Assembly: GCA_946902875.1 (NCBI GenBank)
Contig: OX336336.1
Span: 25,499,558 to 25,563,557, forward strand
DNA from: Nematopogon swammerdamellus
Taxonomy: Eukaryota > Arthropoda > Insecta > Lepidoptera > Adelidae
Direction of reading: 5' to 3'
Length of the DNA: 64,000 nucleotides
Below the pieces are notes generated by a model. The model worked only from the letters and a program-made list of their open reading frames with translations, made no database searches and was not told the DNA's origin. Each line of letters opens with the position of its first letter. The stretch's first letter is position 1. Below, piece after piece: positions 1 to 64,000 of the stretch. Made by a program: the position numbers and the translations under genes.

Positions 1-46
1 ATTGTATTTTTGTACAACTGGTTTTTACAATAGTAATTTACCTTAA

Positions 47-523
47 GGCGGAAATAAGACTCAAACCATGCTACTCGAGCACTGATGATTGAAACACGAA
101 CCGTATGCCGATGTAAATAGGTGCGAGATTCATTCTACTCGTGCGGTGGCTGATACGTCGCGCCGACGCCGATATATTAAATTTCACGTGTTGGAAAGAT
201 GGAAAACAATATTTTTTTCGTTACGATTGTAGGAAAAAATATTATCTATATTTCTATGAGGGTCTTGTATGTAGTTGTATTGTAGTTAAATTATCTTTAG
301 AAGCATAAATTGTACGTACATTTAACTTGAATGTACAATCTCGTACTTTTCGTGATTTTTTGGAGATTTATTTAACACCTTTCCAAAGTAGTAAAATATT
401 TTTTTTTCGCTGTATTTGTTGACTAAAGATCAATACATAACATATATTTTTTACAGATTTGTTATCTCTACGAATAGCTCAATAATTTCGTTTAAAGTCG
501 ACCTTTTGAGTCTTATTTGCGCC
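47..523. mobile_element. TTAA-flanked MITE (piggyBac-type target), copy 1
   Basis: TTAA at 43-46 and 524-527 flank inverted ends GGCGSAAATAAGACTCAAA. About 477 bp, no coding capacity. A second copy with the same ends lies at 43715-45324 in the opposite orientation. The TTAA target is what links it to piggyBac-like transposition; no transposase is present. Confidence 0.7.
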
Positions 524-600
524 TTAAAGGCATTCAATCCTTATATTATCATATAATATTATCGTATTATATATACCTTTAGTATGTAGTGTAAGTGTAA

Positions 601-753
601 GCGACGGGTGGCCGAGTGGTGTGGGAGCAGCAGGTGTAGGTATGCATGTAAATTTTTTCGTTAGAAAAAACTCATTGGTACACGCCGACCGGATTCGAAC
701 CTCGGACCTCTCGCTTGAGAAGCCGATGCCCAAACCACTCGGCCACCCGTCGC
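601..753 (-). mobile_element. tRNA-derived SINE head with inverted duplicate of its first 20 bp
   Basis: Read on the minus strand it carries a pol III B box (GGTTCGAATCC, complement at 691-701) and A box (TGGCCGAGTGG, complement at 735-745), then the same internal sequence as the SINE at 1241. The 20 bp at 601-620 are the exact reverse complement of 734-753, so the element is a fold-back. It lies about 100 bp upstream of the start codon of the Esyt2-like gene. Confidence 0.65.
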
Positions 754-861
754 TAAAATTATCACTCTGCTTACCCCGATTGTCGGTATTCAGCGTGTGT
801 GATATGTATGTATTTAATGTAAAACTATTTCATGAATGTCTCTCGACAGGCGGAGAAAAGT

Positions 862-954
862 ATGGCTGGTGCGAGTAAGCCGGCGCCCGACGGGGACCCC
901 GGCTCGGGGCACGCGGCCGACGTGGTCTCACTCATCTACAGCTTCTTCAAGAAG
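862..954 (+). CDS. Esyt2: Esyt2-like exon 1 (start codon)
   Basis: Thirty-one codons from ATG to the donor GAAG|gtacgt, phase 0. The peptide begins MAGASKPAPDGD and ends in VVSLIYSFFKK, the first leaf of the ER membrane hairpin. The ATG has A at -3 and G at +4. A good 3' splice site (tctctcgacag) ends at 849, so the first 12 nt (850-861) are probably 5' UTR of an exon whose upstream non-coding exon and promoter lie outside the window. GC-rich coding sequence contrasts with the AT-rich flanks. The start is inferred from the family layout of a short polar N terminus before the hairpin. Confidence 0.85.
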
Positions 955-1071
955 GTACGTTCGCGCGTTGCAGCTGTACCGGTAAGCTTTTGAGAGATCA
1001 CAAGTAGATCTTCCTAGGTCGCAGTGACAGAAGGGCTCAGGGGGCCGCAACTCTCACACTTCAAATCATAC

Positions 1072-1234
1072 ACTCACCTACGTGGGCACTCATTAAAACT
1101 AAACCGAACCTCAAGCAAATCAAACCCACAAGAAAACACTTTATTGCCAACCGGGTAGTTGACTCGTGGAACAGACTCCCAGAGGAAGTGATTAGGGCTA
1201 CTTCAGTGAGCAGCTTCAAAAACAGACTTGACAT
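1072..1234 (+). pseudogene. CR1/Jockey-like LINE fragment, end of reverse transcriptase ORF
   Basis: Translates to the conserved C-terminal motif of non-LTR ORF2 proteins, with VDSWNRLPEEV followed by SFKNRLD, then runs directly into the SINE at 1241. Only the last 50 or so codons remain. Confidence 0.6.
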
Positions 1235-1240
1235 CTATAT

Positions 1241-1645
1241 GCGGCGGGTGGCCGAGTGGTTTGGGCATCGGCTTCTCATGCGGGAGGTCCGAGGTTCGAA
1301 TCCGGTCGCCGTGTACGAATGAGTTTTTTCTGACGAAAAAATTTACGTACACACCTACACCTGCTGCTTCACCGTTCGGAACCGGTGTAAAACTGTAGGT
1401 CCCTTCCCTTGCCCCTTACTAGGTGGTAGGCTAAAATTGTAGCCGACTGGGTTAATACCACCGTACTGGATATGTAAGATGGCCGCATAGCAGCCTCGGT
1501 TGTGTTCTCCTCTAGTCCGGTATAGCCAGCAATTCAGGCAAGTCTCCGGTATGGCACCTCATAACTTCTCAGAGGTGGCATTGACTGGTCGGAGCAAGCG
1601 CTCTGGCCCATCTGACTCAGGAGCCCATACCGGATAAAAAAAAGA
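1241..1645 (+). mobile_element. tRNA-derived SINE, family A, full copy
   Basis: Head with A box TGGCCGAGTGG (about 1248-1258) and B box GGTTCGAATCC (1293-1303), then a body starting near ACTAGGTGGTAGGCT and a final A-rich tail at 1636-1645. Other copies or pieces are at 601-753 (-), 14078-14300 (-) and 41178-41398 (+). Its body shares a core with SINE family B. The decayed T stem means it is not a working tRNA gene. Confidence 0.75.
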
Positions 1646-1796
1646 ACAAATTTTCTGGTGGGATGTATCTTTACATCGGCCTCTGTGTGTGTAGGAATAA
1701 AGAGTCAATTGGTTCAGCGGATGTTCAACCTGTTACTCTATAACAGTGCTGCTGTATCTCCATTTCATTTTACTTAATTGATCTTTCTGTGCTCCC

Positions 1797-2409
1797 ACTT
1801 GTACACTTGAGGAGGTTAGGTTTAAAAGGTAACAGATCCACTTTAGACAGATTTTTTTTATTAATTTGTTTTATTTAAAATGCCGAATTGCATCGATTCC
1901 ACACCTTGTAATTATCAAAATGTACTCAAATCCGATTGATTTTAGCTACCAAAAAGTGACATTGGACATTGGTCAAAAGGTGACAAATCCGAAAAAGTCG
2001 CCACTAAATTATTCCTCTTAGATCACTTTACATCAAAAGGGCAACCAATCTAAACCAATTTCCCTGCATAATGCCGCCGTGTGTTCTAAAAGTAACATAT
2101 TCAAATATTTTCGTAATTTTGTGGGGCGCATATCCTTATACTTGTGGAAAAAAAATGTAATAAATCCATTACTCCAGTACAAAAAGGCACAAATCAAAAA
2201 TTCTAATCCATGTATTCCTTATTCTACTGCACAATATTTTTTTAATCTTTGTATGATACGAATGATCTCTACTAGTATTATTTTTATATGAAATTAATAT
2301 AAATATTTCTGTAATGGCTTAGGGACCATAATGTTTTTTGTGTTTTCTGAAAAAAAACCTAAAGTGGATTTGTGACCTTTTGTTCCTAACCTCCTCACTT
2401 GTACAATTG
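1797..2409. mobile_element. Inverted-repeat element, about 600 bp
   Basis: The sequence around 1801-1855 (gtacacttgaggaggttagg and following) returns in reverse complement at about 2350-2404, giving imperfect terminal inverted repeats near 55 bp. The AT-rich interior has no convincing coding region. Confidence 0.5.
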
Positions 2410-2417
2410 TATGTGCC

Positions 2418-2762
2418 CAGTGGCGGCACTAGGCGTCGGCGACGTCGGCGAACGCCGACGGCCTCGCGCCTGAGGGGGCCTCGCAAAAATTTGTTTACCC
2501 TAGCTGACTCCCTTTGGGATCGCGCGATCCCAAAATATCTCATCAAAGTATGGTGGCACACTTTGGGCTATTGCTTGTTGGGTTATTTATTTTAATTTAT
2601 GATCATTCATGTAATTTTTGTTAACATTTGATTAGCAATAAAACGCATATACTCATACATCAGTCTCATACCTATTTATCGTTTTCTTTCTGACTGGGAA
2701 ATGAAAGAGGCCTCGCAAAGCTGATGTCGCTGACGTCTACATTTGGTCTAGCACCGCCACTG
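2418..2762. mobile_element. hAT-type MITE with 8-bp target duplication
   Basis: Ends CAGTGGCGGCA and (t)agcaccgccactg are inverted repeats. The flanking 8 bp TATGTGCC occur at 2410-2417 and 2763-2770. An 8-bp duplication with CAGTGGCG ends is the hAT hallmark. 345 bp, non-autonomous. Confidence 0.8.
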
Positions 2763-2904
2763 TATGTGCCGACTCGAACAAATATTGAGCCTAGAATAAC
2801 AGATTGGCGAACGCACGCTTAGCGCTTTAGTCTCGTTTCAATCAGCTCGCTAAAGCAAGATACATCTGTGTGTCTCCAAACGATTTTGTCAATTTGGTTC
2901 CGTA

Positions 2905-3062
2905 CTGCTGAAGGCTGGACATATGCTTCTCAAATTTTCCTTCAGTCCTCCCGACCTTCAGCGGTCTGGAACCACTGCTTTCCGCCGACGTACTTGATGC
3001 TTTCGTCCCACCTGGCGGGCGGTCTTCCCACACTCCGTTATCCTGTCCATGGCCGCAAGTGT
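2905..3062 (-). pseudogene. RTE-like LINE 3' fragment
   Basis: The complement encodes the tail of an RTE-type ORF (the GGDW.., AEGREDW, EAYVQQWT region), here degraded by frameshifts and mutations. Near-identical to 38700-38870. Confidence 0.6.
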
Positions 3063-3109
3063 TCAAAAAATGTTCTAGAGTCTATTGTTACCTCCCCTGT
3101 ATATGTTAT

Positions 3110-3370
3110 TTATAAGTATGTATGTTTATATATCATATATATTGTATATATTTATATATATATATATATATTTGTCCCGCGAACAAAGTTGCGTCCACCT
3201 ATTACAAAATTTTCATATAATACTGCGTCCACCGCACTTGGGCTTCCGTATACGGACGCAACTTTGCAACCTCTGTTCTTTTAACTAGAAATGACTTCTA
3301 ATGCCATCTAGAAGCGTTCTGTGAAAACACCCGTGAACACAACCACGGACGCAACTTTACTGAAAAAGTA
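3110..3370. repeat. TA microsatellite and adjacent inverted segments
   Basis: A (TA)n-rich tract at about 3125-3172 is followed by gttgcgtcc and ggacgcaac segments in inverted orientation. No gene seen. Confidence 0.5.
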
Positions 3371-3398
3371 TACAAATTCGGGTATTTTAGTTCAGCCA

Positions 3399-3900
3399 AA
3401 TCCCGAGCGGCGCAGGTGGCGACACTGAGCGCGCGTATACCCTGCCCCGCGCCCCTGCCGTATATAAAATATCGATTGGCTCAGTAGTATTGCGTCCGGT
3501 ATTTGGAAAGCGTAATTTAACCTCGCCCGGGCCTCTCGCGTGGGACCCCCTCCCCCCCCCCCCCCCCCCCCCTCCCCTCGGCGCATATAAATGAGCTATT
3601 AGCACGATAGTACTGCTTCCACTATTTCTAATGCATAGTAACCTAGCCCGATCGCCTCTCGCTCGCCCGGCGGCGCTCCCCCCCCCCCCCCCCCCCCCGG
3701 CGCATATAAATCAGCTATTAGCACGATAGTGTTGCTTCCACTATTTCTTTCGAATGCATAGCCTAGCCCGAGCGCCGCTCGCTCGCCCGGCGGCGCCTCC
3801 CCCCCCCCCTCCCCTCCCCCTCCCCCCCTCGGCTCATATTAATCAGCTATTAGCACCATAGTATTGCTTCCACTATTTCGAATGCGTTGTTTTAGTTAAG
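3399..3900. repeat. Three tandem copies of a poly-C / TATA-like unit
   Basis: Units of about 120 bp start near 3530, 3655 and 3775. Each has GCCCGGSCGGCGC-type sequence, a run of 15-25 C, then cggcgcatataaat and gctattagcac, then ttgcttccactatttc. The C runs vary in length between units. Confidence 0.7.
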
Positions 3901-4091
3901 TCACTGGTCCATAGCTTTGTGTGAGTGGTGTAGTATTAACGAGTTTTAGCCGCGTAGACAACAGACAGAACCAACCATAATATGTAGTTAGTTATCTAGA
4001 TAGGCGTGTACCTTATGAATTTAAACTTTCATAATGAGGAGGAGGCGGTGAACAAAAGCGGACATGTCCACCCACATAGATTTATTTTTTA

Positions 4092-5950
4092 CTAGCTTTT
4101 GCCCGCGGCTTCGCTCGCGTTTAATTCCATAAGGACAAAGTAAGTCACAAACGGCAAGTCGCTAGGGGCGAGGCCGAAGGCCGAGCTTCGTTCAGGTAAA
4201 CAATGTTCTCCCTAGAAGAAGTAAGTAACTAAAGGCGAGGTCGAAGGCCGAGTTACGTTCGGGTAAACGATGTACTCTCTAGAATAAATAAGTCACTAAA
4301 GGCGAGGCCGCAGGCCGAGCTACGTTCAGGAAAACAATGTGCTCCCTACAAGAAGTAAGTCAATAAAGGCGAGGCCGAAGGCCGAGCTACGTTCAGGTAA
4401 AAGGTGTACTCTCTAGAAGAAATAAGTCACTAAAGGCGTGGCCGCAAAGTGCTACTTAGAAGTAGTAAGTTACCAAAGGCGAGGCCGAAGGCCGAGCTGC
4501 GTGCTAGTAAACGATGTACTCTCTAAAAGAAATAAGTCACTAAAGGTGAGGCCGCAGGCCGAGCTGCGTTCAGGTATATGATGTACTCTCTAGAAGAAAT
4601 AGAAGAATTAATTGTAAGAATTTCTCATTCTAAAAAAATAATTAAATTATTATTTAAAATCAAATAAATTATAATTAAAAAATTTTGCTAATATTGCTTA
4701 CCTGGACGCAGCTCGGCGTTCGGCCTCGCATTTAAAGATACTTCTTCTAGGGAGAACATTGTTTACCTGAACGCAGCTCGGCCTGCGGCCTCGCCTTATT
4801 TCTTCTAGAGAATACCGATTATTTAAACACAACTCGGCCTTCGGTTTCGCCTCTAGTCACTTACTTCTCTAGGGCGGATATTGCTTAACTGGACGCAGCT
4901 CGGCCTTCGGCCTCGCAATTAGTGACTTACTTCTTCTAGAGAGAACATTGTTTACCTGAACGCAGCTCGGCCTCCGGCCTCGCCTTTAGTGATTGATTTC
5001 TTCTAAAGACTACATCGTTTGTAAAACTTGACGAGTCTAACTGCAGTGTGCTGCCTATAGATGATTAATAAACAATAAAGCAGCTCGGCCTGCGGCCTCG
5101 CCTTATTTCTTCTAGAGAGTACCGATTATTTAAACACAACTCGGCCTTCGGTTTCGCGTTTAGTGACTTACTTCATCTAGGGCGGATATTGCTTAACTGG
5201 ACGCAGCTCGGCCTTCGGCCTCGCAATTAGTGACTTACTTCTTCTAGGGAGAACATTGTTTACCTGAACGCAGCTCGGCCGGCGGCCTCGCCTTTAGTGA
5301 CTTACTTCTTCTAGGGAGAACATTGTTTACCTGAACGCAGCTCGGCTTTCGGCCTCGCCCTCAGTGACTTACTTTCTTCGAGTAGTATGAAGAGAGTATA
5401 TTGTTTATCTGAACAAAGTTCGACCTTCGAATAACCTTGGAGTTAGTGATTTACTTTGTCCTTTAATTAATTCAGCGTTATGGTATATAGCCTATAGTTA
5501 AACTCCAGAACTCTCTTTGAATCGGTGCAAACCGCATCAAAATTTGTTACTAAATGCCGTTCATACTATACTTCAAAGAACAAAGTCCTCTCATACAAAA
5601 CGTTCACCCTCCTTTTAACCCCTTTAAAAGGTGAAAATCAAAAAACCGTGATACACGTCTTCATTTGTTTATGCTCAGTAGCCTTAATTAAAATTTTTAT
5701 ATTTCTAACTTCAAAGGACAAAGACTTTCATACAAACTTTCATCCCCTATTTCACCCCCTTAAAGTTTAAATTTTCAAAAATCCTTTCTTAGTGGATGCT
5801 TAGGTCATATAATAGAACTACGTTCCAAATTTCAACACTCTAAGTCTTACGGTTTGGGCTGGGCGATGATGAGTCAGTCGGGCGTAGTCTCGAAGAATAA
5901 GTACGAAGAAGTCTTCGTAGTATAGAAGATCGATAGATAGATAGATAGAT
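4092..5950 (-). mobile_element. Helitron-like or LINE-like element carrying an inverted GC-hairpin satellite
   Basis: At 4092 the complement of a 3' end reads ...gcgggcaaaagCTAGT, matching the CTAG end with nearby hairpin at 20161; the far end fades into a GATA microsatellite (about 5930-5950). Inside, 4140-4610 holds 60-70 bp tandem units with GAGGCCGAAGGCCGAG, and 4690-5400 holds the same kind of unit in reverse complement. The region at 5400-5930 has no gene I recognise. The Helitron assignment is inference from the CTAG end. Confidence 0.45.
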
Positions 5951-6124
5951 TTTTTTTTATTCAGCTCATATTTATGTCGTCCCTGAAGTACTTTCATTCA
6001 AAACCGCTTCTTTCCTATTCAAAATAATACTCAAATATGCATTTTCAGTCAAAACCAGACTTGTCCCATTAAAATTAGAAGAAAATATGATTGCACCTTC
6101 ATTTACAATCAAAACGGGATCATA

Positions 6125-6419
6125 AGTCGGGGGTCATCATAAGTCCTTTTCATGGTATTAACTTCATCAAATTATATTTTTTCTAGAATAAGAATATTCG
6201 TAAAATACAATACATTTTATTTTGTGCTGATACTAACATAAACAAAAAAGTTACAAGGTTTTAAAGCTTGGGTTTTGGTAATTTTCAAAAATAAAGAAAA
6301 AAAATCGTATGTTGATACCACGTGACACCTGACAAAAGGTATCATCATGGGTCAAAACCTTGTAAATGAGCCCACGTATATAAAAAAAAAAAATTTCGGT
6401 CGATGTGCCGAACACCCTG
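6125..6419. mobile_element. Solo arm of a fold-back element
   Basis: About 295 bp, homologous to either arm of the inverted-repeat element at 44056-45173, ending in gccgaacaccctg. Only one arm is present here. Confidence 0.65.
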
Positions 6420-6534
6420 TATAATAAATACTATTATAACGAATACAATAATAATAACAATTTCAATTATTACATTTTGCAATCACTTCTATATTACAGC
6501 GCGCAGACACAACTTTTCCCTCAAATTGTTTGGA

Positions 6535-6957
6535 TAGGTTAGATTAGGTTACGTTAGGTTAGGTTAGCTTAGGTTAGGTTAGGTAAGGTTAGGTTTGGTT
6601 AGTTTAGATTAGGTTAGTTTAGGCTAGGTTAGGTTTTTTTAGGTTGTGTAAGTTTGGGTAGTAAGGTTAGATCTAATAAGGTTAGGTTGGGTTGGGTAAG
6701 GTTATGTTAGGTTAGGTTAGGTTACGTTAGGTTAGGTTAGGTTAGGTTAGGTTAGGTAAGGTTAGGTTTGGTTAGTTTAGATTAGGTTAGTTTAGGCTAG
6801 GTTAGGTTTTTTTAGGTTGTGTAAGTTTGGGTAGTAAGGTTAGATCTAATAAGGTTAGGTTGGGTTGGGTAAGGTTATGTTAGGTTAGGTTAGGTTAGGT
6901 TAGGTTAGGTTAGGTTAGGTTAGGTTAGGTTAGGTTAGGTTAGGTTAGGTTAGGTTA
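6535..6957 (+). repeat. Interstitial TTAGG (insect telomere-type) repeat tract
   Basis: About 420 bp dominated by the pentamer TTAGG, degenerate at first and close to perfect at about 6880-6955 (about 15 units). Within it a segment near 6580-6715 recurs near 6755-6890 with the same variant bases, so the tract has grown partly by duplication of a longer block. TTAGG is the ancestral insect telomere unit; here it lies in an intron. Confidence 0.9.
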
Positions 6958-7856
6958 CATGCACATGAGGATGTGTTACATTCAAATTTACTCACAGGTT
7001 GACCTAATCAAAGAGTGTTAATTTTAAAAAATATGTGGGAAGCAATATCTAATGTCGGTTTTTTAAAGTACATTTTGACTTGAATTCGAATGTCGAAATT
7101 GTTAGTTAATCGATTGGAAGCAATAGTGCCTGTTTCTTGCAGAAGGTACAGTAAATATTTTGACTTTAATTCGACCTTTAGATTGGAAGCATCAATGTAA
7201 TTTGTTTTTTTATTTAGTGTATATTTTGACTTTTATATGACCTTTGTTAGTGATGAATGGATTGGAAGCAATAGTGTCGGTTTTTTTTATATTTAGAGTA
7301 TACATAGTTTGACCTTGACTGGATTGGACTGGCTGGACGCCATAATGTGTATTATAAAAGGAGTCAATTCTGTGTGTAAATTGAAATGTATACTCATAAT
7401 ATACAGGGCGGGTGCCGAAATGTCTGTAATATGAACAGACGTCATACGGAGGGTGAAATGAAAACAGCATATATAAATACGAATAAAAATATCGAAATAA
7501 AAAGTAATCTGCCCATATGATAGAAAGTTTTTATTACACTATTTTCACTTACATCCTTATTATATACTCTAGAAGTGATGGACGCAGCAAGTATCTTTTT
7601 TGAAAGGACGCAGAAATGATAGCGGGATGTATATATATATGTATGTTTCTCCATTTATTTGTATTTGTGTTTTATTATCTGTTTAATTATATGTCTATAT
7701 TTTATCATCCATCATTCATTTATTTCTTCTCTGCCACTCCACACTTTTTCATAATAACCCAAAGGTTGGCTGGGGGAGAACGCCTACGGTGTTAAGCTGT
7801 ACCTTTTGCAAAAAACATTTCAAGTGCAATAAATATATTTTGATTTGATTTGATTT
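6958..7856. other. Intronic stretch without recognised gene
   Basis: AT-rich intron 1 sequence with several loosely repeated phrases of the type 'attggaagcaatagtg' and 'attttgactt' about 90-110 bp apart (7020-7300). No splice-bounded coding segment or pol III box was seen. Confidence 0.5.
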
Positions 7857-8005
7857 GAAGTGTAGGACACGGTTACTCCAACGGTCGTCTTCTCTTCGGC
7901 TGACATGTCCAGCCCACTCCCACTTGAGCTTAGCCACCCGGTGTCCAATATCAACTACTTTGGTGCGTCGGCGGATTGCCTCGTTGCGCACCATATCAAT
8001 GTCGA
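7857..8005 (-). pseudogene. RTE-like LINE fragment
   Basis: Complement encodes MVRNEAIRRRTKVVDIGHR and KLKWEWAGHVSRREDDRW, a conserved stretch of RTE-type ORF C termini. It breaks off where the hAT element's flank begins. Confidence 0.7.
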
Positions 8006-8518
8006 GGAGGAAATAAATAGGGTGACGCCACACTTATATTTGGCCAAACCACAACTTACAAGCAGTGGCGGCTGGTGACCTATGGGACTGGGTGTGCGGC
8101 GCACAGCAAACCCAATCCCATAGGTACCTAGTGCACATTGTGCGCTAACTTACTCGTAGTACTAAACCCAAACGTGAATCTAATGGATACCGAGACGTGA
8201 TTTTTTATTTTATTTTCATGTCTGAGTTAATTGCCCAAATTATGTAAAAGTATTCTCACTCAACAGATACATAGTTGAAAGACAAAATAAGGTAAGGATA
8301 AAAGTGATAAAATTATTAAAATTTAAGTAATAAAAATGTACTCACTTTTAGATTGAAATATGTAGGTATGGTGTTTTGAAGAACACGCCAGCGAATTTAT
8401 GAAAATTATGAAGAAATCAGTCACACACACACACACCACACACACTACAGTTTGATTGGGTAGGGTAGGTCTAATATTGTTCTATTTATAATGTAAGTCT
8501 ATTCGTCGGGTTTTATCT

Positions 8519-9035
8519 TTTATTTATTTATTTATTTATTTATTTGATGAACGAACAGCCTAGGCTGATGTGTTCATGTCTAAGTTCACTGGTGCTTTGT
8601 TATTTTTATGTTAGTTTAGTTTGGTGTTTTTTTTTTAGGTGTTTGTCGAGCCTGTTTTTAAAGGAATTGGTGGTGGGTGCTTGTACGACATCTTCGGGCA
8701 GTTTGTTCCACATTTCCACTGCTCTATTTGACAGGAAGTTTCGTCTCGGATTTGTTGAGCCGACAGTGACATTCAGCTTCAAGCTATGGCCTCAGAGATG
8801 ACTATTTGTATTTCTAGTAAAGAGGTTCTCCAGTTCTGGACAATCATAATGCTGATTGAGAATCTTGTATGTTTCTATGAGGTCACCCCTTTCTCTACGT
8901 TGCTCCAATGTTGTCAGGTTGAGGATTTTTAGTCTTTCCTCGTATGGTTTCCTCTTCAGTGATTTTGGTATCTTGGTCGCTCTTCTTTGAACTCTTTCTA
9001 GGAGAGTAATATCTTTGACGAAGTAAGGATCACTT
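8519..9035 (-). pseudogene. CR1-like LINE, ORF2 C-terminal remnant
   Basis: On the minus strand the frame reads RVQRRATKIP, LEQRRERGDLIETYKI, FLSNRAVEMWNKLP and SFKNRLDKHL, the classic CR1/Jockey-group tail, with at least one in-frame TGA. A (TAAA)n tail lies at 8519-8545. It sits inside hAT element 1 and is absent from hAT element 2. Confidence 0.75.
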
Positions 9036-10255
9036 TTTTGTCACGCACTAGAAACACAACCAGAGTCCTAATTGCTCGAAGAACCAAAGCGACACTTCAC
9101 TGCGCAGTGGCCACTGGCCACCGAGCCGCGGCCGCCGGGGCGCCGCCGCGCGCGAGGCGTGGCCGGCGCGCGCGCCCGCCCCCGCCGGCCAGCCTTGCCG
9201 CGCCGGGCAATGAAGAAAACTTCACAATGTACTGTTAACTGACGAAAAGTCGTTCAAACTGCTAAAAAACTGATTTGCAAAACATCCCGGCGCGGCAAAG
9301 ATATATTACGTACAATATTTCATCTAAGCGGCGCGGGGCGGCGCGGAGCGGCCATTATCGGTCGACGCGACGACGACGGGTCTCGCCCCGAACTGAGAGA
9401 GATGGCGCGGCGCGGCGAGCGATCTATCGGATGATCGCGCGACCAAAAAACGTCTAGGTCTTTGGGTGATTCCATTTTTGACTTTAAAATAGCTAAATAT
9501 GCAGTATCATTAATGTTCGTCGTAACATTCGAATATTTTATAAATTACCATTCGATTTGATACATATCAAATCAATATTCGAATAATTCAAATATTCAAT
9601 TGCAAACTCAATCTGTTATATATATTTAAGAAACACCCATATTCCAAAAATGGACTCGCCTGTCGGTTCGTGCAACAGCGTATACGCAGGTACTTAGCGC
9701 TTGTGTGTGTGTGACTTCGACGCAGAGTTTAGATCGCCCCCGCCGCGCCCGCGCGCCCGCGCCCCACGCCCGCGCGTGCCTGCCCTGCGGTCGGGTTTAC
9801 GATCTCGGCTTACATCGGCTCATCGTCGGCTGGCCCGGTCGCGACGTGTCGCACGCGCGTCTATCCACAATATACTGTCCTTCTTTTTCCGTCGTGTGTC
9901 ACACGCAGACTGCAACCTTGTTCCACACATAATCGTATGAAGAGTGTTTTGTTTCACACGGCGGGGCAGCGGCGTTTAACATTTTCTCATAGTAACACGT
10001 TCGCGGTGTTTTGTGATGCACACGGCGGCGAGCTCGGCGGCGATACGTAGTAAGTAGTACGTATTACGTACAGCAAAATCGTGCCTTGTTGTCTAGGAAA
10101 TAGCACGAGTCAGTAAGCCTGGAGGCGCTATACATAGGAGGACAGGGGTAGCCGCGCGTCGGCGCACACGCGCCAGCGCGTCAGTCTAGCGCTGGCGACC
10201 GATCTTAGTCTCCGTCCGCCGCTCAGGCGGAGCGAACGTGCGCGTCTGTCACAAA

Positions 10256-10335
10256 ATGCCTCATTGTGCAGTGCTTTGGTGCAAAAAGTCGTCGAAAAAT
10301 TCAAACTTGAACACAGATGGAGTCACCTTTCACGA
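10256..10335 (+). CDS. THAP zinc-finger first exon of a P-like element
   Basis: ATG followed by PHCAVLWCKKSS and ending DGVTFHE at a consensus donor (ga|gtaagt). The start MPxCAVxxC, with C-x4-C and a conserved F-H near residue 25, is the beginning of a THAP domain, the DNA-binding module of P-element transposases and many host proteins. No matching second exon with the rest of the zinc site was found, so it may be a relic. An identical exon is at 58003-58082 on the minus strand. Confidence 0.6.
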
Positions 10336-11017
10336 GTAAGTACTTTCATTCAATTTGATAGCATTTTTCGCTTGAATTTCAGTAACAAACATCGGCGTAA
10401 ATATGTATGGAGAGCTCTTTTCTGCTTACCCACCATAGGTCGACTATCGTGTTGGATGCAGTTAGCTCTTGTAATTTTTTTTGTTTATTGATTAATATGT
10501 ATGTTAAATGTATACAGATATTTCATGCATTCTGCCTTATTGCCAAAGGACATTTCTTCTAGTCAACCTCAGCAGGTTTCCTCGTTCAATATTCGTTTAT
10601 CGCGCTTTTTTCATTCAACCAGTACCTACCGGTTTTTACTTTTGAGCGACTCTAAAGGAATTAATTTCTTTAGGTCATGCGTCTACCGGAAATTAGTCTT
10701 GTTATGCTTAGCATTAACAAAATTAATTCATAATGAATACCCCGTTAGCATTTAGCACTGCTAAGCGCCCTGATGAATAAAAATTAATGCTAAATGCTAA
10801 GCAATAATCACATTTAATTTTAATTAGCATTGCTGTTTCCTTCGTAAAACTTTGTTGGTTCGTTTGTTTTGGAACGCACAAAGCAATGAAGTATGTGCTA
10901 TTTATCTGTGGTACTGCTAAATGCTAAATGCTATATAGCGCCTGCGCTCCGCTGCTAGCTAGCTAGCATCTAAATGCGAAATGCGATGCGATCATGCGAG
11001 TGAGGGGTCGGAATTAT

Positions 11018-11425
11018 CATCTGTCACGTGATCATTAGTTTTGGTCATATCTACAGAACCACTGGACTTAGACCCATCGTGTTGGTACTCAATCTGAACG
11101 TCTCGATGAGATCTATCCATCTGTCACATTAACTATTGTTTTGGTCATAACTCGAGAACCACTGGTGCTAGACCCATCGTGTTGGTACTCAAACTTCAGG
11201 TCTCGGTGAGATCTATCCATCTGTCACATGAACTTTTGTTTTGGTCATAACCCGAGAACCACTGGTGCTAGACCCATCGTGTTGGTACTCAAACTTCAGG
11301 TCTCGGTGAGATCTATCCATCTGTCACATGAACTTTTGTTTTGGTCATAACTCGAGAACCACTGGTGCTAGACCCATCGTGTTGGTACTCAAACTTTAGG
11401 TCTCGGTGAGATCTATCCATCTGTT
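11018..11425. repeat. 100-bp tandem repeat inside the P-like element, four units
   Basis: Units start near 11071, 11171, 11271 and 11371 and contain gacccatcgtgttggtactc and gagaaccactggtgctagac. The same unit is repeated about seven times in hAT element 3 (30405-31130) and four times in P-like copy 2. Confidence 0.85.
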
Positions 11426-12710
11426 GCGCGACCATCTCTCGAGACACATGTTAGTTCTTTAGTTCAACAATAACAATGTAAATGTCAACAATGTAAACAG
11501 TAACAATGTAAATGTCGTAAATTGTGCTTTTAAATTTAATTCAATTGTTCAAAAGTTACCAAATGAAAATTTTAATATAGATACCGATCTATAAATAAAC
11601 AATTAAGTAAATTATTGTTCTGTTTCAAATATATGTTTCTATTACAGACTACACAGCCTTTCATTTGTTATTTTATTAACCCTTATATAACAAATTCACA
11701 CCGTCAAACTGACAGAGAGACGCATGGTACATTTTATAAGGCTCTAGCTGCATGGCTGGTTAGTTTGTTAAAAAAGGCAAAGCCTGGAAAACCTCATTTT
11801 ACCCTAAAAAAATTAAATATCCAGGTGGGTATGGCTGGTTAGTTTGTTAAAAAAGGCAAAGCCTGGAAAACCTTATTTTACCGTAAAAAAATTAAATATC
11901 GAGGTGGGTACTCATAAATTTTTTATGGTAGGGTAGATTTTCGCGAATTTTTCGCGAAGTCATATTGCAATATAATTTGTCATATCGTTGGCTAAGTAAT
12001 TAGCAAATAGTTGTTAATAATATAATAATTTTTTTTTTTGGTTACAAAACTTTTCGACTTTCTAACATTATTTTTTTAATTTTGGAAAATTCCAATAACA
12101 AATACTCCAATAAGATAATACCAATGTACGAGGTCTTACATATCATTGTTTTGGAAATTTGATGTAGATTTATAATAAAGTATCCGAGGTATCTCAGAAC
12201 TTAGAACTATTATCGTGTTTATGCGAAAATCTGCAAATTCGCAAAATTGTGAAAGGGGCGTTGCCTTTGTTCATTTAAGAGAAAGTTATATTATTCCCTT
12301 GATGTAAAGAAGGGTTAAATATTGTTAAATCCGTTTCATCTTTTCATCGCGAATCGACACAATGAGCGACTTATTGTATGAATCCCGTTCAAACGTATGG
12401 AAGACTGGCGTCACGTGGCTACCTACTCGCTCGGCCAATCACGGCGTTCCATGCGCCGCTCCCGCCTCAGACTTCACACCCCTTTGGCGGCTACCTCGGT
12501 TCTCATACAAACGATGCCGTATTTCGTATCCAGGCTTACTGACTCGTGAGGAAATAGGAACGAATTCAGTTTGATATTTTTACTTCGATCGGCGAGATTC
12601 ATGGAGAATGTTTAATATTTTAATTTATTTATTTCTTTCGGGTGAAGGCGCTGTTTTGTGGTAGTGCGGCGCACGAACGCACTTAAGGGCCAGCCGCCAC
12701 TGCTTACAAG

Positions 12711-13062
12711 TGATGCGGTTAACCACACCGCACTTTCATACATGCTTAGTATATATGTGCTGGTACGGTTCTGCTATTCAGGGATGCCTAAATAATTTTC
12801 AGGAAGTATGGGATATATATTTATTAGAGATGCAACGACTGTCCAGCCACTTTTGCAGTCGCCGAATAATTGGCGATTATTCGGCAGAATCGCCGATTAG
12901 TTGTCAGTTGTTGCGATATGATTTATTTTTTTATTTGCGATTTCATGTAAAACTAAACCACCATTTTCAGTCAATGGATGGAAAAAAAAAGGTTCCAGCG
13001 AAGTTTCTTGCCAGTTCTTCTTCGCTGTGATAATCGAACGCTGGTTAAATGTTAACATACTA
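12711..13062. other. Intronic stretch between two transposons
   Basis: Contains tagagatgcaacgactg (about 12833) and repeated gccgaataattggcg, which look like the edge of another decayed element. No gene seen. Confidence 0.4.
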
Positions 13063-13992
13063 CTCTGTCAAGAAAGTACCGGGAAAAGATCAATAATACA
13101 CAAAATATTAAATTATTCTTCAAAATTTATGCTATCACCTTCAAATTAGGTTCCTTCCGAAATAATATACTTGCGTCAACGCATAATCAAATTATCAAAA
13201 CATTTTTTAAATGCATTTTCTGGAATAGACTTCAGTTCTCACCGCGAATTCTCTTTTCTGTCTTTTATAGAGTGAAAACGGGTGCCCCGAAGTGGTAATT
13301 TGAGTTTTGGAAACAGAAAAATGTCGGCCGGAGCCATATCCGGTGAATACGGTGGTTGTTCGATGGTATTTGTTGATTTTTTGGCCAAAAATTCGTTCAC
13401 AAGGATGACCTTAAGCGATTGAGTTTTTGAAGAAAATTCAAATCTCGAGCGGCAACGTCTTTCATGCCCAAGCGATCGTTTAAAATGGTACGAATCGATT
13501 CGTGAGACACATAAAGTTTAGCGGCTATCTCTTTCAAACTTGAGTGAGGATTCCGTCACCATTTCCTTCACTTTAGCTATATTAACTTCAGTTGAAGACG
13601 TTGATGGCCGACCAGAGCGAGGCAAATCTTCCACCACATCTCAACCCTTTTGAATGCACTGTACCACTTACGTACACGTGTTTTTGATAAAGTCGATTCA
13701 CCGTAAGCTTTCTGTAACATTTTCAGCGACTCGGAACACGAAATTCCATTTGCGATGTAAAATTTGAGACAAACTCTTTGTTCGATATTTTTATCCATTA
13801 TAAAAATCGCAAAACACACTTGAGATGAACTAACAAAATCGAGCACTGTAAACGAACTAAATGACAGATGGGGCTCAAACTCTGCACCAATATAGAAAAC
13901 AGTTGTGTCAACTTAGCGACAAAAAGAATTATTTGAATTGAATTTGGAATTAGAAGTAAATTGTCAATTCCCGGTACTTTTTTGACAGAATG
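13063..13992 (-). pseudogene. mariner element with internally deleted transposase
   Basis: Ends ctctgtcaagaaagtaccgg and its imperfect complement, flanked by TA. On the minus strand the start reads MDKNIEQRVCLKFYIANG (N-terminal helix-turn-helix), and near 13290-13370 the frame reads PPYSPDMAPADIFLFPKL, the region of the third catalytic Asp of DD34D transposases. At about 930 bp it is shorter than the usual 1.3 kb: part of the catalytic core is missing and frames are broken. Confidence 0.85.
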
Positions 13993-14077
13993 TATGACGA
14001 ATCCCAGTGCAGTGTACGCTTTAGAAAGAGACACGCATTATTTAATGCCGGAAACTGTACCTTTTTTTTATGTAATC

Positions 14078-14300
14078 CGGTATGGGTGGCTGAGTCGGAG
14101 GGGCCAAAGCGCATGCTCCGACCAGCCAATATCACCTCCGAGAAGGTAGGTGCCATACCGGAGACTTCCCTGGATTGCTGGCTATACTGGACTAGAGGAG
14201 AACACAACCGAGGCTGCTATGCGGCCATCTTACATCCAGTACGGTGGTACCAACCCATTCGGCTACAATTTGAGCCTACCACCTAGTAAGGAGCAAGGGA
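14078..14300 (-). mobile_element. SINE family A, 5'-truncated copy
   Basis: Reverse complement of the body of the SINE at 1241, from ccggtatgggtggctgagtc to accacctagtaagg. Confidence 0.75.
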
Positions 14301-14624
14301 AACTAGGGAACCTACATTATTGTAAATAGCTATATGCTTTCATATATAAATAAATAAATGGTAAATAAATAAAAAAAAATTAAGGTTGACAGGAAGAAAT
14401 CACTTGTAGTGATAAGTCCGGCTTTGCGCACTCCTTTATTCCTTGTTTCTTGTCGTGTACTGTTCTTCCTTAAATTTGTGTGCAATAAAGAGTTTCTATT
14501 CTATTCTATAAATAAATCCGGATTGCGGTATCGGTTGTGGCATCAGACTGGCTATCTAAAACAAGTTACATACAACTAGTTACTGTGTAAAAAAGAAAAG
14601 AAATTTAATAAAAATGTATTGTAG
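14301..14624. other. Intronic stretch with short A-rich and T-rich tracts
   Basis: Contains a LINE-tail-like phrase (gtgtgcaataaagagtttctattctattc, 14480-14508). No coding segment seen. Confidence 0.4.
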
Positions 14625-14883
14625 AGAGTGTTCCATATAAAAGTTCACTTCGCCGTTATGTTGGCTCCACTGTCTATCTGTCAAAACAGCGTTGAGTACG
14701 TTTCTATGTGTACAGATTTACCCGTAATTATCAGTATTTACAGTATTTATTATACGGTAAATACCGATTACATTATTAGGTAATATGATCTTCACAATCT
14801 GGCAACACGAATTTAAGCACTGACAGTGACACTGGCAGTGGAGCCAACATAACGGCGAAGGGAACTTTTAGTTGAAACACTCT
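14625..14883. mobile_element. TIR MITE, copy 1
   Basis: Ends agagtgtt... and ...aacactct with a shared subterminal block TTCGCCGTTATGTTGGCTCC. A second copy in the opposite orientation is at 47956-48212. It stops 60 bp upstream of exon 2. Confidence 0.75.
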
Positions 14884-14942
14884 ATAATGTAATGTTTTAG
14901 ACATCAATAATAAAAAACTTTTTACTTTTTTTTTACTTTTAG

Positions 14943-15140
14943 GTGTCGATGGTGGGCGCCGTGTACGCGGTGGGCTACATGCAGTGGAGCGTCGCGTGGC
15001 TGCTGGGGCCGGTGGTGCTGTCGGTGATCCGCGACAGCTGGCGGCGGCAGAGCGAGTACCGGCGCGCGCTCGCCAAGTCCGCCGCCTGCAGCTCCGAGAA
15101 GGACGTCGTGCTGGCGAGGATCAACGATCTGCCCGCTTGG
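14943..15140 (+). CDS. Esyt2: Esyt2-like exon 2 (membrane hairpin, start of SMP)
   Basis: Sixty-six codons, acceptor ttttag| and donor TGG|gtgagg, phase 0 to 0. Begins VSMVGAVYAVGYMQWSVAWL and continues LLGPVVLSVIRDSWRRQSEY, a long hydrophobic run that with exon 1 forms the ER hairpin, followed by basic residues. It ends DVVLARINDLPAW, the family's junction motif before the SMP domain (DLPAW then FPDVERAEWLN in exon 3). High GC. The alternative of extending into the intron is rejected because exon 3 continues the family sequence exactly. Confidence 0.93.
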
Positions 15141-15220
15141 GTGAGGAGTGCATTTTTTTCCAATATAGTTTATTATTTTTGTGTTATTATTTCATTCATT
15201 TATTTAAACATACCTACTAC

Positions 15221-16492
15221 CAGGGTTGTTGCTGATGCACATTTTTTTCATATCAGCTGATGCTGATGCTGATATTTTATCATTGACATCAGCTGATGCT
15301 GATGCTGATATTTTATCATTGACATCAGCTGATGCTGATGCTGATATTTTATCTTTGACATCAGCTGATGCTGATGCTGATATTTTATCATTGACATCAG
15401 CTGATGCTGATGCTGATATTTTATCATTGACATCAGCTGATGCTGATGCTGATATTTTATCTTTGACATCAGCTGATGCTGATGCTGATATTTTATCATT
15501 GACATCAGCTGATGCTGATGCTGATATTTTATCATTGACATCAGCTGATGCTGATGCTGATATTTTATCATTGACATCAGCTGATGCTGATGCTGATATT
15601 TTATCATTGACATCAGCTGATGCTGATGCTGATATTTTATCATTGACATCAGCTGATGCTGATGCTGATATTTTATCATTGACATCAGCTGATGCTGATG
15701 CTGATATTTTATCATTGACATCAGCTGATGCTGATGCTGATATTTTATCATTGACATCAGCTGATGCTGATGCTGATATTTTATCATTGACATCAGCTGA
15801 TGCTGATATTTTATCATTGACATCAGCTGATGCTGATGCTGATATTTTATCATTGACATCAGCTGATGCTGATGCTGATATTTTATCATTGACATCAGCT
15901 GATGCTGATATTTTATCATTGACATCAGCTGATGCTGATGCTGATATTTTATCATTGACATCAGCTGATGCTGATGCTGATATTTTATCATTGACATCAG
16001 CTGATGCTGATATTTTATCATTGACATCAGCTGATGCTGATGCTGATATTTTATCTTTGACATCAGCTGTTGCTGATGCTGATTTTAATTATTTTCTTAA
16101 AAAAAGGGAAAAATACTGAACTATATGAATATTATGAATTTATATCCAAAGTTTTGGTTGATATTGAAATAAAAGATTGTGTTTTAATAATTTTGTCACA
16201 TTTAATAAAAAAAAAAAAATCAATCTGATACCAGTACCAGTTTAGTAATTAAATTATTAGTATTGGATGGAGCTTTGGAACAATTTGGAACTGTATGTGC
16301 TGCTTTTTCGGCAGCGAGTCTGTTCCGAGAAGGTTTGTATATTATATAGCAATATGGAACTGTATCAACGGTAGGTTGTATTTTCACAACTCGAACATCA
16401 TCATCGATCAGTGCGGCTGCTGATGCGATGCTGATGTTGAAAATGATGCTGAAGTTCCGCGGATGCTGATGCTGATGTTCGCGACAACCCTG
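15221..16492. mobile_element. hAT-like element carrying an expanded minisatellite
   Basis: Ends CAGGGTTGTTGC and GCGACAACCCTG are inverted repeats. No 8-bp duplication is recognisable (cctactac versus atcgaaac). A second copy starts at 63676 and has the same flanking sequence (aaagttttggttg..., attgtgtt...) but without the minisatellite expansion. Confidence 0.6.
15257..16066. repeat. 36-bp minisatellite, about 23 units
   Basis: Units of the form cagctgatgctgatgctgat followed by attttatcattgacat, 36 bp in about 20 units and 30 bp in three (one gctgat fewer). Because both lengths are multiples of three and the unit lacks stops, long open frames appear on both strands. They are not genes. The array starts about 115 bp after the exon 2 donor. 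Confidence 0.9.
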
Positions 16493-16661
16493 ATCGAAAC
16501 TTACAAACTTTACCTCTTTATGATATTAGTGTATAATAGTATTGTAGATAGCATTTACTTCCTCCACACAGTGGTTTACGAGTAACATCATTCGAGAGAA
16601 ACCGATATTTGGTATCCGCTGGGTCTTGAACTCATAAATAGCAATAATTACATGTTGCACC

Positions 16662-17030
16662 CAGGGTTGCCAGATGGTTCAGTTGAAATAACCGGACATT
16701 TTTCATCAAAGGTCCTTGGACTTTTCAGGTACTTACAAAATTAAAGTTGATTTTACGTACCAAATGTTTCATGACATTTACTTTTGAAAATAGATGGGAG
16801 ATAGAGTATACATAAAAGGGTTGAATTGATTGCGAACTTACTGAAAAATGAAGAAGAACACAGTAATATTAGTATTAAAATGTTCTGAAAAAGTAAATAG
16901 AAGAAGGAAATTTTCTTCTGAAGAAGAAAAACCGGACGTTTTGCTGTCCGGTTTTTCATTATTTTGGAGACCGGACACAAGCCTCAAAAACCGGACTGTC
17001 CGGTCCAAAACCGGACATCTGGCAACCCTG
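16662..17030. mobile_element. hAT-type MITE with near-perfect target duplication
   Basis: Inverted ends CAGGGTTGCCAGATG / CATCTGGCAACCCTG, flanked by gttgcacc (16654-16661) and gttgcgcc (17031-17038). The interior has repeated ccggac motifs. It ends 69 bp before exon 3. Confidence 0.8.
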
Positions 17031-17099
17031 GTTGCGCCCAAGGGATACTAATGAACGCTTCATTATACGTTCGCTAATTGGTGAACTTTCCACACGCAG

Positions 17100-17141
17100 G
17101 TATTCTTCCCAGACGTGGAGCGCGCCGAGTGGTTGAATCGG
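17100..17141 (+). CDS. Esyt2: Esyt2-like exon 3
   Basis: Fourteen-codon micro-exon, acceptor cacacgcag| and donor CGG|gtgagt, phase 0 to 0. It encodes VFFPDVERAEWLNR, the first strand and helix of the SMP domain. The FPDxERAEWLN motif is nearly invariant in extended synaptotagmins. Its small size makes it easy for gene finders to miss. Confidence 0.93.
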
Positions 17142-17449
17142 GTGAGTGATCAGTTGAAAGCCCGCTTACACTACGTCTGTCAATTGCGGTGAACTGGCAT
17201 TATAACATTATTAAAGTTTCCAAGATTCTAATATGAATAAATAAAATAAATATAATTTAAAAAAATTACAACCACGGGTGTGCCCAGGATTTTAGTCGGG
17301 GGGCGTGGGGGGTGGAGGGGGCCCCCCTCCACCCCCCCCCCCCCCACCGGTTCAGATTTGATCAAAAGATATTCCAATAATAATAATGAAATGAGCCTAG
17401 AAAATAATAGTAATTATTATAATGAGTAGTAGTATTATAGAGCCACTTA

Positions 17450-17708
17450 AACCTGTAGGTCCCTTTCCTTCTTACCTTATTACTAGGTGGTAGGGTTTAT
17501 CCCGCTCGGGTTGGTGCCACCGCACTGAATGAAACGTTGGTCGAAACGGCTATGTAAATAGTTCGTGTTTTCCGCCCAGTTCAGTGTAGCCGACGTGAAA
17601 GGAAGGGAAGCACTGACATGGCACCTAGTTCACGCGGTGTTATGGGCTGAAATCACGGATGTTGTAGGTGATGTAGCCAACCGTGTCAGTTTCCATAAAA
17701 AAAAATAA
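17450..17708 (+). mobile_element. SINE family B, 5'-truncated
   Basis: Body with tactaggtggtagggttta, ggctatgtaaatagttcgtg, gtgatgtagccaaccgtgtc and an A-rich tail. About ten copies or pieces occur in this window. The poly-C/G stretch at 17300-17345 just upstream belongs to another decayed repeat. Confidence 0.8.
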
Positions 17709-18214
17709 AGAGCCTTTTCTAGGTGGTTGAACCACTGAGTCCCTAATTAGTGTGCAAACAATTTTATGGGTTTTGAGGGGGTGGGGTGTGGGGTTGAACC
17801 ACCAAAACCCCTTGCTAAGTGATTAACAAGGGGTTGTGGGCGTAGCCTGTAAGTGATTAGTACTGCTCACATTGGTACAATTCTACTCGCCTTTCGACTA
17901 AAATAACTACTTTTTTAACTTACCTACTACCAATAAAGTTGTTATGTTTGTTACCTTGTACTAAAGGTGACTAAAGTAACAAACTTTAGTGGAGTGTAGT
18001 AGTGAATATGCGGAGGACGAGTGACGTGTGCTGTTTGCATCAAGAAAATGTTGAATACGTGAATTAATAATTAACAGTCGACCAAGACTGGTTTTTCATT
18101 CTGACCGAGATCCGAGAATAAAATAAATTCTCGACCGAGACCGCGACCGAGAATAGATAAAACATAAAATAAAAAATTTTAATGCGCTAATTTAGTATTA
18201 TTATTTCATTTCAT
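17709..18214. other. Intronic stretch, no gene seen
   Basis: Contains short inverted phrases around 17930-18000 (gtaacaaac / gtttgttac) and repeats of gaccgagac / ctcgaccgag (about 18100-18150), probably edges of decayed elements. Confidence 0.4.
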
Positions 18215-18410
18215 TTATTTATTTATTTATTTTAGACAGGCAGCCTTGGCTGATTCGTCCCAGTTAAAATTGGTTGTTTTTGTCATTGTCTTGCTTTTTT
18301 TTTTTTCGTTCTTGAGCACTCTTTTTGAGAATTATGTTTTGTTTGTTAGATATTTATCTAGTCTGTTTTTGAATTGGTTGGTACTAAGTGCGCTAATTAG
18401 CAGTTTTAAC
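18215..18410 (-). pseudogene. CR1-like LINE tail
   Basis: A (TTTA)n stretch, then gacaggcagccttggctgat and tctagtctgtttttgaattgg, matching the minus-strand LINE tail at 8519-8660. Confidence 0.55.
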
Positions 18411-18723
18411 CTGTTTATTCCTTAGGGCCCCGATCAATTCGTTTTAAAGTTTCGGCTCCCTGAGACCCCGATCGGGGCCCAAAACTTTATTCGAAACATG
18501 GTCGCACATTATATCTAACTAAAATATCTGGTACTTCTAAAGAAGTAAGCCCTCACTTTTTTCCCTTCATGTTGTAGGTATTTTCATTAGCTATAAGTTG
18601 CCGAAGAATTTATTGCGCAAGCCTCTTTATTTTATGAAATATTTGAGTTTAGGTCAAGGTCGACTCTCGAGGCCGCGAAAACGCCTGGGACTAAGCGTTA
18701 TTATAACGCCGGAGTAAACAGGT

Positions 18724-18911
18724 TAATATTCAAAATCAAACAACATAATATTATAGCACAAAAAAAGTAATTTTTCAGCATTTTCGCCCTTTAAAGAGTG
18801 TCCTCTCTCTTCGTTCAAGTTCCCAGCTCTGCTAAAGAGATTTTCACTTGCAACGCTAGTAGGCGGCTCTGATAAAATGTTAAACCTCTCACCTCGGCAC
18901 GGTACTTCCAC
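18724..18911 (-). pseudogene. hAT transposase C-terminal dimerisation fragment
   Basis: Minus-strand frame with SEPPTSVASENLFSRAGNLN followed by NAEKLLFLCYN. This matches the hATC dimerisation motif (S-x-x-x-E-x-x-FS-x-AG ... L-x-x-x-N-x-E-x-L-x-F-L-x-x-N). Only about 60 codons remain and no upstream catalytic part was found, so it is a relic. It is the only hAT transposase coding trace in the window. Confidence 0.7.
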
Positions 18912-19929
18912 CGAGTCATGCAGCAGGTGGGTTTTCGTGCCTTACTTGCTGCTTGATCGATTGAATCTTGTTCGAATACTTTGCGAAACGTGGTGGTCGG
19001 TGTTGTGCTGTAATTTCAGAGTTCTTGCAGCGCAACACCGATTACTCTGCTTACCCCGATTTTATTAATAAAAAAAAAAAAACAATTTTATTCTTTTAAA
19101 ACTAACATATTGTAACGACGCGGACACGCATTACGGGAAAAGTTAAAAATGTTTGTTAATACATTGAGCCAGTATTGGCATGAAAAACTTCTCGAGCTGT
19201 GTGTATCTACACTTAATTACGTAAGTGCATTACAAATTGACTCATTATTGAGCAGACGGTTAGCGCATCGCTCAACTATGCGCAGAAACATTAGCGTGCG
19301 GAGGATGCCTCCGTCTTTTCAATGAGTCATTTGACCGTGAAATAGATAATATGACCAGACAAACTTGTTAGCAAGTTACATTGACATCGCCCCACAGTGT
19401 GTTATGTATGAATATGAGACCATAAAATCGGACATCCTCTTTTTATCTAATCTACCATTAGAGCTCATTTTTACAAATGTAAGAGTAAAACTCCCATTTG
19501 AAAATTCCACATAGTTTAGGAGGAAAATTCAAAATTAATTATTTTTTTAATTTTAGAAAGTGAAAAAAAATTCTTCCTCGATAACTAATAACATTTTATT
19601 TGGAAAAGCTACAATGTTTCATAGAACTCGTAAAACTACATGTAATAAACGTTTAATATGCTTCGTAAATGCCAGTAGATAATTAAAAAAAAAAAATGTT
19701 GTGTATTTAAGTTTAATTTTTTTTCTCCATTATACCACAATATTAGCAATAGTTTTTTATTGTAACTCGTAGCCTGATATGTATTCTAGTTGCGTAAAAA
19801 AAAAGAGCTTTGAATTCGGTGGTATATTTGAGAAAATAAAATTTGAAAATCTGCATCAGGGCTGTCACATGATCTCGAGTGCGCGAGAAAGATAGGTAAC
19901 AAAGATTGCATTCACACAAAGGATGCGTA
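18912..19929. other. Intronic stretch, no gene seen
   Basis: AT-rich, with poly-A runs near 19065-19080 and 19684-19697. No splice-bounded coding segment. Confidence 0.4.
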
Positions 19930-20164
19930 TGGGCGTTATCCTTACCTATAATAAAATCCAACGTCTGCTTTCTGTCTGAGTGTCTGAGTGTCTGTCTGTC
20001 CGCTTATAACTCGAGAACCACTGAACCGATTTTAATAAAACAAAATTCTACGGATAGCTTGATTCTTCCCATCAACTATAGGCTACTTACTATCACGCTA
20101 AATAGCTTATGAGGTTAGCAGTGAAGTGAAATATGAGAGCGGGCGGAGCCGCGGGCACAGCTAG
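19930..20164 (+). mobile_element. Helitron-like end (hairpin plus CTAG)
   Basis: Ends gggcggagccgcgggcacagCTAG followed by T. A GC hairpin a few bases before a CTAG terminus is the 3' signature of Helitrons common in Lepidoptera. It includes a stretch (ctcgagaaccactgaaccgattttaa) widespread in moth repeats. The 5' end is uncertain. Confidence 0.5.
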
Positions 20165-20165
20165 T

Positions 20166-20894
20166 AAAATATACAATCGAATATTTTGCCAGAAAATGTA
20201 TAAAATTATTTTACATTATCATTTGTAGGTAAAAAAAAAGAGTCTTGCTTTATATTATTTTTATATATTACTGTATTATATTATGTTTTTGCACACCGAT
20301 GTATCGATCATGGTTAAAACCGGTTTGAACTGACGACGTGTTGGTGTCGTTCGGGCGACCCTAGTAAACGCACTTCGTCAATAAACATTTATCATGCTAG
20401 CACCACACATAGCTGTATGTACACATATATTTGATAAATATTTCCGTTTCGTCTCCTTTTAATGGCTTGGTTAGAGTGAGATAAAACTAAAATGTTTGCA
20501 ACAATCACGAATACGAATAAACACCATTAGTAGAAAATCTACCGCGACACTACGGAAGAAACAAATAAATAGTGAGTGACTGTACAATGGCGCACGCACA
20601 GATGAGAGGGGGGCGTGCGCGGGCGACAGGGCGCGGGCGGCGACGGCGCGCGGTCGTATCCTAGCAACGCGGGGGAGCGCGGTAGGGTGCGCCGATACCC
20701 CCTTTGCACACCTTCCGCCCTCCCCCCCCTCTGCCCTAATAATCTTGTTTTGCGCAGACACACGGGCGCATCTCACAGCCGCATTTAAGTTTGGTTTCTA
20801 CTGTAAATCGAAATCAAAGTTTTTTTAAGTTGGGCTCTTTTTAATTTACTTCGAAAAAGGATCTAATTAAGTACTACTTTTTGTGCGAGACATT
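20166..20894. other. Intronic stretch with a GC-rich island
   Basis: 20580-20770 is markedly GC-rich (cgcgggcggcgacggcgcgcg). I see no family motif in its short open frames; it could be transposon core or a regulatory island. Confidence 0.35.
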
Positions 20895-21027
20895 TTTTTT
20901 TATAGAAAGCGCGACATCTGGCGCCGAGCGACCAATATAAGGTGTCTAACGAAACCCATGGAAATTCGGTCTTACGCGGGGGTTGCGAATGCCCAGCCGG
21001 CCTGACAGATGCCACTACTGCCACACT
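20895..21027 (-). pseudogene. LINE 3' tail fragment
   Basis: The complement ends in atgtcgcgctttctataaaa, the same 3' tail as the LINE at 40115-40362. Confidence 0.4.
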
Positions 21028-21078
21028 AATGTGCGCCCACAATAATGTGCGCTGCACTGTGTGCTCACACTAATGTGT

Positions 21079-22690
21079 ACCGTGTAGGGCCAGTACTTTA
21101 AAAGAATAACCCCACTGCCAGTGGCGGCTGGCCCTTAAGTGCACTCGTGCGCCGCACTACCACAAAACAGCGCCTTCACCCGAAAGAAATAAACAAATTA
21201 AAATATTAAACATTTCCATGAACATCACCGATCGAAGTTAAAATATCAAACTGAATTCGTTCCTATTTCCTAGACAACAAGGCACGATTTTGCTGTACGT
21301 AATACGTACTACATATCGCCGCCGAGCTCGCCGCCGCCGAGTGCATTAGAAAACACCGCGAACGTCTCTTGTATTGATACTATGAGAAAATGTCTAACGC
21401 CGCTGCCCCGCCGCGTGAAACAAAACACTCTTCATACAATTATGTGTGGAACAAGGTTGCGTTCTGCGTGTGACACACGACGGAAAAAGAAGGACAGTAT
21501 ATTGTGGATAGACGCGCGTGCGACACGTCGCGACCGAGCCAGCCGACGATGAGCCGAAGTAAGCCGAGATCGTGAACCCGACCGCGGGCACGTGCGGGCG
21601 GGAGCGCGCGGGCGCGGCGGGGGCGATCCAAACTCTGGGTCGAAGATACACACAAGCGCTAAGTACCTACATGTATGTACGCTGTTGCACGACTCGACAG
21701 GCGAGTCCATTTTTGGAATATGGGTTGTTTCTTATATATAACAGATCGAGTTTGCAATTGAATATTTGAGTTATTCGAATATCGATTTGATACATATTCG
21801 AATGGTAATTTATAAAATATTCGAATGTTACGACAAACATTAATGCGTTACGAAAATATTTCGCTATTTTAGTTAAAGTCAAAAATGGAATCACCCAAAG
21901 AGCTAGGCAGGCGTTGTTTGGCGCGCCGCGCCTTCTCTCTCAGTTCGGGGCGAGACCCGTCGTCGCGTGACGCGTCGGTCGACCGACAATCGCCGCTCCG
22001 CCGCGCCGGGATGTTTTGCAAATCCGTTTTTTAGCAGTTTGAACGACTTTTCGTCAGTTAACATGTACATTGTGAAGTTTTCTTCATTGCTCGGCGCGGC
22101 AAGGACGCGACACCGACGCGACACAAACATTAATATCAGTACCGCACGCTGTCTGGCCGGGCGGGCTCGGGCGCGCGCGCCGCGCCGGGCACACCTCGTG
22201 CGCGGGTGCGCGCGAGGCGCGGCTCGCTCGTGGCCACTGCGCGCGCAGTGAAGTGTCGCTTTGGTTCTTCGAGCAATTAGGACGCTGGGTGGGTACATAA
22301 TTTTTGCAAATAAGTCAAGACCGCGGTATCCATTAGATTCACGTTTGGGTATAGTACTAAGTAGCTAGCGCACACCCAGTCCCATAGGTCACCAGCCGCC
22401 ACTGCCCACTGCATCTCCCCCGTGTATGTCGCAAAAGGCGACTAAGGGATATGACTCCCTTCGTAAATTACTAGGTGGTAGGGTTAAACCCGCCCGGGTC
22501 GGTACCACCGGACTGAATGAAAGGTCGGTCGAAACGGCTATGTAAATAGTTTGTGTTTTCCGTCCAGTTCAGTATAGCCGGCACGACCGAAGGGAAGCAC
22601 TGACGTGGCACCAAGTTCACCCGGTGTTATGGGCTGACATCACGGATGTCGTAGGTGATGTAGCTAACCGTGTCAGTTTAAATAAAAAAA
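21079..22690 (+). mobile_element. SINE family B, split by hAT element 2
   Basis: Head accgtgtagggccagtactt up to ccccactgc at 21118, then resumed at 22405 with cccactgcatctcccccgtg through the body to a poly-A tail at about 22690. The two parts join without loss once the hAT element and one copy of the 8-bp duplication are removed. Confidence 0.85.
21119..22404. mobile_element. hAT element 2 (1.29 kb, non-autonomous)
   Basis: Inverted ends CAGTGGCGGCTGG / CCAGCCGCCACTG with a perfect 8-bp duplication CCCACTGC (21111-21118 and 22405-22412). Inverted relative to hAT element 1 and lacking both of its nested insertions, so it shows their empty sites. Confidence 0.9.
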
Positions 22691-24194
22691 AAATGTGCGC
22701 TCACATTAATCTGCGCTGCACTGTGCGCTCACACACTAATGTGCGCTCACAATAATGTACGCTGCACTGTGCGCTCACACACTAATGTGCGCTCACAATA
22801 ATGTACGCTGCACTGTGCGCTCAAACTAATGTGCGCTCACAATAATGTGCGCTGCACTGTGTGCTCACACTAATGTGCGCTGCACTGTGCGCTCACACTA
22901 ATGTGCGCTCACAATAATGTACGCTGCACTGTGCGCTCAAACTAATGTGCGCTCACAATAATGTGCGCTGCACTGTGTGCTCACACTAATGTGCGCTGCA
23001 CTGTGCGCTCACACTAATGTGCGCTCACAATAATGTGCGCTGCACTGTGCGCTCACACTAATGTGCGCTGCACTGTGTGCTCACACTAATGTGCGCTCAC
23101 AATAATGTGCGCTGCACTGTGTGCTCACACTAATGTGCGCTCACAATAATGTACGCTGCACTGTGCGCTCACACTAAAGTGCGCTCACAATAATATGCGC
23201 TGCACTGTGCGCTCACAATATGTGCGCTCACAATAATGTGCGCTCACACTAATGTGCGCTCACAATAATGTGCGCTGCACTGTGCGCTCACAATATGTGC
23301 GCTCACAATAATGTGCGCTGCACTGTGTGCTCACACTAATGTGCGCTCACAATAATGTGCGCTGCACTGTGCGCTCACACTAATGTGCGCTCACAATAAT
23401 GTGCGCTGCACTGTGCGCTCACACTAATGTGCGCTCACAATAATGTGCGCTGCACTGTGTGCTCACACTAATGTGCGCTCACAATAATGTACGCTGCACT
23501 GTGCGCTCACACTAATGTGCGCTCACAATAATGTGCGCTGCACTGTGTGCTCACATTAATGTGCGCTCACAATAATGTGCGCTGCACTGTGTGCTCACAC
23601 TAATGTGCGCTCACAATAATGTGCGCTGCACTGTGCGCTCACACTAATATGCGCTCACAATATGTGCGCTCACAATAATGTGCGCTGCACTGTGCGCTCA
23701 CACTAATGTGTGCTCACACTAATGTGCGCTCACAATATGTGCGCTGCACTGTGCGCTCACACTAATGTGCGCTCACAATATGTGCGCTCACAATAATGTG
23801 CGCTGCACTGTGCGCTCACACTAATGTGTGCTCACACTAATGTGCGCTGCACTGTGCGCTCACACTAATGTGCGCTCACAATATGTGCACTGCACAGTGC
23901 GCTCACACTAATGTGCGCTCACAATATGTGCGCTCACAATAATGTGCGCTGCACTGTGCGCTCACACTAATGTGCGCTCACAATAATGTGCGCTGCACTG
24001 TGCGCTCACACTAATGTGTGCTCACACTAATGTGTGCTCACACTAATGTGTGCTCACACTAATGTGTGCTCACACTAATGTGCGCTGCACAGTGCGCTCA
24101 CACTAATGTGCGCTCACAATATGTGCGCTCACAATAATGTGCGCTGCACTGTGCGCTCACGCGCTAATGCGCCCTGTTTGTTTGCTGTCGACAG

Positions 24195-24335
24195 ATCCTG
24201 CTGCAGGTGTGGCCGAACGTGAACCACTACGCGCGCTCGCTGCTGAAGGACACCATCGAGCCGGCGGTGGCGGAGAGCCTCGCCGGCTACAAGCTCAGCG
24301 GCTTCAAGTTCGAGCGCATGATCCTCGGCAGCATC
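24195..24335 (+). CDS. Esyt2: Esyt2-like exon 4 (SMP domain)
   Basis: Forty-seven codons, acceptor tgctgtcgacag| and donor ATC|gtacgt, phase 0 to 0. Begins ILLQVWPNVNHYARSLLKDT and continues with IEPAV and the KFERMILGSI end. This corresponds to the first long helix and following strand of the SMP lipid-binding barrel. The polypyrimidine tract is squeezed into the roughly 30 nt left between the satellite and the acceptor (gccctgtttgtttgctgtcgacag). Confidence 0.93.
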
Positions 24336-24419
24336 GTACGTACATACATAGCTACCATCATAGATATACTTTATTGCATCAAAAATTGTCTTACAGAAAC
24401 GAGCACAATTATTGAATAT

Positions 24420-24540
24420 TTACATACATACATACATACATACATAGCGTCACGCCTGTTTCCCGGTGGGGTAGGCAGAGACAACGGATCTCCACGTGCC
24501 ACGATCCTGACACACCTCTGTCGCCTCTTCCACTCCCATA
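24420..24540. repeat. (ACAT)n microsatellite with SINE-like tail
   Basis: About seven ACAT units followed by cgcctgtttcccggtggggt and aggcagagac, a phrase I know as common next to such tracts in moth genomes. Confidence 0.45.
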
Positions 24541-24565
24541 TTTACATGATGTAAATATTCGATTG

Positions 24566-24728
24566 TGCTCGGCTATGTAAATAGTTTGTGTTTTCCGTCC
24601 AGTTCAGTGTAGCCGGCACGACCGAAGGGATGCACTGACGTGGCACCAAGTTCACCCGGTGCTATGGGCTGACATCACGGATGTTGTAGGTGATGTAGCC
24701 AATCGTGTCAGTTTCCATAAAAAAAAAT
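24566..24728 (+). mobile_element. SINE family B, 5'-truncated
   Basis: From ggctatgtaaatagtttgtg to gtgtcagtttccat and an A-rich tail. Confidence 0.75.
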
Positions 24729-24732
24729 TGGT

Positions 24733-25415
24733 TGTCTGTAAAGTCGGTTTACAGACGATAGTTTTACGTGATAACGTGATAAAGTGGTAAGACTACTGGG
24801 AACGGTTCTAAAGTACCAGGGCAGAAGAAATTGAAAGGAGGATAATTACTATGGTGTGTGGTTACCTTCAGCAAAACTTTTGTGATGTGGACTTTTTCAG
24901 CAATTTGCAGTTTGACACATATGGCGAATCATTCTGTACCACTTCTATCGATTTCAATTATTCTTTTTTATTTAATATTACTAAAAAGAATGAAATAAAA
25001 ACAGTTTTAAAAAATACGAAACCGACTTCCAAACAAAAAAAAACCTAGAACTAAAAAGTGTTAAATACCTAATATTTGGTTCTCTGTCGTTGTATTGAAT
25101 CGAAATACATGAATCGATATTGTGATACATATTCGGACCCTTGTTTCATGAATATTCTAAATTTGAAATCTTTTCCGACCGGCCAGATGCGCTTAATATA
25201 TTATGGTACGAGTAACCTCCTTTCAATTTGTGCTGCCCTGGTACTTTAGAACCAGAGAGATAAATGTGTACAAGCCGACGCTTGGGCCGATTGTGCCTCT
25301 CTATCGCTTGTTACGCGCTCTCGCTTGCACACACAGGCTCAGATGGAACGTGACACTTTTTCGTGCGTGCAGCCGGTGTTCATCAATTTATAAGACGTGA
25401 CGTTATCACGTCAAA
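24733..25415 (+). mobile_element. TIR element with nested inverted repeat
   Basis: Starts gtctgtaaagtcggtttaca and has the tail ataagacgtgacgttatcac. A shorter relative in reverse is at 61545-61860. Inside, gttctaaagtaccagggcag (about 24807) and its complement (about 25250) mark a further nested insertion. Confidence 0.55.
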
Positions 25416-25916
25416 AAAAAAGAAAATGAGGTCTATACACCGAGAATATTTACACCGTCAGCGGGCATTTTTGAGCCGACGATGCCCAAAAGCATTCGGT
25501 TTCCAACGGGGTCTGCGAATGCCGTGGCGACGTAACAGATTGCAGTAATAAATAGGGATAATAAATAATAATAAAAAAAAGGAAAAAATATATATAATTG
25601 TTTGGTCTACCTGGCCTCATTATTCTCTTAAAGTTTAGATATGTAAAAAGGTAAATTTTACATTGCGCGTGATTAACGGCTTAACATGCAGTGTTGTATG
25701 TGAGTCATATCTCTGGAAAGATTTAATCGTTTTTATGTTGTTACTGCGAGCAATTAACATGTATGTTGATAAGCGAACTGTAAATCACGAAAGTGGAAAA
25801 AGACAGAACTGACTCATGCAAATGTTTTCCATTTTGGCTTCGGAATGTGAATTTAATGGCCGAACATTCCTGAAGTGTATTTTTTGTTTAATTTTGTACA
25901 GGTGTTGACTCACAGT
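25416..25916. other. Intronic stretch, no gene seen
   Basis: Contains cattcggtttccaacggggt, resembling LINE tail sequence, then AT-rich intron. Confidence 0.4.
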
Positions 25917-26243
25917 TTTTTTTTTATGGAAACTGACTTGGTTGGCTACATCACCTACAACATCCGTGATGTCAGCCCATAACACCGGGTGAACTTGGTG
26001 CCACGTCAGTGCTTCCCTTCGGTCGTGCCGGCTACTCTGAATTGGACGAAAAACACGAACTATTTACATAGCCGTTTCGACCGACCTTTCATTCAGTGCG
26101 GTCGTACCAACCCGGGCGGGCTAAACTCTACCACCTAGTAATATAAGACGGGAGTCATATCCCTTAGTCGCCTTTTACGACATACACGGGGAGAGATGCA
26201 GTGGGGCTATTCTTTTAAAGTACCGGCCCCACACGGTACCAAA
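25917..26243 (-). mobile_element. SINE family B, full-length short-head form
   Basis: On the minus strand: accgtgtggggccggtactt head, catctctccccgtgtatgtc, then the family B body and poly-A tail. It lacks the tRNA/5S-like module found in the copy at 39090-39563. Confidence 0.8.
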
Positions 26244-26439
26244 CAGTTTTCTGAGAAAAAAAAATTATGCTTTGCACCACGCGCACTGGCCAGAGATTGC
26301 ATCCCTACATGTTGGAATTACCGCGGATGCGAACCGATCGATTCTGCAGATCTTTCCTATGCAGAACCGGTAAACTGTCAATAAAAATAAAAAAATTGGT
26401 TTCGAGATATTACATTTAAAAAAATACGCTTTCGTCTAA

Positions 26440-26640
26440 CGTGGTAGGTGGTAGCGTTTATTCCGCCCTGGTTGATACCACCGCACTGAATGAAACGTCG
26501 GTCGAAACGGCTATGTAAATAGTTTATGTTTTCCGTCCAGTTCAGTGTAGCCGACATGATATAAAGGGAAGCGCTGACATGGCACCTAGTTCACCCGGTG
26601 TTATGGGCTGACATCGTGATTGTTGTAGCCAACCGTGTCA
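26440..26640 (+). mobile_element. SINE family B, truncated, with family A fragment attached
   Basis: Family B body ends about 26640. The next 30 bp (ctatgcggccatcttacatt) match family A. It lies 56 bp upstream of exon 5. Confidence 0.65.
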
Positions 26641-26696
26641 CAATCACTATGCGGCCATCTTACATTCAGTACGTATGTGTTTGTCGGTTTGTTCAG

Positions 26697-26773
26697 GCGC
26701 CGCGCGTGGGCGGAGTGAAGGTGTACGACAAGAATCTGTCCCGGGACGAGATCATCATGGACGTTGATCTTTT
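26697..26773 (+). CDS. Esyt2: Esyt2-like exon 5 (SMP domain)
   Basis: 77 nt, acceptor ggtttgttcag| and donor TT|gtgagt, phase 0 to 2. It encodes APRVGGVKVYDKNLSRDEII then MDVDL, matching SMP strands of the family (PRIGGVKVY is typical). The codon split TT|C gives Phe at the junction with exon 6. Confidence 0.92.
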
Positions 26774-26984
26774 GTGAGTATACTGCACGTGCAACTAAGG
26801 TTTTCATGTCCAATTTTGAAAAAACCCTAGGCAGAAACTTAAAAACTTTAAATGAATGTGAAAGAGTGCGGTGTGCCAGGACCGTCGTTGTTCTAGGGGA
26901 TACTAATCTTGGCCGGGGACCTTCCAAAACCCCTTCGGTCTCCAGCGACCTTCCAACAGACCAAAATCAGTCAAAACAGCTACT

Positions 26985-27300
26985 GAGCTGACCGTGGCAT
27001 GTGCAGAACAGCTGTCTCGGTTTACTCCGTCGAGAGACGAATTCAATCAGATTGGGCTGCCTTCGGAGAGTTAAAATTTGCCTTGGAAAATCTGCAAAAT
27101 TTAAAGACCCATATTTATGACTCCCAATTATGACGGGTACGGGTGTAAAACGTGGTCTCGGACGGTCGCTGTTGTCCAAAGGTTGAAAGTTGCCCAGCGA
27201 GCAATGGAGCGAGCCATTCTGACAATATCCCTATGTGATATGGTGCTTAACGAGGCAATCCGCCGACGCACCAAACTAGTTCCTCCGACTCGAAACTCCT
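26985..27300 (+). pseudogene. RTE-like LINE fragment
   Basis: Shows decayed GCKTW and QRLKVAQRAMERAILTISLC, then LNEAIRRRTKLV, the conserved post-RT segment of RTE-type ORFs, with frameshifts and stops. Confidence 0.65.
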
Positions 27301-27829
27301 CCCATCCGAAATGTTACCAGCCCTGGGTCCTTTAAGGTACACCTTAAAAAACACCTCTTGACCCTGCAACGCCAGGATGGCGGGATCCCTAAATTACTGT
27401 GATACAAAGCAACATTCTGATGAGTATCGTAAAGTGTTCTGAGATGGTATATATAAGTATATATGTTTTTTGTTTTCTTCTTTTTTATATACTGTGTACC
27501 TTATCTATTTTAATCTTAATTGTAAACTAACATAATTTTATAGTTACAAACTAACATATTTAGGCTAAGTTATTGTTATTTTAGGCTAAGTTGGATCATG
27601 TTCAAAAATGTTTTGACTGTGTGTGGGGGCAGGCTTAAATTCAGCGCCGCACACTCCCAGCTCGGAGACGAGTGGGTGTGTAGCGGCAAAGGCTGCGCCT
27701 GTCCTTTTTTCTCTTTTAGTTGTTTTGTACCGTGTTATGTTAAGGATTAATTAAGAGAAAATAAAAATCATTTCTTTCTTTCTTTCTTTTACTAGTTGAT
27801 GGATGGAAATGAAATGAAATGAGTTTTTA
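27301..27829. other. Intronic stretch with (CTTT)n end
   Basis: Contains a possible LINE 3' region (cacctcttgaccctgcaac) and a (TTTC)n tract at 27770-27790. No gene. Confidence 0.4.
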
Positions 27830-28650
27830 TTTGTCGCCAGTTTAACAAGGAACATATAACAGCACATCAACAAAAAATATAAAAACTGCCTTCAAAAAAG
27901 TATGAAATAAAAAAAAATCGAACCCTAGAGTTGAAGGCGGTGCGGTGCTAAAGCAAGCAAAAATGATGCATGAAAGAAAGCCTTCTTTAGCACCGCCTTC
28001 AACTCTAGGGTTGGATTTTTTTTTATTTCATACTTTTTTGAAGGCAGTTATTATATATTTTTTAATAGTTTTTTATTTCACAGTTTTTTTTAGTAATCTT
28101 TTGCTATTAATGTACTCGGCGAATTCCGCCTCGCTTTCCAATCCGATCTTGACCAAATTAAAATGGCACCACACGGGAAGCACCAGCTTTCAAATAAAAA
28201 AAGAATTTTCAAAATTGGGTCACCCAGTCGAAAGTTCTGAGGTAACAAACATAAAAAAATAAAAAATACAGTCGAATTGAGAAACTCCTCCTTTTTTTGA
28301 AGTCGTTTAAAAATGGCGACAAATTGGGCCCAACTCAGCATATGCAATAGGAGACAACGACGTTGTCTATTGCGCTGATTTCCGATCTTGACCAAATTAA
28401 AATGGCACCACACGGGAAGCACCAGCTTTCAAATAAAAAAAGAATTTTCAAAATTGGGTCACCCAGTCGAAAGTTCTGAGGTAACAAACATAAAAAAATA
28501 AAAAATACAGTCGAATTGAGAAACTCCTCCTTTTTTTGAAGTCGTTTAAAAATGGCGACAAATTGGGCCCAACTCAGCATATGCAATAGGAGACAACGAC
28601 GTTGTCTATTGCGCTGATTTGCAGTTGGACCCACTTTGCCGAGAAGTAAA
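27830..28650. mobile_element. Dispersed moth repeat with internal 240-bp tandem duplication
   Basis: Inverted segments around 27920-28020 (aaccctagagttgaaggcgg and its complement), then a block at about 28140-28380 repeated at 28381-28622 (ccgatcttgaccaaattaaa ... gttgtctattgcgctgattt). A related single-unit copy lies at 32985-33370. Confidence 0.65.
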
Positions 28651-28766
28651 TAAGGCTAGACTAGATAAGGCGTCACACAAATACGTTAAATAGCACGACT
28701 AATCTAACCAAACTAACCACAGCTAAAGTAAAGAAACAAAAATAATTAACTTAAACAATTACAAAT

Positions 28767-28995
28767 CAGGTGGCAATGGGCTGGGCACGTCAACGGAAGA
28801 GAAAACGCCCGTTTGATTAACCATGTCCTACACCGACGGCCGTTGACAGGAAAACGGAGTGTGTAAATACCACCCGCCAGGTGGGACGACGACTTAAATT
28901 ACGTCGACGGAAAGCAGTGGCTTCGTTCGGCAGGACTGGAGGAAAATTGGAGAGGCGTATGTCCAGCAGTGTATGTACACGCTGACTGACTGACT
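28767..28995 (+). pseudogene. RTE-like LINE 3' end
   Basis: Encodes a frame-broken stretch from QVAMGWARQRKR to YVQQC, followed by the terminal (CTGA)n tail (28980-28997), the usual 3' microsatellite of this LINE group. Confidence 0.65.
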
Positions 28996-29069
28996 GACCC
29001 CGTTGGGAAACAGTTGTAGGGTTGTGTAGGTATGTAATTCTTAACACATTTGTATGAAACATGTTGCAG

Positions 29070-29136
29070 CTATGCCGGTGACTGCGATATCTCGTTTGTG
29101 CTGAGCGGTGTGAAGGGAGGCATCAAAGATTTGCAG
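29070..29136 (+). CDS. Esyt2: Esyt2-like exon 6 (SMP domain)
   Basis: 67 nt, acceptor catgttgcag| and donor CAG|gttagt, phase 2 to 0. With the split codon it reads FYAGDCDISFVLSGVKGGIK then DLQ. The SMP strand pair Y-x-GD-x-DI and the G-x-x-GGIKDLQ turn are characteristic of extended synaptotagmins. Confidence 0.93.
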
Positions 29137-29617
29137 GTTAGTGCAATGTCACTCGACCAATGCTTGCGAGCACAGTCATTCGTGTAAGCAGACACGGTTT
29201 CTAGGTTGCAACTCCAAAGAAATGCCTACAACCGTCTGTGTGGAAAAATGTGGTGCATTTCCACAGCATTGCTAACGGCCCGTATTGCGGTCGTTTCGGA
29301 CTGAGCTTTTGTTTGACCGATGTCAGTAATACGTTTTTTTTTCTGTAATGTATTTGTTATTACTTGGAAATAAAACAATATTTCAGCACGAGCGCCCCGC
29401 GCCCATCTTGTTTTTATTCTTTCACAGACTGACTGGCGTAGGCAGTGTTGCCTACTCCCTAACCACAAATAACCATATCTCACATTTTCAATGTTTTTTT
29501 TTTGTTTTTGCTACTTATATCGTAAAAATGGTAATACATACAGCCATCAAACTTGGTGTTACTATACTGCAAACTGTAAAATAAAACAAAAAATAATAAT
29601 ATATTGTATGGTGGTAC

Positions 29618-29909
29618 CACAGAGCATGAAATGCGCGCGCCCGCCCCTACTAGAGGCGCCGTGAGCGCGATTTCTCTACAACGGCGTTGAAGCCTGTGGG
29701 CGTGGCCTATGACTTACATATGTGTGTTGTGCGTGTGCATTTGTTTTGTGCGTGTGCCTAACTTGCAGCTCTTTGTGTGTAGTGTCGATACTAGCACACA
29801 CACACATACGAAGCGCTAGCAGCTCAGCGTACGGTTATTAGGTTTCAAATATCATCGCTTAGGGCGCCTCTAGTAGGGGGCGCCCGCGGTAGGTATTTGA
29901 TGCTCTGTG
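29618..29909. mobile_element. hAT-type MITE, CACAGAGCATG family, copy 1
   Basis: Inverted ends cacagagcatgaaat and atttgatgctctgtg, flanked by ggtggtac (29610-29617) and ggtggtat (29910-29917). Copy 2 is at 60371-60674 in opposite orientation. Confidence 0.8.
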
Positions 29910-30342
29910 GGTGGTATGGTTGGTAACCTCGGTGCGCGAGTCCGACTCGCACTTGGCATATTAATTTTTTTATATTTTCATTACACAGACAGAGAGAAGA
30001 TACCTATATTAATAAGTGTACATGGGACATACTCCGTTCTCCATCTTCCGTTACGGAGGTCTGCAGACGCCCCAGTCGACTTGTGACTTTCATGGAAGAC
30101 ATAGGCTGGCTGGGGTAGCTGGAGATCGCGGGGTTTTGTACGAAGGTCCCCAAACAAGCGGGACTAGTTTGCAGGCCCACAGCCAACCCAAAACGAAAGC
30201 AACAACAACAACAAGTGTACATTGAGCCTGTTTTATCGGTACTACTATGGCCATTGCTCTGACGAACTTGCTTCCCTTATCCCTCCTCCTCCTGTTCGCC
30301 TTCGCCAAACCCGCCATACTCACGCGAAACACCCCTTTGTAG

Positions 30343-32499
30343 CAGTGGCGGCTTTGACCAATAAATTTTAGTGAGGCGACTAAAAATCCACCTACATAGC
30401 TTAGACCTGAAGTTTGAGTACCAACACGATGGATCTAGCACCAGTGGTTCTCGAGTTATGACCAAAACAAAAGTTCATGTGACAGATGGATAGATCTCAC
30501 CGAGACCTGAAGTTTGATCACCAACACGATGGGTCTAGCACCAGTGGTTCTCGAGTTATGACCAAAACAAAAGTTCATGTGACAGATGGATAGATCTCAC
30601 CGAGACCTGAAGTTTGAGTACCAACACGATGGGTCTAGCACCAGTGGTTCTCGAGTTATGACCAAAACAAAAGTTCACGTGACAGATGGATAGATCTCAC
30701 CGAGACCTGAAGTTTGAGTACCAACACGATGGCTCTAGCACCAGTGGTTCTCGAGTTATGACCAAAACAAAAGTTCATGTGACAGATGGATATATGTCAC
30801 CGAGACCTGAAGTTTGAGTACCAACACGATGGGTCTAGCACCAGTGGTTCTCGAGTTATGACCAAAACAAACGTTCATGTGACAGTAGATGGATAGATCT
30901 CACCGAGACCTGAAGTTTGAGTACCAACACGATGGGTCTAACACCAGTGGTTCTCGAGTTATGACCAAAACAAAAGTTCATGTGACAGATAGATAGATCT
31001 CACCGAGACCTGAAGTTTGAGTACCGACACGATGGGTCTAGCCCCAGTGGTTCTCGAGTTATGACCAAAACAAAAGTTCACGTGACAGATGGATAGATCT
31101 CACCGAGACCTGAAGTTTGAGTACCAACACGTTCGCAGTTCGCGCGCGCCCAGTTGCAGCCGAACTTCGCCGAGCGCGCGCTCCCCTGCCCGCACTACAC
31201 CCCGCAGCGGACTTCATTCGTTCTCGTTCGTACTCGTGTGCCCATAGGGTTATAATTATAAATAATAAAGTAGCGCAGCGACGTAATACAAACTCTTTGA
31301 TATTCCTATGATAGAATTTTGCACATAATTTGAAAAGGTGCCAGGAGAGCAGCCGAGAGAGGCCGTGGGAGCTGTGTGCGCGGGAAGAAATATTAAGTGA
31401 CATGTTATGTTATTTACAGAGACTCTTACGTATCTACCGATTATACCCTAGTACTTCAACATCAATCGGACCACAAAATCTTTACCTTTTTGGTAGGGTT
31501 GGCCGTGGTGGGGAGCTGTGCGCGGGAAAAAATATTGTATGACATGTTATGTTATTTACTGAGACTCTTATCTACCGATTGCACCCTGGTACTTCATGAG
31601 CTTCATGAGCGCTCGCCGCTCGTCTAGGCGAGCGCAGCGACGACGTAATCTTTCTTATGCAGCAGGATTTATTAGCGCCTCAATTGCTACATGCCACGTG
31701 GTACATCTACATGCCACGAATTCAAAGCGATATGAGCCGGATGTGTCCGGCGTCTCACCAACTGTGCACAATTTCATGCAATGTTTTTTCCCGCGCGTGC
31801 GGCTCCTTGTCATAGCTGTGTGCCTGGTACTTTTTCAAATTATGCGCTGTGCTGTATGACATGTTACTGAGACTCTTATCTACCGATTGTACCCTGGTAC
31901 TTCAAGGGAACACAGAGCGCTCGCCGCCCGTCTAGGCGAGCGCAGCGACGACGTAATCGTTCATGCAGCAGGATTTATCAGCGCCTCAATTGCTAGGTAA
32001 ATGCAACGAATTCAAGGTCAAATTTTTGTCTCTATGAGGTGAAGCGATATGAGCCGGATTTGTCCGGCGTCTCACCAACTGTGCACAATGTCATGCAATG
32101 TTTTTTCCCGCGCGTGCGGATCCTTGTCATGGCTGTGTCCCTGGTACTTTTTCAAATTATGCGCTGTGCTGTATGGTGCTGTCGGCATTTGCGCCAACAC
32201 ACGCGCGTGGACAAGTACATGTGTATTGTATACTAACACATCTTTGGCGCAGAGCTGAAGTATTTCGTTCGTCGCCTCTAAGGACCCCTCTCGCACCACC
32301 TCCCCGCGCCGCACCGCCGGCTCGCCTCCGCGCGCCGTGCACCGTTCGCTTTTTTTTTTGTCTATAATGTTCTCTGATCAGTTTGGATGGACTTTTTTTT
32401 TAATTTTCTTTCATGGTATTTTGAAATTTTTTTTTCTTTACCTTCAAGATGATTAAGTGAGGCGGTGCTTCACTTGCTTCACCTGGATAACCGCCACTG
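30343..32499. mobile_element. hAT element 3 (2.16 kb)
   Basis: Inverted ends CAGTGGCGGCTTT... and ...ATAACCGCCACTG, with perfect 8-bp duplication CTTTGTAG (30335-30342 and 32500-32507). Contains the 100-bp array (30405-31130) and a duplicated block of about 310 bp (about 31540-31850 and 31856-32170, both with gcgagcgcagcgacgacgta). No transposase is recognised. Confidence 0.88.
30405..31130. repeat. 100-bp tandem repeat inside hAT element 3, about seven units
   Basis: Unit boundaries near 30405, 30503, 30603, 30703, 30803, 30905, 31005 and 31105, each with gtaccaacacgatgggtcta and gtggttctcgagttatgacc. It is the reverse complement of the array in the P-like element at 11018. Confidence 0.88.
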
Positions 32500-32777
32500 C
32501 TTTGTAGTCGACAGAAGAGTTCATCGAACTGCACGATTCTCTAAATCGTTCTTGTGCCGCACTGCAAAGGTGTGGAACGGGCTCCCAGGGAATATCTTCC
32601 CCTACTCCTACAATCCACTGATCTTCAAATCGCGGGTTAATAGCCTTTCCCCAGCGACATTAGTCCACCTCCAAGCCGGACTGGCACTCCTCGGGGGTGA
32701 AATTGGCTGCGCCTGAGGTTGCGACCTCGGGTAGAGCCACCCAGTTCGGTAGCAATAAAAAAAAACATGTACGGCAG

Positions 32778-32923
32778 ATCCATGGGATGGTGCGCGTGGT
32801 GATGAAGCCGCTGATCCGTAACATGCCGCTGGTGGGCGGGCTGCAGGTGTTCTTCCTCAACAACCCGGACATCGACTTCAACCTGGTGGGCGTGGCGGAC
32901 GTACTCGACATGCCCGGCCTCAG
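32778..32923 (+). CDS. Esyt2: Esyt2-like exon 7 (SMP domain)
   Basis: 146 nt, acceptor gtacggcag| and donor CTCAG|gtatag, phase 0 to 2. It reads IHGMVRVVMKPLIRNMPLVG then GLQVFFLNNPDIDF and NLVGVADVLDMPGL. The PLxxxMPLVGGLQ.FFLNNP motif is the family's most conserved SMP segment. The acceptor lies only about 11 nt downstream of a LINE poly-A tail, so there is almost no native polypyrimidine tract. The AG at the end combines with the first base of whichever exon 8 copy is used. Confidence 0.93.
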
Positions 32924-32984
32924 GTATAGCCGAGCGCGGTGATGGTACTTGACAGCCCCCTTTTCAACTGACTTCCAAAAAAAA

Positions 32985-33800
32985 AAAAAAAACCCCTTCA
33001 AAAATGTACGAAATAAAAAAAATCAAACCCTAGAGTTGAAGGCGGTGCTAAAGAAGACTACACAAATCACAAAGGATATCATCGCCTTCAACTCTAGGGA
33101 TCGATTTTTTTTATTTCATAAATTTTTGAAGGCGGTTTTTATATTTTTTTATATAGTTTTTTATTTCACAGTTTTTTTTAGTAATTTTTTGCTATTGTGT
33201 TCGGCGAAATCGCGGGGCCCTTTCCAATCCGATCTTGACCAAATTAAAATGGGACCACACGGGAAGCACCAGCTTTCAAATAAAAGAAGAATTTTCAAAA
33301 TCCGTTCACCCAGTCGAAAGTTCTGAGGTAACAAACAAAAAAAAAACAAAAGAAATACAGTCGAATTGAGAACCTCCGAAGAAGAAAGGGGAGTATGTTA
33401 CTCGATTTCTCCGCCAATTCTCAACCGATTTTAATGATTCTTTTTTTCATGCGTAGGTTATATCTCAGGGCTGCTCCTTTCATAAATTTTATGAAAGAAT
33501 ACCACCCCTAAGGGTCGGAAATTAAGGGATGAACACTTTCACACTAAGAAATTTTTCAATCACCCACTTCCCATCAACCGATTTTAATATGTGATATTAC
33601 TAAAAAGAGTGAACTAAAAAAAACATTGAACCAACTTAAAACCCCAAAAAGTATTAAATAATATTTTGATCTTGAGTAGAAGGCGGTACAAAAGCACAAA
33701 AGGGTCCATCAATAAATTTTCAGGTGTGCTTTTGTACCGCCTTCTACTCAAGATCAAAATATTATTCAATAATTTTTAGGGTTTGAATTTGGTTCAATCT
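32985..33800. mobile_element. Dispersed moth repeat plus inverted-repeat segment
   Basis: 32985-33370 repeats the element of 27830-28380. 33395-33600 contains a phrase about 'caaccgattttaatgattc'. At 33610-33790 an inverted pair (ggcggtacaaaagcac / gtgcttttgtaccgcc) forms a palindrome of about 170 bp. Confidence 0.55.
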
Positions 33801-33834
33801 TTTTTTAAAACAGTTTTTTTGTTTTGTTTTTGTT

Positions 33835-34269
33835 TGGTGCCCAGCCTCTTTTGGGCCATTCTTTGCACTGACACATCAAGAAGGTCCGTTGTTCGTTGGC
33901 GCCCGGGTAGTGTTACTCCAGCTACTCGAGCTCTTTCATGAAGTAGAGCCCTCTTCGCGGTCGCTTCCACACTCCATGGGCATTTCCCACATCGATAGCC
34001 CTCTATGCGGAACTCGCGGAGGACGAAACAGCCGCTCGCGTGCTTCTAGAGTGCCCGGTGGTGGCGGCAGTACGACTGCAGTTTCTTGGGAATGTGGGAC
34101 CTACCCACGGAGTATGGAAGCGGCCGAAAAGGGTGCTCCGCTTCATGAAAGAGCTCGGGTGGACGGAGTAACACCACCAACGTACAACAGACCATCTTGA
34201 GGTCTCAGAACAGAGAATGCCTACGAGTATGTATGAGTATTAATTAACAATGTCAGATTAAAAAAAAAT
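33835..34269 (+). pseudogene. R1/Jockey-like LINE ORF2 C terminus and tail
   Basis: In one frame, ETAARVLLECPVVAAVRLQF followed by LGNVGPTHGVWKRPKR and an in-frame TAA after KELGWTE: the end of a non-LTR ORF2. A poly-A tail ends at 34269, 38 nt before the first exon 8 copy. Confidence 0.75.
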
Positions 34270-34307
34270 GGGCGTGTTTCAATAAAGTGTTATGTGCACG
34301 TGCACAG

Positions 34308-34428
34308 TGACATCCTGCGTCGCTGCATCGTGGAGCAGGTGGCGCGCATGATGGTGCTGCCCAACAAGCTGCCCATCAAGCTCAGCGACGAGGTCCCCAC
34401 GCAGGACCTGCGCATGCCGGAACCTGAG
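34308..34428 (+). CDS. Esyt2: Esyt2-like exon 8, first copy (end of SMP)
   Basis: 121 nt, acceptor gtgcacgtgcacag| and donor GAG|gtgagc, phase 2 to 0. AG from exon 7 plus T gives Ser, then DILRRCIVEQVARMMVLPNK and LPIKLSDEVPTQDLRMPEPE. This is the last SMP helix and the linker to C2A, with the family phrase MVLPNKLPI. It continues correctly into exon 9 (GVLRIH). First and last copies end GAACCTGAG, whereas internal copies end GAGCCCGAG. Which copy is used in mRNA cannot be told from DNA. Confidence 0.92.
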
Positions 34429-36143
34429 GTGAGCTCTCCCTGAGTCTATGTGCACGTGCACAGTGACATCCTGCGTCGCTGCATCGTGGAGCAGGTGGCG
34501 CGCATGATGGTGCTGCCCAACAAGCTGCCCATCAAGCTCAGCGACGAGGTCCCCACGCAGGACCTGCGCATGCCGGAGCCCGAGGTGAGCTCTCCCTGAG
34601 TCTATGTGCACGTGCACAGTGACATCCTGCGTCGCTGCATCGTGGAGCAGGTGGCGCGCATGATGGTCCTGCCCAACAAGCTGCCCATCAAGCTCAGCGA
34701 CGAGGTCCCCACGCAGGACCTGCGCATGCCGGAGCCCGAGGTGAGCTCTCCCTGAGTCTATGTGCACGTGCACAGTGACATCCTGCGTCGCTGCATCGTG
34801 GAGCAGGTGGCGCGCATGATGGTCCTGCCCAACAAGCTGCCCATCAAGCTCAGCGACGAGGTCCCCACGCAGGACCTGCGCATGCCGGAGCCCGAGGTGA
34901 GCTCTCCCTGAGTCTATGTGCACGTGCACAGGGACATCCTGCGTCGCTGCATCGTGGAGCAGGTGGCGCGCATGATGGTGCTGCCCATCAAGCTCAGCGA
35001 CGAGGTCCTCACGCAGGACCTGCGCATGCCGGAGCCCGAGGTGAGCTCTCCCTGAGTCTATGTGCACGTGCACAGTGACATCCTGCGTCGCTGCATCGTG
35101 GAGCAGGTGGCGCGCATGATGGTCCTGCCCAACAAGCTGCCCATCAAGCTCAGCGACGAGGTCCCCACGCAGGACCTGCGCATGCCGGAGCCCGAGGTGA
35201 GCTCTCCCTGAGTCTATGTGCACGTGCACAGTGACATCCTGCGTCGCTGCATCGTGGAGCAGGTGGCGCGCATGATGGTCCTGCCCAACAAGCTGCCCAT
35301 CAAGCTCAGCGACGAGGTCCCCACGCAGGACCTGCGCATGCCGGAGCCCGAGGTGAGCTCTCCCTGAGTCTATGTGCACGTGCACAGTGACATCCTGCGT
35401 CGCTGCATCGTGGAGCAGGTGGCGCGCATGATGGTCCTGCCCAACAAGCTGCCCATCAAGCTCAGCGACGAGGTCCCCACGCAGGACCTGCGCATGCCGG
35501 AGCCCGAGGTGAGCTCTCCCTGAGTCTATGTGCACGTGCACAGGGACATCCTGCGTCGCTGCATCGTGGAGCAGGTGGCGCGCATGATGGTGCTGCCCAT
35601 CAAGCTCAGCGACGAGGTCCTCACGCAGGACCTGCGCATGCCGGAGCCCGAGGTGAGCTCTCCCTGAGTCTATGTGCACGTGCACAGTGACATCCTGCGT
35701 CGCTGCATCGTGGAGCAGGTGGCGCGCATGATGGTGCTGCCCATCAAGCTCAGCGACGAGGTCCTCACGCAGGACCTGCGCATGCCGGAGCCCGAGGTGA
35801 GCTCTCCCTGAGTCTATGTGCACGTGCACAGTGACATCCTGCGTCGCTGCATCGTGGAGCAGGTGGCGCGCATGATGGTGCTGCCCAACAAGCTGCCCAT
35901 CAAGCTCAGCGACGAGGTCCCCACGCAGGACCTGCGCTTGCCGGAGCCCGAGGTGAGCTCTCCCTGAGTCTATGTGCACGTGCACAGTGACATCCTGCGT
36001 CGCTGCATCGTGGAGCAGGTGGCGCGCATGATGGTGCTGCCCAACAAGCTGCCCATCAAGCTCAGCGACGAGGTCCCCACGCAGGACCTGCGCATGCCGG
36101 AGCCCGAGGTGAGCTCTCCCTGAGTCTATGTGCACGTGCACAG

Positions 36144-36264
36144 TGACATCCTGCGTCGCTGCATCGTGGAGCAGGTGGCGCGCATGATGGTGCTGCCCAA
36201 CAAGCTACCCATCAAGCTCAGCGACGAGGTCCCCACGCAGGACCTGCGCATGCCGGAGCCCGAG
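36144..36264 (+). pseudogene. Esyt2: Esyt2-like exon 8, copy 13 with lost donor
   Basis: Coding part intact, but the donor reads GAG|atgagc: GT has become AT at 36265. If the acceptor were used, the exon would read on into the spacer, so this copy should be skipped or cause retention. Confidence 0.85.
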
Positions 36265-37703
36265 ATGAGCTCTCCCTGAGTCTATGTGCACGTGCACAGT
36301 GACATCCTACGTCGCTGCATCGTGGAGCAGGTGGCGCGCATGATGGTGCTGCCCAACAAGCTACCCATCAAGCTCAGTGACGAGGTCCCCACGCAGGACC
36401 TGCGCATGCCGGAGCCCGAGGTGAGCTCTCCCTGAGTCTATGTGCACGTGCACAGTGACATCCTACGTCGCTGCATCGTGGAGCAGGTGGCGCGCATGAT
36501 GGTGCTGCCCAACAAGCTACCCATCAAGCTCAGCGACGAGGTCCCCACGCAGGACCTGCGCATGCCGGAGCCCGAGGTGAGCTCTCCCTGAGTCTATGTG
36601 CACGTGCACAGTGACATCCTACGTCGCTGCATCGTGGAGCAGGTGGCGCGCATGATGGTGCTGCCCAACAAGCTACCCATCAAGCTCAGCGACGAGGTCC
36701 CCACGCAGGACCTGCGCATGCCGGAGCCCGAGGTGAGCTCTCCCTGAGTCTATGTGCACGTGCACAGTGACATCCTGCGTCGCTGCATCGTGGAGCAGGT
36801 GGCGCGCATGATGGTGCTGCCCAACAAGCTACCCATCAAGCTCAGCGACGAGGTCCCCACGCAGGACCTGCGCATGCCGGAGCCCGAGGTGAGCTCTCCC
36901 TGAGTCTATGTGCACGTGCACAGTGACATCCTACGTCGCTGCATCGTGGAGCAGGTGGCGCGCATGATGGTGCTGCCCAACAAGCTACCCATCAAGCTCA
37001 GCGACGAGGTCCCCACGCAGGACCTGCGCATGCCGGAGCCCGAGGTGAGCTCTCCCTGAGTCTATGTGCACGTGCACAGTGACATCCTACGTCGCTGCAT
37101 CGTGGAGCAGGTGGCGCGCATGATGGTGCTGCCCAACAAGCTACCCATCAAGCTCAGCGACGAGGTCCCCACGCAGGACCTGCGCATGCCGGAGCCCGAG
37201 GTGAGCTCTCCCTGAGTCTATGTGCACGTGCACAGTGACATTCTGCGTCGCTGCATCGTGGAGCAGGTGGCGCGCATGATGGTGCTGCCCAACAAGCTAC
37301 CCATCAAGCTCAGCGACGAGGTCCCCACGCAGGACCTGCGCATGCCGGAGCCCGAGGTGAGCTCTCCCTGAGTCTATGTGCACGTGCACAGCGACATCCT
37401 GCGTCGCTGCATCGTGGAGCAGGTGGCGCGCATGATGGTGCTGCCCAACAAGCTGCCCATCAAGCTCAGCGACGAGGTCCCCACGCAGGATCTGCGCATG
37501 CCGGAGCCCGAGGTGAGCTCTCCCTGAGTCTATGTGCACGTGCACAGTGACATCCTGCGTCGCTGCATCGTGGAGCAGGTGGCGCGCATGATGGTGCTGC
37601 CCAACAAGCTGCCCATCAAGCTCAGCGACGAGGTCCCCACGCAGGATCTGCGCATGCCGGAGCCCGAGGTGAGCTCTCCCTGAGTAAATGTGCACGTGCA
37701 CAG

Positions 37704-37824
37704 TGACATCCTGCGTCGCTGCATCGTGGAGCAGGTGGCGCGCATGATGGTGCTGCCCAACAAGCTACCCATCAAGCTCAGCGACGAGGTCCCCACGCAG
37801 GACCTGCGCATGCCGGAACCTGAG
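37704..37824 (+). CDS. Esyt2: Esyt2-like exon 8, last copy (copy 23)
   Basis: Same 121-nt frame as copy 1 and the same GAACCTGAG ending. It is the copy nearest exon 9, with a donor facing a normal-length intron (530 nt), so it has the least sterically constrained downstream intron. The spacer before it differs slightly (gagtaaatg). Confidence 0.9.
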
Positions 37825-37840
37825 GTGAGCTCTCCCTGAG

Positions 37841-38355
37841 TCCACGCTGCTCTTGAAAAATCTGTGCTTAGAATTTTTTGGTTAACGTTAGTTGCGTTTG
37901 GTAGTTAAAAAGAGTTTTCGAAATCAATGATGGAATGGTTAATATTGCTATCAATTTTTGATAAACTGTGGGCGATGTTATTATGTGGATAGTCACTAAA
38001 ACACTTAAAATAATAATATTTATGAAAAAAAATAATACCCTGCGAAGTTTCGTGGTGGTTCTTCTTCGGTTCGGTGTAATCGAACTGGATAGAACAAAAT
38101 TGTGACTAAGTCGAGTGTAGCCTTTCTGCCTTCAGAATGCTCAATAAACAAATTGACAATCAAATAAGCCGTTACGGCGAAGGAAAAATCTTTGAAAGCC
38201 AAAAATGCCTCAACTTTAAGGGACTCACTTGCAGGTGCAAGGAATTCTGACATTGTTATCGGTCACCGACGTAAACTCCGGTTACGTAGGCGGCCAAAGG
38301 GTTTAGGAATGTGTCACAGATTGGTGTAACATTTTGGCACGTTTTTTGTTCACAG
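37841..38355. other. Intron 8, partly unexplained
   Basis: Contains an A-rich stretch (38020-38035) followed by about 200 bp (gaagtttcgtggtggttctt ...) that looks like a fragment of a retroelement; no clear motif. Confidence 0.4.
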
Positions 38356-38419
38356 GGAGTCCTGAGGATACATCTCATTGAAGCCAAGAATCTCATGAAG
38401 AAAGACATTGGAATGTTAG
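38356..38419 (+). CDS. Esyt2: Esyt2-like exon 9 (start of C2A)
   Basis: 64 nt, acceptor ttgttcacag| and donor TTAG|gtgtgt, phase 0 to 1. It encodes GVLRIHLIEAKNLMKKDIGM then L, the first C2 strand with the loop-1 Asp (KKD). GVLRIHLIEAKNL is a textbook E-Syt C2A opening. Lower GC than neighbouring exons. The split G|GT makes the Gly at the exon 10 junction. Confidence 0.93.
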
Positions 38420-38429
38420 GTGTGTTGAG

Positions 38430-39060
38430 CATCAAAATATTGTTTCTATCCACCTTTGCAATCTCAATCCACATTGGATTAGCATACATGATGTCATCTG
38501 TCCAGTCTACTAGCTGGGGGCTTCCTACGCTGGGTTTACTTGTACGTGGCCTCCATTCGAGCTTCCATCTATCACAGCTGTTGGTTCTGCGATGGAACTG
38601 GTGCACAAATTTAAAGTCGCTCAACGAGCTATGGAAAGAGCAATTCTCAGCATTTTCACGATAAAAACTGATGTCATGTCATGTCATGTGTCATGTCAGT
38701 CAGCGTGTAAGCGTCCACTGCTGGACATACGCCTCTCCAATTTTCCTCCAGTCCTCCCGGCCTTCAGCGATACGGAACCACTGATTTCCGCCGGCGTACT
38801 TGATGTCGTCGACCCACCTGGCGGGTGGTCTTCCCACACTCCGTTTTCCTGTCCACGGCCGCCAGTGTAGTACGCGGTTACTCCAACGGTCATCGTCTCT
38901 TCGGCTAACGTTCCCAGCCCACTGCCACTTGAGCTTAGCCACCCGGTGTCCAATATCGACTACTTTGGTGCGTCGGCGGATTGCCTCGTTACGCACCATA
39001 TCACGTAGCGATATTCCCAGCATGGCTCGCTCCATTGCTCGCTGGCTAACTTTCAACCTA
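38430..39060 (-). pseudogene. RTE-like LINE fragments, one inverted on the other
   Basis: 38700-39060 on the minus strand gives a long clean stretch of RTE C terminus: VSQRAMERAMLGISLRDMVR, GHRVAKLKWQWAGNVSRRDD, GKRSVGRPPARWVDDI and GEAYVQQWT. 38430-38590 is a second, more decayed minus-strand piece (LEWRPRTSKPSVGSP). 38600-38645 encodes FKVAQRAMERAIL on the plus strand, so a rearrangement occurred here. Confidence 0.8.
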
Positions 39061-39089
39061 TAATACAGATAAAAACTGATAATTTTTTT

Positions 39090-39563
39090 TTTTTTTTATG
39101 GAACCTGAAACGGTTGGCTACATCACCTACAACATCCGTGATGTCAGCCCATAACACAGGGTGAACTAGGTGCCATGTCAGTGCTTCCCTTCATTTCATG
39201 TCGGCTACACTAAACTGGACGGAAAACACGAACTATTTACATAGCCGTTTCGACCGACGTTTCGTTCAGTGCGGTGGTACCAACCCGGCCGGGATAAACC
39301 CTACCACCTAGTAAGGTAAGAAGGGAAGGGACCTACAGTTTAACGTGGAATCCGAACCACGGTCAGCCTCCAACGGTCGAGCGGTCACCCATCCAATCAC
39401 TGACCGCGCTCAGCGTTGCTTAATAACAGTTGACTAACCAACCGCGCCACTGAGCTACCGAGGCTGACGAATTTTCTTATCCCTTAGTCGACTTTTACGA
39501 CATGCGACGGGGAGAGATGCAGTGGGGCTATTCTTTTTAAGTACCGACCCCACACGGTACAAT
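39090..39563 (-). mobile_element. SINE family B, long form with tRNA- and 5S-like modules
   Basis: Minus-strand order: accgtgtggggtcggtactt head; ggtagctcagtggcgcggtt (tRNA A-box-like); gcgcggtcagtgattggatg and TGGATGGGTGACCGC (5S rRNA internal-control-like); gtggttcggattccac; then the family B body and an A tail. The same form is split at 55676-58602. Confidence 0.8.
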
Positions 39564-39565
39564 AC

Positions 39566-39822
39566 CGTATGTAATTGTATGTAATTGTATGTAATTGTAT
39601 TGTATTCAATTGTATGTAATTGTATGTAATTGTATTGTATTCAATTGTATGTAATTGTATTGTATTCAATTGTGTGTAATTGTATTGTATTCAATTGTAT
39701 GTAATTGTATGTAATTGTATTGTATTCAATTTTATGTAATTGTATGTAATTGTATTGTATTCAATTGTATGTAATTGTATGTGATTGTATTGTATTCAAT
39801 TGTATGTAATTGTATGTAATTG
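39566..39822 (+). repeat. TGTATGTAAT / TGTATTCAAT microsatellite
   Basis: Alternating decamers tgtatgtaat and tgtattcaat for about 255 bp. It stops 8 nt before the exon 10 acceptor, so the last intron bases (tgtatgtaattggcaattag) are repeat-derived. Confidence 0.9.
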
Positions 39823-39830
39823 GCAATTAG

Positions 39831-39937
39831 GTAAAGGTAAATCGGACCCGTACGCAATCATCACGGTCGGCGCGCAGCAGTTCAAGACCAAGCACATCGA
39901 CAACAACGTCAATCCCAAGTTCGACTTCTGGTGCGAG
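39831..39937 (+). CDS. Esyt2: Esyt2-like exon 10 (C2A)
   Basis: 107 nt, acceptor ggcaattag| and donor TGCGAG|gtgcgt, phase 1 to 0. With the split Gly it reads GKGKSDPYAIITVGAQQFKT then KHIDNNVNPKFDFWCE. KSDPY carries a loop-1 calcium Asp; NNxNPKxxFWCE is the strand before the alternative exon. It ends at the exact point where any of the three exon 11 versions can join. Confidence 0.93.
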
Positions 39938-40009
39938 GTGCGTATTGAGCTGTGGGCTCTCGTTCTCGCTCCAATCTCACCTTGGAGTCCTCCCTTGTTC
40001 CCAACTGCC

Positions 40010-40960
40010 GTGGATCAAGTCATCAGACTTGTCCGAAACGTCCTTTACCAAGCAACCGTCCTCGTTCCAACTACTCTTCACCAGGCAAAGCTGTTTAACG
40101 CGATCCCGTCGTCCCCATTCCACCTCCGCACTACGCATACTGGGCAGGGGATGCACCCCTATACAATCGACCTACCGAGGATCCAACCGGTTCTGTAGGT
40201 CTCTTATTCACAGAACCGGTAAAATGTGGAACGCATTCCCTGCTCATCTGTTTCCTCCCAAGTACAGCTTGGGATTTTGAGATGTCCATGGGCATCGTAA
40301 GTCACCTACTCGTAAGTGAAACGGTGCCACATGTCGCGCTTTCTATAAAAAAATAAAAAAAAGCAACCGTTATCATTCCAAGCGACCTTCGCCAAGCAAA
40401 CATTTTCAAACCCTGAAGGGGTAAAAATATTTACCAAATAATAATCACAAATTGCATTTGATATGTTTTAACCTCTTTTCATCTAGGAAACCTCTTATTC
40501 AGACTATTGTTCGCCGAGCAAGCAAACTTGGTCAAACCTCCCATCACCGAACAACCAAACCTGGTCGAACCTCCCATCACCAAACAGGCAAACCTGGTCA
40601 AACCTCCCATCACCAAGCAAGCAAACTTGTTCAGATTTCCCGTCACCGAACATCTAAACTTGTTGCAGTCACCCAAGACCGCCATCAGTTCACCAAGCAA
40701 CTGAACTTGTTCGGTGATTCACCAAGTAATTGAAGTTTTTTGCCATTGTTCACCAAATAATCAAAATAGTTTCAACCACTTTTCCACAAAACAACCTCGT
40801 TCCAAACACAAAGCAATCACATTCCAACTACCCATTTTCAAGAATATACCTTTTCCTAGATCCAACCGCCATCCACCAAGCAACTTACCTGATTCCGCCA
40901 TTCACCAAGCGACCAACCTCATTCCATTACCAAGAACACACTCTCCGAGTTTCTTCATAG
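40010..40960 (+). repeat. Degenerate CAAGCAANC minisatellite, broken by a LINE tail
   Basis: At 40500-40740 units of about 30 bp (gcaaacctggtcaaacctcc, catcaccaa) repeat about seven times; more divergent versions (accaagcaaccgtcctcgtt) lie at 40010-40115 and 40360-40480, and on to 40960. The piece at 40115-40362 interrupts it. Confidence 0.65.
40115..40362 (+). pseudogene. LINE ORF2 tail fragment
   Basis: Encodes RTGKMWNAFPAHLFPPKYSL and a stop, then a 3' region ending atgtcgcgctttctataaaa. The W-N-x-x-P-x-x-x-F-P motif is typical of Jockey-group C termini. Confidence 0.6.
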
Positions 40961-41177
40961 AGTTCTACAATCTATACTGTGCATGTCTTCAATTAATCAA
41001 ACGTCATATGGCTCACTTTGAGCAGTGTTGACACCTACGGGGGCACGCGGCTCTTACACCTTTGTTCTTCTCTCTTTTTTTCTTCTGGATTTAGGTTGAA
41101 TAATTTAAAATTCTATCTGCTGCTTTCTCTAAAGCGATCTTAATGACATTTTCGGTCAAACATAGCCATATCTAAAG

Positions 41178-41398
41178 TTGCCCCTTACTGAATGGTAGGC
41201 TAAAACTGTAGCCGGCTGGATTGATACCACCGTACTGGATGTAAGATGGCTGCATAACAGCCTCGACTGTGTTCTCCTCTAGTCCAGTATAGCCAGCAAT
41301 CCAGGGAAATCTCCGGCACCTACCTTCTCGGAGGTGATATTGGCTGATCGGAGCATGTGCTCTGGCCCCTTCGACTCAGCCACTCGTACCGGGGAAAA
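41178..41398 (+). mobile_element. SINE family A, 5'-truncated
   Basis: From ccccttactgaatggtaggc to ccactcgtaccggggaaaa; matches the body of the SINE at 1241. Confidence 0.75.
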
Positions 41399-43097
41399 AA
41401 AATGATAATAACTTCTTGTGCGATAGTTTGAATCTCCGATACCCTCAGTGGGGTTAAAATTTTTAAAGATTGATAGAGAGATCATTTCACCAAACCTATA
41501 CTTACTTAAAAAATTTGGCAAGAAAACATTGCATTCAGCAATAAGTTCACGTTCTGCCCCACAGAAAACTGATCCATACTAAATTAACACTATGTACGTT
41601 CTAAGCTTATTAAAAAAAAAGAATTAATGTTGGTCTAAAATGGCATCGAGATCGCTTCAGAACTGTATTAGATGTGCAATAGTGAAGGTTAGGAGGTCCC
41701 GGGCGGAAATGTGGACTCTGTGATGACGTGGTAAGTACCTTCACTTGTGAGCCTACGCATCTCCGGTTCCGACACAGCAGGATTTCACGCAAGACACTAT
41801 TCGGTACTATGATATGATGTAAAGTGTAAGAGTTAGGGCCCCTGAGCCCTGTTGTCATTGCGATCTAGGAAGATCTATTTATGATCTCTCAAAAGTTTAC
41901 AGCTCACCCCCAAGTCCGATTTCCAATATGAACCGAGTTATATTCTTGGGGTTGAGTGCTGTATTTGGCATCAGTTAAAAATATAACCCCCCCCCCAATA
42001 ATACGGCTTCTACTGTGAATGAGCACTTCACATTCACAAAGGATGTGTACGGGCGTTTCATCCTCTTTTATACAGGTCAGTACTGACTAACTGACCTGTC
42101 ACATACTCTGACTTCACTGTGTCGTCAGTTCAGTTGTGATAATGTATTCACATTATACCTTGAATCTTTACCTAACTATAAGCATATAAATTCTAGTTCA
42201 AACACTTGAAATATGACTATGGTTAGGGTAATACGATGTGATGTTTGCCTAGTCCCCCCCTTAAACTACAATTTTGGTTAAAAATTATATTGACATTTCT
42301 GTCTTTTGTATTTAAATCTATATGGGACATAGTACAGAATCGCGAAAAGGCTAGTGATTTGAAATCCTGGTGTGTGGATTTTTTTTTTTCTACATTATTA
42401 GTATTACCATCTATCTATGAATACACGGGCTCTCTGCGACGAGTCGCCGGTCCAAAGCGCAATCACATAATCTCAAGATATGACTGAAAAGCCAGTGATT
42501 GAGTTTTGTTATGAATTTTTTTTCTTACACTTAGTGCCTTTTCACACACACGGCTGGCATGGGGCCGTCTATACATTTCGTCGTCAATTTTTGCCGATTT
42601 TCGACCCCCCCCCCCCTTCACCATCCATGCCCCCCCCCACCGTCGTATCGTCATTAAGTCTCTAATGACCCCCCCCCCTAATTTCATTTCAAATGACGTA
42701 ATATATGGATGGCCCCCATGTGAACAGTTGCTGTAGTAGATCTATTGGATAGTATAAGAGCTTTGACACGATGCTTCGCAGCACCTAACGATGTGTGCGT
42801 GTGAACGACAGTCGCATACTAACCCATAGATCGCTACTTTCAAACGGCGTATAGTATGAGAGCGATCACACGACACATCGCCGCGCTGTGTCGTGTGCAT
42901 GCTCTCGTTACTACCTTATACGCAACTGTATGCACGGCCCGGCGACCGTGTTGCGTGTGTGTGTGAAATGGGACTAACAGTCATTACAAAGATTATAACA
43001 TTATTGATGATGTTTTCGTGATTTTTGGCTTTGTTGTTAATCTAATTTGCGTAATTTACCTTTGTAGTGATTTTTAGGTTGCGGTATGTTACTTTTA
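41399..43097. other. Intronic stretch, mostly unexplained
   Basis: Contains short poly-C tracts (41989, 42605-42640, 42668), a phrase shared with 19905-19930 (ttcacaaaggatgtgtacgg, about 42033-42052) and an AT-rich remainder. No splice-bounded coding exon or pol III box found. Confidence 0.4.
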
Positions 43098-43312
43098 CAA
43101 TCTATTATTTTAAATCAATCAGCTTTACTCGCGGTTTCACTCCGACTTATTTGTGGCTCGAAGTTTCGGGCCAAGCGTATGACCCATCTTCATGGAGCAC
43201 TCTGCCTTGTGCGACGGTTGGCAGTTCTCTGCCGCTTGGCCCGAAACGTCGAGCCACATAGCTCGGCTTTAAACCGTGAGTAAAGCTGATTGATTTAAAA
43301 TAATGTCTAACA
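43098..43312. mobile_element. Palindromic MITE
   Basis: attattttaaatcaatcagc / gctgattgatttaaaataat at the ends, with nested palindrome gtggctcgaagtttcgggcc and ggcccgaaacgtcgagccac inside. Short, no coding. Confidence 0.65.
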
Positions 43313-43714
43313 ACCACGGTAATTTAAAAACCCATTTTACAATCTATTTTGTCAAAATTCAGCGTACCGTTGCAATGTCAGCATAAAATATTTATCTGTG
43401 GAAGTGCAAAAGTACATACAATAAATCTATCAAACGGCAGCTGAAGTTTGACACAGTGAATGGGAGTTTGACTCCGTGCATGATCGCGCCATTGGCCTTG
43501 CGCGCGGAGGCAGGAGCAAACATTCTGATATTACGAAACAAGCTGGCAATTTTTCCGAAATCTTACTTTGTGACTAATGTTTTGCAATATTTTTAAATTT
43601 ACATTCGTTTGGTTCTGAGTGTGGGTAGTTTTCTGTCGGTCGCCACGATTTCAGTATTCTATACTTGCTATGAAATATTGCTACCTTTATCTTGTATTCA
43701 AATTAAACATTTAA

Positions 43715-45324
43715 GGCGCAAATAAGACTCAAAAAGGTCAACTTTAAACGAAATTATTGAGCTATTCGTAAAGATAAAAAATCTTTAATTAACAAACATA
43801 GCGAAAATCTGTTTTACTACTTTGGAAAGGTGTTAAATAAATCTCCAAAAAATAACGAAAAGTACGAAAATTGTACTTTCAAGTTAAATTATCTTGAGAA
43901 ACATCAAATTGTTTCAATACAAGACCCTCATAGAAATATAGATAATATTTTTCCCTAAAAAAATATTGTTTTATTAAACGGTTTTATTTAGCTTGACTCC
44001 GTATATTTGTTTGTTTGTTTGTTATATATCTTTCCAACACGTGAAATTTAATATACAGGGTGTTCGGCACATGATCCGACAAAATTGTTTTGTAGGTAAG
44101 TGGGGTAATTTACAAGGTTTTGACCTATGGCACCTTTTGTCTGGTGTTACGTGGTATTGAGATAAAAATTTTTTTTCTTTATTTTTGAAAATTACCAAAA
44201 TCTCAGCTTTAACCCCTTGTAACTTTTTTGTTTATGATTATATCTGCACGAAATAAAATGTATCTGGTTTTACGATGTATCCTTGTTCTAGAAAAAATAT
44301 CATTTATTAAAGTTAATACCATGAAGAGGACTTATGACCTCCCAAAGTCTCAAAGACGAGTAAAAATATGACAGAATCTTAATTTCTTAATTCATTAAAA
44401 AAAAAACTGACAGTGACGTCAAAAAGTGACAGCAATTGAGAGCTTCATTTTCCTTTAAAAAGTTCGCTTGTTTACGCCCTTTCCAACGGTATACCACATG
44501 CCATACAAATCTTTCACTATGTGGCCAAAATTAGGGACAGAGACCAGAACAGAACGACAATAAATTTGTAACAGGGTCACCTTATCGACTTATTGAGAGC
44601 GTTTTCAGGAGCATTTTCAAATTTAGAACATGTAACGGTCGCGCGGGTACTGTTCAATTCCAATTCCAACTACTACTGCTTCCATTGTTAAATATTTAGA
44701 CTCTTGCAAATTATCCCTAATTTTGGCCACATCGTGAATGATTTGTATGACATGTGGTATATCGTTGGAAAGAGCATAAACTAGCGAACTTTTTAAATGA
44801 AAATGAAGCTCTCAATTGCTGGCCGTTTTTTTTTTAAATGAATTAAGAAATTAAGATTCTGTCATATGTTTACTCGTCTTTGGTATTTTGGGAGGTCATA
44901 AGTCCTTTTCATGGTATTAACTTCAATAAATGATATTTTTTCTAGAACAAGGATACATCGTAAAACCAAATACATTTATTCGTGCAGATATAATCATAAA
45001 CAAAAAAGTTACAAGGGGTTAAAGCTGAGATTTGATAATTTTCAAAGATAAAGAAAAAAAATCGTATCTCGATACCACGTGACTCCAGACAAAAGGTGTC
45101 ATAGGTCAAAACCTTGCAAATGACCCCACTTACCTACAAAAAAAAATTGTCGGTCCATGTGCCGAACACCCTGTACAGTGTGGTTTTTGCGCAAACGTTC
45201 TTCGTCGGCACGACGTATCAGCCACCGCACGAGTAGAACGAATCTCGCACCTATTTACATCTGCGTACGGTTCGTGTTTCAATCATCAGTGCTCGGGTAG
45301 CACGGTTTGAGTCTTATTTCCGCC
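43715..45324. mobile_element. TTAA-flanked MITE, copy 2, with nested fold-back
   Basis: TTAA at 43711-43714 and 45325-45328. Ends GGCGCAAATAAGACTCAAA and its complement match copy 1 at 47-523 in reverse. The fold-back element at 44056-45173 is inserted within. Confidence 0.75.
44056..45173. mobile_element. Fold-back element with arms of about 350 bp or more
   Basis: Ends CAGGGTGTTCGGCAC / gtgccgaacaccctg with TA on both sides. The left part (to about 44420) is closely repeated in reverse complement in the right part (from about 44810). A further inner inverted pair (aattagggacagagaccag region) marks the centre. Non-coding. Confidence 0.75.
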
Positions 45325-45632
45325 TTAACAAAGAGTGGTGATCGGCTGAATACTATAAATAATTATAGGTTGTGGCCTGTGGGCTTCTTTCAAAATTGTA
45401 TCTAACATCTATTTCGGCTTCTTTCCATCTTTTCCAAATTAATTTTTCAAAATTTTATCGATGTATTTTCCAAACGCACAATGACCTGCAATTTTTACCG
45501 TAACATCCATTTCGTCTATCTCCTTTTGCCTCACACCCGACTATCAATTGGGAGTGCCTTTAAGTCTATCGGCGTACTGTGAATGTGTTTTGACTTTGTG
45601 CGTGTGTGTGCGGGTGGATTGTGCGCGATCAG

Positions 45633-45718
45633 GCGCTCATATCGCAGTCGCGCGGACAAACGCTCCATGTCGCGCTCCTAGACAGGGACGATGCGGGCGC
45701 TGACGAGAGCCTGGGCAG
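45633..45718 (+). CDS. Esyt2: Esyt2-like alternative exon 11, version a
   Basis: 86 nt, acceptor gtgcgcgatcag| and strong donor GGCAG|gtgagt, phase 0 to 2. It reads ALISQSRGQTLHVALLDRDD then AGADESLG plus split Arg. It spans two C2A strands and calcium loop 3 (D-R-D-D-A-G-A-D-E). Sixteen residues precede the D-x-D motif, as in other E-Syts. It is one of three interchangeable versions; see 49638 and 52949. A GU-rich tract (gtgcgtgtgtgtgcgggtgg) stands before the acceptor. Confidence 0.82.
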
Positions 45719-45846
45719 GTGAGTAGCGTGGTGGCGGGCCGCGGGGCGCCGGGGGCGGAGGAGCGAGCTCACCGGCCAATGTGCACTCGCCGCATGCGTT
45801 ACCTGCACCAAAAAAGAGTGAATAGGAAAATGGCGCGCACGAGTGG

Positions 45847-46105
45847 TATAACCCAATTTTTATAACTATGCACTTCGAGCTGTCAAAGTCGTGAGGTTGG
45901 TAGGATTGAATTCACCCCCCGCTTACTTCCTAACCTCTCTGCCGACGCCTATCAGTACACGCCCTTGCTGTGTGTGTGTGTGTGTGTGTGTGTGTACTGA
46001 TAGGCGTGCGCGGAGAGGTGAGGAAGTAAGCGGGGGGTGAATTCAGTCCTGCCAACCTAACGACTTTGACAGCTCGAAGTGCACAGTTATAAAAATTGGG
46101 TTATA
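45847..46105. mobile_element. Palindromic MITE with (TG)n loop
   Basis: tataacccaatttttataac at one end and its complement at the other. Arms of about 115 bp flank a (TG)n tract at 45968-45994. It starts 128 bp after the exon 11a donor; the transcript could fold into a long hairpin here. Confidence 0.8.
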
Positions 46106-46394
46106 TCGCACAATATCGCAGCGAGAAAGCGTGCGAGAGGACGCAATTTTCATATGATTTCTTTATTGGTGCGACTTTCACCAATGCTAGATGTTGCACA
46201 ATCGGTTTGAGAGCATCACTACTGCATCCACAGGGACAATTTGACATTATAACAAGATGGCGTAGAACTTAACTAATGGCTACAGAAGACATGCCCAGGT
46301 CCATTGTAATAGGCGTAGAGAGGGGTCCACATGGGAATTCAATTGGTAGCCACCTTTTGTGTCCAAAAGCATTAACTGGAGTCCCTAAGTCACA

Positions 46395-46820
46395 GACGAT
46401 TTGTGGGTTCGCTTAGTCTGTTTTACAGATACTATCACGGACGCTGCTCTGCGGAACTAGCATCCCTTATTCCCTGCCACCCGTCCTATCTCCGCATGAC
46501 TCGTCGCAGAGAGACTCAGCACCCTTTTGTTGTTGACATTGGGCTTTTGAGAACCCATCGGTTTTCTAAATCGTTTCTTTGTCGCACCGCTGGAGTGTGG
46601 AACGGTCTTCCGGCGAGTGTATTTCCTGAATCCTTTAACCTGGGTGTCTTCAAGCGTCGTATTAACGGGCTAGACAGCCTAGCAACAGTCCGCAAATCTG
46701 CTGGCATGGCACCTAACTGAGCGTGGTTTCACGAGGAGAGGTGATTTTGGCTCTGTCGACTGCACCATTGGTCCCTCGGCACAGTCACCCATGCTGGTTT
46801 ACATAAAAAAAAAACTAAGT
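46395..46820 (+). pseudogene. Jockey-like LINE ORF2 tail
   Basis: Frame with LFYRYYHGRCSAELASLIP, then HRFSKSFLCRTAGVWNGLPA and FKRRINGL, followed by a 3' UTR and poly-A (about 46804-46815). Same family as the split copy at 30225-32766. Confidence 0.8.
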
Positions 46821-47955
46821 TAACGGTTGACTGTAAGAAATCTCTGTAAGGGATAAGTCCGCCTTTAAACCTTGTGTAAATTTTCTAATGTACTTGTGAC
46901 TGTTTAATGTTTATTGGAGCATTAAAGCATTTTCTATCTATCTTTCTAACTAAGCATTCATAATATTAACACTTTGAAACTTACCACGCAATATCTTGAT
47001 TTTCCACTGTGCGTGAAATTGGGAAAAATGTCTTAAACAGAATGATTGCTATAATACGAGTAATGTAGGTGACGAACACATCACTCCATTGCTTCACGGA
47101 ACACATCCAGGCCCATTGCCTGTAGGAGAAGTTTTCAAGCGAGCACGGAACCAGCGAGTTGAATTGAATTGAAGTGTTCTGAACACCAATATAATAACTA
47201 ACTTTTATTGTAGTGAAATGAAAAATTCGAAACTGTATTGTTTCTAAGTTGAGTTCCAAGCCCGACACTGCGGTTACAGCTTGCACCTATCACAGAAAGT
47301 ATCCAGAATTTAAACATAAAAAGAGATTGACGCCTATAACTATCAAATTTTCCCTGTGGATACAGCGCACACGGAAATCATTTTCATCGAAACACTCGTG
47401 TGCACCTGGTATCAGAGTGTAAACACGTGCTTACGCTGTGTTTACACCGGCCTTACCATGTGCAAACGGTAGAACATTCACGGAAAACAGAATTTACTAA
47501 CAGTTTATGATTATTGATTACACACATTGTGTAGTAGAATGTAGTAACTCTTAACTCTGCCGGTGGGTACACGGTGGGGGTACCTAAGCTGCGCCCTGTA
47601 TCCCCACCCTGTTCCGCATCGGAAAAGTTTGTGTTTTTGTGTGTAAGCCACACCAGTGCATGCTCAAAAATCCCTGTAAATAATGTGCAATCTTCTTAAA
47701 AATCTTTCCTATAATTCGACGAGATGAAAATGTTTTCCAAGCATGAAAAATCTTAGATCGCCCGTGATGGACGTGTTTGGATGTCTGCATCAAACTTAGT
47801 ACTAAAATGTATCGAATTTATTTATGGTTCAGTTATGACGTTCGACATACAGAACACTGACACACGTCCCACACGAATACACCCAATTGGACATTAACAC
47901 ATTCTGTGCCAATTTGTGATGGGGTGATATTATATTTTTCTCAGGTATCTGGTAA
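46821..47955. other. Intronic stretch, no gene seen
   Basis: Mixed AT-rich sequence with no recognised repeat boundary or coding exon. Confidence 0.4.
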
Positions 47956-48212
47956 AGAGTGTTTCAACTAAAAGTTCCCTTCGCCGTTATGTTGGCTCCA
48001 CTGTCAGTGTTTAAATTCGTATTGCCAGATTGTGAAGATTATATTACCTAATAATGTACCCGTAATATCGGTATTTACCGTATTTATTATACGGTAAATA
48101 CCGATTATAATTACGGGTAAATCTGTACACAGAGCAACCCTCAACGCTGTTTTGACAGTTAGACAGTGGAGCCAACATAACGGCGAAGGGAGCTTTTAGT
48201 TGAAACGCTCTC
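47956..48212. mobile_element. TIR MITE, copy 2
   Basis: Ends agagtgtttcaactaaaagt and its complement; TTCGCCGTTATGTTGGCTCC near both ends; internal palindrome ttatacggtaaataccgatt. Inverted relative to 14625-14883. Confidence 0.8.
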
Positions 48213-48530
48213 TAGCACTACTAATCTCAAAATATATCTGCAATGCACAAAAGATATTAAGAATAGTTGAGATACATTGAGAATTTTGTGGGAAAAGGGA
48301 AACTCACTTCAAATTGGCATAGATACGATCTGATTGCCTTGTTTTATTTTTTTTTTCTTGGCAAGATGTTTAGAACATTTCACATAAAAATCAACATATC
48401 TAACAAGCGTATCACCGAATACATCCGCCTAACCGCTTGTATATGTTACCCACACGGTCGTACGAGACAACACTCGGAGTTAACGGCCACCGTATGTAAG
48501 TAAATATATCTAAGTTGCGTTGCTCTAGAA

Positions 48531-48943
48531 CAGGGTTACTCAAAGTGTGGTACGCGAACCCCCAGGGGTTCGCCATTTGATGGTAACGCGACGATGGCGC
48601 GCGACGACGCGACGCGTGGGTTTTCACACCTGGTAATGCTAAAAACGAAATATAGAAATCGACTTGATGTGGAGTCAGAATTGAGATTAAAATTGTCCAA
48701 AATTTCACCTAAAATCGACTCATTGTGCGACAAGAAACAAGCCCACCCATCACATTAATTACTTTCGTCAATCAATGTATCACTGTTTAAAAACCCTTTT
48801 TATTAAATTAAAAAACCTTATAAACTAAAGTTTGTTTTTCTAATTTTCCTTTCCTTGGGGCAGGAGTTGCGTTAGGGCAGGGGTTCGCAGTCGTTTTGAA
48901 ACTCTACTAGGGGTACGTGACATCATAAGTTTGAGAAACCCTG
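48531..48943. mobile_element. hAT-type MITE with perfect target duplication
   Basis: cagggttactcaaagtgtgg at the left and tttgagaaaccctg at the right; 8-bp duplication CTCTAGAA at 48523-48530 and 48944-48951. 413 bp. Confidence 0.85.
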
Positions 48944-48951
48944 CTCTAGAA

Positions 48952-49637
48952 CCCTCCTGTCGCTCTTGTACTGTATTGCTCTATCCGCATCACTGCAATG
49001 TGTCTAGGTCACTCGGAGCGAAGGCAAGATAATGCAACCGGTATAAATGTCTTTTCGAACTCTTGCGCTAATTGCTGTTTAGGAAGTGAAAACTGTTTCC
49101 GCGGTGCTACAATTGTCATCATTTCAGTGTCCTGGCGTGATCAGCAGCTGTGTCGCTGGTTTTTTGAACATCGCTTCGACTAAATGATCGAATGGCTTGG
49201 GTGGGAGAAAAAATGCAGCAATTGGTACTAAAATTGCCATACAATTATTTCATTGGACGGAATCGTTACGAAGTGTCAAAAATGCTGTGATCAAGTCACC
49301 AAGATTATTAACTGCAACTAGTGGTGAAAGGTTTTTTATTTTTTATTTTAGGGGTTTAAGAAGATTTCAGAGTCACGTAACAGGATCTTTGACCTGTGGC
49401 TTATAGCCTTAAATAACCTAAGGCTTAGGGTGCCGCCCTTTCATGCGACAGGTTTGGAAGCTGAACCCCAAGTCTCATCAATCAGTTTTTCGAATTTTCG
49501 AAAAATGTATATGCATAACCCGTCACTTCAGTGAAATGATACAACAGCTCAGAGGTTACAATGCTTTTATTCCCAAGCTGCCGCTGGGTTGCGGGCGCTC
49601 ACTGTCCTTGCTCTAATGCTGTGTGATGTGTCCAAAG
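48952..49637. other. Intronic stretch upstream of exon 11b
   Basis: No repeat boundary recognised; ends with the GU-rich tract that precedes exon 11b. Confidence 0.4.
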
Positions 49638-49732
49638 GCGTTGATAAGTTCGCGGAAGTGCCAAGCGCTGGCGTGCGAACTGTGGGACTGGGACCCGGGC
49701 CTCGGCATTCAGAACGACGACTTCCTCGGCAG
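49638..49732 (+). CDS. Esyt2: Esyt2-like alternative exon 11, version b
   Basis: 95 nt, acceptor tgtgtccaaag| and weak donor GGCAG|gtccgt, phase 0 to 2. It reads ALISSRKCQALACELWDWDP then GLGIQNDDFLG plus split Arg. The shared ALIS start with version a and the 16 residues before D-x-D support this acceptor; a second AG at 49657-49658 would give a shorter in-frame exon. Calcium loop 3 is DWDPGLGIQNDD, about four residues longer than the DxDPDKDD form of human E-Syt2. Confidence 0.8.
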
Positions 49733-49739
49733 GTCCGTT

Positions 49740-50060
49740 TGTTACAACCGTCCCAACGTGTTGGTTACAACTGTCCCAGATGTTACAACCGTCCCAACCT
49801 ATTGGTTAGAGCCATCTCAACCTATTGGTTACTGCCATCTCAACTTGTTGGTCACAACCTGCTCCGACTTGTTGGTTACAACTGTCCCAACATGTTGTTT
49901 AATTGTCCCAACCTGTCGGTTGCAACTGTCCCAACCAGTTGTTCAATGTCCCAAACTGTTGGTTACAACTGTCCCAAACGGTTGGTTACAAATGTTCCAA
50001 CCTGTTGGTTACAACTGTCCCAACCTGTTGTTAAATCCGTCCCAACCTGTCAAACCGACA
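49740..50060 (+). repeat. 22-bp GTTGGTTACAACTGTCCCAACC minisatellite
   Basis: About 14 degenerate units (ttggttacaactgtcccaac) starting 7 nt after the exon 11b donor. Open frames across it are artefacts. Confidence 0.85.
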
Positions 50061-50756
50061 ACCAACATTGACCAACACGGTTTTGGACGTGCTTAATATT
50101 CCGATTGCCGTTTCACTAATCTGGTTGTTTGCTGTGCTTAACCTCATCTCAGAATGACAATGGTGACGGTTTCTTTGTTGAGAATACGGCCATGTTTCAC
50201 TTTCACTATTCTTATTGAAATCTGTAAATTTTAATGTATCCGTCACTTTTTTTTTTATTTTTAATAATTAAATTTTTCCAGTTATGGGCAGTTCAGTGCG
50301 TGCAGTATCAAAATAAGTAATGTCATTCAGGGAGCGAGATATAATATCGGTTTTCAGTTTCATATTTGGAGTGAATTTTTCTCAATGTTTCAAGTCAGTG
50401 GGCTTTTTTCCATTAATATTATCGCTAAAATATTTATATGCTAAAATAAACTTTTAACATTCACCGTAATTGCTATAACAATAATGTTCCTACACCCGTA
50501 GATGGTGCGAATTAATCCAACGAAGGTGTGGAACTAAGCTTGCGATGGCTTCACCGAACATATCCGGGCCCATCCGGGCCTGTATGTTATATTTCAACAC
50601 CCGTATATGGTGTGTATCCATATATATGATATATACCTACACCCGTAGATGGTGTGTATTGATGCATATGTATGTTATATTCCTATACCCGTATATGGTG
50701 TGTAATAATTATATAATATCTACAACCGTAGATTGTTCGAATTAATCCATATATAC

Positions 50757-51456
50757 AGGGTGTCCCAGAAACCGACGATAATCCTTTGACAGGAGATAGG
50801 GCTGCTAATTACCTCTCAGAATATCTAATTTTAGGTTTAGTAAAAATGGCTTAGTTTTTGATATATTGTCATTTTTGTAAAAATCCAAAGTTTTCTCCCT
50901 CAGCTCATTTTTTTAAATGCCACAAGTACAAATGTAAGATTTTCTTAAATCTAGTTTTGGTCAAATATTTCTGAAAAGTAAGGCTTTCACATGGTATAAT
51001 TTATTTTTTAATGTTTAATCCTGCTTAGCTGAAAAACGACTTAAGAGCCACATGTAAAATTTTTTTCAGCCTCGTCCCTAGAATTTGGCCCTTTGCGGTG
51101 AAAAAAAAATTACTACACTAAAGTGGCATTATGCAACAAATATACGCCCATCTAATGTAGTTTTTAAAATAGTACATCACTTACATATTTGCCCGATAAT
51201 TTATAAGATATTGTTATTTAACTGCAAAGCGACCTCGGAATTTGATAACTGTTCTACCAACTACGAATTAGAATAAAATAAACGCTTCGAAGTAATTGGT
51301 CTTTGTTAACCTGTTAAAGTAGATGTTCAAATTGTTTACCACCTGCACGAATGCTAGCTCGACATCTTCTCACAAATGCCCGGTTGATGCGTCGAGCAAG
51401 TACTCGATGCAAGTGCAGATACGTTCACCTGAGATGAGTTTCTGGGACACCCTGTG
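50757..51456. mobile_element. TIR element, ACAGGGTGTCCCAGAAAC family
   Basis: Ends acagggtgtcccagaaac and gtttctgggacaccctgt, about 700 bp, AT-rich interior without a clear gene. Confidence 0.75.
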
Positions 51457-51461
51457 TATAT

Positions 51462-52020
51462 AGGGTCATTTTTTATTAAGTGAAGTCCCTTAAATGGTAG
51501 GTTCTATATCTGAAATGGATTCACGTTTATGATGTTAATTTTACTTTACGTACCTAAAGTTAGATTTTTTTCTGGACATGCCACATAGTAGTGCCCATGC
51601 ATACTAACTAATATACCCTGAACATTTCAATAAAATCGGTCCAGTACTTTCAGAGTTATTAAAAAATGAAAAAAGTTTACATTTACGTGCGCGCATCGCG
51701 TCATTCGCGCGGGACAGCTGGGTGGTCGTTGACCCGTGTGAATCAAAAAGTAGCTCAAGGCCGCACGCGTCAGCTGTTTCGCGCATAAGAGATGCACGTA
51801 AATGTAATTTCTTTCATTTATTAATAACTCTGGAAGTACTGGACCGATTTTGTTGAAATTTTCAGGGTATATTAGTATGCATGGGCACTACTATGTGGCA
51901 TGTCCAGAAAAACATCTAACTTTAGGTACGTAAAGTAAAATTAACATCATAAACGTGATCCATTTCAGATATAGAACCTACCATTCGAGGGACTTCACTT
52001 AATAAAAAATGATCCTGTAT
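51462..52020. mobile_element. Near-perfect palindromic MITE
   Basis: The first 200 bp or more (tcattttttattaagtgaag ...) return in reverse complement up to about 52015, leaving a central loop around 51690-51770. Non-coding fold-back. Confidence 0.8.
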
Positions 52021-52444
52021 ATTTTATATACCTACACCCGTAGATGGTGTGTTTTGTATCGACCACGTGTGTATATAATGCGTACCGAACATGGTGCGTA
52101 TACATTTATATATTTATTAAATATGGTGTGTGTACATTATATGCATACTGAACATAATATCACAGAACATAAAAAAAACGAGTAGACGTAAGCTTACGTG
52201 TGGTAAGCTTAGATAACTACGACAAGAGATCTTTCGTTAGCCGTAAGGCTAGCCTTAGTTTTTTCGATAGCCTTTCGCTACAGTCAAGGAAAACAATAAG
52301 CTAATAAATAATAAAGAAAATTACATGTGTTTCTATATTACAATTATTAGATATAGATATGTACAATTTATTATATACAATTAGAATAAATTTTTCTAAA
52401 GGTGGTAAATTTTAACTTGGAGTAGGTATCAAAGCAAATTTTTT

Positions 52445-52562
52445 TAAGTATGACAATCCGTCGACGGAAATCAGTGGTTCCGTACCGCTGAAGGCCGAAG
52501 GAAAATTGGAGAGGCGTATGTCCAGCAGTGGACGCTTACACGCTGACTGACTGACTGACCTG
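52445..52562 (+). pseudogene. RTE-like LINE 3' end
   Basis: Encodes the decayed EGRRKIGEAYVQQWTLTR block, followed by a (CTGA)n tail at 52542-52562. Confidence 0.7.
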
Positions 52563-52948
52563 ATAATTCGGTTACAGTGGGTCTTCATGCTAATAAGTAA
52601 TTCTTCTCGTTTTTTTATATGTTCCGTGGTGTGTAATGTGTATGCGTTATATGCGTACTGTACACGGTATGTATACATTATATGCATCCCGAACACGGTG
52701 CGTTTATGTTATATGCTTACCTAATACGGTGTGTATTATTATATGGTTACCGAGCATGGTGCGTATACGTTATATGCTTACCGAAGACGGTGCGTATACG
52801 TTATATGCTTACCGAACACGGTGTGTATACGTTATATGCTTACCGAACATATTAATCCGCATATATAAATATGTAAATACATAACGAGCGGTAGCGCTAA
52901 CTAACGGGGCGCTTGTATAACGCGTGTGTGTGTGGTGTGCGGGGCCAG

Positions 52949-53031
52949 TGTCTGCTGTACAGTGCGCAGACTCGGTGCAAGCTTCGCCTGTACGATTGGG
53001 ACCGCACCGGGCGCGACGAGGACCTCGGCAG
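52949..53031 (+). CDS. Esyt2: Esyt2-like alternative exon 11, version c
   Basis: 83 nt, acceptor gtgcggggccag| and donor GGCAG|gtcggt, phase 0 to 2. It reads CLLYSAQTRCKLRLYDWDRT then GRDEDLG plus split Arg. Calcium loop 3 is DWDRTGRDED. The acceptor is preceded by gtgtgtgtgtggtgtgcggg. It has the same phases as versions a and b, so it can replace but not follow them. Confidence 0.82.
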
Positions 53032-53140
53032 GTCGGTTCGCATTGCGTCACCCGCGGCACGTTCAGTCAGACGTGTCCGCCGGAGGGATCACATAGAGTA
53101 AACCTTGTTGCACTCACTAAAGTTTGATAAGTACTTAAAA

Positions 53141-53528
53141 GGTGCTTCGTTAGTCATGTGAAAAATTTCGGGAGGGTTACATACACACTCAAATAAACAC
53201 GTTACGCAAAAAAATATTATGTGTTATTAGCATTACTTTCCGAGAAATTTAACAAAATATGTTTGCTACCTAAACATTAACCTGTGTGTAACAGTAGGTA
53301 ACTTGCATTGTACGGGGTCAATGACCGTACTATGTTCAAACGCAGAACAGCTGTTTGTTGTAAGTAAGTCACGAGGTCACTATGATTGGTTTTTACAGCT
53401 ACTTATTTCATTTTATTTTTTTGTTAGGAGAAAAAATGCTCCTTTAAACATGTTTTTCTTACGTAAAGTGTTTATTTGAGTGTGTATGTAACCCTCCCGA
53501 AATTTTTGACATAAATAACGAAGCACCA
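53141..53528. mobile_element. TIR MITE, about 390 bp
   Basis: ggtgcttcgttagtcatgtg and its near complement at the right; arms include gggagggttacatacacact. The centre contains a sequence also found twice at 63110-63330. Confidence 0.75.
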
Positions 53529-53892
53529 TATATACTCTGTTCGGCCAGTGTTGAGAGTGACTCTTCACAGGTTACCGCGCCTCCCAAATCCCGAGGGGGT
53601 GAATGCTCGTTTACATAGCTCAGTCTTCACTTGGAACACATTCGACACGGACGCATGCGTTTGTTCTTAGAGACATTACGAATACGATTAGCGGGTTCTC
53701 ATAAGTATTCCATCCGAATTTGTATAGACAATTTCCCAGAATAATACAAATATCGGTAAGATTTTTTTATCTTATTTGAGCAATTTAATTATTTCTAAAT
53801 TATTTCTTGACAAACTTTATTACTTTATTTATCTTTCAAAAGGATTACCTCTTGACAATAAAACTGTCGCCCTTTAGCACGGCATCTTGTCC
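53529..53892. other. Intronic stretch, no gene seen
   Basis: Mixed sequence, no recognised motif. Confidence 0.4.
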
Positions 53893-54540
53893 TTATCCCT
53901 TATTCGTCTCTTACGACATGCACGGGGAGAGATGCAGTGGGGCTATTATTTATAAGTACCGCCGTCACAGAGTACCACCGTTTTAAACTAATCATTTAAT
54001 AATATTGACCGTCGTGTCGGGTAGTGAGTGCAAAAAGGTTGTACAAATGATCATTTTTCTTTTCACTGTACACATTTCCCTACACTGTACGTATACGCAC
54101 ACACATACACAAAATGTTGAAGATATAAGCGTGTGGAGTATGCAGTGAAAATTATATATTATGCGTTCATACCTTGTTAGTCAAAAGACCCAAATTACTT
54201 ATCAGTAAATTACATTTTTTTTTTATGGAAACTGGCACGGTTGGCTACATCACCTACAACTCCCGTGATGTCAGCCCATAACACCGGGTGATCTTGGTGC
54301 CACGTCAGCCTTCCCTTCAGTCGTGCCGGCTACACTGAACTGGACGGAAAACACAAACTATTTCCATAGACGTTTCGACCGACCTTTCATTCAGTGCGGT
54401 GGTACCAACCCGGGCGGGTTAAACCCTACCACCTACCTAGTAATATAAGAAGGGAGCAATATCCCTTAGTCGCCTTTTACGACATACACGGGCAGAGATG
54501 CAGTGGGGCTATTCTTTTAAAGTACCGGCCCCACACGGTG
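53893..54540 (-). mobile_element. Two SINE family B pieces
   Basis: 53893-53980 is a head-only fragment; 54214-54540 is a short-head, near full-length copy with the A tail at its left end. Both on the minus strand. Confidence 0.75.
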
Positions 54541-54775
54541 TTCTATCATTATAGTATACAGTTGTTGTAGAAACATATTTGGGCAATGGACTCGAGGTTG
54601 ATGTGTAACTCCTGATGTAAAGGTTTACACATCAAAAACATTATAATCTTTCATCATATCGCGCAAACCTTACGCTTATATAGTCTAAAGCAGTGGTATT
54701 CAACTGGTTTCGCCCTAAGAGCTACTTGCATATTTATGTCAAACCCAGCGGGCACCTTCAAGTAGGGACAGTGCC

Positions 54776-55203
54776 CAGAGGCGGACTAGCAGCCTTAGCC
54801 GCCCTAGACCGTTTAGTACCAGCCGCCCTAATTCAATGCAGCCGCCCCTTTTAAGTTTACAGCATAGATACTAATGTGGAGTTGTACGAAAATCAGTATT
54901 GCGTTCGGTTCAAACTGCCAGAAATATATTATTTCTCGGTTAATTTTACATATAGTAAAAGTATTTTTTATAAGTTTTGCGGCAATATTGACCTTATCGT
55001 CATAGCTAAATTATTTTGTCCGCGAAAATAGTGGGTCGTCTCCGCTCACCACTTCCGCACGTTGCACGCACTTGCTCCGGCCGGCACCCTTTCTATTCTT
55101 TACCTGCGCTCACTGCTTCCAGCAGCAGGTACAGATTGGCCGCCCCTAATATCTGGCCGCCCTAGGCCCGGGCCTAGTCGGCCATAAGGAAAGTCCGCCT
55201 CTG
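54776..55203. mobile_element. hAT-type MITE, CAGAGGCGGAC family
   Basis: Ends cagaggcggac / gtccgcctctg; flanks acagtgcc (54768-54775) and acagtacc (55204-55211) match at 7 of 8. Interior has repeated agccgcccta. 428 bp. Confidence 0.82.
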
Positions 55204-55304
55204 ACAGTACCTATGTATGACGTTTACCTATAAATTTTAATAGCATAGTTGGCTATTTTGATTTTCATACAAATTTAAATACTGTAAATCCATTATTTAC
55301 AGGA

Positions 55305-55430
55305 TTGCCAACATGTGGAATTCACTCCCACCTGCATGCTTTCCTCTAATGTACGTTCTGAGATCCTTCAAACATAATGTGAAGGTGCACCTAGCCGGCC
55401 GACATGGTATTCGCGGCCCCCGTAAATATC
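55305..55430 (+). pseudogene. LINE ORF2 tail fragment
   Basis: Reads RIANMWNSLPPACFPLMYVL then RSFKHNVKVHLAG, a Jockey/R1-group C-terminal motif. Confidence 0.6.
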
Positions 55431-55776
55431 CGAATGCCAGTGGGCGCCGTCAGACTACAAAAATAAAATATGTAGCAGATTTTGTCATTTTTGCATCAAA
55501 CACCCGGTATGTTATACCGGGTGTTTGATGACCATAGGTCATAAAGCAAACCAGGTACTCCTGAGCCTATTTGGAGCAAAAAAGTTAGATGGCATTTTGT
55601 TGAACGGTGAACTTCTTTTTTTTTCCATACTAAACTAAATAAATTTTATTTAGTTTAGTACAAGTAGTTTCTGTACCGTGTGGGGTCGGTACTTAAAAAG
55701 AATAGCCCCACTGCATCTCTCCCCGTCGCATGTCGTAAAAGTCGACTAAGGGATAAGAAAATTCGTCAGCCTCGGT

Positions 55777-58234
55777 CACGAGTCAGTAAGCCTGGATACG
55801 AAATACGGCATCGTTTGTATGAGAACCGAGGTAGCCGCCAAAGGGGTGTGAAGTCTGAGGCGGGAGCGGCGCATGGAACGCCGTGATTGGCCGAGCGAGT
55901 AGGTAGCCAAGTGACGCCAGTCTTCCATACGTTTGAACGGGATTCATACAATAAGTCGCTCATTGTGTCGATTCGCGATGAAAAGATGAAACGGATTTAA
56001 CAATATTTAACCCTTCTTTACATCAAGGGAATAATATAACTTTCTCTTAAATGAACAAAGGCAACGCCCCTTTCACAATTTTGCGAATTTGCAGATTTTC
56101 GCATAAACACGATAATAGTTCTAAGTTCTGAGATACCTCGGATACTTTATTATAAATCTACATCAAATTTCCAAAACAATGATATGTAAGACCTCGTACA
56201 TTGGTATTATCTTATTGGAGTATTTGTTATTGGAATTTTCCAAAATTAAAAAAATAATGTTAGAAAGTCGAAAAGTTTTGTAACCAAAAAAAAAAAAAAA
56301 TTATATTATTAACAACTATTTGCTAATTACTTAGCCAACGATATGACAAATTATATTGCAATATGACTTCGCGAAAAATTCGCGAAAATCTACCCTACCA
56401 TAAAAAATTTATGAGTACCCACCTCGATATTTAATTTTTTTACGGTAAAATGAGATTTTCCAGGCTTTGCCTTTTTTAACAAACTAACCAGCCATACCCA
56501 CCTGGATATTTAATTTTTTTAGGGTAAAATGAGGTTTTCCAGGCTTTGCCTTTTTTAACAAACTAACCAGCCATGCAGCTAGAGCCTTATAAAATGTACC
56601 ATGCGTCTCTCTGTCAGTTTCACGGTGTGAATTCGTTATATAAGGGTTAATAAAATAACAAATGAAAGGCTGTGTAGTCTGTAATAGAAACATATATTTG
56701 AAACAGAACAATAATTTACTTAATTATTTATTTATAGATCGGTATCTATATTAAAATTTTCATTTGGTAACTTTTGAACAATTGAATTAAATTTAAAAGC
56801 ACAATTTACGACATTTACATTGTTACTGTTTACATTGTTGACATTTACATTGTTATTCTTGAACTAAAGAACTAAAGAACTAACATGTGTCTCGAGAGAT
56901 GGTCGCGCAACAGATGGATAGATCTCACCGAGACCTAAAGTTTGAGTACCAACACGATGGGTCTAGCACCAGTGGTTCTCGAGTTATGACCAAAACAAAA
57001 GTTCATGTGACAGATGGATAGATCTCACCGAGACCTGAAGTTTGAGTACCAACACGATGGGTCTAGCACCAGTGGTTCTCGAGTTATGACCAAAACAAAA
57101 GTTCATGTGACAGATGGATAGATCTCACCGAGACCTAAAGTTTAAGTACCAACACGATGGATCTAGCACCAGTGGTTCTCGAGTTATGACCAAAACAAAA
57201 GTTCATGTGACAGATGGATAGATCTCATCGAGACGTTCAGATTGAGTACCAACACGATGGGTCTAAGTCCAGTGGTTCTGTAGATATGACCAAAACTAAT
57301 GATCACGTGACAGATGATAATTCCGACCCCTCACTCGCATGATCGCATCGCATTTCGCATTTAGATGCTAGCTAGCTAGCTAGCAGCGGAGCGCAGGCGC
57401 TATATAGCATTTAGCATTTAGCAGTACCACAGATAAATAGCACATACTTCATTGCTTTGTGTGTTCCAAAACAAACGAACCAACAAAGTTTTACGAACGA
57501 AACAGCAATGCTAACTAAAATTAAATGTGATTATTGCTTAGCATTTAGCATTAATTTTTATTCATCAGGGCGCTTAACAGTGCTAAATGCTAACGGGGTA
57601 TTCATTATGAATTAATTTTGTTAATGCTAAGCATAACAAGACTAATTCCCGGTAGACGCATGACCTAAAGAAATTAATTCCTTTAGAGTCGCTCAAAAGT
57701 AAAAACCGGTAGGTACTGGTTGAATGAAAAAAGCGCGATAAACGAATATTGAACGAGGAAACCTGCCGAGGTTGACTAGAAGAAATGTCCTTTGGCAATA
57801 AGGCAGAATGCATGAAATATCTGTATACATTTAACATACATATTTATCAATAAACAAAAAAAATTACAAGAGCTAACTGCATCCAACACGATAGTCGACC
57901 TATGGTGGGTAAGCAGAAAAGAGCTCTCCATACATATTTACGCCGATGTTTGTTACTGAAATTCAAGCGAAAAATGCTATCAAATTGAATGAAAGTACTT
58001 ACTCGTGAAAGGTGACTCCATCTGTGTTCAAGTTTGAATTTTTCGACGACTTTTTGCACCAAAGCACTGCACAATGAGGCATTTTGTGACAGACGCGCAC
58101 GTTCGCTCCGCCTGAGCGGCGGACGGAGACTAAGATCGGTCGCCGGCGCTAGACTGACGCGCTGGCGCGTGTGCGCCGACGCGCGGCTACCCCTGTCCTC
58201 CTATGTATAGCGCCTCCAGGCTTACTGACTCGTG
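55777..58234 (-). mobile_element. P-like (THAP-coding) DNA element, copy 2
   Basis: Same 20-bp ends as copy 1; perfect 8-bp duplication GCCTCGGT (55769-55776 and 58235-58242). 2458 bp, nearly identical to 10104-12548 but inverted, including four 100-bp repeats at about 56920-57310. High identity of two copies suggests recent activity in the lineage. Confidence 0.8.
58003..58082 (-). CDS. THAP zinc-finger first exon, copy 2
   Basis: Same 80-nt frame as 10256-10335 (MPHCAVLWC ... TFH) with the donor at its left end. No second exon identified. Confidence 0.6.
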
Positions 58235-58668
58235 GCCTCGGTAGCTCAGTGGCGCGGTTGGTTAGTCAACTGTTATTTTATTACGCAACGCTGAGCGCGG
58301 TCAGTGATTGGATGGGTGACCGCTCGACCGTTGGAGGCTGACCGTGGTTCGGATTCCACGTTAAACTGTAGGTCCCTTCCCTTCTTACCTTACTAGGTTT
58401 ATCCCGGCCGGGTTGGTACAACCGCACTGAACGAAACGTCGGTCGAAACGGCTATGTAAATAGTTCGTGTTTTCCGTCCAGTTTAGTGTAGCCGACATGA
58501 AATGAAGGGAAGCACTGACATGGCACCTAGTTCACCCTGTGTTATGGGCTGACATCACGGATGTTGTAGGTGATGTAGCCAACCGTGTCAGGTTCCATAA
58601 TAAAACTGCTACTACTGGTAGGCTACTAGGGGCCCGCGAACTACTGGTTGGACACCACTGGTCTAAAG

Positions 58669-59292
58669 TCTAAACACACACTCACGTACATCGATGCATG
58701 ATCAACACTATACATATATGCAAAAACATGTACACAATCAAATTACATTATGTATCATATGAATATATAGGATGTTGACCCTTTCGATGCTACCGTTTTT
58801 TATGTGGCTGCGAGACGGACCTCGTCGAATGTGACCGAAATAAATGTATTAAGGAAGACCAGATTTATTTATTTCGATTACTACATGATATAGAATTACT
58901 TAGTACTATTATGTACATACAATACATATTTGTTTATTTATACACCCATCTGCATAACATATCGCATGGATTAACAATCATTTCACCACAATGTAAATAA
59001 CACGGGGGGCAGTTAATTGTATTGTAAAATCATGAACATAGCGAGTTATGTAGTACACATTTACATACAGAAAAACTAAAGTGAACGCAATTATATTTTA
59101 ATCAGTTGTTGTTATTGGGTTGCCCGCTAACACTGTGTTGCATGTGTTTTTGTAGCTCATTTGGTAGTTTGTGCTAAATTAGAATTTGCCTGAAATGCAT
59201 CAATCAAGAGAACAAATGTGAGTCAGAGAGAGAACAAATCAAGAGTCAAAATGTGTCCTATAACAGCCGCCATCTTGTAAACATTGCACAAA
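58669..59292. other. Intronic stretch, no gene seen
   Basis: AT-rich sequence with tacatacaat-like short repeats; no gene or clear repeat end. Confidence 0.4.
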
Positions 59293-59882
59293 TATAACCT
59301 GGTTATTTAAAGAAAGGGATTGAAAATGGCGGCGCTCCTATTCGCCTCTTGCTCACACAGTATTGCCGTCTATATTCGCACGTATAGACAGCAAAAAAGT
59401 TTTTGTTCAGTACAAAACAATTTTTTTTTGTTTTGACCTAAGATAATGGGCGTTTTAGGCGTAGTCAAATGGCAAAAATGGAATCCTTATAATTTTATTT
59501 CGTCCTGTCCGTCCGTACATCACAGCCATTTTACTCGGAGACTATTGAGATTACATAGATGTGGAAGGAAGGTGTGTTCTATGAACCGCTATACAATGGT
59601 GATTAAACTCCATAAATAAATCACTAAAGTACATTTCTTAAGGACTACAGTATATATTTTAAAGCTTCTAACTTAATAATCTAGCATTAAACATAAAAAG
59701 CTTTCTAAGCAGCCCCAAAGAAAACTAGAAAAAGAACACTTTACAGATAAAATAAATATAAGCAATTGTTCCAAGACAAAAATTTGCAAACAAAAAAACA
59801 TACTGTGCAAAATTTGCATGCAGACTGTACAGCTGTAAAGCGGCGCCATTTTCAATCCCTTTCTTTAAATAACCAGGTTATA
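59293..59882. mobile_element. TIR element, 590 bp
   Basis: tataacctggttatttaaag at the left and its exact complement at the right; TIR of about 45 bp including gggattgaaaatggc. Non-coding interior. Confidence 0.75.
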
Positions 59883-60297
59883 ACGCCATCTTGGAATAAT
59901 CATAATATAAAAATTATCCAGAACAATTGTGAGTGTTCGGTCAATATTGACCGAACGGTTTTATAAGGGTTACAAAAAATTGCATGAACATCTATTTTAT
60001 AGGAATTTGTGTTTCAATGTAGAAATTATAGGTATGTGTGGCGTTGACGTGCTACGGCTGATATCTGGGACGTACCATCAAATTCTTGGGGTAGTTTGCT
60101 TAGCTTCCACGCTTCACACGGATCAATCTGAAAAAATTATTGACTTTTTTGTAGTGATGACACCCCGTTCTGAGTCTGCAAAAACAAGATTGCTGTCACT
60201 TAAAGTAGATTTGAAAACACTCATTACATTTTCGTCACATTAGTTGGACACAGTTTGGATAGTTTGTATTGTTCCTTCATCATTGTCATGCTTACAG
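59883..60297 (+). other. Intronic stretch with an unassigned open frame
   Basis: An open frame of 104 codons at 59929-60243 has no family motif that I recognise and ends 54 nt before exon 12. Probably a fragment of a decayed element. Confidence 0.3.
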
Positions 60298-60346
60298 ATG
60301 CTCGTTGGATATTGCCCAAGTTGTTAGAGCCGGCAGAATGGACACT
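60298..60346 (+). CDS. Esyt2: Esyt2-like exon 12 (C2A)
   Basis: 49 nt, acceptor catgcttacag| and donor GACACT|gtgagt, phase 2 to 0. AG from any exon 11 version plus A gives Arg, then CSLDIAQVVRAGRMDT. It follows the FLGR/DLGR turn and continues into WQTLQQAKHGM, the family's C2A strands 7-8. Relatively AT-rich. This exon fixes the phase required of all exon 11 versions. Confidence 0.92.
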
Positions 60347-60370
60347 GTGAGTAACTTACTGCGTTTTATA

Positions 60371-60674
60371 CACAGAGCACGAAATACCCCCGCCCGCGCC
60401 CCCTCTTAGAATATTATCGCCCTAAGCGATAATATTTGAAACCCAATAACTGGACGCAGTGCTACTAGCGCTTCGTATGTGTGTGTGTGTGCTAGTATCG
60501 ACACTACACACAAAGAGGAGCAAGTTAGGCACACGCACAAAACAAATGCACACGCACAACACACATAATATGTAAGTCATAGGCCACGCCTACAGGCTTC
60601 AACGCCGTTGTAGGGAAATCGCGCTCAGGGCGTCTCTAGGAGGGGGCGCGGGCGGGGGTATTCCGTGCTCTGTG
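60371..60674. mobile_element. hAT-type MITE, CACAGAGCAYG family, copy 2
   Basis: Ends cacagagcacgaaatac / tattccgtgctctgtg; perfect 8-bp duplication GTTTTATA (60363-60370 and 60675-60682). Contains palindrome atattatcgccctaagcgat. It begins 24 nt after the exon 12 donor. Confidence 0.88.
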
Positions 60675-60945
60675 GTTTTATACAACCTGAATTGGATGAA
60701 ATATTTTACTTACAGTAGCGTACCCCCCCTTTCTCTATCGTTTCCTCCTTCTTTCCACTTTAGACTTAGTTTTGGTTCTTCATTAGGTTAATTTAATTCT
60801 AATTACTTTTTTTCCTGTCTAAATATGAATTTTCCTCTGTAATATCAAGTATCTTAATCGTTCTTTGAACTTTTGGGCACAGCCATCCGTGCCGGCAGTC
60901 TATATATAAAAAAAAAAAAATTTACCCCGGCCGTTTATTATGTAC

Positions 60946-61075
60946 GGGTGTGAAACGTGCAATGGAGCGAGCCATGCTGGGAATATCGCTACGTGATATG
61001 GAGCGTAACGAGGCAATCCACCGGCGCACCAAAGTAGTTGATATTGGACACCGGGTGGCAAGCTGCGTCTAAGCA
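60946..61075 (+). pseudogene. RTE-like LINE fragment
   Basis: Contains MYGCETCNGASHAGNIAT-like frame-shifted sequence and the stretch encoding ERNEAIHRRTKVVDIGHRVA; then breaks off. Confidence 0.65.
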
Positions 61076-61159
61076 CGACATAATGTACTGTTTCTTAAAA
61101 AAATACACATGCAGTTCATTATAAGTGTCAAACAGCATTCCTAGCTTCCCTTGTTACCT

Positions 61160-61370
61160 TACTAGGTGGTAGGGTTTAACCCGCCCGGGTTGATACCACC
61201 GCACTGACTGAAACGGCTATGTAAATAGTTCGTGTTTTCCGTCCAGTTCAGTGTAGCCAGCACGTACGAAGGGAAGCAGTGATACGGCACCCAGTTCACC
61301 AAGGTGTTATGGGCTGACATCACCGATGTAGGTGATGTAGCCAAACGTGTCAGTTTCCATAAAAAAATGA
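61160..61370 (+). mobile_element. SINE family B, 5'-truncated
   Basis: From ttactaggtggtagggttta to gtgtcagtttccataaaaaa. It ends about 55 bp before exon 13. Confidence 0.75.
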
Positions 61371-61424
61371 GTAGTATCACGAAATGGTGAGTAATGTGGT
61401 AAACGTGGCGGTGTGTGATTACAG

Positions 61425-61514
61425 TGGCAGACGCTGCAGCAGGCCAAGCACGGCATGGTTCGCCTCATCCTCTCCTGGCACAGACTCTCGCCGAACAACA
61501 CCGACCTCAGTGCC
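61425..61514 (+). CDS. Esyt2: Esyt2-like exon 13 (end of C2A)
   Basis: Thirty codons, acceptor gtgtgattacag| and donor GCC|gtgagt, phase 0 to 0. It reads WQTLQQAKHGMVRLILSWHR then LSPNNTDLSA. W-x-x-L-x-x-AKHG-x-x-x-L-x-L-x-W is the closing signature of E-Syt C2A, followed by the C2A-C2B linker. Confidence 0.94.
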
Positions 61515-61544
61515 GTGAGTACACACATACATCTTTTTTGATGT

Positions 61545-61860
61545 GATGACGTCACATCTTATAAATTGATGAACACCGGCTGCACATACGAAAAAGTGTC
61601 ACGTTCCATCTGAACCTGTGTGTGCAAGCGAGAGCGCGTAACAAGCGATAGAGAGGCACAATCAGTATAGTCAAAGTTACCATGGAAACGTCTTAAGAAG
61701 TAAAACTGTCAAGATCAGACAACAGAAGTTTATTGATGGCCAGTCACAAGATAATTAATCTTTGTACTGGAAATATAATTACTGATCTTTGCTCTATGTA
61801 CTACGATTATTCCACGTCATCACGTAAAACTATCGTCCGTAAACCGACTTTACAGACAAG
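61545..61860 (-). mobile_element. TIR element related to 24733-25415
   Basis: Contains gacgtcacatcttataaatt and, at the far end, aaaccgactttacagacaag, the complement of the start of the element at 24733. Confidence 0.6.
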
Positions 61861-62369
61861 CAATTTTTTTTAATATCTCCTTTTTTCTTGCTGACTCATC
61901 TGTCTCCGCAGAGACATTCAGTGTCAGTTTTTTTAATTTTGTATCTGGGCTTGAGGGGTGTGGTTGCACTGATGCATCCCTGTTGTCTTTCAGTCCTCCT
62001 GTAGCAGGTCTTGGGGTATGATTAATTTAAAATACACATTACGCCTGGATGTGCGTGCATCCAAATCAGATCAAATCCAAAATCACATCCATCTAAATAA
62101 AATTTTCCCGAACAACAGCTTTATAATTGTTTTTTGTAATTCTTTGCAATGTTTCAACGTGATTTGGAATGTTGCTATAGTCGAGACTGAAGAAGCGGAA
62201 TTCAGGTCTTACTACCAACACACTAAATTATTGTTGACCTGCCAAAGAAGGCTGATTGATCTGTCAAAAAGCAAGCTTTATTCACACAGCCCCTCATGCT
62301 CACTCGTTCTAATAAGAAAAACTCATCTAACTCGCAATTAGCTTTATTTTTAGTTTTTTTTTTCTTTTT
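61861..62369. other. Intronic stretch, no gene seen
   Basis: Mixed sequence; an open frame of about 100 codons at 62018-62341 shows no motif and is not bounded by usable splice sites in the right phase. Confidence 0.4.
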
Positions 62370-62490
62370 GGGCCGCCCGGCCCCATCGGAAGTCAACGGT
62401 TGTAAGGGTTTGGGGGCCGACCGGTTCCATCGGAAGTCAACGGTTGTAAGGGTTTGGGGGCCGACCGGCCCCATCGGAAGCCAAGAGGTT
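62370..62490 (+). repeat. 52-bp tandem repeat, 2.4 units
   Basis: Unit contains ccatcggaagtcaacggttg and taagggtttgggggccgacc; the third unit is partial. Confidence 0.8.
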
Positions 62491-62678
62491 CAGACGGCTG
62501 GTTGGAGTAAGGCCGTGGGACGCGCAAAAGGCCTGCACAAGAGCGGGCTTAGGCGCGGAGAACGAGTCCGAACAACAAGAACAAGAAGCCAAGAGGTTCA
62601 TGGATAATTAGGCAGTTGTAGTTGTTAATCTTTAATAGATTGAATCTCCTTATTGACAGCTGTGTTCTCTCGTTGCAG

Positions 62679-62765
62679 GCGCTGCTGGAAACGCAACTGT
62701 TCAAGCTGGCCGGTCTGAGTGCGGGCGTACTTTCAGTGTACATTGACTCATGCAAGAACTTGCCC
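62679..62765 (+). CDS. Esyt2: Esyt2-like exon 14 (linker, start of C2B)
   Basis: Twenty-nine codons, acceptor ctctcgttgcag| and donor TTGCCC|gtaagt, phase 0 to 0. It reads ALLETQLFKLAGLSAGVLSV then YIDSCKNLP. The second half is a C2 opening strand (AxLxVYIDSCKNLP), so C2B begins here. Good polypyrimidine tract. Confidence 0.93.
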
Positions 62766-62799
62766 GTAAGTACCCCCTATGCTCTGGCTTACATTATTA

Positions 62800-63085
62800 T
62801 TATAGATGTAGTATACACTGGCAGCATTAGCGCTCGGCTACACAAACGATTGTATTACCAACTAAACAGTTTATTTGAGTTGGGCATGACGGCCGACTTC
62901 TCTCCAACCCAACTGTTTAGTCGTTGAGGACGGTTGGAACACGGACAATTGTCATTAGCTCTGCATAGTGCAGCATAACCCAACTTTTTAGTCAGCCGCC
63001 GTCTAAAAAGTTGGCCGCTGTAGGCGTTGTTCAACTTTTTAGTTGAGTTGTGGAGAGTCGGTGCCGACTAAACAGTTGAGTTGGC
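62800..63085. mobile_element. MITE-like sequence with repeated AACTNTTTAGT hairpins
   Basis: Several copies of caactaaacagtt / aactgtttagt and ccaactttttagtc in both orientations over about 280 bp. Non-coding. Confidence 0.5.
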
Positions 63086-63109
63086 GTTGGCGCCCTCGTC
63101 ATTTTGCAT

Positions 63110-63335
63110 GTATTTTTGTACTTACAACAAACAGCTGTTCTGCGTTTGAACATAGTACGGTCATTGAACCCGTACAATGCAAGTTACCTACTGTTACACA
63201 CAGATCTAGTGACCTAGTGACTTACTTACAACAAACAGCTGTTCTGCGTTTGAACATAGTACGGTCATTGACCCCATACAATGCAAGCTACCTACTGTTA
63301 CACACAGGTCTAGTGACTTTGTGACTTACTTACAA
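63110..63335. repeat. Direct repeat of about 107 bp, two units
   Basis: cttacaacaaacagctgttc ... ctactgttacacacag occurs twice, and once more in reverse complement at about 53280-53390 inside a MITE. Confidence 0.8.
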
Positions 63336-63466
63336 CAAACAGCTACATGCTGCCGTTGTCTACTCCCTAAAAACCCCTAATAAAGACACTTTGCAATGAC
63401 ATGTTCAGAATACAAGTCACACTTGCGACAGAAGGGATTGACAAATTAGTTATATTATTGGCGCAG

Positions 63467-63625
63467 AGTGCCCGAACGCAGTCCAAGCCGGACCCGTACC
63501 TGACGCTGTCGCTGGGCCGGAAGACTGAGAACTCCGGCGTGCAGCTGCGCACCGCCAGCCCCGTGTACGAGATCGGACACTCCTTCCTCGTCACCAACCC
63601 CGAGACAGATACTCTGCGGCTCAAG
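63467..63625 (+). CDS. Esyt2: Esyt2-like exon 15 (C2B), last exon in window
   Basis: Fifty-three codons, acceptor attggcgcag| and donor CTCAAG|gtaccc, phase 0 to 0. It reads SARTQSKPDPYLTLSLGRKT, then ENSGVQLRTASPVYEIGHSF and LVTNPETDTLRLK. KPDPY holds the loop-1 calcium Asp of C2B; P-V-Y-E-x-x-H-S-F is the usual strand 4. The coding sequence must continue past 64000. Confidence 0.93.
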
Positions 63626-63675
63626 GTACCCTGTTGATGCTTGTGACGCTTGCAAGTGCTCCAGTAAATTCACAT

Positions 63676-64000
63676 CAGGGTTGTTGCTGATGCACAATTT
63701 CTTCACATCAGCTGATGCTGATGCTAATGCTGATTTTAATAATTTTCTTTAAAAAAAAGGGAAAAATACTTAACTATCTGAATATTATGAATTTATATCC
63801 AAAGTTTTGGTTGGTATTGAAATAAAAGATTGTGTTGTAATAATTTTGTGACATTTAATAAAACAAATCAAATCTGATACCCTTACCAGTTTAGTAATTA
63901 TCTTAGCAATTAAATTATTAGTATTGGATGAAACTTTGGAACTATTTGGAACTGTATGTCTGCTTTTTCGGCTTCAGCTCCACCCCTCAGCGGTCATGTC
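63676..64000. mobile_element. hAT-like element, unexpanded relative of 15221-16492 (cut by window end)
   Basis: Starts cagggttgttgctgatgcac and follows the element at 15221, but has only one short run of gctgatgctgatgctaatgc instead of the 23-unit minisatellite. Confidence 0.7.

Follow-up and report, generated by a model that had tools for sequence, protein, structure and literature searches.

Twenty-three near-identical copies of one Esyt2 exon in Nematopogon swammerdamellus: a predicted one-copy splicing rule without protein diversity

The extended synaptotagmin gene (Esyt2) of Nematopogon swammerdamellus carries, at the place of one coding exon, a tandem array of 23 near-identical copies of that exon. 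As read from the DNA, the anatomy of this array (array 1) dictates that a single copy be spliced into each working message, and it does so without giving diversity. The window, the whole 64,000-nucleotide stretch of DNA analysed here, comprises positions 25,499,558-25,563,557 of contig 4 (29.7 Mb) in an assembly of 699 Mb. We consider it probable that this genome, rich in repeats, has had coding exons captured by young minisatellites, and that in Esyt2 the copies of the exon in array 1, exon G, have stayed usable and interchangeable.

The gene was identified by its order of domains, SMP followed by C2, and by exons that lie in the order of those of its relatives (tblastn with the proteins P0004 and P0056). 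On a composite protein, Pfam places SMP_LBD at residues 71-248 (6.1e-42) and a C2 domain from residue 265 onwards (4.6e-25). Exon G supplies residues 224-264, of which the first 25 fall within the SMP match and the others lead up to the C2 domain; by this comparison it encodes the SMP end and the linker to C2A, the former of which a first-pass annotation of the DNA had correctly recognized. Near 853 the first exon is matched weakly (E 1.1), a C2B exon lies at 63467-63628, and the gene continues to about 15.3 kb past the window. All 13 inner exons that were checked have AG and GT borders. In a tree of 31 proteins, the protein of the window is sister to 20 others (17 named Lepidoptera and 3 unnamed transcripts) at support 100/99, and a caddisfly falls outside this grouping, which most likely places the host among the early-branching Lepidoptera. 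No second Esyt locus was found in the moth's own genome, where a protein search that scored 56 of 83 candidates gave 59 matches, every one of them in Esyt2 on contig 4. The parts of the gene that bear on array 1 are as follows.

853..63628, + strand: part of Esyt2 within the window (tblastn of P0004 and P0056; genome search)
32778..32923, + strand: exon F, the upstream neighbour, ending ...CTCAG in phase 2, its final AG belonging to a split Ser codon (exon parsing)
38356..38419, + strand: exon H, the downstream neighbour, phase 0 start, GGAGTC, GVLRIHLIEAK... (exon parsing)
39831..39937, + strand: exon I (C2A), part of the frame test

Exon G is a single exon in the relatives of this gene. The array lies between exons F and H, where the first-pass annotation had expected one exon and where relatives have a single 41-residue stretch. 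The motif VLPN[KR] occurs exactly once in 231 of 240 relatives (the best 120 of 506 and the best 120 of 191), the remaining 9, all fragments, having none; that the exon is normally single, as had been claimed, is thus upheld. Among all 319 proteins listed (these 240 and 79 more), none has several copies of exon G: the motif is found once in 309 and is absent from 10. Best identity to the proteins listed is 86% or less, and no near-identical protein is among them. The 3' border of the exon is widely conserved, since 85 of the 231 one-motif proteins lack the sequence of the following exon, and in 83 of these 85 PEPE (or nearly so) is followed by V, which resembles read-through of a GT donor. On the 5' side, 14 proteins lack a continuation, several being merely short.

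Array 1 was delimited by TRF at 34291-37842, with a period of 156, 23.0 copies, 97% matches and a score of 6593. Each unit consists of 17 nt with the acceptor, exon G, and 18 nt with the donor. Exon G measures 121 nt in 20 copies and 109 nt in copies 5, 9 and 10, which have lost 12 nt in frame, and the 22 spacers between copies are all 35 nt long. Copy parsing found AG in front of 23 of 23 copies and GT behind 22 of 23, the exception being copy 13, with AT at 36265. Pyrimidine content at the acceptors of the array (0.37-0.47) is not unusual beside that of 13 others in Esyt2 (0.26-0.89). The repeat structure described in the first-pass annotation, 23 units of 156 bp with three of 144 bp and one lost donor, is therefore confirmed by TRF and by copy parsing.

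34291..37842, + strand: array 1, 23 head-to-tail units, 20 of 156 bp and 3 of 144 bp (TRF, copy parsing and assembly-wide unit search)
34308..34428, + strand: exon G copy 1, 121 nt, phase 2 to 0 (copy parsing)
34429..34463, + strand: first of the 22 spacers, 35 nt from the donor of copy 1 to the acceptor of copy 2 (copy parsing)
34932..35040, + strand: exon G copy 5, 109-nt variant with first base G, P to L and 4 residues deleted in frame (copy parsing)
35544-35652, + strand: exon G copy 9, 109 nt, identical in sequence to copy 5 (copy parsing)
35688-35796, + strand: exon G copy 10, 109 nt, first base T (copy parsing)
36144..36264, + strand: exon G copy 13, donor GT changed to AT (copy parsing)
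37704..37824, + strand: exon G copy 23, the last copy, followed by a 531-nt intron up to exon H (copy parsing)

Tandem repeats as alike as these are a well-known difficulty for assemblers, and the array or its copy number might therefore be wrong. We regard this as very unlikely. Among the 23 copies, 13 exon sequences and 14 unit sequences can be told apart, and the units stand in an ordered pattern with neighbours alike; a 3.5-kb array is found in a 699-Mb assembly of only 39 contigs; and Esyt2 contains two further arrays built of other units, described below.

The reading frame and the spacing of the copies carry the prediction of one-copy splicing. Exon G is phase-asymmetric: exon F gives the AG of a Ser codon, exon G completes this codon with one base and adds 40 codons, its last base closing a codon, and exon H starts a new one, so that the length of exon G is 3n+1. 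Inclusion of any single copy leaves the frame open (23 of 23), and skipping of exon G closes it. Every multiple inclusion that was tested is likewise closed, namely 253 of 253 pairs, 1771 of 1771 triples and 8855 of 8855 quadruples, and in 221 of the 253 pairs TGA is spelled at the junction itself. Retention of the spacer between neighbouring copies brings a stop 12 nt in, for all 22 spacers. Furthermore, the spacer is shorter than the minimum of about 45 nt for a spliceable Drosophila intron given in passages of PMC2767349, so that neighbouring copies should not be joined; passages of PMC5740500 and PMC7969005 put the least distance from donor to branch point at about 50 nt. These limits come from flies and vertebrates rather than from moths. 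Between one copy and the next but one lie 191 nt (179 nt if the copy in between is a short one), and at this or any greater distance, 179 nt or more, splicing could join two copies and so introduce a stop; unless such joining is suppressed, a large share of the transcripts should therefore be unproductive. Branch-point proximity and frame shift with NMD are both among the rules for MXE clusters in the passages of PMC5740500. On paper, array 1 behaves as such a cluster does, since joint inclusion or skipping breaks the frame and the spacing would prevent the joining of neighbours. The one-of-23 choice would then be built into the DNA, from which we infer the splicing. The first-pass annotation had called the copies splice-competent, which holds copy by copy but not for the array as a series, in which neighbours stand 35 nt apart and joint inclusion destroys the frame; the phase asymmetry of exon G and the set of three exon arrays in Esyt2 were not part of it.

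What the choice of copy would give to the protein is almost nothing. The peptide is identical in 19 of the 23 copies; copy 11 has M to L, and the three short copies have a deletion of 4 residues together with P to L. The copies thus lack the differing peptides of an isoform-diversifying array, in agreement with the earlier claim that this exon, unlike Dscam, does not diversify the protein. Relative to a full-length reference copy, substitutions account for 12 events and an in-frame loss of 12 nt for one more; 9 of the substitutions are silent and 3 replacing, which bears out the near-identity and mostly silent differences noted at first sight. Under eight mutation models the neutral expectation is 23-38% silent, and the 9:3 excess has P 2e-4 to 1.1e-2, a result resting on 12 events that are each assumed to have arisen once. 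In the full-length copies, a subset chosen post hoc, 9 of 10 changes are silent (P 2e-5 to 1e-3). This skew suggests that selection has acted on at least two copies while they were in use. Mean pairwise divergence among the copies is 2.2%, and adjacent copies differ at 34 places in total against a mean of 57.8 when their order is shuffled (P 5e-5).

The same variants bear on whether a single favoured copy of exon G does the work, for instance copy 23, with the donor nearest to exon H, or copy 1, which has an upstream intron of its own, while the others are drifting decoys. Proximity would favour the terminal copies, and copies 1 and 23 are both intact and have in common two silent changes (GAA CCT at the 3' end) that occur in no other copy. 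Additionally, the damaged copies (5, 9, 10, 11 and 13) all lie in positions 5-13, and none is found in 1-4 or 14-23. This clustering was, however, seen post hoc, and the three short copies are probably of common descent. Decoys should moreover drift neutrally, yet the changes are skewed towards silent ones, and 22 of 23 donors and all 23 acceptors remain intact. We therefore judge a single favoured copy to be unlikely and retain the reading in which the copies are interchangeable.

A second feature of the array concerns its acceptors, each of which contains a perfect palindrome.

34293..34306, no strand: first of 23 perfect 14-bp palindromes, TGTGCACGTGCACA, located at the acceptors and starting 2 nt inside the unit (palindrome check; acceptor-acceptor duplex energy)

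The 27-nt duplex of an acceptor with itself has an energy of -39.1 kcal/mol, whereas the median over 27-nt pieces of the unit is -19.5; in local folds of 3-4 copies the acceptors of different copies pair with probabilities of up to 1.0. In these models the palindrome lets every acceptor pair with every other, and such pairing could mask acceptors. It is conceivable on these grounds that the array is a regulated device, in which copy number sets the unproductive fraction, paired acceptors leave few open, and the length of the array tunes Esyt2 output. We think this improbable. The palindrome may be a mere by-product of the captured acceptor sequence, some acceptors lack a strong partner in the very folds in which others pair, and no relative with an array is known. 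Nor does a docking site for the 35-nt spacer in either flanking intron stand out from shuffled sequence (-26.0 against a shuffled mean of -25.2, and -21.7 against -25.0; 20 mononucleotide shuffles each, in steps of 10 nt). Within the flanking introns, then, no docking and selector arrangement of the Dscam type was found.

Esyt2 contains two further exon arrays just outside the window, which were located by searching the assembly with the protein of a relative.

Contig 4, 25,565,634-25,568,464: array 2, 177 bp x 16.0, 97%
Contig 4, 25,575,632-25,578,239: array 3, 154 bp x 16.9, 97%

The later copies in both lack the exon's own acceptor. In array 2 this acceptor is present in the first copy only, and the donor GT is present in 16 of 16; read-through from the acceptor to the 16th donor gives 2808 nt in frame without a stop, which could add further copies to the protein. 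A query made of 15 copies of this read-through matched 139 proteins (the best 120 considered), with a best score of 55 bits and 6-14% of the query covered, and no repeated form among them. The unit of array 3 is the 3' part of the C2C exon with its donor, and use of any of the 16 later donors leads to a stop. With the last copy of each array left out, array 2 has 9 silent and 7 replacing changes (P 0.009-0.12), and array 3 has 8 silent and 10 replacing ones (P 0.05-0.30), which is near neutral. The order of silent excess, array 1 > 2 > 3, is also the order of how far later copies can code, although Fisher tests of array 1 find no significant difference from array 3 (P 0.14) or from the other two arrays pooled (P 0.18). 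One may go further and picture an isocoding array as a length-set splicing throttle, in which all copies would be equivalent for the protein, spacer, frame and acceptor masking would ensure exclusivity, copy number, able to shift through unequal exchange, would set the amount of productive Esyt2 mRNA, and the three arrays would be related devices; this is speculation to which we give very little credence.

The properties of array 1 as a repeat are those of a minisatellite: its units are head-to-tail and near-identical, their length falls in the range from tens of bp to some hundreds, and neighbours are alike. An assembly-wide search with the unit (699,432,277 bp, 39 contigs) returned at least 23 matches, all inside array 1; one candidate region was scored, so these counts are lower bounds. 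The initial proposal of a coding exon captured in a young minisatellite is supported. The unit junction reads GAGTC/TATGTG and the flanks read AAAGTGT/TATGTG and GAGTC/CACGCTG, with no microhomology between the junction and the two flanks by eye.

Tandem arrays are common in this genome. Seven of 18 random 10-kb stretches contain arrays with a period of at least 60 and at least 3 copies, which occupy 7962 of 180,000 bases (about 4%). Among 20 other C2 exons (1.5 kb each; taken from 46 other PF00168 matches, mostly the best-scoring and some in the same genes), one overlaps an older array, of ~150-bp units at 80%, in a synaptotagmin-like gene, and here again the array covers the 3' end of the exon and its donor. 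A PF00168 search of the genome gave 47 matches and no tandem run, a weak negative, since the copies in arrays 2 and 3 escaped it too. No excess of exon capture over background was detected: among the 21 Esyt2 exons, two of which are weakly matched, 3 are affected, and adding the C2 sample gives 4 of 41, against an assumed 4.4-6.5% (P 0.06-0.28); without array 1 the count is 3 of 40 (P 0.26-0.49). Similarly, 3 of 13 Esyt2 exons, with approximate borders, lie within 50 bp of a minisatellite, where circular shifts give 3.11 (P 0.63). As no excess was detected, the plainest account is that minisatellites catch exons about as often as they catch other sequence. In scans against viral contigs, comparison by protein matched 38 stretches, of which none was confirmed, and comparison by exact DNA matched none.

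These observations are consistent with the following course of events under the minisatellite reading. A 156-bp segment, in which the 121-nt exon G is flanked by 17 nt of intron with the acceptor on its upstream side and 18 nt with the donor on its downstream side, would have been caught by a young minisatellite, and exchange between units would have followed one initial duplication. A working mRNA would hold exactly one copy after splicing. The 35-nt spacer would block the joining of neighbours, and the phase of exon G would turn skipping, spacer retention and the joining of non-neighbours into a premature stop, such mRNAs presumably being discarded. The copies would then be interchangeable rather than a repertoire, and the likely cost would be wasted, mis-spliced transcripts; nothing points to an adaptive array. 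Array 1 would be one case of a wider tendency of this repeat-rich genome to capture exons.

Exon VNTRs of the LPA kringle IV-2 type, and other coding VNTRs, likewise place an exon-containing unit in a copy-variable tandem array. The LPA kringle IV-2 type has a phase-symmetric unit, every copy of which becomes part of the protein, whereas array 1, though it shares the exon-bearing tandem unit, would allow one copy only; array 2, with its 177-bp unit and open read-through, is closer to this kind than is array 1. MXE clusters usually consist of few, diverged copies that alter the protein. Those that arose by tandem exon duplication, as described in passages of PMC5740500, have in common with array 1 tandem copies, a length not divisible by three, a donor near the next branch point, and a stop upon combined inclusion. 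Array 1 differs from them in having 23 copies about 2% apart, most with one and the same peptide, and its exclusive use is a prediction. Dscam exon 6 (48 variable exons with a docking site and selector sequences, according to passages of PMC6071210) resembles it in having dozens of tandem copies and complementary RNA at every copy; in array 1, by comparison, no separate docking site was found, diversity is lacking, spacers are 35 nt, acceptors are self-complementary, and the use of one copy is predicted. Within the same gene, MXEs in the first C2 domain of arthropod Esyt2 have been described (PMC2823689), there as a diverged exon pair, and the window contains the two alternative exons of that pair, J (45633) and J' (49638). 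The passages of PMC2823689 make no mention of an SMP exon array, and no such array appears in the titles and opening lines of abstracts of open-licence papers on tandem, identical or duplicated exons. Tandem exon arrays have mostly been read as a source of protein diversity, whereas array 1 offers almost none, so that the rules of copy choice can be studied in it without the confounder of differing products, the silent variants serving to label groups of copies for counting in cDNA. Array 1 is also a natural case in which to ask how a gene keeps working after an unstable repeat has taken in one of its coding exons.

Besides the array at exon G (array 1), two further exons of Esyt2 were found by TRF to lie in tandem arrays, in stretches of the same assembly outside the window (L013 and L014, respectively).

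Array 2: contig 4, 25565634-25568464 (L013:3077-5907); 177 bp x 16; C2B exon of Esyt2
Array 3: contig 4, 25575632-25578239 (L014:3075-5682); 154 bp x 17; 3' part of the C2C exon of Esyt2 with its donor

Array 2 belongs to the same gene as array 1 and lies 2.1 kb beyond the window end. The donor GT is retained in all 16 of its copies, the exon's own acceptor is present in copy 1 only, and read-through of the array gives an open frame across 2808 nt. In array 3, the use of any donor other than the first would break the frame. An array of this kind also occurs elsewhere in the genome, at a synaptotagmin-like C2 exon (L040, a stretch of contig 32).

L040: 2542700-2544200 on the minus strand of contig 32; C2 exon (synaptotagmin-like) with array

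The array takes in the 3' end of the C2 exon, the donor and downstream intron; its units, of about 150 bp, are 80% alike and number at least 4.8, the array running off the end of the stretch examined. This array is older.

Within the window, three minisatellites adjoin other Esyt2 exons.

22692-24160: ends 35 bp before exon C
39567-39822: ends 9 bp before exon I
49737-50050: begins directly behind exon J'

The closeness of minisatellites to Esyt2 exons in the window, these three exons included, showed no excess over chance expectation.

Other features were also noted in the window. Just upstream of array 1, positions 33840-34200 read, by eye, as if the reverse-transcriptase frame of a retrotransposon ended there, with a run of A behind its 3' end. 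TRF detected a tandem pair of a 239-bp segment (28142-28620), which, from the 100% match of its copies, is a very recent duplication, and an array of TAGGT/TTAGG-like words with a higher period of 173 bp (6535-6957), in the presumed first intron of Esyt2, which resembles the insect telomere repeat. Judged by their TRF consensus units, positions 11018-11910 and 56416-57316 seem to hold a single repeat twice, in opposite orientations, with internal tandem units of 100 bp and 79 bp; a further 100-bp array, the third of its kind, lies at 30403-31131.

Finally, the window contains alternative C2A exons of Esyt2.

45633-45718: exon J
49638-49732: exon J'

Exon J' matches isoform exons in other Lepidoptera at up to 84%, and such an alternative C2A exon pair is already known from arthropod Esyt2 (PMC2823689).
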